A stretch of 36,056 nucleotides of DNA, from the IMG/VR virus record IMGVR_UViG_3300029319_000183, positions 1 through 36,056 of that record, one strand, 5' to 3'. The DNA is from a virus. Position 1 is the stretch's first letter. Every line of letters begins with the position of its first letter. The translations under genes and the position numbers were made by a program. A model generated the notes under the pieces. That model saw nothing but the letters and a program-made list of their open reading frames with translations. It did not search any database and was not told where the DNA came from. This document shows, one piece after another, positions 1 to 36,056 of this stretch.

Positions 1-3000
1 AGTTATAAGAGCAACACCTGAAGCAGTCTTAAATGCAAAATCTGCATCTGAAGCATTTGTAAAAAGAGCAAGAGTTCCATCTGCTCCTGAAACTGTAAGT
101 GGTGCTGTAGGAGTAGTCGTTCCAATTCCAACTTTATTACCAACTATATTCATAGCGATAGTTCCACTTCCAGAACCAGTCCTAAAATTTATTGTTTCGT
201 CATCGCCATGTCCCCACAATTCTAATTCTCCACTAGATAAAAGATGTATAACGCCTAATTCTGAACCATTATTTAATCTTATGTGTTGATTTGAATTTGT
301 AATATTTAAACCAGCAGTAGCATGAGCAGCTACACCAATACCTACACGACTGTTAAATTGTGCTGCACCTGCATCTGACATATCAAGGGTGAGGGCAGTT
401 ATTGCTGAACCACCATCATTACCTTGAATAATTACATCACCATCTGATACCTCTGATTTAATTGTTACATTATTACCTGCAAAACCACCAATAGTTCCAA
501 CTAAAGTTCCATCGTCTTTAAATAATATATCTCCACCACCTGCATCAAAAGTAATATCTCCTGCTACATCTAAAGTTAAATCTCCTGACGAAACATCTAT
601 TTCTTGACCATCAATAGTTATGTTATCTACTACTACACCTGCGTTTGCTGTTAGAACTCCTGTTGAAGCTAATGTTCCTGCAATACTTATATTTGTATCT
701 AGTTTTGCAGAAGTGATTGCATCGTCTGCAATATCAGCAGTTGCAATTGTGCCATCTGATATTTTTGCACTCGTAATTGCACTATCAGCAATTTTTGCAG
801 TAGTAACTGCATTATCTGCAAGTTTAGCTGTTGTTACATTAGCATCAGTTATTTTTACTGTTGTTACTGCATTACTTGCTAATTTTGCACTTGTAACATT
901 AGCATCAGCAATCGTACTGGTGGTGACTGTATCTGAAGCAGGTGTGTTAAGTGCAGTTTGACTAAACATGATTACATCTATAGCTGTGCTATTTACTGGT
1001 GCAGTATCAAAGGTAAGAGTCGTACCACTTACTGTGTAAGTAGATTTATGTTGATAAACACCATCAATGTAAATTTGTGTATTGTTTTCGTTTGTTGGAC
1101 TTATAGATAATGTAAATGCAGTTGTAGAACCATCTCCCGTAAACGCATTTTGTGTTACAGAAGAACCTGCTATATTTGCTCTTATGTGATTAATTACAAT
1201 TTTTCTACTATTTACAGGAGCAGTATCAAAAGTAACTGTTGTACCACTGGCCACAAAATCTGCTTTATTTTGATAAACGCCATCTATAAATATAATCAGA
1301 TTATCTTCGTTGCTTACAGCAGAACTAATTGTAAATGCTGTTGTACTACCATCACCTGTAAAAGTATTGGTTTCCATAGCACTTGCACCACCACCTGCAA
1401 TTTCAGCAAACTCTGTACCATCATGTCCTTCAAACTTACCTAAAGTAGTGTTAAACCTGAAGTCACCTGCAGTACCTGAAGGTCTTTGTGCTGTTGTACC
1501 TGAAGGTACTTTTATAGAATCAGTACCACTAAGTGTCATATTGGCAAAAGTAGGACTGCTAGAAGTTGCTACAGCTTGTCCTATAGATACTTCTGTGCCT
1601 GATACAGTAACACCTGTTCCTGCAGTAAGTGTTGTTATGTTTGCACTACCATCAAAACTTACACCATTAATTGTTCTTGCATTTGCTAATGTTGTTGCAG
1701 TACTAGCTAAAGCTACAGCAATATTTGCACTACCATCAAAAGAAGTACCACCTATAGTTCTTGCTGTTGCAAGTTTTGTGGCAGTAGCAGCATTACCTGT
1801 TGTGTCCTGATTTCCTGTTGTATTTACACCTGCAAGGTTAATATTAGCTGTACCATCAAATGAAACGCCACCTATATTACGAGCAGTAGCTAATGCAGTT
1901 GCAGTATCGGCTAGTGCTACGGATATATTACTTGTACCATCAAAGCTTGTACCACCAATAGTTCTTGCAGTTTCTAATGCTGTAGCTGTACTTGCATTAC
2001 CAGTAACATCACCAGTCAGTGGCCCTGCAAAAGCATCTGATGTAACAGTGCCATCAAAAAAAGCATTTTTAAATTCAGCATTTGAAGCACCTAAATCAAC
2101 ATCATCATCTGTTGCTGGTAACAAAGCACCATTAGTAAGAACTAATTGATTTTGATTACCTGCAAAGAAATGTATTTCATCTGCAGTACCAAAGTCTATT
2201 TTTGTTTGGTCATCTTCACCAATCTTTATATCAGTAGCTAATAAACTTGTAATAGTAGTTTGTGCAGGATTTATAACAAAATCTAATGTTCCATCACCAT
2301 CTTCATAAGTTACAGTAATACCAGTTTCGGTATTGCTGCTAACCATACCTCCAACAATATCTTGTATTTCTTCTGTAGTTTTAGAAGCATCTCCATAACT
2401 AAAAGAGCCATCTCCATCTGATAACACTGCCTGACCTGCAGTACCATTACCTGATATGTTTAGTTGTGTTGCTCCAACTACATTATCATCAATGGTTGCA
2501 CTTAGTGCTACATTACCTGAACCATCAAAAGCTATAGCATTAGCTGTTATATCTCCTGATATTGAGAAGTTTCTACTATTAGCTAAAGTAGTAGCTGTAC
2601 CTGCATTACCAGATACATTACCGGTAACATCTCCAGTCAAAGCACCTACAAATGCTGTAGATGTAATTGAAGTTGCACCTGTTACAACACCAGCATCAAT
2701 GATAATAGTTCCATCTAAGACAATTTGTTGACCTGTAAGAGGAGTTATATTCAGGTCTGTCCCTGCAGTACTAGATATTGTATTACCATTGATGTTGATA
2801 TTATCAACCTGTAATGCTGTTAAAGTTCCTAATGATGTAATGTTTGATTGTGCTGCACCTGTTACAGTTGCTGCTGTACCTGATACATTACCAGTTACAT
2901 TACCAGTTAAATTACCTTCAAAGGTTGCAACTAAAGTACCTACTGCATAACCTGTACCTGATGTATTAACAGTCGTAGTAGGTTCTGCTTGTAAATCTTT

Positions 3001-5349
3001 GAATAATTTAAACTTACCTGAATCGTTAGCATCTCTAAATAAACCTGCATATAAATCTTGTGAGCCTGATGTGTCATACAATCCATAAAATCCTATATCA
3101 ACACTATCTGCTCCACTATTTGCTTTTGCTAATTTAATAAGTGGGTCTTCTACTTCTAAAGTAGATGTATTTACTGTTGTAGTTGTACCATTAACTGTTA
3201 AATTACCTGTAATTGTTACATTATCTGGTAAACCTATTGTGACTGTAGCATTTTCGCTACCTGAACCTGATACTTCTATTTCGTTACTTGTACCACTTAT
3301 TCCTGCAACAAAGTTGCCAGTTGTATCTGTTCCTAAAGCTACGCTATTAGCTGCTACTGTTGTAGATAAGGTGATATTGCCTGTTCCATCAAACGATACA
3401 GCAGAAGCAGTTACATCGCCTGATAAAGCTATTGTACGAGCAGTTGCTAAAGCTGTAGCAGTTGCAGAATTCCCACTGGTATCTTGACTACCTGTAGTGT
3501 TTACACCAGGCAAATCTATGTTTGCAGAACCATCAAAAGATACACCACCGATTGTTCTAGCTGTTTGTAAAGTAGTTGCAGTAGAAGCATTACCAACTAA
3601 TGCACCTGTTACTTGATTAAATACAACATTATCACTAGTACCTACGGATTGACCTATTGCAAAGGTAACACCATTACCTGATGCTGTAGAAGTAACACCA
3701 GTACCTCCAAGCAAAGATAAAGTTTCAGAATCAAGGTCAATAGCTATAGTAGAACTACCATCACTTATATCTAGGTCTTGTGCTGTAACTTGGCTATCTA
3801 CATAAGTTTTAATTGCTTTTGCAGATGCTATTGTTGTATCTGTACCTGCAACACTTGATAAATCTGTATCTAATACACCAGATTTAAGGTTATCTACCTC
3901 AATATTACTTACTGTATTATTATCTACATCAATTGTTTTATTAGTTAGTGTTTGACTACCTGTTAAAGTAGCGACTGTATTATCTATTGCAAATGTTACT
4001 GTATTAGTATTAGCAGTAGAATCTATACCTGTACCACCTGCTAATGTAAGTGTTTCTGAATCTAAATCTATTGATATATCGTTACTGCCATCAGAAACAT
4101 CTAAATCTTGTGCAGTAATCTGTGATTCTACAAATGCTTTTATAGATTGCTGACTAGCTACTGCTGTAGCAGAATTACTAGCCATATTATCTTCATCTTT
4201 AAATGCTGTACCTGATAATGTTCCATTCAGTACAGGACTTGTTAATGTTTTGTTTGTTAGTGTTGCTGTTGTACCTGAAAAATATGTATCAAGCCTAGTT
4301 ACAGCTATCTGTTTCATTGTTCCGTTATCGTTAACTATAAATTGGTCTGCATCTACGATAACTACAGAACTTGCACTTGTATCACCATCTAAAACATTAA
4401 TCTCTGTACCAGTTGTTGTTATTGCAGTAGAGCCATTTATCTTTGGTGATGTTAATGTTTTATTAGTTAATGTTTGTGTACCAGCAAGTGTTGCAACTGT
4501 ACCATCTATTGCAAAAGTAAAGTTATTACCACTTAGGCTTGATGTAAGGCCAGTACCACCTAACAAGCCAAGAACTTCGCTATCTAGGTCAATAGAACCA
4601 TTATTAGAACCATCTGTAACATCAAGGTCTTCTAAAGTTAGTTGGTTATCAACATAAGCCTTAATTGATTGTTGCGAAGCAAGTTTTGTTGCACTGTTAC
4701 TTGACATATCATCTTCATCAAGAAACGCACTACCTGATATTGATGTATTTAATACTGGTGATGTAAGTGTGGGGGAAGTGAGTGTTTTATTTGTAAGAGT
4801 CTGTGTTCCTGTTAAAGTAACAACAGTCGCATCAATAGCAAAGGTAACATTATTACCACTTGCTGTACTACTAATACCTACACCACCAAGTAAACCTAAA
4901 GTTTCACTATCTAAGTCAATAGCTATTGTTGAAGAGCCATCTGTTATATCTAAATCTTCAAGTGTAATTTGACTTGCAATATATGCTTTTATTGATTGTT
5001 GTGTAGCTAAAGCTGTAGCAGAATCGCTACTAAAATTGTCTTCGTCTAGTATTGTTGTAACTGTTGCACCACTTTCGCCTATTTGTAAATTAAATAGTTT
5101 CTGTGTAAGTTGTTTACCTTCAGTTGTATCGTTTGCTGTCCATTTTACATTTGCATTATCATATACAAGTAAAGCACCATTATTACTTGCACCAGCAGTA
5201 TTTTGGTCTATACCTCTTGCCATAATAGCACTAGGACCAGCAAGACCTTGTGTACCAACTGTTGTTACTGTTATACCACTTGTATCAGTTATAGTTATTT
5301 GATTTACAGTGCTAACACTTGTAATTGTTATACTATCAACAGAACTCAT
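1..5349 (-). CDS. Giant repetitive tail fibre protein (3' end beyond window)
   Basis: An open frame starts at the ATG at 5349 and reads without a stop to base 1, so at least 1783 residues are encoded and the C-terminus is outside the window. The sequence is rich in T, S, G, N and A and built from repeats, as in fibrous virion proteins. It has about four ~110-residue units (QQSIKAY, then LDxTDGS, then LDSETLxLLGG, then TLTNKTLTSP) near residues 115-520. Many GGVSFDGSANI-type units follow, then two FTGDGSTTAF beta units (about residues 1325-1460), then a run of AVTTAKIADSAI pentads (about 1465-1580). The start overlaps the stop of the upstream gene as ATGA, so the two are translationally coupled. 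The role is inferred to be receptor contact or a side fibre. No chaperone or peptidase domain is visible in the part seen. Confidence 0.88.
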   Translation of the reverse strand, partial: MSSVDSITITSVSTVNQITITDTSGITVTTVGTQGLAGPSAIMARGIDQNTAGASNNGALLVYDNANVKWTANDTTEGKQLTQKLFNLQIGESGATVTTILDEDNFSSDSATALATQQSIKAYIASQITLEDLDITDGSSTIAIDLDSETLGLLGGVGISSTASGNNVTFAIDATVVTLTGTQTLTNKTLTSPTLTSPVLNTSISGSAFLDEDDMSSNSATKLASQQSIKAYVDNQLTLEDLDVTDGSNNGSIDLDSEVLGLLGGTGLTSSLSGNNFTFAIDGTVATLAGTQTLTNKTLTSPKINGSTAITTTGTEINVLDGDTSASSVVIVDADQFIVNDNGTMKQIAVTRLDTYFSGTTATLTNKTLTSPVLNGTLSGTAFKDEDNMASNSATAVASQQSIKAFVESQITAQDLDVSDGSNDISIDLDSETLTLAGGTGIDSTANTNTVTFAIDNTVATLTGSQTLTNKTIDVDNNTVSNIEVDNLKSGVLDTDLSSVAGTDTTIASAKAIKTYVDSQVTAQDLDISDGSSTIAIDLDSETLSLLGGTGVTSTASGNGVTFAIGQSVGTSDNVVFNQVTGALVGNASTATTLQTARTIGGVSFDGSANIDLPGVNTTGSQDTSGNSATATALATARTIALSGDVTASAVSFDGTGNITLSTTVAANSVALGTDTTGNFVAGISGTSNEIEVSGSGSENATVTIGLPDNVTITGNLTVNGTTTTVNTSTLEVEDPLIKLAKANSGADSVDIGFYGLYDTSGSQDLYAGLFRDANDSGKFKLFKDLQAEPTTTVNTSGTGYAVGTLVATFEGNLTGNVTGNVSGTAATVTGAAQSNITSLGTLTALQVDNININGNTISSTAGTDLNITPLTGQQIVLDGTIIIDAGVVTGATSITSTAFVGALTGDVTGNVSGNAGTATTLANSRNFSISGDITANAIAFDGSGNVALSATIDDNVVGATQLNISGNGTAGQAVLSDGDGSFSYGDASKTTEEIQDIVGGMVSSNTETGITVTYEDGDGTLDFVINPAQTTITSLLATDIKIGEDDQTKIDFGTADEIHFFAGNQNQLVLTNGALLPATDDDVDLGASNAEFKNAFFDGTVTSDAFAGPLTGDVTGNASTATALETARTIGGTSFDGTSNISVALADTATALATARNIGGVSFDGTANINLAGVNTTGNQDTTGNAATATKLATARTIGGTSFDGSANIAVALASTATTLANARTINGVSFDGSANITTLTAGTGVTVSGTEVSIGQAVATSSSPTFANMTLSGTDSIKVPSGTTAQRPSGTAGDFRFNTTLGKFEGHDGTEFAEIAGGGASAMETNTFTGDGSTTAFTISSAVSNEDNLIIFIDGVYQNKADFVASGTTVTFDTAPVNSRKIVINHIRANIAGSSVTQNAFTGDGSTTAFTLSISPTNENNTQIYIDGVYQHKSTYTVSGTTLTFDTAPVNSTAIDVIMFSQTALNTPASDTVTTSTIADANVTSAKLASNAVTTVKITDANVTTAKLADNAVTTAKIADSAITSAKISDGTIATADIADDAITSAKLDTNISIAGTLASTGVLTANAGVVVDNITIDGQEIDVSSGDLTLDVAGDITFDAGGGDILFKDDGTLVGTIGGFAGNNVTIKSEVSDGDVIIQGNDGGSAITALTLDMSDAGAAQFNSRVGIGVAAHATAGLNITNSNQHIRLNNGSELGVIHLLSSGELELWGHGDDETINFRTGSGSGTIAMNIVGNKVGIGTTTPTAPLTVSGADGTLALFTNASDADFAFKTASGVALIT
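620..960 (-). repeat. AxTTAKIxD pentad-type repeat segment of the fibre
   Basis: This stretch encodes about ten consecutive ten-residue units of the form NAVTTAKIADSA. The same repeat type fills a long part of the J-like tail protein at 31374-31990. Such units usually form a trimeric beta or coiled stalk; that structural reading is inference. Confidence 0.75.
3790..5020 (-). repeat. Tandem ~330-bp units in the fibre gene
   Basis: The segment coding for QQSIKAY/SAKAIKTY recurs near 5004, 4677, 4155 and 3820. Spacings are about 327, 522 and 335 bases, and the LDSETL..LLGG and TLTNKTL segments keep the same order after each. The copies are similar but not identical at the DNA level, so this is an old internal duplication. 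Confidence 0.7.
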
Positions 5350-5696
5350 GCTGTAATATTTCTCCTAATACTATAAGTGCCTTCTATAATTCTTGTTACA
5401 ACACCAGCACCACTTGTTATCTCTAAATCAAAAACACCATCATCAGGTGTTAGGTTTCCAGTATCAGTTGCACTTATTAAAAGTTGTATAGTACCTGCAT
5501 TACCACCCATAGTCATACGACCATTTGCTGTAGTTAGAGATAATACTGTTGCTGATGAATCAGGTTTTTCTTTTAGTGACATAGCACCTGTAAAACCTGT
5601 AAGGTTGATTAATGCATTAGATGAATCTTTTAGAGTAAGCGTTTGCCCAAAAGTAGCACCTTGCTCTATGATAAAATGATGATAACCTGCACTCAT
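5346..5696 (-). CDS. Small conserved virion-type protein
   Basis: This 116-residue protein has no signal peptide or membrane segment and is predicted all-beta (FIIEQGATFGQTLTLKD near the N-terminus, LTPDDGVFDLEI and IIEGTYSIRRNIT at the end). Proteins of this shape are very common in tailed phages beside fibre or head-tail genes, but I cannot name a proven role. Its stop overlaps the start of the giant fibre (ATGA), which points to a structural partner or an adaptor for that fibre. AGGAAG lies about seven bases before the ATG. The virion assignment is inference from context and family resemblance. Confidence 0.8.
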   Translation of the reverse strand: MSAGYHHFIIEQGATFGQTLTLKDSSNALINLTGFTGAMSLKEKPDSSATVLSLTTANGRMTMGGNAGTIQLLISATDTGNLTPDDGVFDLEITSGAGVVTRIIEGTYSIRRNITA

Positions 5697-5711
5697 ATAA
5701 ACTTCCTATAA

Positions 5712-5744
5712 ATAGCATGGTATCTACCATTAAGCTTCTGCTAT
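5712..5744. other. Nested inverted repeat between two late genes
   Basis: ATAGCA at 5712-5717 pairs with TGCTAT at 5739-5744. Inside it, ATGGTA (5717-5722) pairs with TACCAT (5725-5730). It occupies most of the 67-base gap between the lysine-tailed gene and the small virion gene. There is no T-run on either side, so it is not a clear terminator. RNA processing or a protein site is possible. Confidence 0.4.
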
Positions 5745-5763
5745 GTAAATCATAACAAAGAAT

Positions 5764-6135
5764 TTATGATGATGCTTTCTTTGTTGTTTTCTTTTTAGTA
5801 GTTTTCTTTTTTGCAGTTGTTTTTTTCTTTGGTGCTTTGCCACCTTCCCATGCTTCATTAACATCAGGAGTTTCTGGGTCATCACCTATAAGTTGTCCTT
5901 TTTTGTTTCTTGCTCTTTTAACTTCTTTAACATCAGCTTCTACATCTACAGTTTCTTCTACTGAATCAACTTTTACTTCCATCGCCCAACCATTTTCAAT
6001 AAATTTTTCCATGACATCATCTTGCCATGCACCTTCAGATTCTACGATTTCGTCAGCTTTATAAAGTTTTACTTCAGTTCCATGCTCATTACAAGAAGCT
6101 GGTTTTGGAACTACTATTTTAAATTTTCTTGCCAT
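5764..6135 (-). CDS. Small protein with histone-like lysine tail
   Basis: This 123-residue protein has two parts. Residues 1-~65 are a folded-looking mixed domain (KFKIVVPKPASCNEHGTEV, then GAWQDDVMEKFIENGWAMEV), followed by an acidic stretch. The last ~22 residues are KKKTT-type repeats resembling the tail of histone H1 or bacterial HU/H1-like proteins. The SD AAGGA is about eight bases before the ATG. The gene lies downstream of the terminator-like hairpin, between the decoration and fibre genes. I do not recognise the family. A DNA-contacting head or head-completion role is a guess from the basic tail and the position. Confidence 0.75.
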   Translation of the reverse strand: MARKFKIVVPKPASCNEHGTEVKLYKADEIVESEGAWQDDVMEKFIENGWAMEVKVDSVEETVDVEADVKEVKRARNKKGQLIGDDPETPDVNEAWEGGKAPKKKTTAKKKTTKKKTTKKASS

Positions 6136-6146
6136 TTTTTTTCCTT

Positions 6147-6172
6147 AAAAGCGTGGGGTGTTGCCACCCCAC
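6147..6172 (-). terminator. GC-rich hairpin after the capsid/decoration genes
   Basis: On the minus strand GTGGGGTG (6172-6165) pairs perfectly with CACCCCAC (6160-6153) around a GCAA tetraloop, a GNRA-type loop. GCTTTT follows. It sits just past the decoration gene in an otherwise AT-rich region. The short U-tract suggests partial termination or 3'-end protection of the abundant capsid message rather than a full stop, because late genes continue downstream. Confidence 0.65.
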
Positions 6173-6185
6173 TTATATACATCAA

Positions 6186-6635
6186 TTATGCAGTTGATAA
6201 AGTATCTGCATCAGTGTTGTGTCTTGGACTTCCTTTGATGATAGTTGCAGCTATCGGAGTACCATTAGAGTGTGTACCAGTAAAGTCTGCTACTACTCTT
6301 AAATATCTCTTGCCACCAACATAACCAATAGAGGTTACTTGTGGTGTTTCTGCATTTGCATCTAAAGTTAAGAAGATACCATTTGAATCAACACTTCCAT
6401 CAGTTACATGTAAAGAACTTGTAACTGCAGTAAATGTAGAATTATCATCTGAATCTTCTAATTTAAAGTCAATCTTAACTGATGTTGAAAGAGTATCTCC
6501 TTCTACACCAGTATCAACTACTGCTGTTGCAGATTCAAAAAATTGTAAATCTACACCAGTGCCATTTGTGTCACTTGTACCAACAACAGGTGCAATTGAT
6601 TGAATAATACTAATATTATTAGCTAAGTCTTTCAT
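6186..6635 (-). CDS. Head decoration-like protein
   Basis: This 149-residue protein lies 14 bases downstream of the capsid gene, with AGGGAG as SD. It opens with MKDLANNISIIQSIAP and carries the conserved block IGYVGGKRYLRVVADF (103-118), followed by GTPIAATIIKG. This form recurs immediately after HK97-type major capsid genes in many phages, where it is annotated as a conserved or decoration-like protein. The fold appears all-beta. The position before a strong hairpin fits a highly expressed capsid-binding protein. A decoration role is inferred, not shown. Confidence 0.82.
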   Translation of the reverse strand: MKDLANNISIIQSIAPVVGTSDTNGTGVDLQFFESATAVVDTGVEGDTLSTSVKIDFKLEDSDDNSTFTAVTSSLHVTDGSVDSNGIFLTLDANAETPQVTSIGYVGGKRYLRVVADFTGTHSNGTPIAATIIKGSPRHNTDADTLSTA

Positions 6636-6649
6636 TTACTACTCCCTGC

Positions 6650-7864
6650 TTACGCTGTTACTTTAAGTTTATTTATGGCTTCAGGAAGAATCACTTGCCC
6701 ACCAACTCTTCTTCTAGCAATGTATCTTACATTACCAGTAGTTGCTTGGGTAAATGGGTCTCTTAATACAGCTAAAGCCACCCTATCTACGATCATGTAT
6801 GCTTTGCTAAAGTCACCAAAAGCGACTGGGAAAGCATTTTGTGCTATAGAAGGCATATCTGTAGCTTCCACATATGGTTGACCTAAGATGGTGTTTACCA
6901 TGTTACCACCTAACATCATACCTGTTTGGAAAACATACTGACCTGCAGTATCTTTAAGCTTTCTTATTTCAGCTAAAGTGCTTCTGTTAAATACAAAAGT
7001 ACCATTTCTGCCATAATCAGACTTAATGTTATGCACTAGTGAAATCAAGCTATCTGCTGTGATTGCAGTATTTGAACCTGTGTCAACAGAACTAACACTA
7101 GAGTTAGTCATGAAACCTTCAGGCTTACCTACAGCGTTACCACTAACAAATGCAGTACCTTCAGCTTTTGCAAACTGTGTTGCAAACTCTGATTGCATTT
7201 CTGCTTCTAAGTCAAATACTGAATCTTCTAAGTCTTGTTCAGAAATATCAACTAACGCATAGTATTCATGTGCAGGTAATTCTTCTAAACCAACTGTATA
7301 TCCAGTAGTCTCACTTCTTGTGCCACTTTCAGCAACCCACTGTGCAGCAAAAGTACCAGTTCTCTTTGGAATCTGTACACTTCTTTGCCCAGTGCTTCTT
7401 ACTCTAGCAATGCTTCTAATAGGTGAGATTTCTGTAACATCTTTGATAAGTTCTCTCACATATTCAGGTGGTGCTAAATAACCACCAGTTGAGTCATTGC
7501 TGACTGTTAAAGCTTTCTTCTCAGTATCGCTAAGTCCTTCAAGTCCTTTTCTGCAATATCTGTCAAAAGCTTCCATGTATTCATCTACTTGCTTACTTTC
7601 AAAACCTGAATTTGGTCTTTTTACAACTGTTTCAAGTTTTTCTAGTTGGCTTTTGATGTTTTCAGCGTTAGCTTCAGCAATTGTGAGTTTTTGATTGATG
7701 TCTTCATAAGAATCCATCTTAGCTTCAACTTTAGCTAATTTCTCGTCCACATATGCTGTACTTTCGCCTTTTTCTAGCTTTTCAAGTCTTTCGTCATTGA
7801 CCTTTTTAAATTCTTCAAAGGTTGAACCCATTTCTTGAATAGCGTTTTTTACATCTTCCGACAT
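6650..7864 (-). CDS. HK97-family major capsid protein
   Basis: The 404 residues match the HK97-fold capsid family. Residues 1-~105 are a charged coiled-coil delta (scaffold) domain. The conserved capsid domain starts at STGGYLAPPEYVREL (about 125). Typical blocks follow: ISPIRSIARV, VAESGTRSETT, ALVDISEQDLEDS, GNAVGKPEGF, FVFNRSTLAEI and VGGQVILPEAI near the C-terminus. The protease encoded just upstream would be expected to remove the delta domain near residues 105-120. AGGAG lies six bases before the ATG. This is the shell subunit, present in hundreds of copies. Confidence 0.97.
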   Translation of the reverse strand: MSEDVKNAIQEMGSTFEEFKKVNDERLEKLEKGESTAYVDEKLAKVEAKMDSYEDINQKLTIAEANAENIKSQLEKLETVVKRPNSGFESKQVDEYMEAFDRYCRKGLEGLSDTEKKALTVSNDSTGGYLAPPEYVRELIKDVTEISPIRSIARVRSTGQRSVQIPKRTGTFAAQWVAESGTRSETTGYTVGLEELPAHEYYALVDISEQDLEDSVFDLEAEMQSEFATQFAKAEGTAFVSGNAVGKPEGFMTNSSVSSVDTGSNTAITADSLISLVHNIKSDYGRNGTFVFNRSTLAEIRKLKDTAGQYVFQTGMMLGGNMVNTILGQPYVEATDMPSIAQNAFPVAFGDFSKAYMIVDRVALAVLRDPFTQATTGNVRYIARRRVGGQVILPEAINKLKVTA

Positions 7865-7876
7865 AGTTATCTCCTA

Positions 7877-8923
7877 TTAAGATTTTAAGGTTAAAGTTAA
7901 ATGTTTTATGGCATCTACCAATTCAGCATTTGAGTCAACCTCTCGCTGACTGAATGCATCAGTTACAGCTTTTGCTGCAACTTTCGCTTCTGAACGAGAC
8001 AACGAGAAAGCATCTCGCATTCCATTTTCCCATTCTCTTATGGAAATTTCTTCGCCTTTAACCGACATTACTGTCGCTCTTGGGTTCATTGGAAAAGTTA
8101 CCAACGAAACTTCCATTAAATCTACTTCTTTAATAATTCGCTTATTTGCTCTTTTATCGTAAGAAACTTCTTTTGGGTTTACTCTAAATCCTATAGACAA
8201 TCCATCTAAAGCACCCATTTTTAATAATTCATACGCTTCTTGACCAGCTTGTGTTTTTAAAGCTAACCGACCTTTTACATAAAGACCTTTATCATCTTCG
8301 CGTATTTCATCAAATACACCTATAGGCATATCAGATTTGTGTTGATATAAAAGCTTAACTTGATTTGGTTTTTTTCTTTTTAAAGAATTAGCAAAAGCAC
8401 CAGATTCTATAACATCGTTGCCTAAATCTTTATTACCAAAAATAGAACCATATCCTTCAAAAGTACCATATTCTTTATCTTCTTCGTCTTCTAAATGGCC
8501 ACCTAAAAATTCAGTCTTTACAGATAAGACTTCTTCTAAATGCTCTAAAGCATCTTTCATGTCTTTTGGTTTCTTCTTTTTAGGTTTTTTATGATAACCT
8601 AAAACTTCTCTGCCAGTAAGTTCAGTGTATTCTTCGTGTGTTTTGCATGGCATGTAAACTTTATTGCCATTTTCATCGTGAGAGTGTGTGCCTACACAAC
8701 CAATCTCTTCTGCTCTTGCTTCTGCTTCTTCTTCAGTAGTAAAAACATCTTTTCTTAGTTCTCTTTTGCTATCTAAAGAATCTTCTTTATCTGAATTATA
8801 ACTGCTGTTACAGACAGCTAACCTTTGATTTGAATCATATTCATCAACCATAGTGCTATCTCCCATGCATCGTTCTAAAAAATCTTGCCTAGACTCGTTA
8901 AGTTTTGGTTTCGGTATAGGCAT
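7877..8923 (-). CDS. HK97-type prohead protease with long N-terminal extension
   Basis: Residues ~135-290 match the S78/HK97 prohead protease: FEGYGSIFGNKDLGNDVIESGAF, then LLYQH (H195), GLSIGF (S243) and MEVSLVTFPMNPRA (E271), giving a His/Ser/acid catalytic set. It cleaves capsid delta domains and itself during head maturation. The 348 residues exceed the usual ~200. The extra ~130 N-terminal residues hold two Cys/His segments: ERCMGDSTMVDEYDSNQRLAV with C38 (residues 17-38) and IGCVGTHSHDENGNKVYMPC (74-93). A KKPKKKKPK linker follows. These segments recall motifs fused to head proteins in other phages; their function is unknown to me. There is a short gap of 12 bases to the capsid gene. 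Confidence 0.93.
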   Translation of the reverse strand: MPIPKPKLNESRQDFLERCMGDSTMVDEYDSNQRLAVCNSSYNSDKEDSLDSKRELRKDVFTTEEEAEARAEEIGCVGTHSHDENGNKVYMPCKTHEEYTELTGREVLGYHKKPKKKKPKDMKDALEHLEEVLSVKTEFLGGHLEDEEDKEYGTFEGYGSIFGNKDLGNDVIESGAFANSLKRKKPNQVKLLYQHKSDMPIGVFDEIREDDKGLYVKGRLALKTQAGQEAYELLKMGALDGLSIGFRVNPKEVSYDKRANKRIIKEVDLMEVSLVTFPMNPRATVMSVKGEEISIREWENGMRDAFSLSRSEAKVAAKAVTDAFSQREVDSNAELVDAIKHLTLTLKS

Positions 8924-8985
8924 AATTACCTTATATAGTATATTATTGGATTGATTTGCACAATATATAGGTACATAAAATATAT

Positions 8986-9804
8986 TTACTCCATATCCCT
9001 TTCATCGGCATAAACTATAACACATCTACAGTTAATAACATTAGCTGCACCACCTCTTGAATCTCCTGCAAATCCCATCGGTACACCTCCAACAATAAAA
9101 TCCTCGTCCATATCAACTATTTGACCACTTGCTTGTGCATGTGTTGTTCTTGTTCTTGCGTCATTTGTTGCAACCCACTTCTTTAACATTTTTAAACCTA
9201 AATCTGTTTGTACTGTTTTATGATATGTATGATTTGCAAAAGAAGCTGCACTGTGTGTTTCAGTTCTTGCAATTAATGCAGCACGACTTCTACTTATAGG
9301 TAAAAATCTATCAGATACTAATTTTGCTATTTGTGGTAATGTTAAGTTGTCTGCTCTGCCTTGTTCTATAATTTTTGATATCCTATTTGACATACGAATA
9401 CTTATGCCACTTAATATAAGTTGTCTTGAATTAAAATATTCATTAACTACATTCTCAAAATCAATACTTCTACCAAATACAACTGCTTCTTGTTTAAAAT
9501 TATCTTCGTACTTTTTTTCGTTAAAATCATATATAGCTTTAAAAACTCTACGATAGTGTGATTGTATTAATGGTATAAAATCTTCGTTTAAGATTTGTGT
9601 TGCTGATGTTTCTTCGTATATGCCATATTCTCTGTATAAATGCATTTGTACACGCATAAATTTTCTAAATAAAGAATTTAGTCTTCTAAAAAATCTTTTT
9701 TCTAAATTGTTACGAAGTAATTGCTGTTGTCTTATTTCGTTGCGTTCGGATATTCTTCTCTGTCTTAAACTGCGAATTCTTTTGTATTGTCGCTGTTGTT
9801 TCAC
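8986..9804 (-). CDS. Mu gpF-like minor head protein
   Basis: This 272-residue protein has a very basic N-terminus (about 40 residues, rich in R and Q). The C-terminal third has the Mu-F/SPP1 gp7-type signature: SRSRAALIARTETHSAAS (171-188), NDARTRTTHA (214-223) and GGAANVINCRC (251-261). Members are minor head proteins bound to the portal and may be ejected with the DNA. It lies between portal and protease as in many HK97-type phages. The start is the ATG at 9804, nine bases after the portal stop. Confidence 0.9.
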   Translation of the reverse strand: MKQQRQYKRIRSLRQRRISERNEIRQQQLLRNNLEKRFFRRLNSLFRKFMRVQMHLYREYGIYEETSATQILNEDFIPLIQSHYRRVFKAIYDFNEKKYEDNFKQEAVVFGRSIDFENVVNEYFNSRQLILSGISIRMSNRISKIIEQGRADNLTLPQIAKLVSDRFLPISRSRAALIARTETHSAASFANHTYHKTVQTDLGLKMLKKWVATNDARTRTTHAQASGQIVDMDEDFIVGGVPMGFAGDSRGGAANVINCRCVIVYADERDME

Positions 9805-9813
9805 AATTTTGTA

Positions 9814-11928
9814 TTACTTAGAAGATAAAGGGTGTCCTTTAGGGAATAAATCTGCATCATGTTTACCACCCTGATATCTACCTGACCTTAAAGCAAATAA
9901 AAATGAATTTACGCGAGCATACGCCCATCTATCAGCACCACCTTGTCTTCTAACTGCAGGTCTTACCGAGCCTGGATTTGTATTATATGCTCCAACACCA
10001 CGACGAAATACAGCAGATAACATTCTTACTGTTGCTCTTTTCTTTGGATTATTACCATATTTCTCGTTATGAGCATCTACTTTCTTTTTAAGTGCTTCTT
10101 TAATTTTTGCAGATAATTGTTTTGTATCTTCTAGAACTGCAATATGCTTATCATCTTCAAAAGGCTCAAAATCTTCCATATCTTTTTTACCTTCTAATTT
10201 TTTAGTTAGTTCTAAAATAACATCTTTCATACCTTGTTCGCCAAGAGTCCCTATAACTCCCCATTTAATTTGCGCTACGACACCTGCTACATTACTTAGA
10301 TTTGGTTGCACAGAACTATTTTTAAATTTTTGTCCATCTCTAAAATGCCTTGCAGCCCAAGATTCTCTTTCTTTTATCCACTTTAATACTGCTGGTGATT
10401 CAGAACCTTCTCTTGCTCTACCCCACAGTACATAAGCTTCATTACCTCTTATATTACCACCTGCTCTCCATATACCTTTTGGTCCATCATTTTTTACATT
10501 TGTAGCAAATTCGTAGCTGAACTGTGGATAATTGCTATTTCTTAAAGATATTTTTTTATTATCACCTCGTTTAGGAAAGTTAGTAATATGTGAATCTTTT
10601 TCTTCTTCTAATAAAAATTCATCATTATATTCTTCATCATATTCTTTTAGGTCTTCCTCGTTTACTGGGTTCTCTGGTTTTTCAACACTATCGTCAGTTA
10701 ATGGGAATAATGCAGCAGAGATATATAAATCATCAGCACCATCTATAGGTTGTAATCCTATAATCTCTCTTGCTTCGTTTCTTGTCATGATACCTTCGCG
10801 AACTGCTGATGTTACATTCTCGTATATCTTTCTTCTTCTTTCTGATAATGCAGGTATAGAGTCAATATCAAACTCAAGCATTAATCTGTCATCAAACATA
10901 GGTACTAACCATTCGTTTAGGTCAGATGCTAGTTTTCTAAGGTGCGGTATAATTGTTTCTTCGTATAGTGCTAACCTTGCTTCTGCTACATTAGAATATG
11001 TTTGCGCATCAGGTACACCTACTAATTGACTAGGAACACCAAAGCACATTGCTATATCTGTAGCACTCATGTGTTTTAAGTTCAAGAAATCCATATCTTT
11101 AGGACTAAGACCCATTTCTCGCCAGTCAAAGTCTCCTTCTAATAATAAAGGTCTTCCTGCATTAGCAGTACCACTAAATCTATTATTAAGGTCTGTAAGT
11201 AATTGTTGTCTTTGTGATTCTGTTAGATTTACTGCAAAACCTGCATCGTCTTGTGGTTTAAAGATAACAGCACCACTAGGTCTTGCACCATTTTGCAATA
11301 AATTAACATTATGTTTACTTGATAAATTAAACTGGTCTATTTCTACAGCAGCAGCACTCATAGGACTAAGTCCATAATAATCATCTAAAGGATTCCATAA
11401 CTTAACATGTTTAAGTTCACTAAATCCATTCTCTTGGTCAACCTCGTATGTATGATGTACTCTGCCCTGTAACATATACTGATACTTGTCAGGTATAGAG
11501 TTCCCACTACCTTTTATGACTATTCTATCTGGTCTTAATTGATGTAATTCTTTTGGTGCACCTGCTTCAGCACCAACTTTTAATATGTATGCATTACCAC
11601 TTAATAAAAGATAACCAAATAAACTATTAAAGAACTCTGAATATGACTGTAAAGGATTAGGTCTTCTTAATAAAGTTATTAATGGGTGTTCTTCTAATAT
11701 TTGGTCACCTGCTTTTACAACAAAAGGTACAGCACTAGCACCCTTAGATATTTCATTGACACATCTATAAACGATAGCATTTTTAAGATATCCTTCTTTA
11801 GCTAGGTCTTGATACTTATAAACTTTAGCATCAGAACTACCAACACCAAAGTAACCCATAATATTACTCTGTTTTGTTTGTTCAGGATTTATGTTAAAGA
11901 TTCTCTGAAATATATTTCTTTGTGCCAT
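9814..11928 (-). CDS. Portal protein with ~300-residue C-terminal extension
   Basis: Residues ~1-405 match HK97-family portal proteins (VYRCVNEISKGASAVPF, LLRRPNPLQSYSEF, MSATDIAMCFGVPSQLVGV, MTRNEAREIIGLQPI). The portal forms the dodecameric DNA gate and binds terminase. The total of 704 residues is far above the usual ~400-450. After an acidic linker comes a separate, basic domain: GIWRAGGNIRGNEAYVLWGR, then coiled segments, then VRMLSAVFRRGVGAYNTNPG and WAYARVNSFLFAL at the end. Its role is unknown. I chose the ATG at 11928: it overlaps the terminase stop as TAATG and has GGAG eight bases upstream. A TTG at 11943 would add five residues. Confidence 0.93.
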   Translation of the reverse strand: MAQRNIFQRIFNINPEQTKQSNIMGYFGVGSSDAKVYKYQDLAKEGYLKNAIVYRCVNEISKGASAVPFVVKAGDQILEEHPLITLLRRPNPLQSYSEFFNSLFGYLLLSGNAYILKVGAEAGAPKELHQLRPDRIVIKGSGNSIPDKYQYMLQGRVHHTYEVDQENGFSELKHVKLWNPLDDYYGLSPMSAAAVEIDQFNLSSKHNVNLLQNGARPSGAVIFKPQDDAGFAVNLTESQRQQLLTDLNNRFSGTANAGRPLLLEGDFDWREMGLSPKDMDFLNLKHMSATDIAMCFGVPSQLVGVPDAQTYSNVAEARLALYEETIIPHLRKLASDLNEWLVPMFDDRLMLEFDIDSIPALSERRRKIYENVTSAVREGIMTRNEAREIIGLQPIDGADDLYISAALFPLTDDSVEKPENPVNEEDLKEYDEEYNDEFLLEEEKDSHITNFPKRGDNKKISLRNSNYPQFSYEFATNVKNDGPKGIWRAGGNIRGNEAYVLWGRAREGSESPAVLKWIKERESWAARHFRDGQKFKNSSVQPNLSNVAGVVAQIKWGVIGTLGEQGMKDVILELTKKLEGKKDMEDFEPFEDDKHIAVLEDTKQLSAKIKEALKKKVDAHNEKYGNNPKKRATVRMLSAVFRRGVGAYNTNPGSVRPAVRRQGGADRWAYARVNSFLFALRSGRYQGGKHDADLFPKGHPLSSK

Positions 11929-13235
11929 TAGCTTATTCTCCAATTAACCTGTCCTTTAGATTTACTTAGTTCAGTTAATCCCCAAACTAAAGCATCTAGT
12001 CTGTCAGGTGAAGTATTTGTTTCGCCAGTGTAACTGCACATTTGCTGTTCTAACTCTGGATACAAACCAATATGATGTACCCTGTCTTGTTCATACAATG
12101 CTGCGATTGGTTCGGCTCTTAAAATCTTTCCTCGTGTTGCTCTTACACTTCTATAAGGAACATTAGTATCTATATTTCTAATAAGCCTTTCCACTAAGTC
12201 TCCACCATTGTTGACCTCTGCAACAATTCTGTCAGCTTCCCATTCATAGAAAGCATTAATTGCTATTCTACCCCATTTATCAGCAGAATGCCTACCAGAC
12301 AAATCCTCTAATACATAAAAGTTATTATTAAAATCTTTGCCTACAACTATAATACCAGTTTCATCAGAATTTGCATTAGCTGTTACTGCTGGGTCAATAG
12401 CAACAATAATTTGTGATAAATCCTTTTCTGTATCTTGCTGTAATCGTGTTCTATCTATTAAGTTATTAGTCCATAAAGCACCATCTATGTCATCTACTAT
12501 TTCTGCGTATAATTCTTGTCTTCCTATAGTCGTTCCTTCGTATTTTTCTTTAAGCATAGTTAATGCACTTTCAGCAAGATTTGCTTCATTCTCAAATGTA
12601 TTTCCTCTGGTTACATATACATCATCTCTTTCTACTAAATTTTTTATTAGTTGTATTGGCTTCGGTGTTGTAGTAATAACGCATTGTGGATTATCTCCAA
12701 GTCTAAGACCAAACATTAATTGGTCAAATGCTTCTGGGTATCTCCAAGCTGCAACTTCATCACACCATGCTCTATGGAATTGTGGTCCCCTTAATCTATC
12801 TGGTTCTTGTGCTGCATAACCTGTTATCTTTGAACCATTAAATAATCTTACTTCAGATACAGATGAACTATAACCTTTAAGGTCTTTAGAGTTTAAAAAA
12901 CATTCTTTAGGTAAAATAGAAAGTAAGCCAGAGTTACCTCCAAAGCAAACTCTTCTCAGGTCTCCATGTGTCGGTGCAACAACAGCACAGTTTACATTAG
13001 GATTTCTAAGTGCATATAAAGCAATATCTTGTGCACCTGTTCTTGTTTTTCCCCAACCACGACCAGCAAGAATAAGCCATATATAATGCTCTACTTTTGG
13101 TTGAAGCTGTTTATCTCTTGCAGTTTCTAACCAACTAGTGCGTAGATTGAACGCTTCGGCTTCTGCTTTCTTCAACCTCGTCAAGCAGTTCCATAGCTCT
13201 TCTGAAGCTGTCGTTGTTTTCTGTAATTGTTGCAT
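11928..13235 (-). CDS. terL: Terminase large subunit
   Basis: This is the DNA-packaging motor ATPase and headful/cos nuclease. Walker A is LAGRGWGKT (56-64), Walker B is AWCDE (146-150), and TTTPKP (168-173) is the coupling motif. The C-terminal RNase H-like nuclease shows D271 (IVAIDPAV), E320 (IVAEVNNGG) and D394 (DRLDALVW). The length of 435 is normal. The ATG at 13235 makes a 101-base overlap with the small subunit. The only SD-like run is GAG about seven bases upstream. A TTG start about 16 codons later would shorten the overlap and lose nothing conserved. Confidence 0.96.
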   Translation of the reverse strand: MQQLQKTTTASEELWNCLTRLKKAEAEAFNLRTSWLETARDKQLQPKVEHYIWLILAGRGWGKTRTGAQDIALYALRNPNVNCAVVAPTHGDLRRVCFGGNSGLLSILPKECFLNSKDLKGYSSSVSEVRLFNGSKITGYAAQEPDRLRGPQFHRAWCDEVAAWRYPEAFDQLMFGLRLGDNPQCVITTTPKPIQLIKNLVERDDVYVTRGNTFENEANLAESALTMLKEKYEGTTIGRQELYAEIVDDIDGALWTNNLIDRTRLQQDTEKDLSQIIVAIDPAVTANANSDETGIIVVGKDFNNNFYVLEDLSGRHSADKWGRIAINAFYEWEADRIVAEVNNGGDLVERLIRNIDTNVPYRSVRATRGKILRAEPIAALYEQDRVHHIGLYPELEQQMCSYTGETNTSPDRLDALVWGLTELSKSKGQVNWRIS

Positions 13236-13695
13236 TAATATTCTCGGTTACTTCTCCTAGTGCAATCTTAGCTAATCGTTGTGCACTAAGTGCAGCATTA
13301 GCAAGGGCATTAATCTGTGTTGGTGGTAAACTTTTTTTGCCTGACTGCATATCCTGATTATGCTGTGTCATTATTTGGCCAATCATTACATATAAACCAT
13401 TAGCAATATTTAAGCTGTTATCGTCATTACTCTTAGACCTTTTTATTAAATCTTTTTTTCTTTCTTTATCTAGTTCTTCTGCAAGATTTGCTTGAAACTG
13501 TTCTTTCTGTAACTTCCAGTTATCTTTTCTTGCTGTTCTGTATACTGTACTTTGTGCAACCTTATATTTTTTTATCAGTTCGTCTAAGGTTGGATAGATT
13601 CTTTGATTATCTTTTTCTATACCCTGTACAAAATCATTTCTAATTTTAAGCTTTTTAGAATCAGTTAGTTTTGTAGGTGTAGTTTTTTTTGTCAT
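13135..13695 (-). CDS. terS: Terminase small subunit
   Basis: This 186-residue protein sits directly before terL. Residues ~33-70 (YPTLDELIKKYKVAQSTVYR, then RKDNWKLQKEQF) form a helix-turn-helix typical of small terminases that recognise the packaging site. A charged coiled-coil follows, then an Ala-rich oligomerisation-like helix (INALANAALSAQRLAKIAL). It is the first gene of the leftward structural operon and lies opposite the first early gene. The SD is weak (TTAGAAAAT before the ATG). Confidence 0.85.
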   Translation of the reverse strand: MTKKTTPTKLTDSKKLKIRNDFVQGIEKDNQRIYPTLDELIKKYKVAQSTVYRTARKDNWKLQKEQFQANLAEELDKERKKDLIKRSKSNDDNSLNIANGLYVMIGQIMTQHNQDMQSGKKSLPPTQINALANAALSAQRLAKIALGEVTENINATITENNDSFRRAMELLDEVEESRSRSVQSTH

Positions 13696-13749
13696 ATTTT
13701 CTAATTAATTATCGCAATATTAGTCCATAAAGTACCTAAAATAAAGCAA

Positions 13750-13778
13750 ATACTAAAAAAAGACGATATTTATTCCAA
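13750..13778 (-). promoter_or_regulatory. Possible promoter for the packaging/head operon
   Basis: On the minus strand TTGGAA (13778-13773) is followed after 17 bases by TAGTAT (13755-13750), about 55 bases before terS. The -35 would overlap the conserved early element on the other strand, so the two directions could compete. Neither hexamer is a perfect match, so this is tentative. Confidence 0.35.
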
Positions 13779-13812
13779 AAAAGGTTTACTTTTGTGTACA
13801 ACACTTTAATAT
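13770..13812 (+). promoter_or_regulatory. Early promoter 1 with conserved CCAAAAAAGG element
   Basis: The 20-base element TTATTCCAAAAAAGGTTTAC (13770-13789) is identical to those at 17835 and 21282. It runs into TTTACT (13785-13790), a 16-base spacer and TAATAT (13807-13812). The first early gene starts 27 bases later. The element is probably an operator or activator site joined to a sigma70-type promoter. Confidence 0.72.
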
Positions 13813-13839
13813 AGTAAATATAAATTGAAAGGAGATAAA

Positions 13840-14088
13840 ATGAGAACTACTAATACTTATCAAGAAGCAAGAGATAAATTCCTTGCAAAAGCTAATCAGC
13901 TATTCAAGAACTACGACAAAGAACCTTCCGAGGAGTACTGTTCAGAAAGAATGGGTGGTTGGATTATGTTTGATACTAATAATATGGTAATAGGTTGGGT
14001 TGGTAACTTAGGAGAGATTACTGTTTACGACTACGAGCCAACTACAAAATCTAATGCTACTAAAGAAAACTTTAGGGGTGCTAAATAA
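13840..14088 (+). CDS. Early small protein, unknown
   Basis: This 82-residue protein is first in early block 1. The ATG at 13840 has GGAG at 13831-13834; an in-frame TTG at 13825 is upstream of that SD and is not used. The N-terminal half is helical and charged (TYQEARDKFLAKANQLFKNY). The second half has a compact beta segment (MGGWIMFDTNNMVIGWVGN). No family was recognised. As the first rightward transcript it may act in host takeover or regulation. Confidence 0.75.
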   Translation: MRTTNTYQEARDKFLAKANQLFKNYDKEPSEEYCSERMGGWIMFDTNNMVIGWVGNLGEITVYDYEPTTKSNATKENFRGAK

Positions 14089-14303
14089 TGACTAAGATAA
14101 GAATACACCCTTCGTTACAAAAAACAATTAGGGGACTTAACTACGACGAACTTATTGTTTTATACAAAGCTGTTATTGAAGCTGACAAAATGCATAAAGA
14201 TGATAAACCTGTACTTTTAAAATACCTAGAAAAGCGTATTAAATTATTTCAAAAAGAAATAGATTTACATGATATTGCAAAACTAACAGGACTAATTAAA
14301 TAA
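14088..14303 (+). CDS. Early small helical protein, unknown
   Basis: This 71-residue protein is joined to the previous gene by a TAATG stop/start overlap. It is predicted almost entirely helical (LNYDELIVLYKAVIEADKM, then YLEKRIKLFQKEIDLHDI). It has no membrane segment or recognised motif. Confidence 0.7.
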   Translation: MTKIRIHPSLQKTIRGLNYDELIVLYKAVIEADKMHKDDKPVLLKYLEKRIKLFQKEIDLHDIAKLTGLIK

Positions 14304-14313
14304 AGGAGTAAAT

Positions 14314-14742
14314 ATGGGTAATAGAGCAGTAATAACAATTAAAAATAAACACATACCAAAAGATGATTGGACATCTTTGTACTTACATTGGAATGGTGGT
14401 CGTGATTCTGTAGTGCCTTTTTTAAAAGTAGCTAAATTATATGGCATAAGATGTAACGCAGACCCAAGCTATGGTATTGCAAGATTGTGTCAGCTTATTG
14501 GAAATACTTTCGGTGGTACTTTATCTTTAGGTGTTGGCAAATATACAACTTATCATAAAGAGAGTTTAGACAATGGTGTTTATATTATTGATAATTGGGA
14601 AATTGTTGATAGAGAATTTTTTGAAGGTGAAGAGCAAAACGAATATGATGAAGAAGATTTTATTAAAGAGATACGAGCAGTAAATGATAAAATATTTGGT
14701 CATGAAGAAGATAATGTAACAGAAATACATGTCTTTAAATAA
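14314..14742 (+). CDS. Conserved phage/plasmid protein of unknown function
   Basis: This 142-residue protein starts at an ATG with AGGAG just before it. It opens with MGNRAVITIKN, followed by LYLHWNGGRDSVVPFLKVAK and ARLCQLIGNTFGGTLSLGVG, then NGVYIIDNWEIV and an acidic C-terminus. I recognise this as a widespread hypothetical family in phages and plasmids, always starting MGNRAVI with LHWNGG, without an assigned role. It may be a soluble accessory or anti-defence factor; nothing in the sequence decides this. Confidence 0.85.
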   Translation: MGNRAVITIKNKHIPKDDWTSLYLHWNGGRDSVVPFLKVAKLYGIRCNADPSYGIARLCQLIGNTFGGTLSLGVGKYTTYHKESLDNGVYIIDNWEIVDREFFEGEEQNEYDEEDFIKEIRAVNDKIFGHEEDNVTEIHVFK

Positions 14743-14995
14743 ATTTCTAAGTTTTAGCTTTACATTTGGTATAAACAAAATACACATAAGTTATAAATTG
14801 TTTAGCGAGGGATTTGATGATACAGAAATGCATCACATAGAAGTAAATGTAGAAAATTGTAATGCAATACCTTTAACAAGAACAGGTTACAGGTCAGAGA
14901 TTTTTCCAATGCAAAAAGGTAAGATATTATCTAAAGAGCAAATATTAGAATGGTTTTATACAGAAAATGGCCAAGAACAATTAACTTTGTTCTAA
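14729..14995 (+). CDS. Small early protein, unknown
   Basis: This 88-residue frame overlaps the previous gene by 14 bases. No good SD is visible, so translation may be coupled. It contains EGFDDTEMHHIEVNVENC, then PLTRTGYRSEIFP and the C-terminal ILEWFYTENGQEQLTLF, suggesting a small alpha/beta protein. No membrane or signal features and no recognised family. A later start is possible, since only the part after residue ~15 looks constrained. Confidence 0.65.
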   Translation: MSLNKFLSFSFTFGINKIHISYKLFSEGFDDTEMHHIEVNVENCNAIPLTRTGYRSEIFPMQKGKILSKEQILEWFYTENGQEQLTLF

Positions 14996-15049
14996 AAATA
15001 CTTCTAATTTTTTTAAAACAATTTAGTATAGAAAAATACAGAGGTATAT

Positions 15050-15691
15050 ATGTCAATAGAATTACTTAATCTATCACTTAAAGTCAAAGGTCTTACTCCA
15101 ACTAAAAAATTAATATTAGTCATACTTTGTAACTACGCAGATGAAAAAGGAAGTTGCTATCCTAGTTATCAACATATTGCAGATATTGTTGGTCTAAAAG
15201 ATTCACGAGGTGTTAGAAGAACTATTAAAGAGTTTGAAAAGCTTGGTATTTTAAAAATACAAAACAGAATATTAAACAATGGTAGCTTTACAAGTAATCG
15301 CTATTTTATACAAATATCTAAGGGTATTAAGAACCCTATGGGTGCTGACACCCATACCCTCTGGGCATCACGACCCTGTAATACTAAAGAAGATACTAAA
15401 ACTATTTATAGCAAAGATTTTAATGAATTTTGGAATTACTACCCTAGAAAAGCAAGTAAGTTTGAATCTGCTAAATCTTATAAAAAAGCAATAGAGATTA
15501 TACAAAAAGAAGAATTATTAGAAAAAACTATAGCATATGCTAAGTCGGTAGAATCCATAGAAGATAAATCTTTTATACCACATGCAAGTACATGGTTAAA
15601 TCAAAGAAGATATTTTGATGATATAGAAGATATAAAACCTAAAAATACAAGGCCAAAGTCAAACGACTGGGCAAAAGACCTTGAACTATGA
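15050..15691 (+). CDS. Replication initiator-like protein (lambda O type)
   Basis: This 213-residue protein has two domains. Residues ~10-95 are a winged helix of the phage initiator type (PTKKLILVILCNYADEKG, CYPSYQHIADIVGL, RRTIKEFEKLGILKI, SNRYFI). Residues ~120-200 match the C-terminal domain common in phage replication proteins (DFNEFWNYYPRK..., PHASTWLNQRRYFDD). The two are joined by a polar linker whose DNA holds nested inverted repeats (15321-15360), as the lambda origin lies inside gene O. It would bind the origin and recruit host or phage helicase. No polymerase or helicase gene is in the window. The end overlaps the convergent glycosyltransferase gene by six bases. The SD is AGAGG. 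Confidence 0.82.
   Translation: MSIELLNLSLKVKGLTPTKKLILVILCNYADEKGSCYPSYQHIADIVGLKDSRGVRRTIKEFEKLGILKIQNRILNNGSFTSNRYFIQISKGIKNPMGADTHTLWASRPCNTKEDTKTIYSKDFNEFWNYYPRKASKFESAKSYKKAIEIIQKEELLEKTIAYAKSVESIEDKSFIPHASTWLNQRRYFDDIEDIKPKNTRPKSNDWAKDLEL
15321..15360. other. Putative replication origin: nested inverted repeats in the initiator gene
   Basis: AGGGTAT (15321-15327) pairs with ATACCCT (15354-15360). TATGGGTG (15337-15344) pairs perfectly with CACCCATA (15349-15356). AGGGT (15321) also pairs with ACCCT (15333-15337). This GC-rich patch stands out and is followed from about 15375 by an A/T-rich stretch that could melt. It lies in the interdomain linker of the initiator, the lambda-like place for an origin. 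Origin function is inferred. Confidence 0.5.
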
Positions 15692-16555
15692 AGGTACTCT
15701 TTTTAACTGCATATTATATTTATTACCTTTAATTTTTAAATTCTTTTTTCTAATTAATTTATTTACCTTAAATTGACTGTAATCAACATAATGATGTATT
15801 CTGCCGAATCTTTTTACTACCTTTGATATATCAGGATAAACTTTTACCTGCATTTTAGATTTTTCTAGTGTTCCTTCTTTATCATAAAACTCTGCTGAAT
15901 TGCCACCTCTTACTTGTTGCGTTGTAATTTTTTCTTGTAAAAAAGCATTAAATTGTATAGTGCATAATCCATTAGTTAGTATATCTAAGCTAAGAATAGT
16001 ATCTTCGTTATATCTGCCACGCCAACGATAAGGCAAATCATTCTTTATAAAATTACAAGAATAAATCCTTGTATTTAAAATAAAAGGTGGACTTTTTTGC
16101 CTTGCAGGTTGAAACATATAATAGTTTGGTCCTGCCATACCAACATTTTCATATCTTAAAACAAAATCTTCCATGGCTCTAAATATAGTACCTGATGATA
16201 CTTTTACTTTTTCATTTAGGTTATAACGTCTAAAACTTCGTATATTATCGTCCATAACCCAATGATAGTCGTAGCCTTCTTTAATAGAATAATCCCATAC
16301 AAAATTTCTAGCTGGTCCTGGTCCAGTAGATTTAGTTAAACCAAGTTCATCACATGTGTCATACTTTTCTTTATAAGACATATCAAGTTCTAATAGCTTA
16401 TTTCTATCTTTAACATGACTTAAATACATATCATATTCTGATGGTTCAACAACAATACGATATGGTACTTTCATATAATCTAAGTATCTAGCTGTATATC
16501 TTGTATCAGCTCTGCCTTTTGAAACTATAAATAATGGATATTTTGGATTAGTCAT
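15686..16555 (-). CDS. TET-associated-type glycosyltransferase
   Basis: This 289-residue protein has the layout of the phage TET-associated glycosyltransferase family (TAGT): YPLFIVSKGRADTRYTAR (6-23), VPYRIVVEP (30-38), GPARN (80-84), HWVMDDN with the DD metal/nucleotide-sugar site (98-104), AGPNYYMF (141-148), and the strongly conserved YRWRGRYNEDTILSL (176-190), then GRIHHYVDY (241-249). The family is a GT-A-like sugar transferase predicted to glycosylate modified bases in phage DNA. No TET/JBP oxygenase or hydroxymethylase is visible here, so the acceptor is unknown. It overlaps the ParB gene by eight bases and ends against the convergent initiator gene. Confidence 0.85.
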   Translation of the reverse strand: MTNPKYPLFIVSKGRADTRYTARYLDYMKVPYRIVVEPSEYDMYLSHVKDRNKLLELDMSYKEKYDTCDELGLTKSTGPGPARNFVWDYSIKEGYDYHWVMDDNIRSFRRYNLNEKVKVSSGTIFRAMEDFVLRYENVGMAGPNYYMFQPARQKSPPFILNTRIYSCNFIKNDLPYRWRGRYNEDTILSLDILTNGLCTIQFNAFLQEKITTQQVRGGNSAEFYDKEGTLEKSKMQVKVYPDISKVVKRFGRIHHYVDYSQFKVNKLIRKKNLKIKGNKYNMQLKRVPS

Positions 16556-17165
16556 ACCTTTTACTTTCTGTATCCATATTTACTTGTTCTGGATACCAAA
16601 TAGATTTTGTTTTATCTGTATGATTTTGTTGTAACAGTTCAAAGAAATTATCGCAATCTTCCTCGCTAGCAAAATGTACTATTACACTTCTGACAGAAGT
16701 CTTATCGCTTTGGTTATATTCAGGCATACCTTCCCATTCATTTAATATGCTTTCTACAACTCTATCATCTTCTATAAAAGGCATTACTTGTTCTTTGTCA
16801 AAACCTATTAAATCTATGTTGTAATCAGTATCAGTAAGTTCCTTAATTTGTTTCCAAAGCAATTCTTCGTCCCATGTAGAATTTATTGCTAATTTATTAT
16901 CTGCAATATTTAATGCTTTCTTTTGTTCCTCGGTAAGTCCTTCTACAACAATACAAGGCACAGTTTCAAGTATTAATGTTTTTGCTGCCATTAATCTGCC
17001 ATGACCTGCAATTAAAAAGTTTTTTTCATCTACTAAAAGGGGATTAGTAAAACCAAATTCTTTAATAGATTCTGCTATTTGAAATACTTGTTTGTTTGAA
17101 TGTTTTCTTGGATTTTCTATATTTATTTCTATATCTTTTATTTTTATATCTTTTATATTTAACAT
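16548..17165 (-). CDS. ParB/Srx-domain protein with phage-type C-terminal domain
   Basis: This 205-residue protein begins with a ParB-type catalytic domain: ENPRKH (17-22), the GFTNPLLVDE strand, AGHGR (53-57), then TEEQKKALNIADNKLAINS (78-96). That form is typical of ParB domains paired with DNA-modification enzymes rather than plasmid partition proteins; no HTH or CTD dimer follows. The C-terminal domain (~135-205, VIVHFASEEDCDNFFELL, then TDKTKSIWYPEQ) recurs in phage modification neighbourhoods. It overlaps both neighbours by 7-8 bases, so it very likely works with the glycosyltransferase and cytidylyltransferase. A nucleotide-using transferase role is predicted; nuclease or regulatory roles are alternatives. 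Confidence 0.83.
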   Translation of the reverse strand: MLNIKDIKIKDIEINIENPRKHSNKQVFQIAESIKEFGFTNPLLVDEKNFLIAGHGRLMAAKTLILETVPCIVVEGLTEEQKKALNIADNKLAINSTWDEELLWKQIKELTDTDYNIDLIGFDKEQVMPFIEDDRVVESILNEWEGMPEYNQSDKTSVRSVIVHFASEEDCDNFFELLQQNHTDKTKSIWYPEQVNMDTESKRYD

Positions 17166-17560
17166 GATTTATCCTGTTGTATTCTTTCTCTTAAAGAAGT
17201 TGTTGAAAATGAATGCTTTCTATTTGTGTAAAAAGTTTTACCAATACCTTTACCTGTAAAGTTTTTACCCTTGTAATCGTCACCAACAAATCTTACATCT
17301 ATAGGTGTAGATTCTAGAAGGTCTAATAAACTTGCTTCTGTATCATAGACAAGAATTTCATCAACATATTTAATTGCACTTAGCTGAACAAATCTTTCAT
17401 ATATAGACTGTATTGGTATATTCTTATTTTTTCTATCAAGATTTGGGTTTGTTTGTAATCCTACAATTAGATAATCACAATTAGATTTTGATTCTTTTAG
17501 CATTACCACATGACCTGCATGCAATAAATCAAAAGCGCCACAAGTAAATCCAATCTTCAT
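17159..17560 (-). CDS. TagD-like cytidylyltransferase
   Basis: This 133-residue protein has the full glycerol-3-phosphate cytidylyltransferase-type nucleotidyltransferase layout: TCGAFDLLHAGHVVMLKESK with HAGH (14-17), LIVGLQTNP, ERFVQLSAIKYVDEI (55-69), FVGDDYKGK (91-99), and SFSTTSLRERI (117-127) in place of the usual RTEGISTT. Enzymes of this family join CTP to a polyol or sugar phosphate to give a CDP-activated donor. It lies between the regulator (4-base ATGA overlap) and the ParB protein (7-base overlap). It could activate the donor used by the glycosyltransferase. The substrate cannot be read from the sequence. Confidence 0.88.
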   Translation of the reverse strand: MKIGFTCGAFDLLHAGHVVMLKESKSNCDYLIVGLQTNPNLDRKNKNIPIQSIYERFVQLSAIKYVDEILVYDTEASLLDLLESTPIDVRFVGDDYKGKNFTGKGIGKTFYTNRKHSFSTTSLRERIQQDKSC

Positions 17561-17769
17561 TCTGATAATTCATAAAAATCATTAGGTTGTACAGAACCTT
17601 CTGTTACTTTATAAATTATTTGCATTTCTTCTTTTCTTGGTATTCTTGTACCTGTTACCCATTTAGCTAAAGTTCCTTGTGGTATTCGTACATTTGTTGC
17701 CATTTCAACTAAATCTATAAATGACATTTGCGTATGTTTTTGATTTTTTAAATAATCTCTTAAATGCAT
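17557..17769 (-). CDS. Cro/XRE-like regulator
   Basis: This 70-residue protein is essentially one helix-turn-helix. The FIDLVEMATNVRIPQGTLAKW segment gives the two helices, and TGTRIPRKEEMQIIYKVTEG plus PNDFYELSE matches the C-terminal arm of small Cro-like repressors. It heads the leftward modification cassette and lies between that cassette and early promoter 2, so self-control and control of the early promoters is plausible. The SD is a weak GGA. The DNA target is not shown; the repeated CCAAAAAAGG box is the obvious candidate. Confidence 0.82.
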   Translation of the reverse strand: MHLRDYLKNQKHTQMSFIDLVEMATNVRIPQGTLAKWVTGTRIPRKEEMQIIYKVTEGSVQPNDFYELSE

Positions 17770-17786
17770 AATTAGTCCAAATATGA

Positions 17787-17815
17787 ATTATAAGTGATAT
17801 ATCTTAATAATTAAA
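17787..17815 (-). promoter_or_regulatory. Promoter of the regulator/modification cassette
   Basis: On the minus strand TTTAAT (17815-17810) is followed after 17 bases by a perfect TATAAT (17792-17787), about 18 bases before the regulator ATG. It would give a very short leader. It is divergent from early promoter 2, about 20 bases away. Confidence 0.5.
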
Positions 17816-17830
17816 GTAATTAGTAAATTA

Positions 17831-17877
17831 ATATTTATTCCAAAAAAGGTTTACATTAATTTAAAAACAAGTAGAAT
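17831..17877 (+). promoter_or_regulatory. Early promoter 2 with conserved CCAAAAAAGG element
   Basis: The shared 20-base element is at 17835-17854, and identity with copy 1 extends four bases further left. TTTACA (17850-17855), a 16-base spacer and TAGAAT (17872-17877) follow. Of the three copies it has the best -35 match. It drives the recombination block. Confidence 0.72.
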
Positions 17878-17901
17878 GTAATAATAAATTGATAAAATAA
17901 A

Positions 17902-18672
17902 ATGAATAATAATCCTTTTGAAGCTTACGATATAGAACACTTTTCGGCTTCGTCTATCAATACTTACATACAAGAACCTGCAATGTGGGTATTTAGATAT
18001 TTATATAAAAACAAAGGTACAGGTAATCCTGCAATGTGGCGTGGTACTACTGTAGATGAAATTACAGGAGATGCTTTAAATAATACTAAATCTATAGATA
18101 TATTAATACAAGAAGGACTAAGCCGATATGATGGTTTATATAATTATTACCTAGATAAAATAGATATAGATACAAAAAAATATGAGAAAGAAAGAAGTCT
18201 GTTACCTTTATATGTAGAAACAGCAGTTAATTTTTATAGAGAATTAGGTAAACCTATATCTTATCAAAAGAAAGTCAGTTTACAATTTGAAGAACTACCT
18301 ATTCCAATCATAGGATATATAGACCTTCAATATGAGGGTACAGTTAGAGATATTAAGACTGTACAAAGATTACCCTCTGTTATACCACCTTCTGTTTGTA
18401 GGCAGTTATCTGTTTACGCAAAAGCTATGGATTCTGATGCCTTAGTTGATTATGTATATGTAACTTCTAAAAAAGCAGAAGTTGTAACTATGCCTGTTGA
18501 CAATGTTGATGAGCATATTGCAGTAGTCAAGAAAGTAGCCATAAATATTATGAATTTACTTTCTTATTCAAATGATATTAACCAAATAGCCAATCTATTC
18601 TATCCGAACTACGACCACTTTATGTGGAGTAATCCTTTAGAAGTAGAAGAAGCTAAAAATATATGGAGTTAA
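17902..18672 (+). CDS. PD-(D/E)XK (RecB/Cas4-like) nuclease
   Basis: This 256-residue protein has the RecB-like core: FSASSINTYIQEP (14-26), MWRGTTVDEI (45-54, early acidic/His-type motif position), IIGYIDL (D141), VRDIKT (D150, K152) and RQLSVYAKAM (Q168, Y172). This matches the exonuclease family that prepares single-stranded ends for phage recombinases. The next gene, two bases on, is an ERF annealing protein, completing an exonuclease/annealase pair. Unusually there is no SD before the ATG; the leader is an all A/T run. DNA end resection during replication or genome concatemer formation is the likely role. Confidence 0.85.
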   Translation: MNNNPFEAYDIEHFSASSINTYIQEPAMWVFRYLYKNKGTGNPAMWRGTTVDEITGDALNNTKSIDILIQEGLSRYDGLYNYYLDKIDIDTKKYEKERSLLPLYVETAVNFYRELGKPISYQKKVSLQFEELPIPIIGYIDLQYEGTVRDIKTVQRLPSVIPPSVCRQLSVYAKAMDSDALVDYVYVTSKKAEVVTMPVDNVDEHIAVVKKVAINIMNLLSYSNDINQIANLFYPNYDHFMWSNPLEVEEAKNIWS

Positions 18673-18673
18673 A

Positions 18674-19102
18674 ATGAAACCTAATAATGAACTTATAAAT
18701 GCTTTAATTAAAGCGCAAACAAATATGGAAAATGCTAGTAAAGATGGAACAAACCCACACTTTGGCAATAGTTATGCTTCTTTAGAATCATGTTTAGAAG
18801 CAGTAAAACAACCTTTATTAGATGAGGGTGTTATGTTTTTACAACGCTTTGAAGAAAACGACAAAGGTGTTTGTGTTGAAACTATATTCTATGGACATGG
18901 TAGCGAATTATCAGCTGGTAAATTCTTTGTTCCTGCAGATAAGAATAATGCACAAGGATTCGGTAGTGCTATGACATACGCAAGAAGATACAGTTTATGT
19001 GCTGCTTGTGGAATAGGTGCAGGTATTAAAGTAGAAGAAACTGCAACTGTAGAAAAAACAGGCGCAGATGATGATGGTAACTCTGCTTCGGATAATTTTT
19101 AA
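18674..19102 (+). CDS. erf: ERF-family single-strand annealing protein
   Basis: This 142-residue protein matches the ERF recombinase family: NALIKAQTNM, NPHFGNSYASLESCLEAVK (27-45), LLDEGV, and the signature GFGSAMTYARRYSLCAACGI (95-114). ERF proteins form rings and anneal complementary single strands in recombination-dependent replication. The protein ends in an acidic Asp-rich tail. It lies two bases after the RecB-like nuclease. It is shorter than P22 Erf (~200) but has the whole core. Confidence 0.93.
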   Translation: MKPNNELINALIKAQTNMENASKDGTNPHFGNSYASLESCLEAVKQPLLDEGVMFLQRFEENDKGVCVETIFYGHGSELSAGKFFVPADKNNAQGFGSAMTYARRYSLCAACGIGAGIKVEETATVEKTGADDDGNSASDNF

Positions 19103-19104
19103 TT

Positions 19105-19467
19105 ATGCAAATACCAGAATCTTTACAGTCTAAATCTTTAGCTAAGTTTACATTGAATGACCTTGTTTTTTTAATTTTATTAAAAGCACAAGAAAAAAAT
19201 CATTGGCTTACTTTTCAACATATACAAAGCAAAATACAACAAGTATATAGTGCAAATGGGTTTAGTGATGGATATATAAGAAAGAATAAATTTTATGATT
19301 CTACCTCTATAAGTGCTGCTATCAGAGCATTAAGAAATATTAATAATCGTTGTAAATACAATTTACCAGAAGATATGAGTATAGAGATAGTTGATAAAAG
19401 AAAAAAACTTAATAGCAAAGCTATTGAATATAAATTAATTAATATAGGAGAATACTATGGCAAATAG
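19105..19467 (+). CDS. Unknown protein, possible winged helix
   Basis: This 120-residue protein follows erf by two bases and overlaps the next gene by 11. It is mostly helical (LAKFTLNDLVFLILLKAQEK, HWLTFQHIQSKIQQVY, TSISAAIRALRNINNRC) and ends with a hairpin-like segment (MSIEIVDKR, then AIEYKLINI). The pattern suggests a winged-helix DNA-binding fold. No family was recognised. Its position in the recombination block suggests a replication or recombination accessory. Confidence 0.72.
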   Translation: MQIPESLQSKSLAKFTLNDLVFLILLKAQEKNHWLTFQHIQSKIQQVYSANGFSDGYIRKNKFYDSTSISAAIRALRNINNRCKYNLPEDMSIEIVDKRKKLNSKAIEYKLINIGEYYGK

Positions 19468-19687
19468 TAGAAATATAAAAGTAAGTATTGAAGATGAAGC
19501 TAAAGTACTTGATTTAACAAATCAATTAAGATTTATCTTAAACAATATTGCTGAATGTAACGATATGTGGGTAAGCGATTTAAACACATTAAGAAATCTT
19601 GAATGTAAATTAGAAGATGTATTTGAGTTTCAGTACGACAGTAAAACTTACAGATATAAGCTTAAAAATAGAACTAGGAGAAAATAA
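19457..19687 (+). CDS. Small basic-ended protein, unknown
   Basis: This 76-residue protein starts within the end of the previous gene, after an AGGAG, and its stop overlaps the next start (TAATG). It has two helices (EDEAKVLDLTNQLRFILNNI and VSDLNTLRNLECKLEDVF) and a basic C-terminus KLKNRTRRK. No family was recognised. Confidence 0.7.
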   Translation: MANSRNIKVSIEDEAKVLDLTNQLRFILNNIAECNDMWVSDLNTLRNLECKLEDVFEFQYDSKTYRYKLKNRTRRK

Positions 19688-20073
19688 TGAGTGATAACTA
19701 CGAGCAAAAAGACAACTCTGGTGCTTTATTTAAAGATGATAAAGTAGAAGTTGTTAGAAAAGGTAAAATTATGATTAACAATAAAATGCGTTATGCAAGT
19801 ATTATTAAGTACGAACCACCTAACGAAAAACCTAAATACGAACTTTCTATATCTGTTGGCCCACTTTACATTAACAAAGAAGAAGATAAAAAATCTGATA
19901 AAAGTCCAGATATTAGTGGTCCTATTAGTATTGATGGAAAACAATATAAATTCGGTGGATATAAACAGACAAGTAAAAAAGGTATTGAGTACACATCTGT
20001 TCTGTTATACGAGAAAGAAGATAATGATTATCCTTTTCCTAGTGAAGAAGAAGATAACGATTTGCCATTTTAG
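19687..20073 (+). CDS. Small protein with SSB-like acidic DLPF tail
   Basis: This 128-residue protein starts MSDNYEQKDNSGALFKDDK, a form common in small phage proteins near replication genes. Beta-like segments follow (RYASIIKYEPP, YELSISVGPLYI, QYKFGGYKQT). The C-terminus is EEEDNDLPF, which mimics the acidic (D/E)D(I/L)PF tail by which SSB proteins recruit DNA enzymes. An OB-type single-strand-binding role is plausible given its place after erf, but the core is too diverged to assign by eye. Confidence 0.8.
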   Translation: MSDNYEQKDNSGALFKDDKVEVVRKGKIMINNKMRYASIIKYEPPNEKPKYELSISVGPLYINKEEDKKSDKSPDISGPISIDGKQYKFGGYKQTSKKGIEYTSVLLYEKEDNDYPFPSEEEDNDLPF

Positions 20074-20082
20074 GAGAATATT

Positions 20083-20331
20083 TTGAAAGTTATAGAAGCA
20101 TTAAAAATACAAAGTATTTTAGATAAAAGAGAAATACCATGTGATATGCATGATGAACTTACATATTATTCTGAATCGCAAGATAAATATATTAAAGTGC
20201 ATGACATGGATATTACACATTTAGTAAGAGCATTTTTAAGTATGCAAGAAAAGTACAATATAGCCTTACATAATTTTTTAAATCAACACATGACACAAAA
20301 AATTCGTGACGAAAAAAAGAAAAAATATTGA
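20083..20331 (+). CDS. Small protein with TTG start, unknown
   Basis: This 82-residue frame begins at a TTG with GGAG (20073-20076) six bases before it. The SD overlaps the stop of the upstream gene, which supports this non-ATG start. It is mostly helical (VIEALKIQSILDKREI, then HLVRAFLSMQEKYNIALHNF) and ends in a basic KKKKY tail. It overlaps the GIY-YIG gene by 26 bases. No family was recognised. Confidence 0.65.
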   Translation: MKVIEALKIQSILDKREIPCDMHDELTYYSESQDKYIKVHDMDITHLVRAFLSMQEKYNIALHNFLNQHMTQKIRDEKKKKY

Positions 20332-20929
20332 TGAAATCAAAAATGCATTAAGTACTGGTAAGAGAGACTTTTTTACAAGTAATACTACAATGGGTACTAT
20401 GTCTAATGATTTTAGTTTACATACTTCAACAGGCACAATGAATCTTGTTAATGCATGGAACAATCATATTTCAAGTAGTGGTAATATAACAATTACAAAA
20501 CAAAACTACACCCCAAAAGAAATTATTACTCTTTATTCAACATCTTCTTCACATAGAAGAAAGTTTAAAACGCACGAAATATTTAAATCTGGTGTTTATA
20601 TTCTATATAGAAAAAATGTTGTAGTTTATGTAGGAGAAAGTATTAACCCATATCAAAGAATTTGTACACATCAAAAGTCAGATAAAGATTTTGATTGTTT
20701 TAGAATTTTATATTGTAAAGCTAACAGAAGAAAATACTGGGAGAAAAAACTTATAAACGCGTATCTGCCCCAATACAATAAAACTAATAAAAAAATACCC
20801 AAAAGAAATGTATATCATCAAGACTTAAGATTTCGTTCAATAAGTACAACACCTATTACTTTTTTATCTGACGACACAATTAAATTTGTAGATGATGCTA
20901 TTTTTAGAATAGTTGCTAATATAATATAA
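20306..20929 (+). CDS. GIY-YIG nuclease-domain protein
   Basis: Residues ~94-155 of 207 form a GIY-YIG domain: GVYILYRKNVVVYVGES (96-112) with the GVY and YVG pair, then the YQRICTHQ helix with its Arg, YCKANRRKYWEKKLI with the metal-binding Glu (136), and LPQYN. The ~90-residue N-terminus is Ser/Thr-rich and looks unstructured. It could be a recombination or DNA-processing nuclease of the phage or a homing-type enzyme. The listed start is the GTG at 20306; the first in-frame ATG is about 28 codons on, still before the domain. The stop is immediately followed by the HNH gene. Confidence 0.78.
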   Translation: MTKKRKNIDEIKNALSTGKRDFFTSNTTMGTMSNDFSLHTSTGTMNLVNAWNNHISSSGNITITKQNYTPKEIITLYSTSSSHRRKFKTHEIFKSGVYILYRKNVVVYVGESINPYQRICTHQKSDKDFDCFRILYCKANRRKYWEKKLINAYLPQYNKTNKKIPKRNVYHQDLRFRSISTTPITFLSDDTIKFVDDAIFRIVANII

Positions 20930-21268
20930 ATGTCAAAAAGAATAGTTGATAAAAAACATTTAGAGTATGTTTCTTCTTTGCCTTGTTTTATTTCAAGAGC
21001 AGATTTTTATAGTTGTAATGGTCCAATACAAGTACATCATCTATTAAAACCTAGTGATGGTAAGCGAGGTTGGTCTTTAAAAGCAGGAGATAATCAAGTA
21101 ATTCCTTTATGTATGTATCATCATGCACAATTACATACTAAGTTTGGAAACGAGTTTAAGTTTCTTAAATTTTATGGTTTTAAAAAAACAGCAGCACAAG
21201 AATATGCACAGCAACTTTGGGAAAAAAAAGACTATTGGCTTGATAAAGATGACGATTTACCCTTCTAA
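20930..21268 (+). CDS. HNH nuclease (Ref/DUF968-like) with SSB-like tail
   Basis: This 112-residue protein has a compact HNH core: PCFISR, GPIQVHHLLKPSDGKRGWSL (HH at 36-37), GDNQVIPLCMYHHAQLH (H64, H65, H69) and FLKFYGF. This arrangement resembles phage HNH proteins of the Ref/DUF968 type, which act on recombination intermediates. The C-terminus KDDDLPF copies the SSB tail, as in the protein at 19687. It closes early block 2. Junction or D-loop processing together with ERF is inferred. Confidence 0.87.
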   Translation: MSKRIVDKKHLEYVSSLPCFISRADFYSCNGPIQVHHLLKPSDGKRGWSLKAGDNQVIPLCMYHHAQLHTKFGNEFKFLKFYGFKKTAAQEYAQQLWEKKDYWLDKDDDLPF

Positions 21269-21280
21269 AAATATTAATAA

Positions 21281-21324
21281 TTTATTCCAAAAAAGGTTTA
21301 CTTTTTACAAATTCACTATAGAAT
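21281..21324 (+). promoter_or_regulatory. Early promoter 3 with conserved CCAAAAAAGG element
   Basis: The shared element is at 21282-21301 and again runs into TTTACT (21297-21302), a 16-base spacer and TAGAAT (21319-21324). It lies 12 bases after the HNH stop and 34 bases before the next ATG. Confidence 0.72.
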
Positions 21325-21357
21325 AATAGTTATAAAGTTAAATTGAAGGAGAATAAA

Positions 21358-21561
21358 ATGAAAAACTGGCATAAAACAAGAATAGAAAATATAAAAGATA
21401 GAATTGAATGGCTACAAAATAATTCTATAAATTGGAAACAATCTTTACAACACCCTGTTGAAGCAACTAGATTCCAAGCACAACTTTGTATTGATAGAAA
21501 TACTAACGAAATAAAAAGCTTAAAAGAAAAGATGTCTAGTCTTAAATCTAGGATTGCATAA
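21358..21561 (+). CDS. Small coiled-coil protein, unknown
   Basis: This 67-residue protein is first in early block 3. The ATG at 21358 has GGAG at 21348-21351; a TTG at 21343 is upstream of it and unused. It is all helical and charged (TRIENIKDRIEWLQNN, TNEIKSLKEKMSSLKSRI). The leader AAATTGAAGGAG resembles that of the first gene in block 1. No family was recognised. Confidence 0.7.
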   Translation: MKNWHKTRIENIKDRIEWLQNNSINWKQSLQHPVEATRFQAQLCIDRNTNEIKSLKEKMSSLKSRIA

Positions 21562-21710
21562 TGAGATACGAACTATATGTACTAACTAAAACTAATTTCT
21601 GGTGGTTAGCTGTAAAAACATCAGATGAAAAATACTTTGATTACAAGAAAAAAAAGTTTATCAAAGAAGGTTTTCAAGTAAAAGAAATAATACAAATAAT
21701 AGGAGCATAA
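21561..21710 (+). CDS. 49-residue protein, unknown
   Basis: This short frame begins at a TAATG overlap with the gene before it and ends two bases before the next ATG. It has an aromatic N-terminal half (YELYVLTKTNFWWLAVKT) and a Lys-rich C-terminal half (KKKKFIKEGFQVKEIIQII). The perfect packing between neighbours is the main support. Confidence 0.65.
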   Translation: MRYELYVLTKTNFWWLAVKTSDEKYFDYKKKKFIKEGFQVKEIIQIIGA

Positions 21711-21711
21711 A

Positions 21712-21951
21712 ATGAAATTTTACTACTTAGAAGATATAAACAAAGAACATATACAATTCTTTAAAACTAAAAAATCTGCATTAGATTGGATAAAGACACA
21801 AAATGCAATTGATGATTGGGAAAGCAGAATGTATACAAAAGAAGATATACAAGTTTTGTTTGTACCACATTTTACTAAATCTTCTTTATTAACAGCTTTT
21901 AATGACATATCCCTAATAGTTGGCAATAGCATTAATACACATGAACATTAA
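21712..21951 (+). CDS. Small early protein, unknown
   Basis: This 79-residue protein has the SD GGAG inside the end of the previous gene. It opens FYYLEDINKEHIQFFKTKKS, like small phage proteins that pair a beta hairpin with a helix, then ALDWIKTQNAI and the C-terminal segment LLTAFNDISLIVGNSI. No membrane segment or known family. Confidence 0.65.
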   Translation: MKFYYLEDINKEHIQFFKTKKSALDWIKTQNAIDDWESRMYTKEDIQVLFVPHFTKSSLLTAFNDISLIVGNSINTHEH

Positions 21952-22030
21952 TCGTAGAAAAATACCAAAACATTTGCAATATTTATCAAATAAAAAACTA
22001 TATATTTTAATAAAATTATTTAGAGGGTAA
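21941..22030 (+). CDS. Possible 29-residue basic peptide
   Basis: An ATG overlapping the end of the previous gene opens a frame encoding a Lys/Arg/Leu-rich peptide (INRRKIPKHLQYLSNKK...). It stops three bases before the next ATG. No SD is visible and the region may simply be a leader, so this is weak. Confidence 0.25.
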   Translation: MNINRRKIPKHLQYLSNKKLYILIKLFRG

Positions 22031-22033
22031 TAA

Positions 22034-22225
22034 ATGAGTAGATTATTTAGAGACTGGGACGACAAGTGCAATAACGAACCTGAATCTTTAACAGCTGAAG
22101 AAAAGCTAGAGAGAGCAGAATTTGAGTTACAACTTGCACAAGATAATCATTTTGAAGCTGTACAAGAACTTTTAAATGATAGTCCAACTGGTATAATACT
22201 TAAAGAGTTAAAAAAAAGGGGATAG
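22034..22225 (+). CDS. Small acidic helical protein, unknown
   Basis: This 63-residue protein has GAGGG about six bases before the ATG. It begins MSRLFRDWDDKC, then a long charged helix (LTAEEKLERAEFELQLAQDN) and the ILKELKKRG end. No family was recognised. Confidence 0.65.
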   Translation: MSRLFRDWDDKCNNEPESLTAEEKLERAEFELQLAQDNHFEAVQELLNDSPTGIILKELKKRG

Positions 22226-22227
22226 AT

Positions 22228-22416
22228 ATGTACTTAGAAGATTTTGTATATAACGATAAAGATACTTATAAAAATAACTTTAATCGTTGGTACTGTGCTA
22301 ATACTATGGAAAGAGAATGTTACAAAGAACCAAAACTATCTGAAGAACAAGCACAGGATATTTTTCAAAAGATGTTTGGATACAAAAAATTTGAGAATAC
22401 AGTTTTTGTAAATTAA
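22228..22416 (+). CDS. Small early protein, unknown
   Basis: This 62-residue protein follows the previous gene by two bases, with AAAGGGG as SD. It is aromatic and acidic (MYLEDFVYNDKDTYKNNF, NRWYCANTMEREC) with a helical end (SEEQAQDIFQKMFGYKKF). No family was recognised. Confidence 0.65.
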   Translation: MYLEDFVYNDKDTYKNNFNRWYCANTMERECYKEPKLSEEQAQDIFQKMFGYKKFENTVFVN

Positions 22417-22417
22417 T

Positions 22418-22648
22418 ATGTCATTTAACGAAAAAGCTTACTGGGAAAACAGAACTAAAATATATTTAGAAGAGACTAAAAACTTACATAAGTGGTCTGA
22501 AGATAAAACATTTATTATAAAAGAAAGAATTACAGAAGTAGAAGAAGAATTAGAACAAGCTAGAGATAAAGCTAAAAATCTACAAGATGAATTATTTCTT
22601 TTAAAAGTTGAATATAATAAGTTAAGAGAAAGACTTAAAACTAATTAA
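22418..22648 (+). CDS. Small coiled-coil protein, unknown
   Basis: This 76-residue protein is last in early block 3. Residues ~30-75 are a continuous heptad-like coiled coil (ITEVEEELEQARDKAKNLQD, then ELFLLKVEYNKLRERL). Its TAA overlaps the stop of the convergent minus-strand gene within TTAA, so no terminator fits between the two opposed units. Confidence 0.7.
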   Translation: MSFNEKAYWENRTKIYLEETKNLHKWSEDKTFIIKERITEVEEELEQARDKAKNLQDELFLLKVEYNKLRERLKTN

Positions 22649-22869
22649 TCTTTACTTTTTTCTGATTGATATTTAATGTTAAGTCCACATAGAGTGGTTA
22701 AACGATTTTTTTCATCTAGTCCTTTTTCTGTAAGCTTATATTCTTGGCCTTGTAATTCTACATACCCTTGTTGAATTAGTTCTGTTAAGTTACTACTTGG
22801 TATAGAATCTCCAAACATAATAGATAGTATGCCACCTAATCTTTTTGTTTGTGTTTTACTCAAAGCCAT
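22645..22869 (-). CDS. Small winged-helix-like protein, unknown
   Basis: This 74-residue protein is last in the leftward late operon. It starts MALSKTQTKRLGGILSIMFG, then SNLTELIQQGYVELQGQEYK and LTEKGLDEKNRLTTLCG; the strand-LTEKG-helix pattern is typical of small winged-helix proteins. A late regulatory role is possible. It lies five bases after the lysozyme stop. Confidence 0.68.
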   Translation of the reverse strand: MALSKTQTKRLGGILSIMFGDSIPSSNLTELIQQGYVELQGQEYKLTEKGLDEKNRLTTLCGLNIKYQSEKSKD

Positions 22870-22874
22870 AAATT

Positions 22875-23318
22875 CTAAACATGACTCCAGTCCTGTCCTT
22901 GAAATAACAAAGCTTCTGCTTCCCTTCTTCTTACAAGACCTTCATTAAGTTTACCACCTGCTTTATTCCACCTTTTAATTTGTTCAGGTACATTTTTAAA
23001 GTCTTTAGCATTTAAAACTTTCAACAAAGTTGATGAACGTAAATTAGAACCACCTAAATTAAATGTCCAACTTACAAGTGCATCAAACATACACTGGTCA
23101 ATATCTACTGTTACAGCATTATTTACTTCTTCCTCGTAAACTGCTAAATCTTCTATTAATAGTGCTTCTGCTCTATCATGTGTTATGACCATTCCTTCTG
23201 ATACGCCCTTTGTTGAACCCCAACCAATTGTCCATACTCCAGCAGCACATTTGTAGCTTTCGTAACGACAACCTTCAAACTTTTTAATTAAACTTATTCC
23301 TTCTTGTGATATTTCCAT
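22875..23318 (-). CDS. GH24 lysozyme (endolysin)
   Basis: This 147-residue muramidase is of the T4/P22 type. EGISLIKKFEGCRYESY carries the catalytic Glu15, AAGVWTIGWGST (25-36) carries the conserved TxGWG site, and ALVSWTFNLG plus GLVRRREAEALLF are also typical. It cleaves peptidoglycan at lysis. There is no signal peptide or SAR segment, so it needs a holin. The ATG at 23318 lies one base after the nuclease stop with GGGGTG as SD. A longer frame upstream merely reads through the nuclease gene. Confidence 0.94.
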   Translation of the reverse strand: MEISQEGISLIKKFEGCRYESYKCAAGVWTIGWGSTKGVSEGMVITHDRAEALLIEDLAVYEEEVNNAVTVDIDQCMFDALVSWTFNLGGSNLRSSTLLKVLNAKDFKNVPEQIKRWNKAGGKLNEGLVRRREAEALLFQGQDWSHV

Positions 23319-23319
23319 A

Positions 23320-23715
23320 TTATTCACCCCATGTTCCATTATCTCTAACTTTAGCAGTTTTTTTACCACCCCAATACTCAACTGCGTGTCCCTCATCAAT
23401 AAGAATTTGACAAATACTTTGACCATCTTCACAATACGGAATACCCAAGATTCGTCCATATTTACCTTTTCCTAATGATTGTATTTTGAAATTATTGACA
23501 CACAATTCTTTTAATCTTTCTTTTGCTTTTAGACCTAAAGCTTTTTCTTTTAGATTTCTTGTACGAGATTCTGGTGTATCAATACCAGCTAATCGTACTC
23601 TTTGTTTATGAAGCTTTACACTAAAACCTAAATCCAGCACTACATCTATGGTATCTCCATCAATTACCCGGTCTAATATTGCATTATAGACAAATGGTGT
23701 AATGCTGTTTGACAT
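23320..23715 (-). CDS. Staphylococcal-nuclease-like thermonuclease
   Basis: This 131-residue protein has the SNase fold: VIDGDTIDVVLDLGF (17-31), RVRLAGIDTPESR (39-51, active-site Arg and Asp), KEKALGLKAKERL, GKYGRILGIPY and LIDEGHAVEYWGG. It hydrolyses DNA/RNA with calcium. No signal peptide is visible, although the usual secreted family has one. It lies between holin-like and lysozyme genes, so it is expressed late and could degrade residual host nucleic acid or act at lysis. Start context: two bases after the holin-like stop. Confidence 0.92.
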   Translation of the reverse strand: MSNSITPFVYNAILDRVIDGDTIDVVLDLGFSVKLHKQRVRLAGIDTPESRTRNLKEKALGLKAKERLKELCVNNFKIQSLGKGKYGRILGIPYCEDGQSICQILIDEGHAVEYWGGKKTAKVRDNGTWGE

Positions 23716-23717
23716 GC

Positions 23718-23882
23718 TTAGTCTTTTGCTTTAAAAATATTTAGAGCTGCAATTTCTACAATTTTATAAAGCTTACTTATCATAGCATCATCTTTTGGTG
23801 TAGGTGTTAAAGCACATATTATTGAAGCTGCACAAACAACTCCTGTGATTATTCCTAACCAATCCCCTATAAATCCAAACAT
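23718..23882 (-). CDS. Holin-like small membrane protein
   Basis: This 54-residue protein has a perfect SD (AAGGAGG). Residues 1-25 (FGFIGDWLGIITGVVCAASI) form one membrane helix. CALTPTPKDDAMISKLYKIV and ALNIFKAKD follow. The ATPTPKDD...ALNIxxAKD form is frequent next to phage lysozymes. A role in lysis or as a membrane partner of it is inferred; it may instead be an accessory. Confidence 0.75.
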   Translation of the reverse strand: MFGFIGDWLGIITGVVCAASIICALTPTPKDDAMISKLYKIVEIAALNIFKAKD

Positions 23883-23923
23883 AAAAACCTCCTTTATATA
23901 TTGGAAATACTAATTCTAGCAGA

Positions 23924-24307
23924 TTATTCTGCTTCTTTGTCAATAGTTACTTTTCTATAGTAAACAACAACATCTTTTAATTCAGTAATATAACGCTTTA
24001 TTTCTTGCATGTTATATGCCATAACTTCGTAATCAGGAATCGTCATAGCTAAAAAAATTAACTCTCCTTCTTGCTCTTCTATAAAAGCTAATTGTTCTTC
24101 GTAGTTTTCTGGAGTTACAACAATCCACATTGGTTCTTGTAAATCTATTTCTCTAGGCATAATAGGTTGTACTATTTTCCTTTCAATTGGCTTTGCAGAT
24201 ACTTCTATTTGTTTAGTTGGTATCAGACTGCAATTGGATATTACTATCAAGGTCATCAACGTCACTACTGATTTGCTCAATATTCTCCATGATATGCTTT
24301 GTTCCAT
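23924..24307 (-). CDS. o-spanin (Rz1)-like lipoprotein
   Basis: This 127-residue protein starts inside the i-spanin gene (95-base overlap), the classic Rz/Rz1 arrangement, with an AAGGA SD. The N-terminus has a hydrophobic stretch (SKSVVTLMTLIVISNC) ending at Cys26 as a possible lipobox, though Asn before Cys is unusual. The rest (MPREIDLQEPMWIVVTPENY, then LIFLAMTIPDYEVMAYNM and EIKRYITELKDVV) matches long Rz1-like proteins. Outer-membrane location and membrane fusion with the i-spanin are inferred. Confidence 0.78.
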   Translation of the reverse strand: MEQSISWRILSKSVVTLMTLIVISNCSLIPTKQIEVSAKPIERKIVQPIMPREIDLQEPMWIVVTPENYEEQLAFIEEQEGELIFLAMTIPDYEVMAYNMQEIKRYITELKDVVVYYRKVTIDKEAE

Positions 24308-24608
24308 TATTTATTTTCCTTTGCATTTCTACTGGGTCTGCCATTATTTTTGCAGATAGTTCATAGTTTTGTATAAATTGTGTATATCTATTGAGTTCCC
24401 TTTGTGCAGCTTGGCTTTTCAAAGATAATTCGTTCATTTGTTGTGTTTGCAGTTCAAAATCTGCTTGTATAGACTTGATTGCTTCTTCTTGTTCTGCTAT
24501 TGCACCTTCTAAAGCTTTATTATTAGATTTAAGTGTTATATTTTCTTGATAAAGGTAATAACCACTAAAACTAAGCACTAAAATTATACCAAATAAAAAT
24601 TGCTGCAT
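24213..24608 (-). CDS. i-spanin (Rz)-like protein
   Basis: This 131-residue protein has one N-terminal membrane helix (FLFGIILVLSFSGYYLY, 4-20) and then a long coiled coil (ITLKSNNKALEGAIAEQEEA onward to ~100). This is the layout of the inner-membrane spanin that bridges to the o-spanin and disrupts the outer membrane at lysis. The start overlaps the previous stop as TAATG, with AGAGGA as SD. Confidence 0.82.
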   Translation of the reverse strand: MQQFLFGIILVLSFSGYYLYQENITLKSNNKALEGAIAEQEEAIKSIQADFELQTQQMNELSLKSQAAQRELNRYTQFIQNYELSAKIMADPVEMQRKINNGTKHIMENIEQISSDVDDLDSNIQLQSDTN

Positions 24609-24832
24609 TATATATCCTCTATTATGTAATTTAGGCCAGAAGCACTTCTATATTCAATTAATCTGTTATTCTCATCACGAAATTTAAGATGTTTTTCTTT
24701 TTGTACTAATATTTTTTTTGATGTGTATGTTTTGTCATCTGAATCACCATACTCCTTATTGAAAGATACTGTTATTTTGTATCTTGTTATAAACAGACTT
24801 AAAATCCAATTTATTACATTTTTTAATTCCAT
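24608..24832 (-). CDS. Small conserved phage protein, unknown
   Basis: This 74-residue protein has a short hydrophobic N-terminus (VINWILSLFIT) and then a beta-rich part (YKITVSFNKEYGDSDDKTYT, KHLKFRDENNRLIEYRSASG, LNYIIEDI). I have seen this form as a hypothetical protein in phages. It overlaps the cyclase end by ten bases. The function is unknown; membrane association is possible. Confidence 0.75.
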   Translation of the reverse strand: MELKNVINWILSLFITRYKITVSFNKEYGDSDDKTYTSKKILVQKEKHLKFRDENNRLIEYRSASGLNYIIEDI

Positions 24833-26592
24833 GTATACACCTGTAACTTTTCTTTTTTGCCTTTTGCTTCTAAAGGTTTTAATGGTATTAAATCAAATTC
24901 TAATGCATTTTCTGTAGTTTCGCCAATTAAAAGGTCAACACCAGCAGCTTTTGTACCTGACTCAAGTCTAGCTGCAACATTAACAGCATCACCTATTGCT
25001 GTATAATCAAACCTTGTATTTGAACCCATATTTCCTACAACAGCAAAACCACTATTAATACCAATACCAATTTGAATTGGAGATATACCCTCTATATCTA
25101 ATTCTTGATTTAGTATTTTCATGTTATTTTGTATTTCTAATGCACAAAGCAAAGCTTTTTCTTCATGTTTATCTAAATCTAGGGGTGCGCTAAATATAGC
25201 CATCATGGCATCACCTATATATTTATCTATCATGCCACCATATTTTTGTACTGCTTTTTGTTGTGCTGTAAGAGCTTTATTCATGATGTATGTAACTTGT
25301 TCAGGCTCAAGTGTTTCTGATAAAGATGTAAAACCACGCACATCTGTAAATAAAAAAGTGCAGTAACGCTTTTCTCCACCTAGTTTTAATAACTCTGGAT
25401 TATTCTGTAGTCTTTTCACTTGCCTTGGGTCAAGATAATGCTGAAATTGTTTCTTTATTTGCTGTCTTAGCTTGTATTGTTCTCTAAATCTTATATAAAA
25501 AGCTGTCGTACCTGCAATAAACTGTGATATTAAAGACCATGAAACATCTATTAACAGACTACGGGTTATAAGATATGCACCTACACCACCTGTAAGAGCC
25601 ATTACACCTAATCCTAATATGATTCCCCAAGTAATACCTAATCTAATCAATACAAGCCATATTAGGCTTACTGAAAGCACAAATATAAATATTTCTACAG
25701 ATAAAGAATAATCAGGTATATAAGGACTATCTTGTATAAGTATTGATTCTGCTAATGCAGCTTGTATTTTATGTGGTTCTAATAATCCAACAGGTGTTGC
25801 TATTTGTGGCATAACACCATTTGCTGTAACACCTACAATAACAAACTTACCATTTACTTCCATTTCTTCTAAATCTGTTTGTGGTGTATCTACCCAACTA
25901 ATCCACTTTCTGCCAAGACTATCTGTTTTAACAGGTGGTATTCCTCGTATTGATATTTCCTCTATACCATTATCATTAGTTTTTATAATATAAGTTCTTA
26001 TATTGAAAAGTGCTTTATATATTTGTGTGCCAAAACTTGGAATCCATTCATTATCTGGTGTTTTTACTAATAAAGGTATTCTGCGTACAAGCTGGTCTAT
26101 ATCTGTGGGTGCAATAGCTAAACCCTGTAAAGTGTGATTGGATAAGAGAGAAAGGTTTTGCTTCACACCCAAACTGATTATACCACCATTATCTTTGCCT
26201 TTTACAACTGTTCCTGTAGCTTTAGGGTATTTACCTTTGCCATCTTCAAACATAGCAATTACAGATGGTGCATATCCTAAAGACCTAGCAAATTCTTCAT
26301 CACCTCCAAATCTATCTGCTTGTGGAAAAGATATAGCATATCCTACACCTAAAGCACCTTTACCAAGAATATCTAAGTTTATCTCTGCTAATCTTTTTCT
26401 TGGTAATGGGTAACCACCTTCTTTTTCTACATCTTCTTCAGTTATATTTAATATTACAAAATTACCAGAAGGTTCATATTCTTTAACAAACTTATCAAAT
26501 GTTCTTAGCTTTATTAATTCTGTTGGCGTACTTTTAAATATAAGTGGTAGTGATAATACAACTAACAAAGGTATAAATAATCTATATTTCAC
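24823..26592 (-). CDS. CHASE2-domain adenylate cyclase
   Basis: This 589-residue membrane enzyme has a membrane helix at ~4-19 and a periplasmic CHASE2 sensor at ~20-300 (FVILNITEEDVEKEGGYPLP, FPQADRFGGDEEFA, IVGVTANGV). Three membrane helices follow at ~308-368, then a class III cyclase at ~405-589. Metal-binding D417 (LFTDVRGFTS) and D461 (YIGDAMM) are present. Adenine-selecting K457 and D529 point to cAMP rather than cGMP. N538 and R542 (GDAVNVAARLE) complete the active site. The GTG start overlaps the fecR-like stop as GTGA. A complete sensor cyclase in a phage late operon is unusual. It would raise host cAMP in response to an unknown periplasmic cue, perhaps sensed with the FecR protein. 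Confidence 0.94.
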   Translation of the reverse strand: MKYRLFIPLLVVLSLPLIFKSTPTELIKLRTFDKFVKEYEPSGNFVILNITEEDVEKEGGYPLPRKRLAEINLDILGKGALGVGYAISFPQADRFGGDEEFARSLGYAPSVIAMFEDGKGKYPKATGTVVKGKDNGGIISLGVKQNLSLLSNHTLQGLAIAPTDIDQLVRRIPLLVKTPDNEWIPSFGTQIYKALFNIRTYIIKTNDNGIEEISIRGIPPVKTDSLGRKWISWVDTPQTDLEEMEVNGKFVIVGVTANGVMPQIATPVGLLEPHKIQAALAESILIQDSPYIPDYSLSVEIFIFVLSVSLIWLVLIRLGITWGIILGLGVMALTGGVGAYLITRSLLIDVSWSLISQFIAGTTAFYIRFREQYKLRQQIKKQFQHYLDPRQVKRLQNNPELLKLGGEKRYCTFLFTDVRGFTSLSETLEPEQVTYIMNKALTAQQKAVQKYGGMIDKYIGDAMMAIFSAPLDLDKHEEKALLCALEIQNNMKILNQELDIEGISPIQIGIGINSGFAVVGNMGSNTRFDYTAIGDAVNVAARLESGTKAAGVDLLIGETTENALEFDLIPLKPLEAKGKKEKLQVYTWN

Positions 26593-27713
26593 GATTCTTG
26601 CCTTATTGTTATAACATTACTACTTCCACCATTAATTTTTACAACACGAGAAACACCATTTTGTACAAGAATTACTGTATAAGAACCATCTGTACCTAAA
26701 TCTAATTTTACATTTGCTTGATTTGATATTCTTTGCATTTTTACTATCTCGCCTTGTACTAGCGTTATGATACCTGTTTCTGTATCTTGACCTACCTTTG
26801 TACCTGTTATATTTAATGCAGTTGCTATTTGTAATTGGTCTTCTTCTTCTTTTACTGCTAAAGCATCTAATACATCTAAAACATCTTCAAGAAAATTACC
26901 ATCTGCTAAATAATCAATGTCTAATTCTGTAAATTCTAAATCATCATCTTTTAAAAAATCTTCTGATAATGGGTCATAGTCAAGACCATTAAAATCAAGA
27001 ATGCTATCTGTTGCATTTGTATATACAACTTCTTCTATAATTTCTTTTTCTTCAGGTGGTGTAACAATTAATAAATTATCAATATCATTTAATGTTAAAT
27101 CTAATATAGCTGGTTTACTTGGTGATGATTCAAATACACTAACTGTAGTTGCTTCAAATGGTTTATTAAGTATTACACTTCCTGTTGCAGTTATTACTTC
27201 TATCTCGCCACTTGATAAACCTAAAGCATCAGGTAAAAGTATCACTAAACTTCTTCCTAACTCGTCTACTGTTGCAGTAAAATCTGTACCACGAATTGCT
27301 ATATTTGCTGTTGGTGTTTTTAGTTTTATATTTTGTTTATCTATGCGATTTAGATTACCTGTTATAAATCTAGTTGTACCAAGAGCAAAGGTAAGAGCCA
27401 TCTTAGATTTACTTGGGTCTATGTCATATATGTATTCGTCAATAAGAAGTTGACTATGTTCGGTTAGTTTTACTGTAGAATCATCTAAAAACTTAATGGC
27501 CATACGACCATTTGTTGTTATAGCTTCATCATTTGTTTGAATTCCTAATTTTAATTTAGCAGTATTAACTTCTGCATTTCTAACTATTTGTGCTAGGCCA
27601 TTTAGTTCAGATATATCTCCAATGTCAGCAAGAAGTGGTTGTGCCATTAGCGTCATTTTGTATGACGCAAACAGTACCATTGTTGCCATTTGAAATAATT
27701 TTAAGCCAGTCAT
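26589..27713 (-). CDS. Secreted FecR-domain protein
   Basis: This 374-residue protein has a signal-like N-terminus (residues 1-~29, hydrophobic LFQMATMVLFASY). The FecR domain spans ~60-165: DEAITTNGRMAIKFLDDSTV, GTTRFITGNLN, then the hallmark TPTANIAIRGTDFTATV (123-139). Residues ~210-295 are very acidic, and the end has beta repeats (GSYTVILVQNGVSRVVKING). FecR domains act in the periplasm in sensing or envelope assembly. This protein lacks the N-terminal anti-sigma part of true FecR. It overlaps the curlin-like gene by 89 bases and the cyclase by four, so it likely links fibre secretion and the CHASE2 sensor. The start is uncertain (Met at 1, 9, 12 or 20; no SD). Confidence 0.88.
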   Translation of the reverse strand: MTGLKLFQMATMVLFASYKMTLMAQPLLADIGDISELNGLAQIVRNAEVNTAKLKLGIQTNDEAITTNGRMAIKFLDDSTVKLTEHSQLLIDEYIYDIDPSKSKMALTFALGTTRFITGNLNRIDKQNIKLKTPTANIAIRGTDFTATVDELGRSLVILLPDALGLSSGEIEVITATGSVILNKPFEATTVSVFESSPSKPAILDLTLNDIDNLLIVTPPEEKEIIEEVVYTNATDSILDFNGLDYDPLSEDFLKDDDLEFTELDIDYLADGNFLEDVLDVLDALAVKEEEDQLQIATALNITGTKVGQDTETGIITLVQGEIVKMQRISNQANVKLDLGTDGSYTVILVQNGVSRVVKINGGSSNVITIRQES

Positions 27714-28344
27714 TATCTAATGTACTTGATTGTGTAATATTAAAAGTTCTTGAACCGCCTGTATGGTCTAAGTAAAAATAACCACCTTGATAACCACTAC
27801 CTGAAAAATTTATAGTATTATCAGAACCATCTATGTCCATATAATTTGTACCTAAATCATAATTAACACTTGATGTTACTGTATTATTAGAACCATTAAT
27901 AATCCAATCTAAATCTAATGTAGATGCTATTGCACTTGTTGCTTGATTAAAAGTAAATGTATTTGAACCACCTGTTACTTGTACATTTACATCAGAAGTA
28001 TCTGCACTATAAGTATTTGTTGGGTCAGTCTGCATAGTAAATGTATTACCTGTACCAGTAAATTCAAAAAAGCCAGTATAAGAATCTGCTGTAATATCAC
28101 CAAGAAACTTATTTGTAGAACCTATTTGATTTATGTCTAAAGTCATAGAGTCACCTCTAAGACCTAAAGCTGTTAAAGTTCCAGCAACAGAATTAAGACC
28201 ACCAATAATATTTCCACTACCAGCAATTTGTTCTAAATCTACAGAAGAACTATTACCTGCAGCTTGACTTACATAGATTTCGTTGTCCGATGCGACTGCA
28301 ACAAAACTGATAAAAAACAACGAATATAAAAAATATTTATTCAT
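27625..28344 (-). CDS. Curlin-like (CsgA-type) secreted repeat protein
   Basis: This 239-residue protein has a clear signal peptide (MNKYFLYSLFFISFVAVAS). The mature part has about eight degenerate repeats of 24-30 residues with a strand, G-x-x-N turn, strand pattern: VDLEQIAGSGNII, LDINQIGSTNKFL, FEFTGTGNTFTM, VNVQVTGGSNTFTF, WIINGSNNTVTSS, MDIDGSDNTINF, LDHTGGSRTFNI, ISNGNNGTVCVI. The first two keep the curlin Q-x-G-x-x-N form. Such proteins stack as beta-solenoid amyloid subunits. Two Cys lie near the C-terminus. It directly follows csgG and csgF, its expected pore. The ATG at 28344 overlaps the csgG stop; a TTG at 28371 would extend it. The call rests on repeats plus neighbours. Confidence 0.82.
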   Translation of the reverse strand: MNKYFLYSLFFISFVAVASDNEIYVSQAAGNSSSVDLEQIAGSGNIIGGLNSVAGTLTALGLRGDSMTLDINQIGSTNKFLGDITADSYTGFFEFTGTGNTFTMQTDPTNTYSADTSDVNVQVTGGSNTFTFNQATSAIASTLDLDWIINGSNNTVTSSVNYDLGTNYMDIDGSDNTINFSGSGYQGGYFYLDHTGGSRTFNITQSSTLDNDWLKIISNGNNGTVCVIQNDANGTTTSC

Positions 28345-29158
28345 ATTTCCAATACCCTCGTTGATAACCAATATTTACTATATCTAATAATGCACTTTCT
28401 ATTGCCTTTTGTAAAGCAATTACACCACTCTCATTCTCTGCTCTGCCCATTTCTATTTCAACTAATTCTGTTCCAGCTTCAATAAATCTAAAAACATCTT
28501 GTGCAGAACCATGACTGTAAATTGTTTTTGTTTTTGTTTTTTCTACGAGTATCTCACCTGTATTAACACTAATCATTCTCAGTGAAATAGTAATATTGTC
28601 GGTTCTATAAATTTCACTGCTTCCAATCCCAAGATAACGAAATCCGACACCACCTGAATTAAGATTTGTTTCATAAGAAACTATTGCACCTTGCATCAAA
28701 ACACCTGCAAAAAGCAAAGGCATAAGAGACGAATCAATCTTGTTTCCATCTTCATCAACCAATTGTTCTCTTGTGCTTCTTATAAGTTGTCTTTCTTTTG
28801 TTAAATTATCAAGACCTACTCTTTCTACTACAATCCAAAAATCACCTTCTGCTGTTTCTTTCAGTGCTTTTATCAACAGGTTTTCAGGTGCTTGTGTCAA
28901 AGCTGTAGAAAACAAAGCAAACTCGCTGTTGCTTTTTCTTTGTCCTGTTTGATCTGTAAATGAGTTGCCATAGACTGCAACTACTGGTTTTATAGTAGGT
29001 TTTTGTACGCTTCTAAGTGCTTCACTAGATAGTAAATCTTGTGGTTTATCTAAATCCTTACTTGGAAATCTAGCGTTATAGGTATCGTCTGATATGTCTA
29101 ATAAACTGCAAGAACTAAAAACTAAAGTCACCAAGAGGTAGCTGTATGATTGTTTCAT
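28337..29158 (-). CDS. csgG: CsgG-family curli secretion channel lipoprotein
   Basis: This 273-residue protein starts with a lipoprotein signal ending FSSC (Cys17). The CsgG core follows: KPVVAVYGNSFTDQTGQRK, FWIVVERVGLDNLTKERQLI, the transmembrane hairpin region (ALMPLLFAG-type stretch through GAIVSYETNLNSGGVGFRYL), and then ITISLRMISVNTGEILVEK. CsgG forms a nonameric outer-membrane pore that exports unfolded curli subunits. Length and blocks match bacterial CsgG. The ATG at 29158 gives a normal signal; an ATG at 29170 adds four residues. It overlaps csgF upstream and the curlin-like gene downstream. Confidence 0.94.
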   Translation of the reverse strand: MKQSYSYLLVTLVFSSCSLLDISDDTYNARFPSKDLDKPQDLLSSEALRSVQKPTIKPVVAVYGNSFTDQTGQRKSNSEFALFSTALTQAPENLLIKALKETAEGDFWIVVERVGLDNLTKERQLIRSTREQLVDEDGNKIDSSLMPLLFAGVLMQGAIVSYETNLNSGGVGFRYLGIGSSEIYRTDNITISLRMISVNTGEILVEKTKTKTIYSHGSAQDVFRFIEAGTELVEIEMGRAENESGVIALQKAIESALLDIVNIGYQRGYWKYE

Positions 29159-29633
29159 TACCATCGGCATCTACGACTGTTAGTGTTATCATTCCATCTT
29201 CAATTTTGTAAGATATTATATTACCTTCTAATTCAAATGTTCCTTCTGTTGATTGACTCTCGCCAAACATATTATTGACAATTTGTTGTGCTATTTTTGC
29301 ATATATACGACTTTCTAAACTACGAATAAATCTAGCCAGTGTGGTGTTTTCTTTATCTCTTTTTATTTGATCTTGCAGTGCTTTTAGTTCTTCTTTTATC
29401 GTCATTTCACGAGTGTGCGTTTGTGAATCTATAGTAAGATAATGTGAACTTGTACCAACACCACTAAATGAAGGTGATTTGAATTTAAAAGTTATAGTGT
29501 CGGCATTAAGATTGATAGCAATTATTCCAAGAATTAAGATTGCACCCATAACAAATGCACCCCAAATAATTCTAAGTTTTTGTATTTCTGTTTCTTGTAT
29601 TTCCTTTTTTGTTTTTTTCTTCTTTGTTATCAT
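29115..29633 (-). CDS. csgF: CsgF-like curli assembly protein with membrane-anchor N-terminus
   Basis: This 172-residue protein has from ~45 the CsgF pattern: ITFKFKSPSFSGVGTSSHYL (compare TFQFRNPNFGG of CsgF, the part that plugs into CsgG), then FIRSLESRIYAKIAQQIVNN, TFELEGNIISYKIEDGMITL and TVVDADGNETIIQLP. CsgF caps the CsgG pore and guides fibre nucleation at the surface. The N-terminus is odd: 22 Lys-rich residues precede a hydrophobic helix (WGAFVMGAILILGIIAI). GAGG six bases before the ATG at 29633 supports that start. An internal ATG at 29549 would give an ordinary signal peptide. Next gene: csgG, overlapping. Confidence 0.88.
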   Translation of the reverse strand: MITKKKKTKKEIQETEIQKLRIIWGAFVMGAILILGIIAINLNADTITFKFKSPSFSGVGTSSHYLTIDSQTHTREMTIKEELKALQDQIKRDKENTTLARFIRSLESRIYAKIAQQIVNNMFGESQSTEGTFELEGNIISYKIEDGMITLTVVDADGNETIIQLPLGDFSF

Positions 29634-29883
29634 CTAATACCTCTTTGTTTTTGTTTTTCAAAACAGTATTAACCTTTGTTTGTAATCGTATCATATCTTG
29701 ATCTAGTAAGCGAAGTTGGTCAGTAAGTCTTATGATTGTGGTTTTCATTTCCATGACTGCTGGATCAATCACTTTGTTGATAGTTTGCCAAACATAATAG
29801 ACAAAATATCCAAGACCTACGACCATAACGACAGGGAATCCAAAGTCTGCTATCAGTTGTGCAACACTAATCTCTTCTTGCAT
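29572..29883 (-). CDS. Small single-helix membrane protein, holin-like (copy B)
   Basis: This 103-residue protein has one membrane helix (FPVVMVVGLGYFVYYVW, ~16-32), an amphipathic coiled segment (MEMKTTIIRLTDQLRLLDQD, MIRLQTKVNTVL) and a Lys/Asn-rich tail. It is clearly paralogous to the next upstream gene. The layout resembles small BhlA/UviB-type holins. It overlaps csgF by 62 bases. Lysis or a membrane role for the curli apparatus are both possible. Confidence 0.75.
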   Translation of the reverse strand: MQEEISVAQLIADFGFPVVMVVGLGYFVYYVWQTINKVIDPAVMEMKTTIIRLTDQLRLLDQDMIRLQTKVNTVLKNKNKEVLDDNKEEKNKKGNTRNRNTKT

Positions 29884-30160
29884 CTATCTTGCCATCTTCT
29901 ACGAAGTTCTCTGCTCTTGCTATCCTATCTAGGTCAGGTGGTAAATTTAATGCACTTGAAACGCTTGTATCAATTCTTATGATGTCGTTGTTCATTATTG
30001 TTGCTCTTGTTATCAACATTTTAGTGATGGCTTGTGTTGTTTTGATTTCATCAACCAAACCTTCCATAAGTTGTTTCATAACAAGAAATATAAAGTAAGC
30101 CATAACTAATGCACCTGCTATTGGTACACCAACCTCTGCAATGAGGTTAAAGACTTCCAT
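29867..30160 (-). CDS. Small single-helix membrane protein, holin-like (copy A)
   Basis: This 97-residue protein has a membrane helix (VPIAGALVMAYFIFLVM, ~12-28) followed by ITKMLITRATIMNNDIIRID and a charged end. It aligns with copy B in the helix, the DIIRI/DMIRL segment and spacing, so the pair arose by duplication. It joins the upstream gene by TAATG. A holin-like role is inferred. Confidence 0.75.
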   Translation of the reverse strand: MEVFNLIAEVGVPIAGALVMAYFIFLVMKQLMEGLVDEIKTTQAITKMLITRATIMNNDIIRIDTSVSSALNLPPDLDRIARAENFVEDGKIDARRD

Positions 30161-30549
30161 TACTTATCTTCGCCTTTGAAACTCTTAGATGCTCCTGAAG
30201 TACCTGCATAAAGTCCAAACCATGCAGCACCTGCACCAACAACAACAGATATAAGACCTGATTGTTCAAAGTTTGGTTCTTCTAAACCCATAAACCACAT
30301 AACTGTTGTGTATAACAGTATGATGTAAACAGTTAAGAATGCTCTTGGAAAGATACGCCATGAATCTACAGCTTGTGCTAAATGTATCCATTTTTGATGT
30401 GGATTGACATTTTTGACATCTTCTAGTTCTCTGATCTTATCTTTGAGTTCACCGATCTCTTGAATCATAGACATGAACTTATTCAAGTCCATTTCTACTT
30501 CGTTTCTATCCATGTCGCCACCAAAACGACCACTACCCATATTATCCAT
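30160..30549 (-). CDS. Two-helix membrane protein, possible holin
   Basis: This 129-residue protein has an acidic N-terminus with a short coiled coil (MSMIQEIGELKDKIRELED), the motif NPHQKWIHLAQAVDSWRIFP, and two membrane helices (FLTVYIILLYTTVMWFM and LISVVVGAGAAWFGLYAG). It ends in a short charged tail. The form is common near tail genes in marine-type phages and fits a class II holin topology. It sits after the tail chaperone and before the paralogous pair. Confidence 0.75.
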   Translation of the reverse strand: MDNMGSGRFGGDMDRNEVEMDLNKFMSMIQEIGELKDKIRELEDVKNVNPHQKWIHLAQAVDSWRIFPRAFLTVYIILLYTTVMWFMGLEEPNFEQSGLISVVVGAGAAWFGLYAGTSGASKSFKGEDK

Positions 30550-30557
30550 AATACCTC

Positions 30558-30932
30558 CTATGTTGGTTCTGTTGGAAAATTAACATCTGATCTAACAGAT
30601 GCACTTGAATTATTTGAAGGAACATCTCTTAATGCTTGTCTATAAGTTGCCCACTCTGTTTTTTTTGAATCAGATAAAGCACTGTCAGGTAATTGTGTCC
30701 AGTCCGAAGCTGACAATAAAGCATTTCTTTCTGATCTTACAGCATTCCAAAAATCAACAGTTTGTGAGACTGCTTTACCACCTATTATCTTATACTTATC
30801 AATTCCATAGTTACCTTCTATGATTGATTCATCAGACTCTATTATTATTTGTGCTAATTCTGAATTAGTAATGCCACCACCAACTATGTCACCTGATGAT
30901 GTTTTGTAAATTGTATATTCTTTTATTGCCAT
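30558..30932 (-). CDS. Tail assembly chaperone-like protein
   Basis: This 124-residue protein ends with the Phage_tail_APC-type pattern: VDFWNAVRSERNALLSASDW, TQLPDSAL, then WATYRQALRDVP. Such proteins are small partners for fibre or tail-tip assembly. Its start overlaps the stop of the J-like gene (TAATG), which supports a helper role for that protein. The N-terminus (IKEYTIYKTSSGDIVGGG) is a beta segment. Confidence 0.85.
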   Translation of the reverse strand: MAIKEYTIYKTSSGDIVGGGITNSELAQIIIESDESIIEGNYGIDKYKIIGGKAVSQTVDFWNAVRSERNALLSASDWTQLPDSALSDSKKTEWATYRQALRDVPSNNSSASVRSDVNFPTEPT

Positions 30933-33900
30933 TATTGTGTGTTATCTATAAATACATAAAGTGATAGATAAGTACTTCTGTGCTTTGTCACAAATCTTAC
31001 ACGCCAATTTACAGTCGTTGCATTACTTGCTAATCCTGTAATAGTTCCATTATACACAAAAACATAGGTTCTAAATGTTCCAGCGTCCATGTCAATATCT
31101 TGTATGCCACCTGCTGCTTGTGCATAAGTTGTGCCACCATCAACAGAGTATTCTACAAATATGCCTGTGTTGTCACCAAGTACACCAGTAAATATCGCTT
31201 GATATTGTGCGTTATTTCTTACATTTGATATTGCTAATGGCAAAAAATTACCTGTGGTTGTTGTCTGTGTTGTAAAATCTGTTGATCCTCTTTGAAATGC
31301 ACTTCCAAAAACTGCTAATGGAACTGTAGCACCTGTATGAGAAATAATATCAGCACTTACATTTGCAAAATGTTTGACATCTAATGTATCAACATTTATT
31401 TGTGTACCAGTGATTGTACTGGCAGCTATCTCATTTGCAGTAATAGTATTTGCAGCGATTTTAGCTGCAGTAACAGCATTTGCGTTAAGTTTATCTGTTG
31501 TTATTGCGTTTGATGCAATCTCTGTAGCTGTAATCGTGCCACTGACAATATTTGCAGCAACAATTGCGTTTGCAGCAACTTTATCTGCTGTAACTGCATC
31601 TGCATTTATTTTTGCTGCTGTAACAGCATTAGAAGCTATCTCTGTAGCAGTAATTGCACCTGCATTGATTTTTGCAGTAGTGATAGCGTTTGCATTTATT
31701 TTAACAGTTGTAATTGCATTTGAAGCTATTTCACTTGCAGTGATTGCACCAGCATTGATCTTTGCTGTCGTAATTGCATCATCATCAATTTTTGTAGTAG
31801 TTATAGCAGAAGCACCGATTTTAGCTTCAGTAATAGCACCTGCAGCAATCACATCACCTTGTATTGCATCAACTGCTATTTTTGCATTTGTAACTGCATC
31901 TGAAGCAATTTTAACTTCTGTAACAGCATCATTAACAATGTCACTAACATCTACATTAGTGAAATTACCTGTTGCACTACCAACAAAATCAGAATGTACA
32001 TCTGAATGATTTACAGACCTAACCCAAAAGAAATAATTTGTACCTGCTGTTAAGCCATCTTGTTTACCAAATACAACAGTAGTTTTTTTGCCATTAGCAC
32101 CATAAATAGTATCTACTAAATGTGTATCATCTGTGGGTGTTGTATCAGATGTTCTTCTGTAGATTTTTGTAGCTTTGAGATCAGCACTTGTAGAATTTGT
32201 CCATGATACTACTATATTAAATGGTTTTGCTGTTGAAGCAGTAAGATTTGTTGGTGCAGCAGGTGCATCAGTCGGTGCAGATATTGTTATATTGACTGCA
32301 CTTGTGTAAGCACTTGCAACGCCATTTACATCAATATGCCTTGCTTTCACATTGTATGTTTTACCTACAACAACATTTGGTAGAAGAGCAACAGAGACAC
32401 CTTTTCCTACAGTGAAGTCAGATGTATAAGAACCATCAGTTGATAGCTTATAGGCGACCTCTGTAAGCGTGACCTTATCACTAGAGTTGTTTGTCCAACT
32501 TGCTTTTATATCTACTTTTGTCGTAACACCATCTTTGTTTGTTTGTTGTGCAAGAGATAAATTAGAAGGTGCTGTGACACTGTAATTACCTGTATCAACA
32601 TCACTTCCTTCTGATTGTCCTGTTGTGTAATCATTAGTGGCAAAATCAAAAACAGACGATGCAGCTTCTTTTAAATCAAGCCTTGCAACAAAAATAGGTG
32701 AATCTTCGTCACCTTGATTTTCAACATCAATGCCTATTACTTGAAAAGCTTTTTGTGAAAAACTTAATCTTTCATTAGTCACATATACCCAATCGTTAGG
32801 TTGAAGTTGTAAGAACTTTAATGAAACTCTACAAGAAATCATTGTAGATTGTCTTTCATAATTTAAAGCTATCCTTCCAAGTCGTTGAGCCATAGTTGAA
32901 GAAGTAGTAAATGGTAATTGCAATTCCATTTTCTTTACATAATTAGCAGTGCTTTCTCCTGTTGGGGTGTCTGCATTTAAAAAAGTTGTGCTTTGAAAAA
33001 CAGGTGCATCTGCCGAGACAAAATCTAAATCTTTATCTATATAAACTGGTTTTACAGAATTGTGTAATGATCCTGAGTTAGGTTTTGTAGTTACACTAAT
33101 TGGCTCTAATAAATCATCATCAGTAATTGTCAATGTTGGACTTTGAGAAGCACCTGCAAATAAATTAAATTTACCATTAACATATGACATTGACCCTGCC
33201 ATACTTGATAAGACACCACCTATAACATCAGAACCACTTGCACTAAAATCAGAAAAACCATTTGCTGTATATCTTGTTTCTGTGGAAGAACCATCTGCAA
33301 GAGTAACATTTTGGTCACAGGTATTAGCTGCACTAGAAAAACCACCTGCATTTGTTGTGTCGTTTATTTCGTCAGATTTAGCTTTTAAACCATATGTTGT
33401 ATCAGTTAAATAATCTCTAATAATTAGTGCAGGATTTGATCTTTGTAAATCAGTTGTTGCATTTGCATTTGTTCTTGGATCAAAAACATTTTTACCTTTT
33501 ACTTTAAATGATATGGCAGGAATACCACCACCAAATTTTTCATTATCAAAAACCATTTGCATATATACATAAGAACAACCAAGAAATTTGTCGTTAGTAC
33601 CCATAGAAGAAAGTTGTGCATTCATAAAACCATCTACAGCAGTTTGTGTACCATCTTGAAATGTAAAACGCATAAGTCTACCACTTCCAAAATTGTTATC
33701 GTTATCTGTGTTTGTATATTCGCTATTAGTTACTGTATGAACAGTTGAACCACTTATAGTGCTTGTTGTAGTTGTTAAGTCAATATCATTTGCTCTTATA
33801 GATGTTAATTCTTCTATAGCATGACCAGAAATAACACAAACTATATGCAATAAAAAATTATCTGTACCTGTAGTCTCAATATGTGCAATAGTGCCACCAA

Positions 33901-34180
33901 CTCTGCATTGCCCATAAACAATCTGTCTAGGTGCAATTGAATCTCTGTTCATAAATTTTGAACCAAAGTTGGCAGTTATAGACCTACCACCTTTACTCAT
34001 GATACTACCAATAAATGATAAAGCACTTGATATTGAAGCTGATGCCATAGCACTTCCTTTCAAAGATTCTAGTGCTTTCATGAACTTACCACCCTTACCT
34101 AAACTTCCAAAAGCACCCAAACCTTGTGATACTAAGAAAACTACAACAAAAGTTTTTATCGCATTTTTAATATGCTTCAT
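30932..34180 (-). CDS. J-like tail tip / host specificity protein
   Basis: This 1082-residue protein begins with a hydrophobic, Gly/Ala-rich region (FVVVFLVSQGLGAFGSLG...ISSALSFIGSIM), then the phage tail-tip core (APRQIVYGQCRVGGTIAHIE, LLHIVCVISGHAIEELTSI). Two fibronectin III-like domains follow at ~540-640 and ~640-735 (APSNLSLAQQ..., PTNLTASTAKPFNIVVSW). About 190 residues of AITTAKINAGA repeats (~743-930) and a C-terminal beta domain end it. It would sit at the tail tip and contact the receptor. The ATG at 34180 has GGAG six bases upstream and overlaps the previous stop as ATGA; a TTG at 34192 is not needed. Confidence 0.92.
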   Translation of the reverse strand: MKHIKNAIKTFVVVFLVSQGLGAFGSLGKGGKFMKALESLKGSAMASASISSALSFIGSIMSKGGRSITANFGSKFMNRDSIAPRQIVYGQCRVGGTIAHIETTGTDNFLLHIVCVISGHAIEELTSIRANDIDLTTTTSTISGSTVHTVTNSEYTNTDNDNNFGSGRLMRFTFQDGTQTAVDGFMNAQLSSMGTNDKFLGCSYVYMQMVFDNEKFGGGIPAISFKVKGKNVFDPRTNANATTDLQRSNPALIIRDYLTDTTYGLKAKSDEINDTTNAGGFSSAANTCDQNVTLADGSSTETRYTANGFSDFSASGSDVIGGVLSSMAGSMSYVNGKFNLFAGASQSPTLTITDDDLLEPISVTTKPNSGSLHNSVKPVYIDKDLDFVSADAPVFQSTTFLNADTPTGESTANYVKKMELQLPFTTSSTMAQRLGRIALNYERQSTMISCRVSLKFLQLQPNDWVYVTNERLSFSQKAFQVIGIDVENQGDEDSPIFVARLDLKEAASSVFDFATNDYTTGQSEGSDVDTGNYSVTAPSNLSLAQQTNKDGVTTKVDIKASWTNNSSDKVTLTEVAYKLSTDGSYTSDFTVGKGVSVALLPNVVVGKTYNVKARHIDVNGVASAYTSAVNITISAPTDAPAAPTNLTASTAKPFNIVVSWTNSTSADLKATKIYRRTSDTTPTDDTHLVDTIYGANGKKTTVVFGKQDGLTAGTNYFFWVRSVNHSDVHSDFVGSATGNFTNVDVSDIVNDAVTEVKIASDAVTNAKIAVDAIQGDVIAAGAITEAKIGASAITTTKIDDDAITTAKINAGAITASEIASNAITTVKINANAITTAKINAGAITATEIASNAVTAAKINADAVTADKVAANAIVAANIVSGTITATEIASNAITTDKLNANAVTAAKIAANTITANEIAASTITGTQINVDTLDVKHFANVSADIISHTGATVPLAVFGSAFQRGSTDFTTQTTTTGNFLPLAISNVRNNAQYQAIFTGVLGDNTGIFVEYSVDGGTTYAQAAGGIQDIDMDAGTFRTYVFVYNGTITGLASNATTVNWRVRFVTKHRSTYLSLYVFIDNTQ
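31374..31990 (-). repeat. AITTAKINAG-type repeat segment in the J-like protein
   Basis: About 20 tandem ~10-residue units (AITTxKINAxAI and AITAxEIASNAI) are encoded here. They are the same type as in the giant fibre at 620-960. They probably form a trimeric stalk. Confidence 0.78.
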
Positions 34181-34596
34181 GCGATTCTCCAAACATTAAG
34201 AATATTACATTCAGATAAAGGCTTGACACTTATGCCATCATCTGCAGGTCCAAGAATGGCATATCCATCACAAATACCAACTAATTGTGATTCTTCTTCA
34301 AAGACAACTAAATCACCTTTTGTAATAAAATTTTTATCTACCTTGTTTAGTTTTTTTGTTTTACAAGCTTTTGTAATACTTGCGTTAAGCGTACCACCAT
34401 ATTCTTTAATAGATTTCATTGCTGTCTCTTTGTTTTTCCATGATAAAGATTTTGGTATTAGGCTTTCACCTGTCATAGCTTTTATGATGCCATTTGAAAA
34501 TTTGCAACAATCCCATGAACCCCATCTAAAGGGTTTATTCTTTTTTTCATCAACAAATTTATTGAAATGTATTTCCCAATCAATTTTTTTCTTCAT
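34177..34596 (-). CDS. Tail assembly protein, NlpC/P60-like (DUF6950-like)
   Basis: This 139-residue protein has the motif KPFRWGSWDCCKFSNGIIKA with a likely Cys nucleophile (C30 or C31). A middle helix, ITKGDLVVF (~91-99), and the C-terminal VGICDGYAILGPADDGISVK follow. Proteins of this form sit just before J-like genes, in the place of lambda gpK, and may trim peptidoglycan during DNA entry. The expected catalytic His is not obvious, so the activity is uncertain. It overlaps both neighbours as ATGA. Confidence 0.82.
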   Translation of the reverse strand: MKKKIDWEIHFNKFVDEKKNKPFRWGSWDCCKFSNGIIKAMTGESLIPKSLSWKNKETAMKSIKEYGGTLNASITKACKTKKLNKVDKNFITKGDLVVFEEESQLVGICDGYAILGPADDGISVKPLSECNILNVWRIA

Positions 34597-35237
34597 CTTT
34601 GTTCTTGTTTGTTTCTTCTAATGGCATCACTTCTTGATCCACCACTACCTCCACCACCACCTGTGACTGATGATGATTTACCCCATACAATTTCTTTATC
34701 TTGTATTGATGCTATTCTGTTGAATGCTGTATCACCTGAATGTAAAAAGTTTTGTGATTCTTTTGTGTATCTTAGATTTGATGGTCTGTCTAAATCTATC
34801 AATCTATTTTCTGCATCTATTGCAATAGTTGCACCTTCAGGATCATCTGCAACAGTTAATGCAGTCATTCTTCCTTTGAATATTGTCACCACACCTGCAA
34901 CCTCATTAGTACCACCCATTACATATCCTAAAAAAATAGTCACAAATCTATTTTGATAATTTTCTGTAAGTGCAATATTTAAGACAGTAGAGTCCATACC
35001 ATTTAAAGAAATAGATATTCCTTGTGACGACAAATCTATATTCTCTTGGGTTTCACTTATAGCAAGTAATTCACCAGCACCTGTGTATGTTTCACTGTTG
35101 ATTGAAAGATCATCTGTGCCTGTCCAAACACGAACATCACCACTATCAAATTCTGCTTTGACAGCTAAGAATAAAGCTTGTTCATCTGCACCTAAACGAT
35201 TGACAATAGAACTATCTAATCCTTGTCTTGTAGCCAT
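34593..35237 (-). CDS. Minor tail protein (tail hub region)
   Basis: This 214-residue protein is beta-rich. It has FDSGDVRVWTGTDDLSINSE, YTGAGELLAISETQEN, a central AGVVTIFKGRMTAL segment, AENRLIDLDRPSNLRYT, and a Gly/Ser-rich end (TGGGGGSGGSRSD) before a basic tail. The pattern resembles the DUF2163/lambda-L-like tail proteins found before NlpC and J genes. Its start is directly after the upstream stop (TAAATG). Structural role by family and position. Confidence 0.82.
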   Translation of the reverse strand: MATRQGLDSSIVNRLGADEQALFLAVKAEFDSGDVRVWTGTDDLSINSETYTGAGELLAISETQENIDLSSQGISISLNGMDSTVLNIALTENYQNRFVTIFLGYVMGGTNEVAGVVTIFKGRMTALTVADDPEGATIAIDAENRLIDLDRPSNLRYTKESQNFLHSGDTAFNRIASIQDKEIVWGKSSSVTGGGGGSGGSRSDAIRRNKQEQR

Positions 35238-36056
35238 TTAGATTACCTCAATACACGAAAAAGATATTCCATAGTTTGATATATTATCTGCATTCCAATT
35301 GACTTCATTTGTAGTAAGTCGGAATGTACCTTTTGGATTTGTAAAAACAACATAGTGACCTGTTGCTAAATCTGATCTGAGTTTTGGTTGAATTTGTACA
35401 CCATAAAAGTCTTTACCTGAATCTGTTGTTAATGTTGCATCTTCTGTCACCATTACAAGTTGTGCAGGTTTAGATGTACTAGATGCCGAAGATTGTATCT
35501 GTAAATAATCACCTTTTTTTATAGTGCCTGTTGCACTATTTGTTGATGCTAATAAATTAAGACCTGTAGCACCTTTGACATTACTTCGCACTTTACAACT
35601 AGCAGTATTAGATTCAGTCGTTAAATCAGAATCTACAACAACTACAGTTGCACTAGTCACAGTAGTAACTTTATGTGTACCATTGTTTTCTTCATTTGTT
35701 GCACCTGTTACAACAATAAAATCACCTACTTTTGTGCTTGAAAATGTAGATGATCCTGCAGTAATAGTTGACCCACTGAATGACAATTGTACTGATGTGT
35801 TATTAGTTCTAAGTTCTGATGTTAAAAAAGCAGTTGAATATGTGCCAGTGTTTGTTAGTGCATCAGGGTCAGTAAATTTAAAATGATTGATTTGACCTTT
35901 TAGATTTAGTAAAAAGCTTTGCCAGTTGACAGCTTGATCTCTTCGCATTGGTGGTAAAGATACTTCAGCATTCCAAAAGACACCATCAAATTCTTGTGTT
36001 TTAGTTTTGCCTGTATATGGTGATACAGTCATACCAATAGTTCTGAATAATGAAAA
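35238..36056 (-). CDS. Distal/minor tail protein (5' end beyond window)
   Basis: The frame stays open to the right edge: residues SLFRTIG precede the ATG at 36032. That ATG has no SD, so the true start is most likely outside. The visible part has MTVSPYTGKTKTQEFDGVFW, AEVSLPPMRRDQAVNWQSFL (typical of this tail family), a Ser/Thr-rich insert (about 80-190) with a KVGDFIVVTGAT segment, and the C-terminal NYGISFSCIEVI. Such proteins lie after the tape measure in siphophages and form the tail tip. The Ser/Thr insert looks like an added carbohydrate-binding-like domain. Confidence 0.82.
   Translation of the reverse strand, partial: FSLFRTIGMTVSPYTGKTKTQEFDGVFWNAEVSLPPMRRDQAVNWQSFLLNLKGQINHFKFTDPDALTNTGTYSTAFLTSELRTNNTSVQLSFSGSTITAGSSTFSSTKVGDFIVVTGATNEENNGTHKVTTVTSATVVVVDSDLTTESNTASCKVRSNVKGATGLNLLASTNSATGTIKKGDYLQIQSSASSTSKPAQLVMVTEDATLTTDSGKDFYGVQIQPKLRSDLATGHYVVFTNPKGTFRLTTNEVNWNADNISNYGISFSCIEVI

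Follow-up and report, generated by a model that had tools for sequence, protein, structure and literature searches.

Type VIII secretion (T8SS, or curli) genes and their partner genes form a module in pelagiphages of the Podoviridae and Myoviridae, which was published in 2022 (PMC9599517). The order described there is CsgF, CsgG, a CsgA/B-type repeat gene, FecR, an optional second repeat gene and an adenylate cyclase; one or two further genes, labelled histidine kinases by the authors, precede CsgF. The same module as the one examined here is carried by Pelagibacter phage HTVC008M (KC465899) and Methylophilales phage Melnitz (MZ577097). The 2022 paper is reportedly the work of Wittmers et al. 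Sibling capture and superinfection defence have been proposed as roles of phage curli (PMC7029224, PMC9599517), and for Melnitz a pinholin/secretin role was put forward by Buchholz et al., who saw no clumping of the infected cells (PMC9004378). A secreted FecR-domain protein adjoining a CHASE2 membrane sensor, much like the phage pair, is also described in the BiofilmReg operon, a biofilm operon of Burkholderia; as described, that operon differs in that its output is a histidine kinase and not a cyclase, its FecR protein carries LysM and curli genes are not part of it (PMC5192318). Our literature search returned no paper joining CsgG, siphovirus, curli and marine, nor the phrase "phage-encoded adenylate cyclase"; for CHASE2 and bacteriophage, the titles and opening lines of the abstracts held nothing relevant.

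Here, we analyze a CHASE2 cyclase gene and its neighbors (table 1) in a window of 36,056 nucleotides, positions 1 to 36,056 of the IMG/VR virus record IMGVR_UViG_3300029319_000183. On balance, we consider it probable that marine tailed phages carry as a unit a seven-gene curli cassette of which this cyclase forms the signalling end, sensing and cAMP included. The part of this account that concerns gene identity and order is nearly certain; the sensing mechanism, taken by itself, we rate somewhat below probable.

Table 1. Features of the module and of the surrounding tail and lysis genes (positions in the window)
Feature	Position	Strand	Basis or remark
lambda J-like central tail fibre, upstream of lysis/cargo region	30932..34192	(-)	phrog_31, phrog_5616
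hydrophobic, holin-like candidate bordering the cargo slot in many relatives	30160..30549	(-)	phrog_10198
second small one-TM protein	29867..30160	(-)	phrog_18771
small one-TM coiled-coil-like protein, module member, weakly holin-like	29572..29883	(-)	phrog_18771
CsgF	29115..29633	(-)	Pfam E 2.1e-19
CsgG outer-membrane curli pore	28337..29170	(-)	Pfam E 2.4e-44
curlin-like repeat protein	27625..28371	(-)	89-nt overlap with FecR ORF; own Pfam match not significant
secreted-type FecR-domain protein, 374 aa	26589..27713	(-)	ORF; Pfam FecR, residues 66-155, E 1.2e-9
CHASE2-sensor class III (adenylate-type) cyclase, 589 aa, GTG start	24823..26592	(-)	ORF, Pfam, PHROG, model
CHASE2 periplasmic sensor domain, cyclase residues 17-306	25675..26544	(-)	Pfam E 1.8e-24 and model
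cyclase catalytic domain, residues 410-586	24835..25365	(-)	Pfam Guanylate_cyc E 2.6e-20
Rz-like inner-membrane spanin, next gene downstream of cyclase	24213..24608	(-)	phrog_739
Rz1-like lipoprotein spanin	23924..24307	(-)	phrog_812
endolysin (phage lysozyme)	22875..23459	(-)	Pfam, PHROG

Module Content and the Lysis-Cassette Slot

The window has the gene content and order of the pelagiphage T8SS-FecR-AC module. To judge from the sequence, a phage curli module runs, nearly certainly, from two small TM proteins through CsgF, CsgG, a curlin-like protein and the FecR-domain protein to the cyclase as its final gene. Pfam recognizes both CsgG and CsgF of the curli secretion system; CsgE was absent from the Pfam matches of the module ORFs scanned. 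Compared with the module as described in PMC9599517, the present one belongs to a lambda-like siphophage and lies inside the lysis cassette, its FecR and cyclase frames overlap and it has no second repeat gene. HTVC008M and Melnitz have an extra curlin-repeat gene between FecR and cyclase that is absent here, and their identity to the present module is about 31-33% for the cyclase, 34-36% for FecR and 44-50% for CsgG. The genes preceding CsgF, found here as in the published module, encode in our phage and in HTVC008M and Melnitz proteins of 92-115 aa with no Pfam kinase match; by their position, they are probably the "histidine kinases" of PMC9599517. The label curlin-like given by the initial annotation calls for a small correction: the gene's own match to the Pfam curlin family (E 0.23) falls short of significance, whereas 6 of 21 relatives match PF07012, and the spacing of Q, G and N is conserved. 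This weak curlin match counts against the cassette account.

In the siphophages, the module is located between a holin-like gene, which in our window matches only PHROG families of unknown function, and the spanin and endolysin genes. Such a location would suit a lysis-timing device, in which the cyclase would join the CsgG/CsgF pore and the small TM proteins in helping to fix or detect when lysis occurs, CHASE2 being the reader of envelope stress. The small TM pair has a weak match to holin phrog_4898 (E about 1e-4 to 2e-4; only one of the pair here, E 2.2e-4), in one relative (L434) this pair immediately precedes Rz and no T8SS gene is present, and the pinholin/secretin proposal for Melnitz points in the same direction. 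However, in HTVC008M and Melnitz the 8 kb that flank the cyclase match on each side contain no annotated lysis gene; the genes annotated there are replication, tail and baseplate genes. Moreover, the slot of sister siphophages holds secreted-looking proteins and no pore or cyclase, so lysis needs neither there; we regard the timing device as unlikely. Counted over the 52 of 77 loci that have enough flanking sequence, the slot is occupied by the module in 19 and by an unrelated pair of secreted-looking proteins, one of them with long Asn/Thr repeats, in 22; no locus has both. It is new that a lambda-like siphophage carries the module, earlier known from podo- and myo-pelagiphages, within its lysis cassette, and so is the alternative occupancy of this slot in related phages by either the module or the secreted-looking pair.

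The same occupants speak for another reading, namely that the module is surface-fibre cargo with the cyclase as its feedback: the fibres would coat or aggregate the infected cell or block superinfection, and cAMP would do no more than tune export or host effort. In its favor, the alternative cargo is likewise secreted-looking, and sibling capture and superinfection defence are already proposed in print. Against it, no CsgE was found, the fibres are putative, no clumping was seen with Melnitz and the action of cAMP is left unexplained. We rate it just short of probable; it is compatible with the cassette account, and both can hold.

The Sensor Cyclase and Its FecR-Domain Neighbor

Domain and model evidence supports an intact membrane sensor cyclase. 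The catalytic domain scores 73.2 bits against the class III nucleotidyl cyclase family PF00211 (cut-off 21.9), the CHASE2 domain scores 87.1 bits (cut-off 26.3) and the whole protein is a full-length member of phrog_35576 (E 2.8e-116). In its structural model (pLDDT 85.5), a TM helix (6-19) precedes CHASE2 and three more (296-317, 319-343 and 351-383) follow it, which is the layout of CHASE2 membrane receptors: a TM helix, an extracytoplasmic CHASE2 domain, three TM helices and an output domain. The two metal-binding Asp (D417, D461), the Asn/Arg pair (N538, R542) and a Lys/Asp pair (K457, D529), which in class III cyclases is the base-recognition pair of the ATP type, are all present. The initial annotation had claimed a complete sensor and these six intact residues, and both points are borne out with the same numbering. 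Four of the residues (D417, K457, D461 and R542) are kept in 77 of 77 aligned cyclases and the other two in 76; the base-recognition residues are changed in one relative (L303; K457N and D529V), and Melnitz has D529S and N538S, so that activity or substrate may vary, a point against the cassette account. The structure-match lists, which cover mainly the catalytic part, place S. platensis CyaC (1wc1_C; Z 26.3, rmsd 1.5 over 184 residues) and P. aeruginosa CyaB (3r5g; Z 25.6) among the closest solved relatives. These share the catalytic fold and residues with the phage cyclase, and differ from it in their sensor domains. In S. meliloti, CyaD1 without CHASE2 serves as a constitutive cAMP source (PMC5498481), which suggests that CHASE2 can gate this type of enzyme.

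The FecR domain of the neighboring protein is recognized by Pfam (39 bits against a cut-off of 24), and the protein is a full-length member of phrog_37870 (E 2.3e-67). A further small correction to the initial annotation concerns its signal peptide, which was recognized by visual inspection and through an N-terminal helix (2-22) of the model; a hydropathy scan at a cut-off of 1.6 did not flag it. The model is of low confidence (pLDDT 59) and gives an outline only; in fold it weakly resembles a putative anti-sigma factor (4m0h, E 0.028) and PupR (6ovk, E 0.24). The FecR profile had no match by sequence among solved structures. The periplasmic FecR domain is shared with the FecR of FecI/FecR cell-surface signalling, but the N-terminal cytoplasmic anti-sigma domain of that system is absent, since helix 2-22 and the strands that begin at residue 32 leave no room for it.

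As originally noted, the FecR stop and the cyclase start share the letters GTGA, and the FecR ORF overlaps the curlin-like one. Among 62 pairs in relatives, 51 have a distance of -4, -1 or 0 nt from FecR stop to cyclase start. These overlapping or abutting pairs, the full-length PHROG families and at least 590 cyclase relatives found by a scan of viral contigs argue that the ORFs are not due to chance. The gene arrangement supports a tight coupling of the cyclase to the secreted-type FecR-domain protein and the curli export set. In one relative (L028), identity to the counterpart here reaches 93% for the FecR protein and 73% for the cyclase; the two genes are thus separable by recombination, which speaks against strict pairing.

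Recurrence and Retention in Phages and Bacteria

The stretch is phage DNA, for its gene order recurs across 80 fetched IMG/VR loci. The initial annotation had taken phage sensor cyclases to be rare; this does not survive the hundreds of relatives, and the module itself was already in print (PMC9599517). It had also raised the possibility that host DNA was misjoined to phage sequence. In Alphaproteobacteria, CHASE2 cyclases are indeed widespread (174 of 385 genomes give a match of E 1e-50 or better), but the order, with phage genes around it, is shared by many independent contigs and by the sequenced phages HTVC008M and Melnitz, and such an error can safely be dismissed.

Retention was assessed from 90 loci sampled by CsgG and not by the cyclase, each count being restricted to loci with enough flank. 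Where 6 kb or more of downstream sequence was available, all 21 loci had both the cyclase and FecR. FecR occurred in all 40 loci that extend 2.5 kb or more downstream, and CsgF and the small TM genes occurred in all 80 that extend 1.8 kb or more upstream. Median dN/dS was 0.19 for the cyclase, 0.14 for FecR, 0.15 for CsgG and 0.12 for the curlin-like gene. The module genes are under purifying selection, and retention of the cyclase is near-obligate.

The siphophage cyclases resemble one another more in CHASE2 than in the catalytic part (0.787 vs. 0.727; 2172 of 2775 pairs), the reverse of 29 alphaproteobacterial CHASE2 cyclases, where CHASE2 is higher in 1 of 406 pairs. A sensor more constrained than catalysis was rejected as the explanation: the trend fails in myo-type sequences (7 of 45 pairs), four-fold sites are equally skewed (0.475 vs. 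0.554; lower in CHASE2 in 2196 of the 2775 pairs) and CHASE2 has no lower dN/dS (0.174 vs. 0.151). A simpler reading is recombination of gene halves.

Two Caulobacteraceae MAG contigs have CsgF, CsgG, two curlin genes, FecR and a CHASE2 cyclase on one strand in the module order. This bacterial operon, which is new, differs from the phage module in its cellular flanks, its GC content (0.54-0.57) and in that no small TM pair was found in it. It might suggest that the cyclase is an inherited passenger, acquired as part of a bacterial curli operon and without function in the phage. Purifying selection, the kept catalytic residues and the 21 of 21 retention argue otherwise, and in the CsgG tree (made, like the cyclase tree, by a quick method) both Caulobacteraceae copies fall inside the phage group, so that transfer may have run from phage to bacterium; a passenger is distinctly improbable.

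FecR genes also occur near cellular CHASE2 cyclases, in 10 of 30 alphaproteobacterial loci (5 of them within 600 nt, the distances being lower bounds because they were taken between stop-to-stop frames) and in 0 of 10 control windows. The 30 loci are those of the best-scoring genomes minus G001, which has the T8SS operon itself, G051 and G094. The last of these has an adjacent FecR.

Possible cAMP Output and Meaning for Phage Biology

In the cassette account, the module would be made late, with the tail and lysis genes. The curlin-like protein would be exported to the cell surface by CsgF and CsgG, and the FecR-domain protein would stay periplasmic as the partner, presumably by contact, of the CHASE2 sensor. 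Through the three TM helices, CHASE2 would pass on the state of the envelope or of export, and a dimeric class III cyclase would respond by making cAMP, presumably from ATP.

A receiver for this cAMP is harder to place. No cNMP-binding protein was detected in 10 phage records searched, and in the Pelagibacter family, which includes the host of the cultured relative HTVC008M, a cNMP-binding receptor occurs in only 5 of 118 genomes. This near-lack of receptors is new, and it leaves at least one host group with no cAMP read-out. USP proteins are possible cAMP binders, as in mycobacteria; as a general receiver they were rejected, being present in only 22 of the 118 genomes. The host of the siphophage was not found: its terminase, portal and capsid have relatives in many unrelated phages, none of them reaching 60% identity, and the bins with such contigs disagree (Pelagibacter, Maricaulis, Flavobacteriaceae and others), so that they name no host. 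Of the original proposal that fibre export controls host cAMP, the sensing side is therefore plausible and the output side unsupported, and the Pelagibacter figures may not apply to the siphophage's host.

A broader view, speculative and somewhat unlikely, is that marine phages implant a FecR and CHASE2-cyclase sense-and-signal branch, tied to curli export, into hosts without a class III cyclase or a cNMP-binding receptor. The late cAMP might then act through a receiver other than CRP/CNB proteins, as a metabolic drain or as an exported signal, and the spanin-side slot might be a general site for dressing the cell surface before lysis with interchangeable secreted cargos.

Phage curli genes have been a puzzle since their description in 2020. 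Because the cyclase and FecR are as constant as the pore in the sampled loci, accounts of phage curli must also explain a second messenger. The location in the lysis cassette, and the replacement of the module by an unrelated secreted-looking pair in sister phages, make the surface-cargo idea testable, and the near-absence of cAMP receptors in the Pelagibacter family turns the role of cAMP into a sharp question for the culturable HTVC008M on HTCC1062.

Genome context and constancy of the curli module

The window is a single virus record of 36,056 bases whose minus strand carries the terminase, portal, head and capsid genes and a long ORF running off the left end. After the holin-like ORF, this strand reads in order two small one-TM proteins, CsgF, CsgG, a curlin-like protein, FecR and the CHASE2 cyclase; 3' of the cyclase are Rz, Rz1, a nuclease and an endolysin. 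Frames are open at both ends, with tail genes on the right and the long ORF on the left, as could be the case for a near-complete genome in circularly permuted form. Elsewhere, a TET-associated glycosyltransferase (Pfam TAGT, 4e-38) with a ParB-like gene alongside hints at DNA base hypermodification. The small SNase-type nuclease gene shifts its position in the lysis region among relatives, lying either before or after the module.

Coordinates of features in the window and in related contigs (L-numbers)
Feature	Position	Strand
Open frame, left end	1-5349	
TET-associated glycosyltransferase	15686-16555	
SNase-type nuclease	23320-23715	
CHASE2 cyclase	24823-26592	minus
FecR	26589-27713	minus
Curlin-like ORF	27625-28371	minus
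Holin-like ORF	30160-30549	minus
Tail assembly chaperone-type ORF	between J-like fibre and 30160-30549	minus
Lambda J-like fibre	30932-34192	minus
Distal tail and tail proteins	right end of window, ahead of J-like fibre	minus
Open frame, right end	35238-36056	
Variant cyclase	L303:10126-11838	
Broken cyclase frame	L087:4825-6663	
Small TM pair before Rz	L434:9866-10866	
Alternative cargo	L383:9866-13549; L440:1866-5561; L442:4309-7987	

The initial annotation's pairing of a CHASE2 cyclase with FecR was confirmed, its coordinates, residues and overlaps for the cyclase, FecR and curlin-like genes all proving correct on re-examination. The curlin-like and FecR frames share 89 nt (27625-27713); among 34 relatives, 23 share 92 nt. 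This is long for a start-stop overlap.

The supposition that phage sensor cyclases are rare was not borne out; a scan with the cyclase found at least 590 relatives. In the 80 that were fetched, the order CsgF-CsgG-curlin-like-FecR-cyclase was constant wherever the genes were covered, and spanins or an endolysin lay downstream in most of the longer loci. A second sampling, made through CsgG (90 loci) so as not to select for cyclase carriers, gave both cyclase and FecR in 21/21 loci whose downstream sequence reached 6 kb or more, FecR in 40/40 where it reached 2.5 kb or more, and CsgF with small TM genes in 80/80 whose upstream sequence reached 1.8 kb or more (the TM genes being paired in 78). 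The locus is phage DNA and a unit, and it moves as a block, since in one relative (L387) the module lies on the opposite side of the holin-like gene.

In outline, the module is already in print. Earlier accounts describe the curli part in phages (Zaragoza-Solas et al. 2020, PMC7029224) and, in podo- and myo-pelagiphages, CsgF, CsgG, CsgA/B, FecR, an optional second CsgA/B and an adenylate cyclase, a set passed across phage families and possibly serving superinfection defence, sibling capture or import (Wittmers et al. 2022, PMC9599517). In the latter paper, the word CHASE2 is absent and Siphoviridae appears only for other genes or in a reference. A lysis role was proposed, and no clumping observed, by Buchholz et al. 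(2022, PMC9004378).

The cyclase and its FecR neighbour

The structure of the cyclase, predicted with confidence (pLDDT 85.5), has a single TM helix ahead of CHASE2, followed by three further TM helices and a catalytic domain nearest to those of CyaC and CyaB. D417, K457, D461 and R542 are conserved in 77/77 aligned phage cyclases and D529 and N538 in 76/77, the Melnitz enzyme having S at both of the latter. Median dN/dS was 0.12-0.22, low in every module gene tested. A further relative beyond these 77 (L303) has K457N and D529V at the two base-recognition places, its metal and Asn/Arg residues being intact, a possible substrate change. On a contig binned as Flavobacteriaceae (L087), a break in the cyclase frame separates the CHASE2 half from the catalytic half.

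A cytoplasmic anti-sigma part is what defines the FecR proteins that regulate iron transport. The window protein has the FecR domain and no room for such a part, and calling it an "iron-dependent regulator" may therefore be unwarranted. By analogy, the phage FecR is likely a periplasmic partner of CHASE2, because FecR genes accompany CHASE2 sensors elsewhere: near 10 of 30 alphaproteobacterial CHASE2-cyclase loci (within 600 nt in five; a small sample), as against 0/10 control windows in genomes from that search, and with a CHASE2 kinase in a Burkholderia biofilm operon (PMC5192318). Against strict pairing, one relative (L028) combines a FecR that is 93% identical to the window's with a cyclase at 73%.

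Cellular operons and the slot beside the spanins

Two of 17 genome contigs obtained via CsgG, both from Caulobacteraceae MAGs (L092, L093; GC 0.54-0.57), read CsgF-CsgG-Cur-Cur-FecR-cyclase among cellular neighbours such as an amidohydrolase, glycosyltransferases and an S9 peptidase; the small TM pair is absent from this operon. FecR and cyclase were both absent from 19/20 alphaproteobacterial CsgG neighbourhoods, the remaining one being the Caulobacteraceae operon. In contrast to the statement in PMC9599517, the two genes can therefore, in rare cases, sit inside a bacterial curli operon. Trees built by a quick method set the T8SS cyclases apart from CHASE2 cyclases of other Alphaproteobacteria (29 sequences; SH-aLRT 99) and place the cellular CsgG copies in the phage group (group support 96), alongside other binned contigs that may in part be phage.

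Sampling by the holin-like ORF gave 77 loci, 52 with at least 2.5 kb downstream; these share kinship, and their counts are descriptive. The slot held the T8SS module in 19, an unrelated set in 22 and neither in nine; in two more, only the cyclase was seen, close to the end of the contig. The unrelated set comprises secreted-looking proteins of ~373 aa (with long Asn/Thr repeats) and ~745 aa, a short lipoprotein-like ORF, and a small TM protein that weakly matches haemolysin XhlA, under the family's cut-off. Neither CsgG nor FecR nor the cyclase occurred in any of the 27 loci bearing the 745-aa protein. This pattern suggests that the position next to the spanins is a site for surface-protein cargo. 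In the alternative cargo (L383, L440, L442), the Asn/Thr-repeat protein is accompanied by the 745-aa protein, which had no above-cut-off Pfam match and no match among 50,697 phage records. In L434, the TM pair immediately precedes Rz and T8SS genes are absent; it either remains from a module since lost or is a lysis pair in its own right.

Reception of cAMP in the host

The initial annotation suggested that fibre export or envelope state controls host cAMP, a reading that is supported in part. The sensing side is plausible; the output side is unsupported, the receptor being nearly absent in the Pelagibacter family. A cNMP-binding domain was found in 5/118 genomes from the family of a Pelagibacter MAG (some incomplete) and in 0/10 phage records (HTVC008M and Melnitz searched in full), so that in this host group, perhaps not that of the window, cAMP would find no usual receptor. 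The HTVC008M cyclase (recorded host Pelagibacter HTCC1062) retains six of six catalytic residues. Class III cyclases exceeded the cut-off in 2/118 of the family's genomes, with a third below it; the contigs of the two above it also have CsgG within ~5 kb and look like module-bearing contigs. What makes the system of interest is the cargo slot, together with a cyclase so constantly present and a cAMP receiver that is missing.

Follow-up and report, generated by a model that had tools for sequence, protein, structure and literature searches.

Does a phage whose late genes include relatives of the curli pore proteins CsgG and CsgF also make a substrate for that pore, and how unusual is such a set? 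The question was raised by a first-pass annotation of the 36,056-nucleotide viral stretch analyzed here (IMG/VR record IMGVR_UViG_3300029319_000183; the window), from a marine virus that its gene matches (HK97-type head, Dit and J-like) assign to the siphophages. Our analysis suggests, with a probability of roughly 0.6 that refers to export itself and not to any particular benefit, that these genes encode a late curli-type line exporting its own substrate to the infected-cell surface. The module, which lies among tail and lysis genes, is real but largely known already.

Extent and Conservation of the Module

The three genes originally singled out are located on the minus strand and overlap one another where the first-pass annotation had placed them (27625-29633), but the set was incomplete, since the upstream tm pair, the FecR gene and the CHASE2-adenylate cyclase gene had been omitted. 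The module as a whole spans 24823-30160 in the order tmA, tmB, CsgF, CsgG, curlin-like, FecR and CHASE2-adenylate cyclase, with all genes overlapping, and is followed by spanins and endolysin (Table 1). Overlaps amount to 62 nt between tmB and CsgF, 56 nt between CsgF and CsgG, 8 nt between CsgG and the curlin-like gene, and 89 nt between the end of the latter and the N-terminal coding part of FecR. The earlier picture of a tightly overlapping late operon that encodes a pore, its partner and a secreted, conserved repeat protein as substrate, and that continues into lysis genes, is supported. CsgF, CsgG, the curlin-like gene and FecR occurred together in each of the 55 related viral loci that had enough downstream sequence, and 41 of these also carried the CHASE2-cyclase gene. 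The pN/pS ratio was 0.14-0.28 for the substrate gene and 0.19-0.43 for the others, and the CsgF, CsgG and curlin-like genes are all three under purifying selection.

Table 1. Genes of the module and of the flanking lysis cassette, in window coordinates.
Gene	Coordinates	Strand	Description	Best support
hol2TM	30160..30549	-	Holin-like membrane gene, upstream edge of cargo slot	phrog_10198; neighbor survey
tmA	29867..30160	-	97 aa, N-terminal membrane segment and predicted coiled coil; first module gene in phages	phrog_18771 E=7e-24
tmB	29572..29883	-	103 aa, paralogue-like membrane/coiled-coil protein	phrog_18771 E=1e-21; holin phrog_4898 E=2e-4
CsgF-like	29115..29633	-	Pore partner	PF10614 E=2.1e-19
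CsgG	28337..29170	-	Lipoprotein pore subunit	PF03783 E=2.4e-44; phmmer to E. coli CsgG PDB structures E=2e-39
Curlin-like	27625..28344	-	GxxN-repeat protein with signal peptide and a pair of Cys near the C terminus; beta-solenoid predicted	
FecR	26589..27713	-	FecR-domain protein with signal peptide	PF04773 E=1.2e-9
CHASE2-cyclase	24823..26592	-	CHASE2 sensor and class III nucleotide cyclase	PF05226 E=2e-24; PF00211 E=3e-20
Rz-like	24213..24608	-	Spanin, downstream edge of slot	phrog_739 E=4e-11
Rz/Rz1-like	23924..24307	-	Second spanin gene, overlaps Rz by 95 nt	phrog_812 E=5e-11
Endolysin	22875..23459	-		phrog_7 E=7e-62

The Pore and Its Partner

Profile searches bore out the identities assigned to both pore components, with CsgG scoring 151.6 bits against PF03783 (cut-off 20.8; profile positions 4-207 of 210) and CsgF 70.4 bits against PF10614 (cut-off 25.8; positions 4-132 of 132). 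The lipoprotein signal Cys21 of CsgG is invariant across 24 aligned sequences including a manually entered E. coli sequence, and in the same alignment the Phe of FSTA, which aligns with E. coli F56, is nearly invariant. A PDB search with an alignment that itself contained E. coli CsgG is not counted as evidence. The mature CsgF N terminus DTITFKFKSPSFSG matches the part of E. coli CsgF that inserts into CsgG. Its FxxPxF peptide, in which F51, P54 and F56 are invariant in an alignment of 15 sequences including bacteria, coincides with FRNPNF of E. coli CsgF when aligned pairwise, albeit weakly, with the CsgF chain in PDB 6L7A. Two observations on the pore speak against export, namely that the positions of the E. 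coli constriction residues Y51 and N55 differ, so that two of three constriction residues are not kept, and that none of the window proteins put through the Pfam scan matched CsgE; CsgE is also absent from published pelagiphage clusters (PMC9599517).

A pore without a CsgE gate among the proteins scanned would fit an earlier proposal in which an ungated outer-membrane channel admits larger nutrients, such as iron complexes and cofactors, to streamlined hosts during infection (PMC7029224; PMC9599517), as would the occurrence of FecR in an iron-uptake context elsewhere. However, uptake leaves the conserved CsgF and the conserved exported solenoid unexplained, FecR domains are widespread and this one is found in a secreted protein with no FecI partner seen, and a CHASE2-cyclase is not an uptake gene; we regard uptake as very improbable.

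In the CsgG tree every phage sequence fell into one clade (support 100/99), which also contains bacterial chromosomal copies (L092, L095) and short MAG contigs (L093, L129); the bacteria in this tree were chosen by similarity to the window.

The Putatively Exported Repeat Protein

The repeat protein of the window remained below the Pfam cut-off for Curlin_rpt (PF07012; E=0.22, 11.9 bits versus 20.7) and is therefore named curlin-like rather than curlin. It matched NCBIfam CsgA with E=0.0036, and it contains seven copies of a GxxN-x-[hydrophobic] motif, a count reached in 0 of 20,000 shuffles. Its relatives do match Curlin_rpt (best E=8.6e-6), and an hhalign comparison of the family with 12 bacterial curlins gave a probability of 92.6% (E=4.6e-7) over an alignment that takes in the signal peptide. 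The AlphaFold2 model (pLDDT 82) is all-beta and predicts a repeat beta-solenoid, so that the outcome which the first-pass annotation had named as refuting its reading, a different predicted fold, did not arise. In a VIA structure comparison the best matches of this model were beta-helices (SufD, Z=17.4, rmsd 3.0, 194 aligned), with no curli entry among the matches listed, while Foldseek returned nothing below E=0.3. A search of the family profile against PDB sequences yielded nothing but antibody chains and a single cell-surface protein (E 0.01-0.07), which were judged chance matches. The proposed curlin-like substrate thus stands at the level of family profiles and predicted fold but not at that of the single sequence, and the opposite conclusion, that a protein without a curlin match is not curlin-like, was dropped, since profiles and fold support a relationship to bacterial curlins despite the single-sequence miss. 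Two features of the substrate count against export: it falls under the Pfam cut-off, and the Q/N ladder of classical curlins is for the most part missing from it.

The family is very uniform in length (about 215 mature residues) and is unusually strongly conserved outside the repeats, GGYFYLDHTGGSRTFN. In these respects it resembles a folded protein more than a classical curlin, and the single-chain model is confident, which would suit a monomeric, non-fiber surface adhesin or receptor mask delivered via the pore. The open-edged ends of the predicted solenoid favor stacking instead, the profile comparison points to curlin ancestry, and the 89-nt overlap with fecR is itself one reason for the conservation of the C terminus. 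Such a monomeric role appears improbable to us.

The tm Pair, FecR and the CHASE2-Cyclase

Genes of the tm type were located upstream of CsgF in 51 of 52 loci fetched by CsgG/curlin and in none of 82 bacterial loci, and matches of tmA in the phage collection were confined to the curli-bearing HTVC008M and Melnitz. The tm pair is thus a near-obligate, phage-specific partner of phage CsgF loci, which may be new within the open-access literature searched. One or two genes preceding CsgF have been named histidine kinases ('HK') in a published description (PMC9599517). Since tmA and tmB gave no match to HisKA/HATPase_c or any other kinase family in Pfam and NCBIfam, this is, to judge from the published description, probably a wrong name for the same partner.

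PF04773 was matched by all 24 FecR family members. The FecR structure model was poor (pLDDT 60), and a stretch near its C terminus (INGGSxxxIxIxQ) that suggests a curlin-like repeat gave a weak profile comparison (probability 1.8%, E=0.027) and is at most a candidate. The cyclase carries FTD, KYIGD and TAIGDAVNVAAR at positions 415, 457 and 531, which we take to be the catalytic motifs of class III adenylate cyclases.

Position of the Module in the Lysis Cassette

A neighbor survey found the module immediately upstream of Rz, Rz1 and endolysin in contigs from siphophages and other non-myophages, and the slot between the holin-like gene and Rz was occupied by the curli-type module, by another secreted set or by nothing. 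Both this cargo slot and a siphophage lineage with the module may be new within the open-access literature searched. The location could point to lysis timing, with a CsgG:CsgF pore perforating or depolarizing the outer membrane shortly before lysis together with holin, spanins and endolysin, and the repeat protein serving as a plug or being a bystander. The first module genes encode holin-like membrane proteins, although within the window only tmB matched holin phrog_4898 (E=2e-4; E=0.003 for a single-copy relative), in two lineages (L231/L232 and L296) the lysis cassette contains the tm pair but not the rest of the module, and a pinholin/secretin role has been proposed for Melnitz (PMC9004378). 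However, the myophages HTVC008M and Melnitz carry the module at a distance from their annotated lysis genes, the outer-membrane step is already covered by spanins, and the substrate and FecR are always kept. Moreover, the argument made for Melnitz relied on absent substrate genes, whereas its record annotates two curlin-repeat proteins. We regard lysis timing as the function of the pore as unlikely. A bolder conjecture, which we put forward as distinctly speculative, is that in marine phages the curli route has become a means of surface display under the control of lysis genes. The slot between holin and spanins would then carry either an exporter of the curli type together with its solenoid substrate or a secreted pair unrelated to it, and the phage-specific tm proteins might link export to the timing of holin action and lysis, with infected cells acquiring their coat only just before lysis.

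Relationship to Known Systems

The same gene order is present in the cultured Pelagibacter myophage HTVC008M (KC465899; tm-tm-CsgF-CsgG-curlin-like ('CsgB')-FecR-like-curlin 2-adenylate cyclase), whose CsgG is 50% identical to that of the window over the aligned part. HTVC008M differs in its myophage backbone, a second curlin gene, a position outside the lysis cassette and a substrate nearer to classical curlin. Likewise, pelagipodophages of the HTVC023P type carry 'HK'(1-2)-CsgF-CsgG-CsgA/B-FecR-(CsgA/B)-adenylate cyclase, although these are podophages and the window is a siphophage, and a substrate-bearing cluster was described in pelagipodophages and pelagimyophages in 2022 (PMC9599517). 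Methylophilales phage Melnitz, which infects OM43, agrees in gene order too, down to FecR, the curlin repeats and the cyclase; its authors reported csgFG only and proposed a pinholin-like role (PMC9004378), whereas the GenBank record annotates the two curlin-repeat proteins. The GenBank record of HTVC008M likewise annotates the substrate. The first-pass annotation had called a set with its own substrate unusual, which is overstated in view of the cultured phages, the 2022 paper and the 55 loci. Its reading as a substrate-bearing type VIII secretion system was right. A match to Salmonella phage S.Kent was disregarded as an unverified 1.5-kb contig.

With E. coli curli (T8SS, csgBAC/csgDEFG) the window shares the CsgG and CsgF families and a curlin-type substrate, while CsgE, CsgC and CsgD were not found, FecR and the CHASE2-cyclase are extra and the substrate is divergent. 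Among the similarity-sampled bacteria, the closest CsgG proteins belong to alphaproteobacterial CsgFG-curlin-FecR-CHASE2 cyclase operons (Hyphomonas TMED17, L092; Caulobacteraceae, L095/L096), which have the core order of the window but lack tm genes and lie in a chromosomal context.

Proposed Export of a Phage-Encoded Substrate

The export reading is favored because CsgG and CsgF pass their Pfam cut-offs, the lipoprotein Cys and constriction Phe of CsgG are invariant or nearly so, the CsgF insertion motif is kept from phages to bacteria, and substrate, CsgF, CsgG and FecR are never separated in the 55 loci. It is further favored by the low pN/pS, by the solenoid model and curlin-related profile of the substrate, by the tm-less same order in three alphaproteobacterial genomes, and by the order shared between HTVC008M and Melnitz, which infect different host classes. 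Metatranscriptome expression of such viral genes has been reported (PMC9599517), while cells infected with Melnitz were not seen to clump (PMC9004378), a point against export.

In the mechanism that we propose, the solenoid protein would first be exported by Sec, would then pass through the CsgG:CsgF pore and would be displayed or polymerized on the infected-cell surface before lysis. The FecR protein and the CHASE2-cyclase (inner membrane) may signal to the cytoplasm, by way of cAMP, that the pore or fiber is being assembled. The phage-specific tm proteins may connect the module with the inner membrane or with the holin/lysis program. The resulting surface layer would act on phage-cell encounters, either by blocking superinfection or by holding cells and progeny together. 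Secretion, fiber and amyloid are used here as predictions from genes and models, and the uses suggested in the first-pass annotation, a superinfection block, progeny kept near hosts and a pre-lysis pore, have all been part of published speculation (PMC9599517; PMC9004378; PMC7029224).

Hosts in the published cases are without curli genes, and such a host would gain a new surface late in infection from a lytic-type phage that brings along what looks like a complete secretion line. Published work had left the substrate and the function in doubt. Since all complete related loci that were examined contain the substrate, and since it evolves under purifying selection and has a predicted beta-solenoid fold, export and its phenotype are directly testable, and the slot in the lysis cassette suggests that surface remodeling before lysis is possibly a wider phage strategy.

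Results

The window, which derives from a 36-kb viral contig in IMG/VR, encodes the terminase, portal, protease and capsid of an HK97-type head. It also has Dit, lysis genes and a J-like tail protein, and is therefore a siphophage. From J to the spanins the genes form a single run, often overlapping, in which no intergenic gap exceeds 8 nt, while a 208-nt gap after Rz1 precedes HNH and endolysin genes. Elsewhere, a TET-associated glycosyltransferase (PF20691, E=4e-38) adjoins a ParB-N gene, which suggests that the phage DNA is glycosylated and hypermodified.

Features of the window, in run order from J to Rz1, and of related loci
Feature	Location	Strand	Content
J		-	tail protein
Tail chaperone		-	
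hol2TM	30160-30549	-	holin-like
tmA	29867-30160	-	small membrane/coiled-coil protein
tmB	29572-29883	-	small membrane/coiled-coil protein
CsgF	29115-29633	-	
CsgG	28337-29170	-	
Curlin-like	27625-28344	-	
Dual-coding stretch	27625-27713	-	89 nt
FecR	26589-27713	-	
CHASE2-cyclase	24823-26592	-	
74-aa protein		-	
Rz	24213-24608	-	spanin
Rz1	23924-24307	-	spanin
Endolysin	22875-23459	-	
Glycosyltransferase, ParB-N	15686-17165	-	
Alternative cargo	L180 9366-13049; L187 9290-13100		Asn/Thr-rich secreted protein, 745-767-aa secreted protein, small coiled-coil membrane protein
Melnitz (L090) module	5701-8495		two curlin-repeat proteins, FecR protein

CsgF and CsgG, as proposed in the first-pass annotation, are certain from their Pfam profile matches, and CsgG also matches solved E. 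coli CsgG structures (phmmer). In curli systems CsgG is the outer-membrane pore, while CsgF places an N-terminal peptide in its barrel and couples export to assembly; alignment showed that this peptide motif is retained in the phage protein. The third gene had been called curlin-like, a description borne out by family profiles and fold, although the single sequence does not score as a curlin (Pfam E=0.22). A Curlin_rpt line was obtained for 16 of 26 family members (best 8.6e-6), and comparison of the family profile with 12 bacterial curlins gave a probability of 92.6% (E=4.6e-7) over an alignment that includes the signal peptide. The GxxN repeats at 42, 75, 97, 125, 151 and 173 coincide with invariant columns among 24 relatives, and GxxN followed by a hydrophobic residue is more frequent than in every one of 20,000 shuffles. 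The AlphaFold model is all-beta (pLDDT 82, pTM 0.80), and in structural comparison it most resembles beta-helices (SufD, Z 17.4, rmsd 3.0, 194 residues). Neither outcome that would have refuted the annotation, a missing CsgF/curlin match or a predicted fold other than a repeat beta-solenoid, was seen. The end of this gene also encodes, in another frame, the FecR signal peptide, an overlap that may partly explain the conservation of the curlin-like C terminus.

When IMG/VR was searched with four proteins of the window (CsgG, curlin-like, tmA and hol2TM), the viral loci showed a highly regular order: one or two tm genes come first, then CsgF, CsgG, the curlin-like gene and FecR, in some loci a second curlin, and usually the cyclase. 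Of 55 non-identical loci whose downstream sequence spans 6.8 kb or more, all 55 have the full set of CsgF, CsgG, curlin-like and FecR genes, 41 have the cyclase and 37 endolysin; these figures describe this clade rather than viruses at large, since loci were picked by similarity to window proteins. All four module genes tested had pN/pS of 0.14-0.43.

Of the 52 loci retrieved with CsgG or curlin-like queries, 51 have one or two tm genes directly before CsgF, and of the 46 retrieved with tmA, 45 carry curli genes. In the genome collection 84 CsgF loci had sufficient sequence on the upstream side; among these, tm genes occurred only in L094 and L097, leaving 0/82 once these two are set aside. 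Phage-type curli clusters were seen in L097, L129, L093 and L094, binned as Sphingobacteriales, Pirellulales, Pelagibacter and Flavobacteriales, respectively; L097 is read as phage from its T4-type clamp and clamp-loader-like genes; the other three, on short contigs (3.9 kb for L094), may be phage too. In bacteria, the nearest operons (one in Hyphomonas TMED17 and two in Caulobacteraceae) share the CsgF-CsgG-curlin-FecR-cyclase order of the window but lack tm genes. Published 'histidine kinase' genes before csgF (PMC9599517) have the same position and copy number as the tm genes, whereas Pfam and NCBIfam profile searches found no kinase domain in window tmA or tmB; the published name is therefore probably a misannotation. 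In L231/L232 and L296 a tm pair without curli precedes spanin or endolysin genes, and thus the pair can exist curli-free in a lysis cassette, which may be either the setting it first served in or a vestige of a lost module.

The slot between hol2TM and the spanins was read from hol2TM relatives with a spanin downstream. It holds the curli module in 15 loci (about 5.2-6.0 kb where listed), is curli-free at 3.7-4.5 kb in 11, holds only the tm pair in 2 and is below 1 kb in 7, four of which (L186, L216, L217, L233) have curli genes upstream of hol2TM. The alternative cargo was read in L180 and L187, where the 745-767-aa protein had no Pfam match; gaps of similar size occur in L178, L196, L218, L223, L224, L235, L238, L240 and L241.

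Discussion

The curli module of the window is real, well conserved and functional-looking, and is largely known already in kind. A set with its own substrate had been considered unusual, a view that is overstated given the substrate genes reported in podophages and myophages (PMC9599517) and annotated in the records of the myophages HTVC008M and Melnitz. Also known are a T4-like, Bacteroidetes-associated case (PMC7198788) and the frequency of csgG among seawater phages (PMC11309003). Siphophage tail genes accompany curli in 29 loci, some of which are overlapping copies of one contig. The Methylophilales phage Melnitz is said in its paper to lack fibre genes (PMC9004378), a statement at odds with the curlin-repeat annotations of its own record. 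Within the open-access literature the siphophage-tail carriers, the cargo slot, the figures for the tm genes and the disagreement between the Melnitz paper and its record, which annotates two curlin-repeat proteins, appear new, although priority is not certain. One further record, a 1.5-kb unverified contig encoding CsgG and filed as a Salmonella phage (OR851715), is probably contamination.

The presence of FecR in every locus and of the cyclase in most suggests that FecR is part of the export or assembly machinery and the cyclase an optional read-out; the latter is probably catalytically active, as it retains the motifs FTD, KYIGD and TAIGDAVNVAAR. The curlin-like substrate would be exported to the cell surface late in infection. 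Clumping was not seen in the Melnitz study (PMC9004378). T7 particles are trapped in E. coli curli with infectivity retained (PMC8346279), which makes it physically plausible that the phage module shields the cell from superinfection and equally plausible that it traps progeny.
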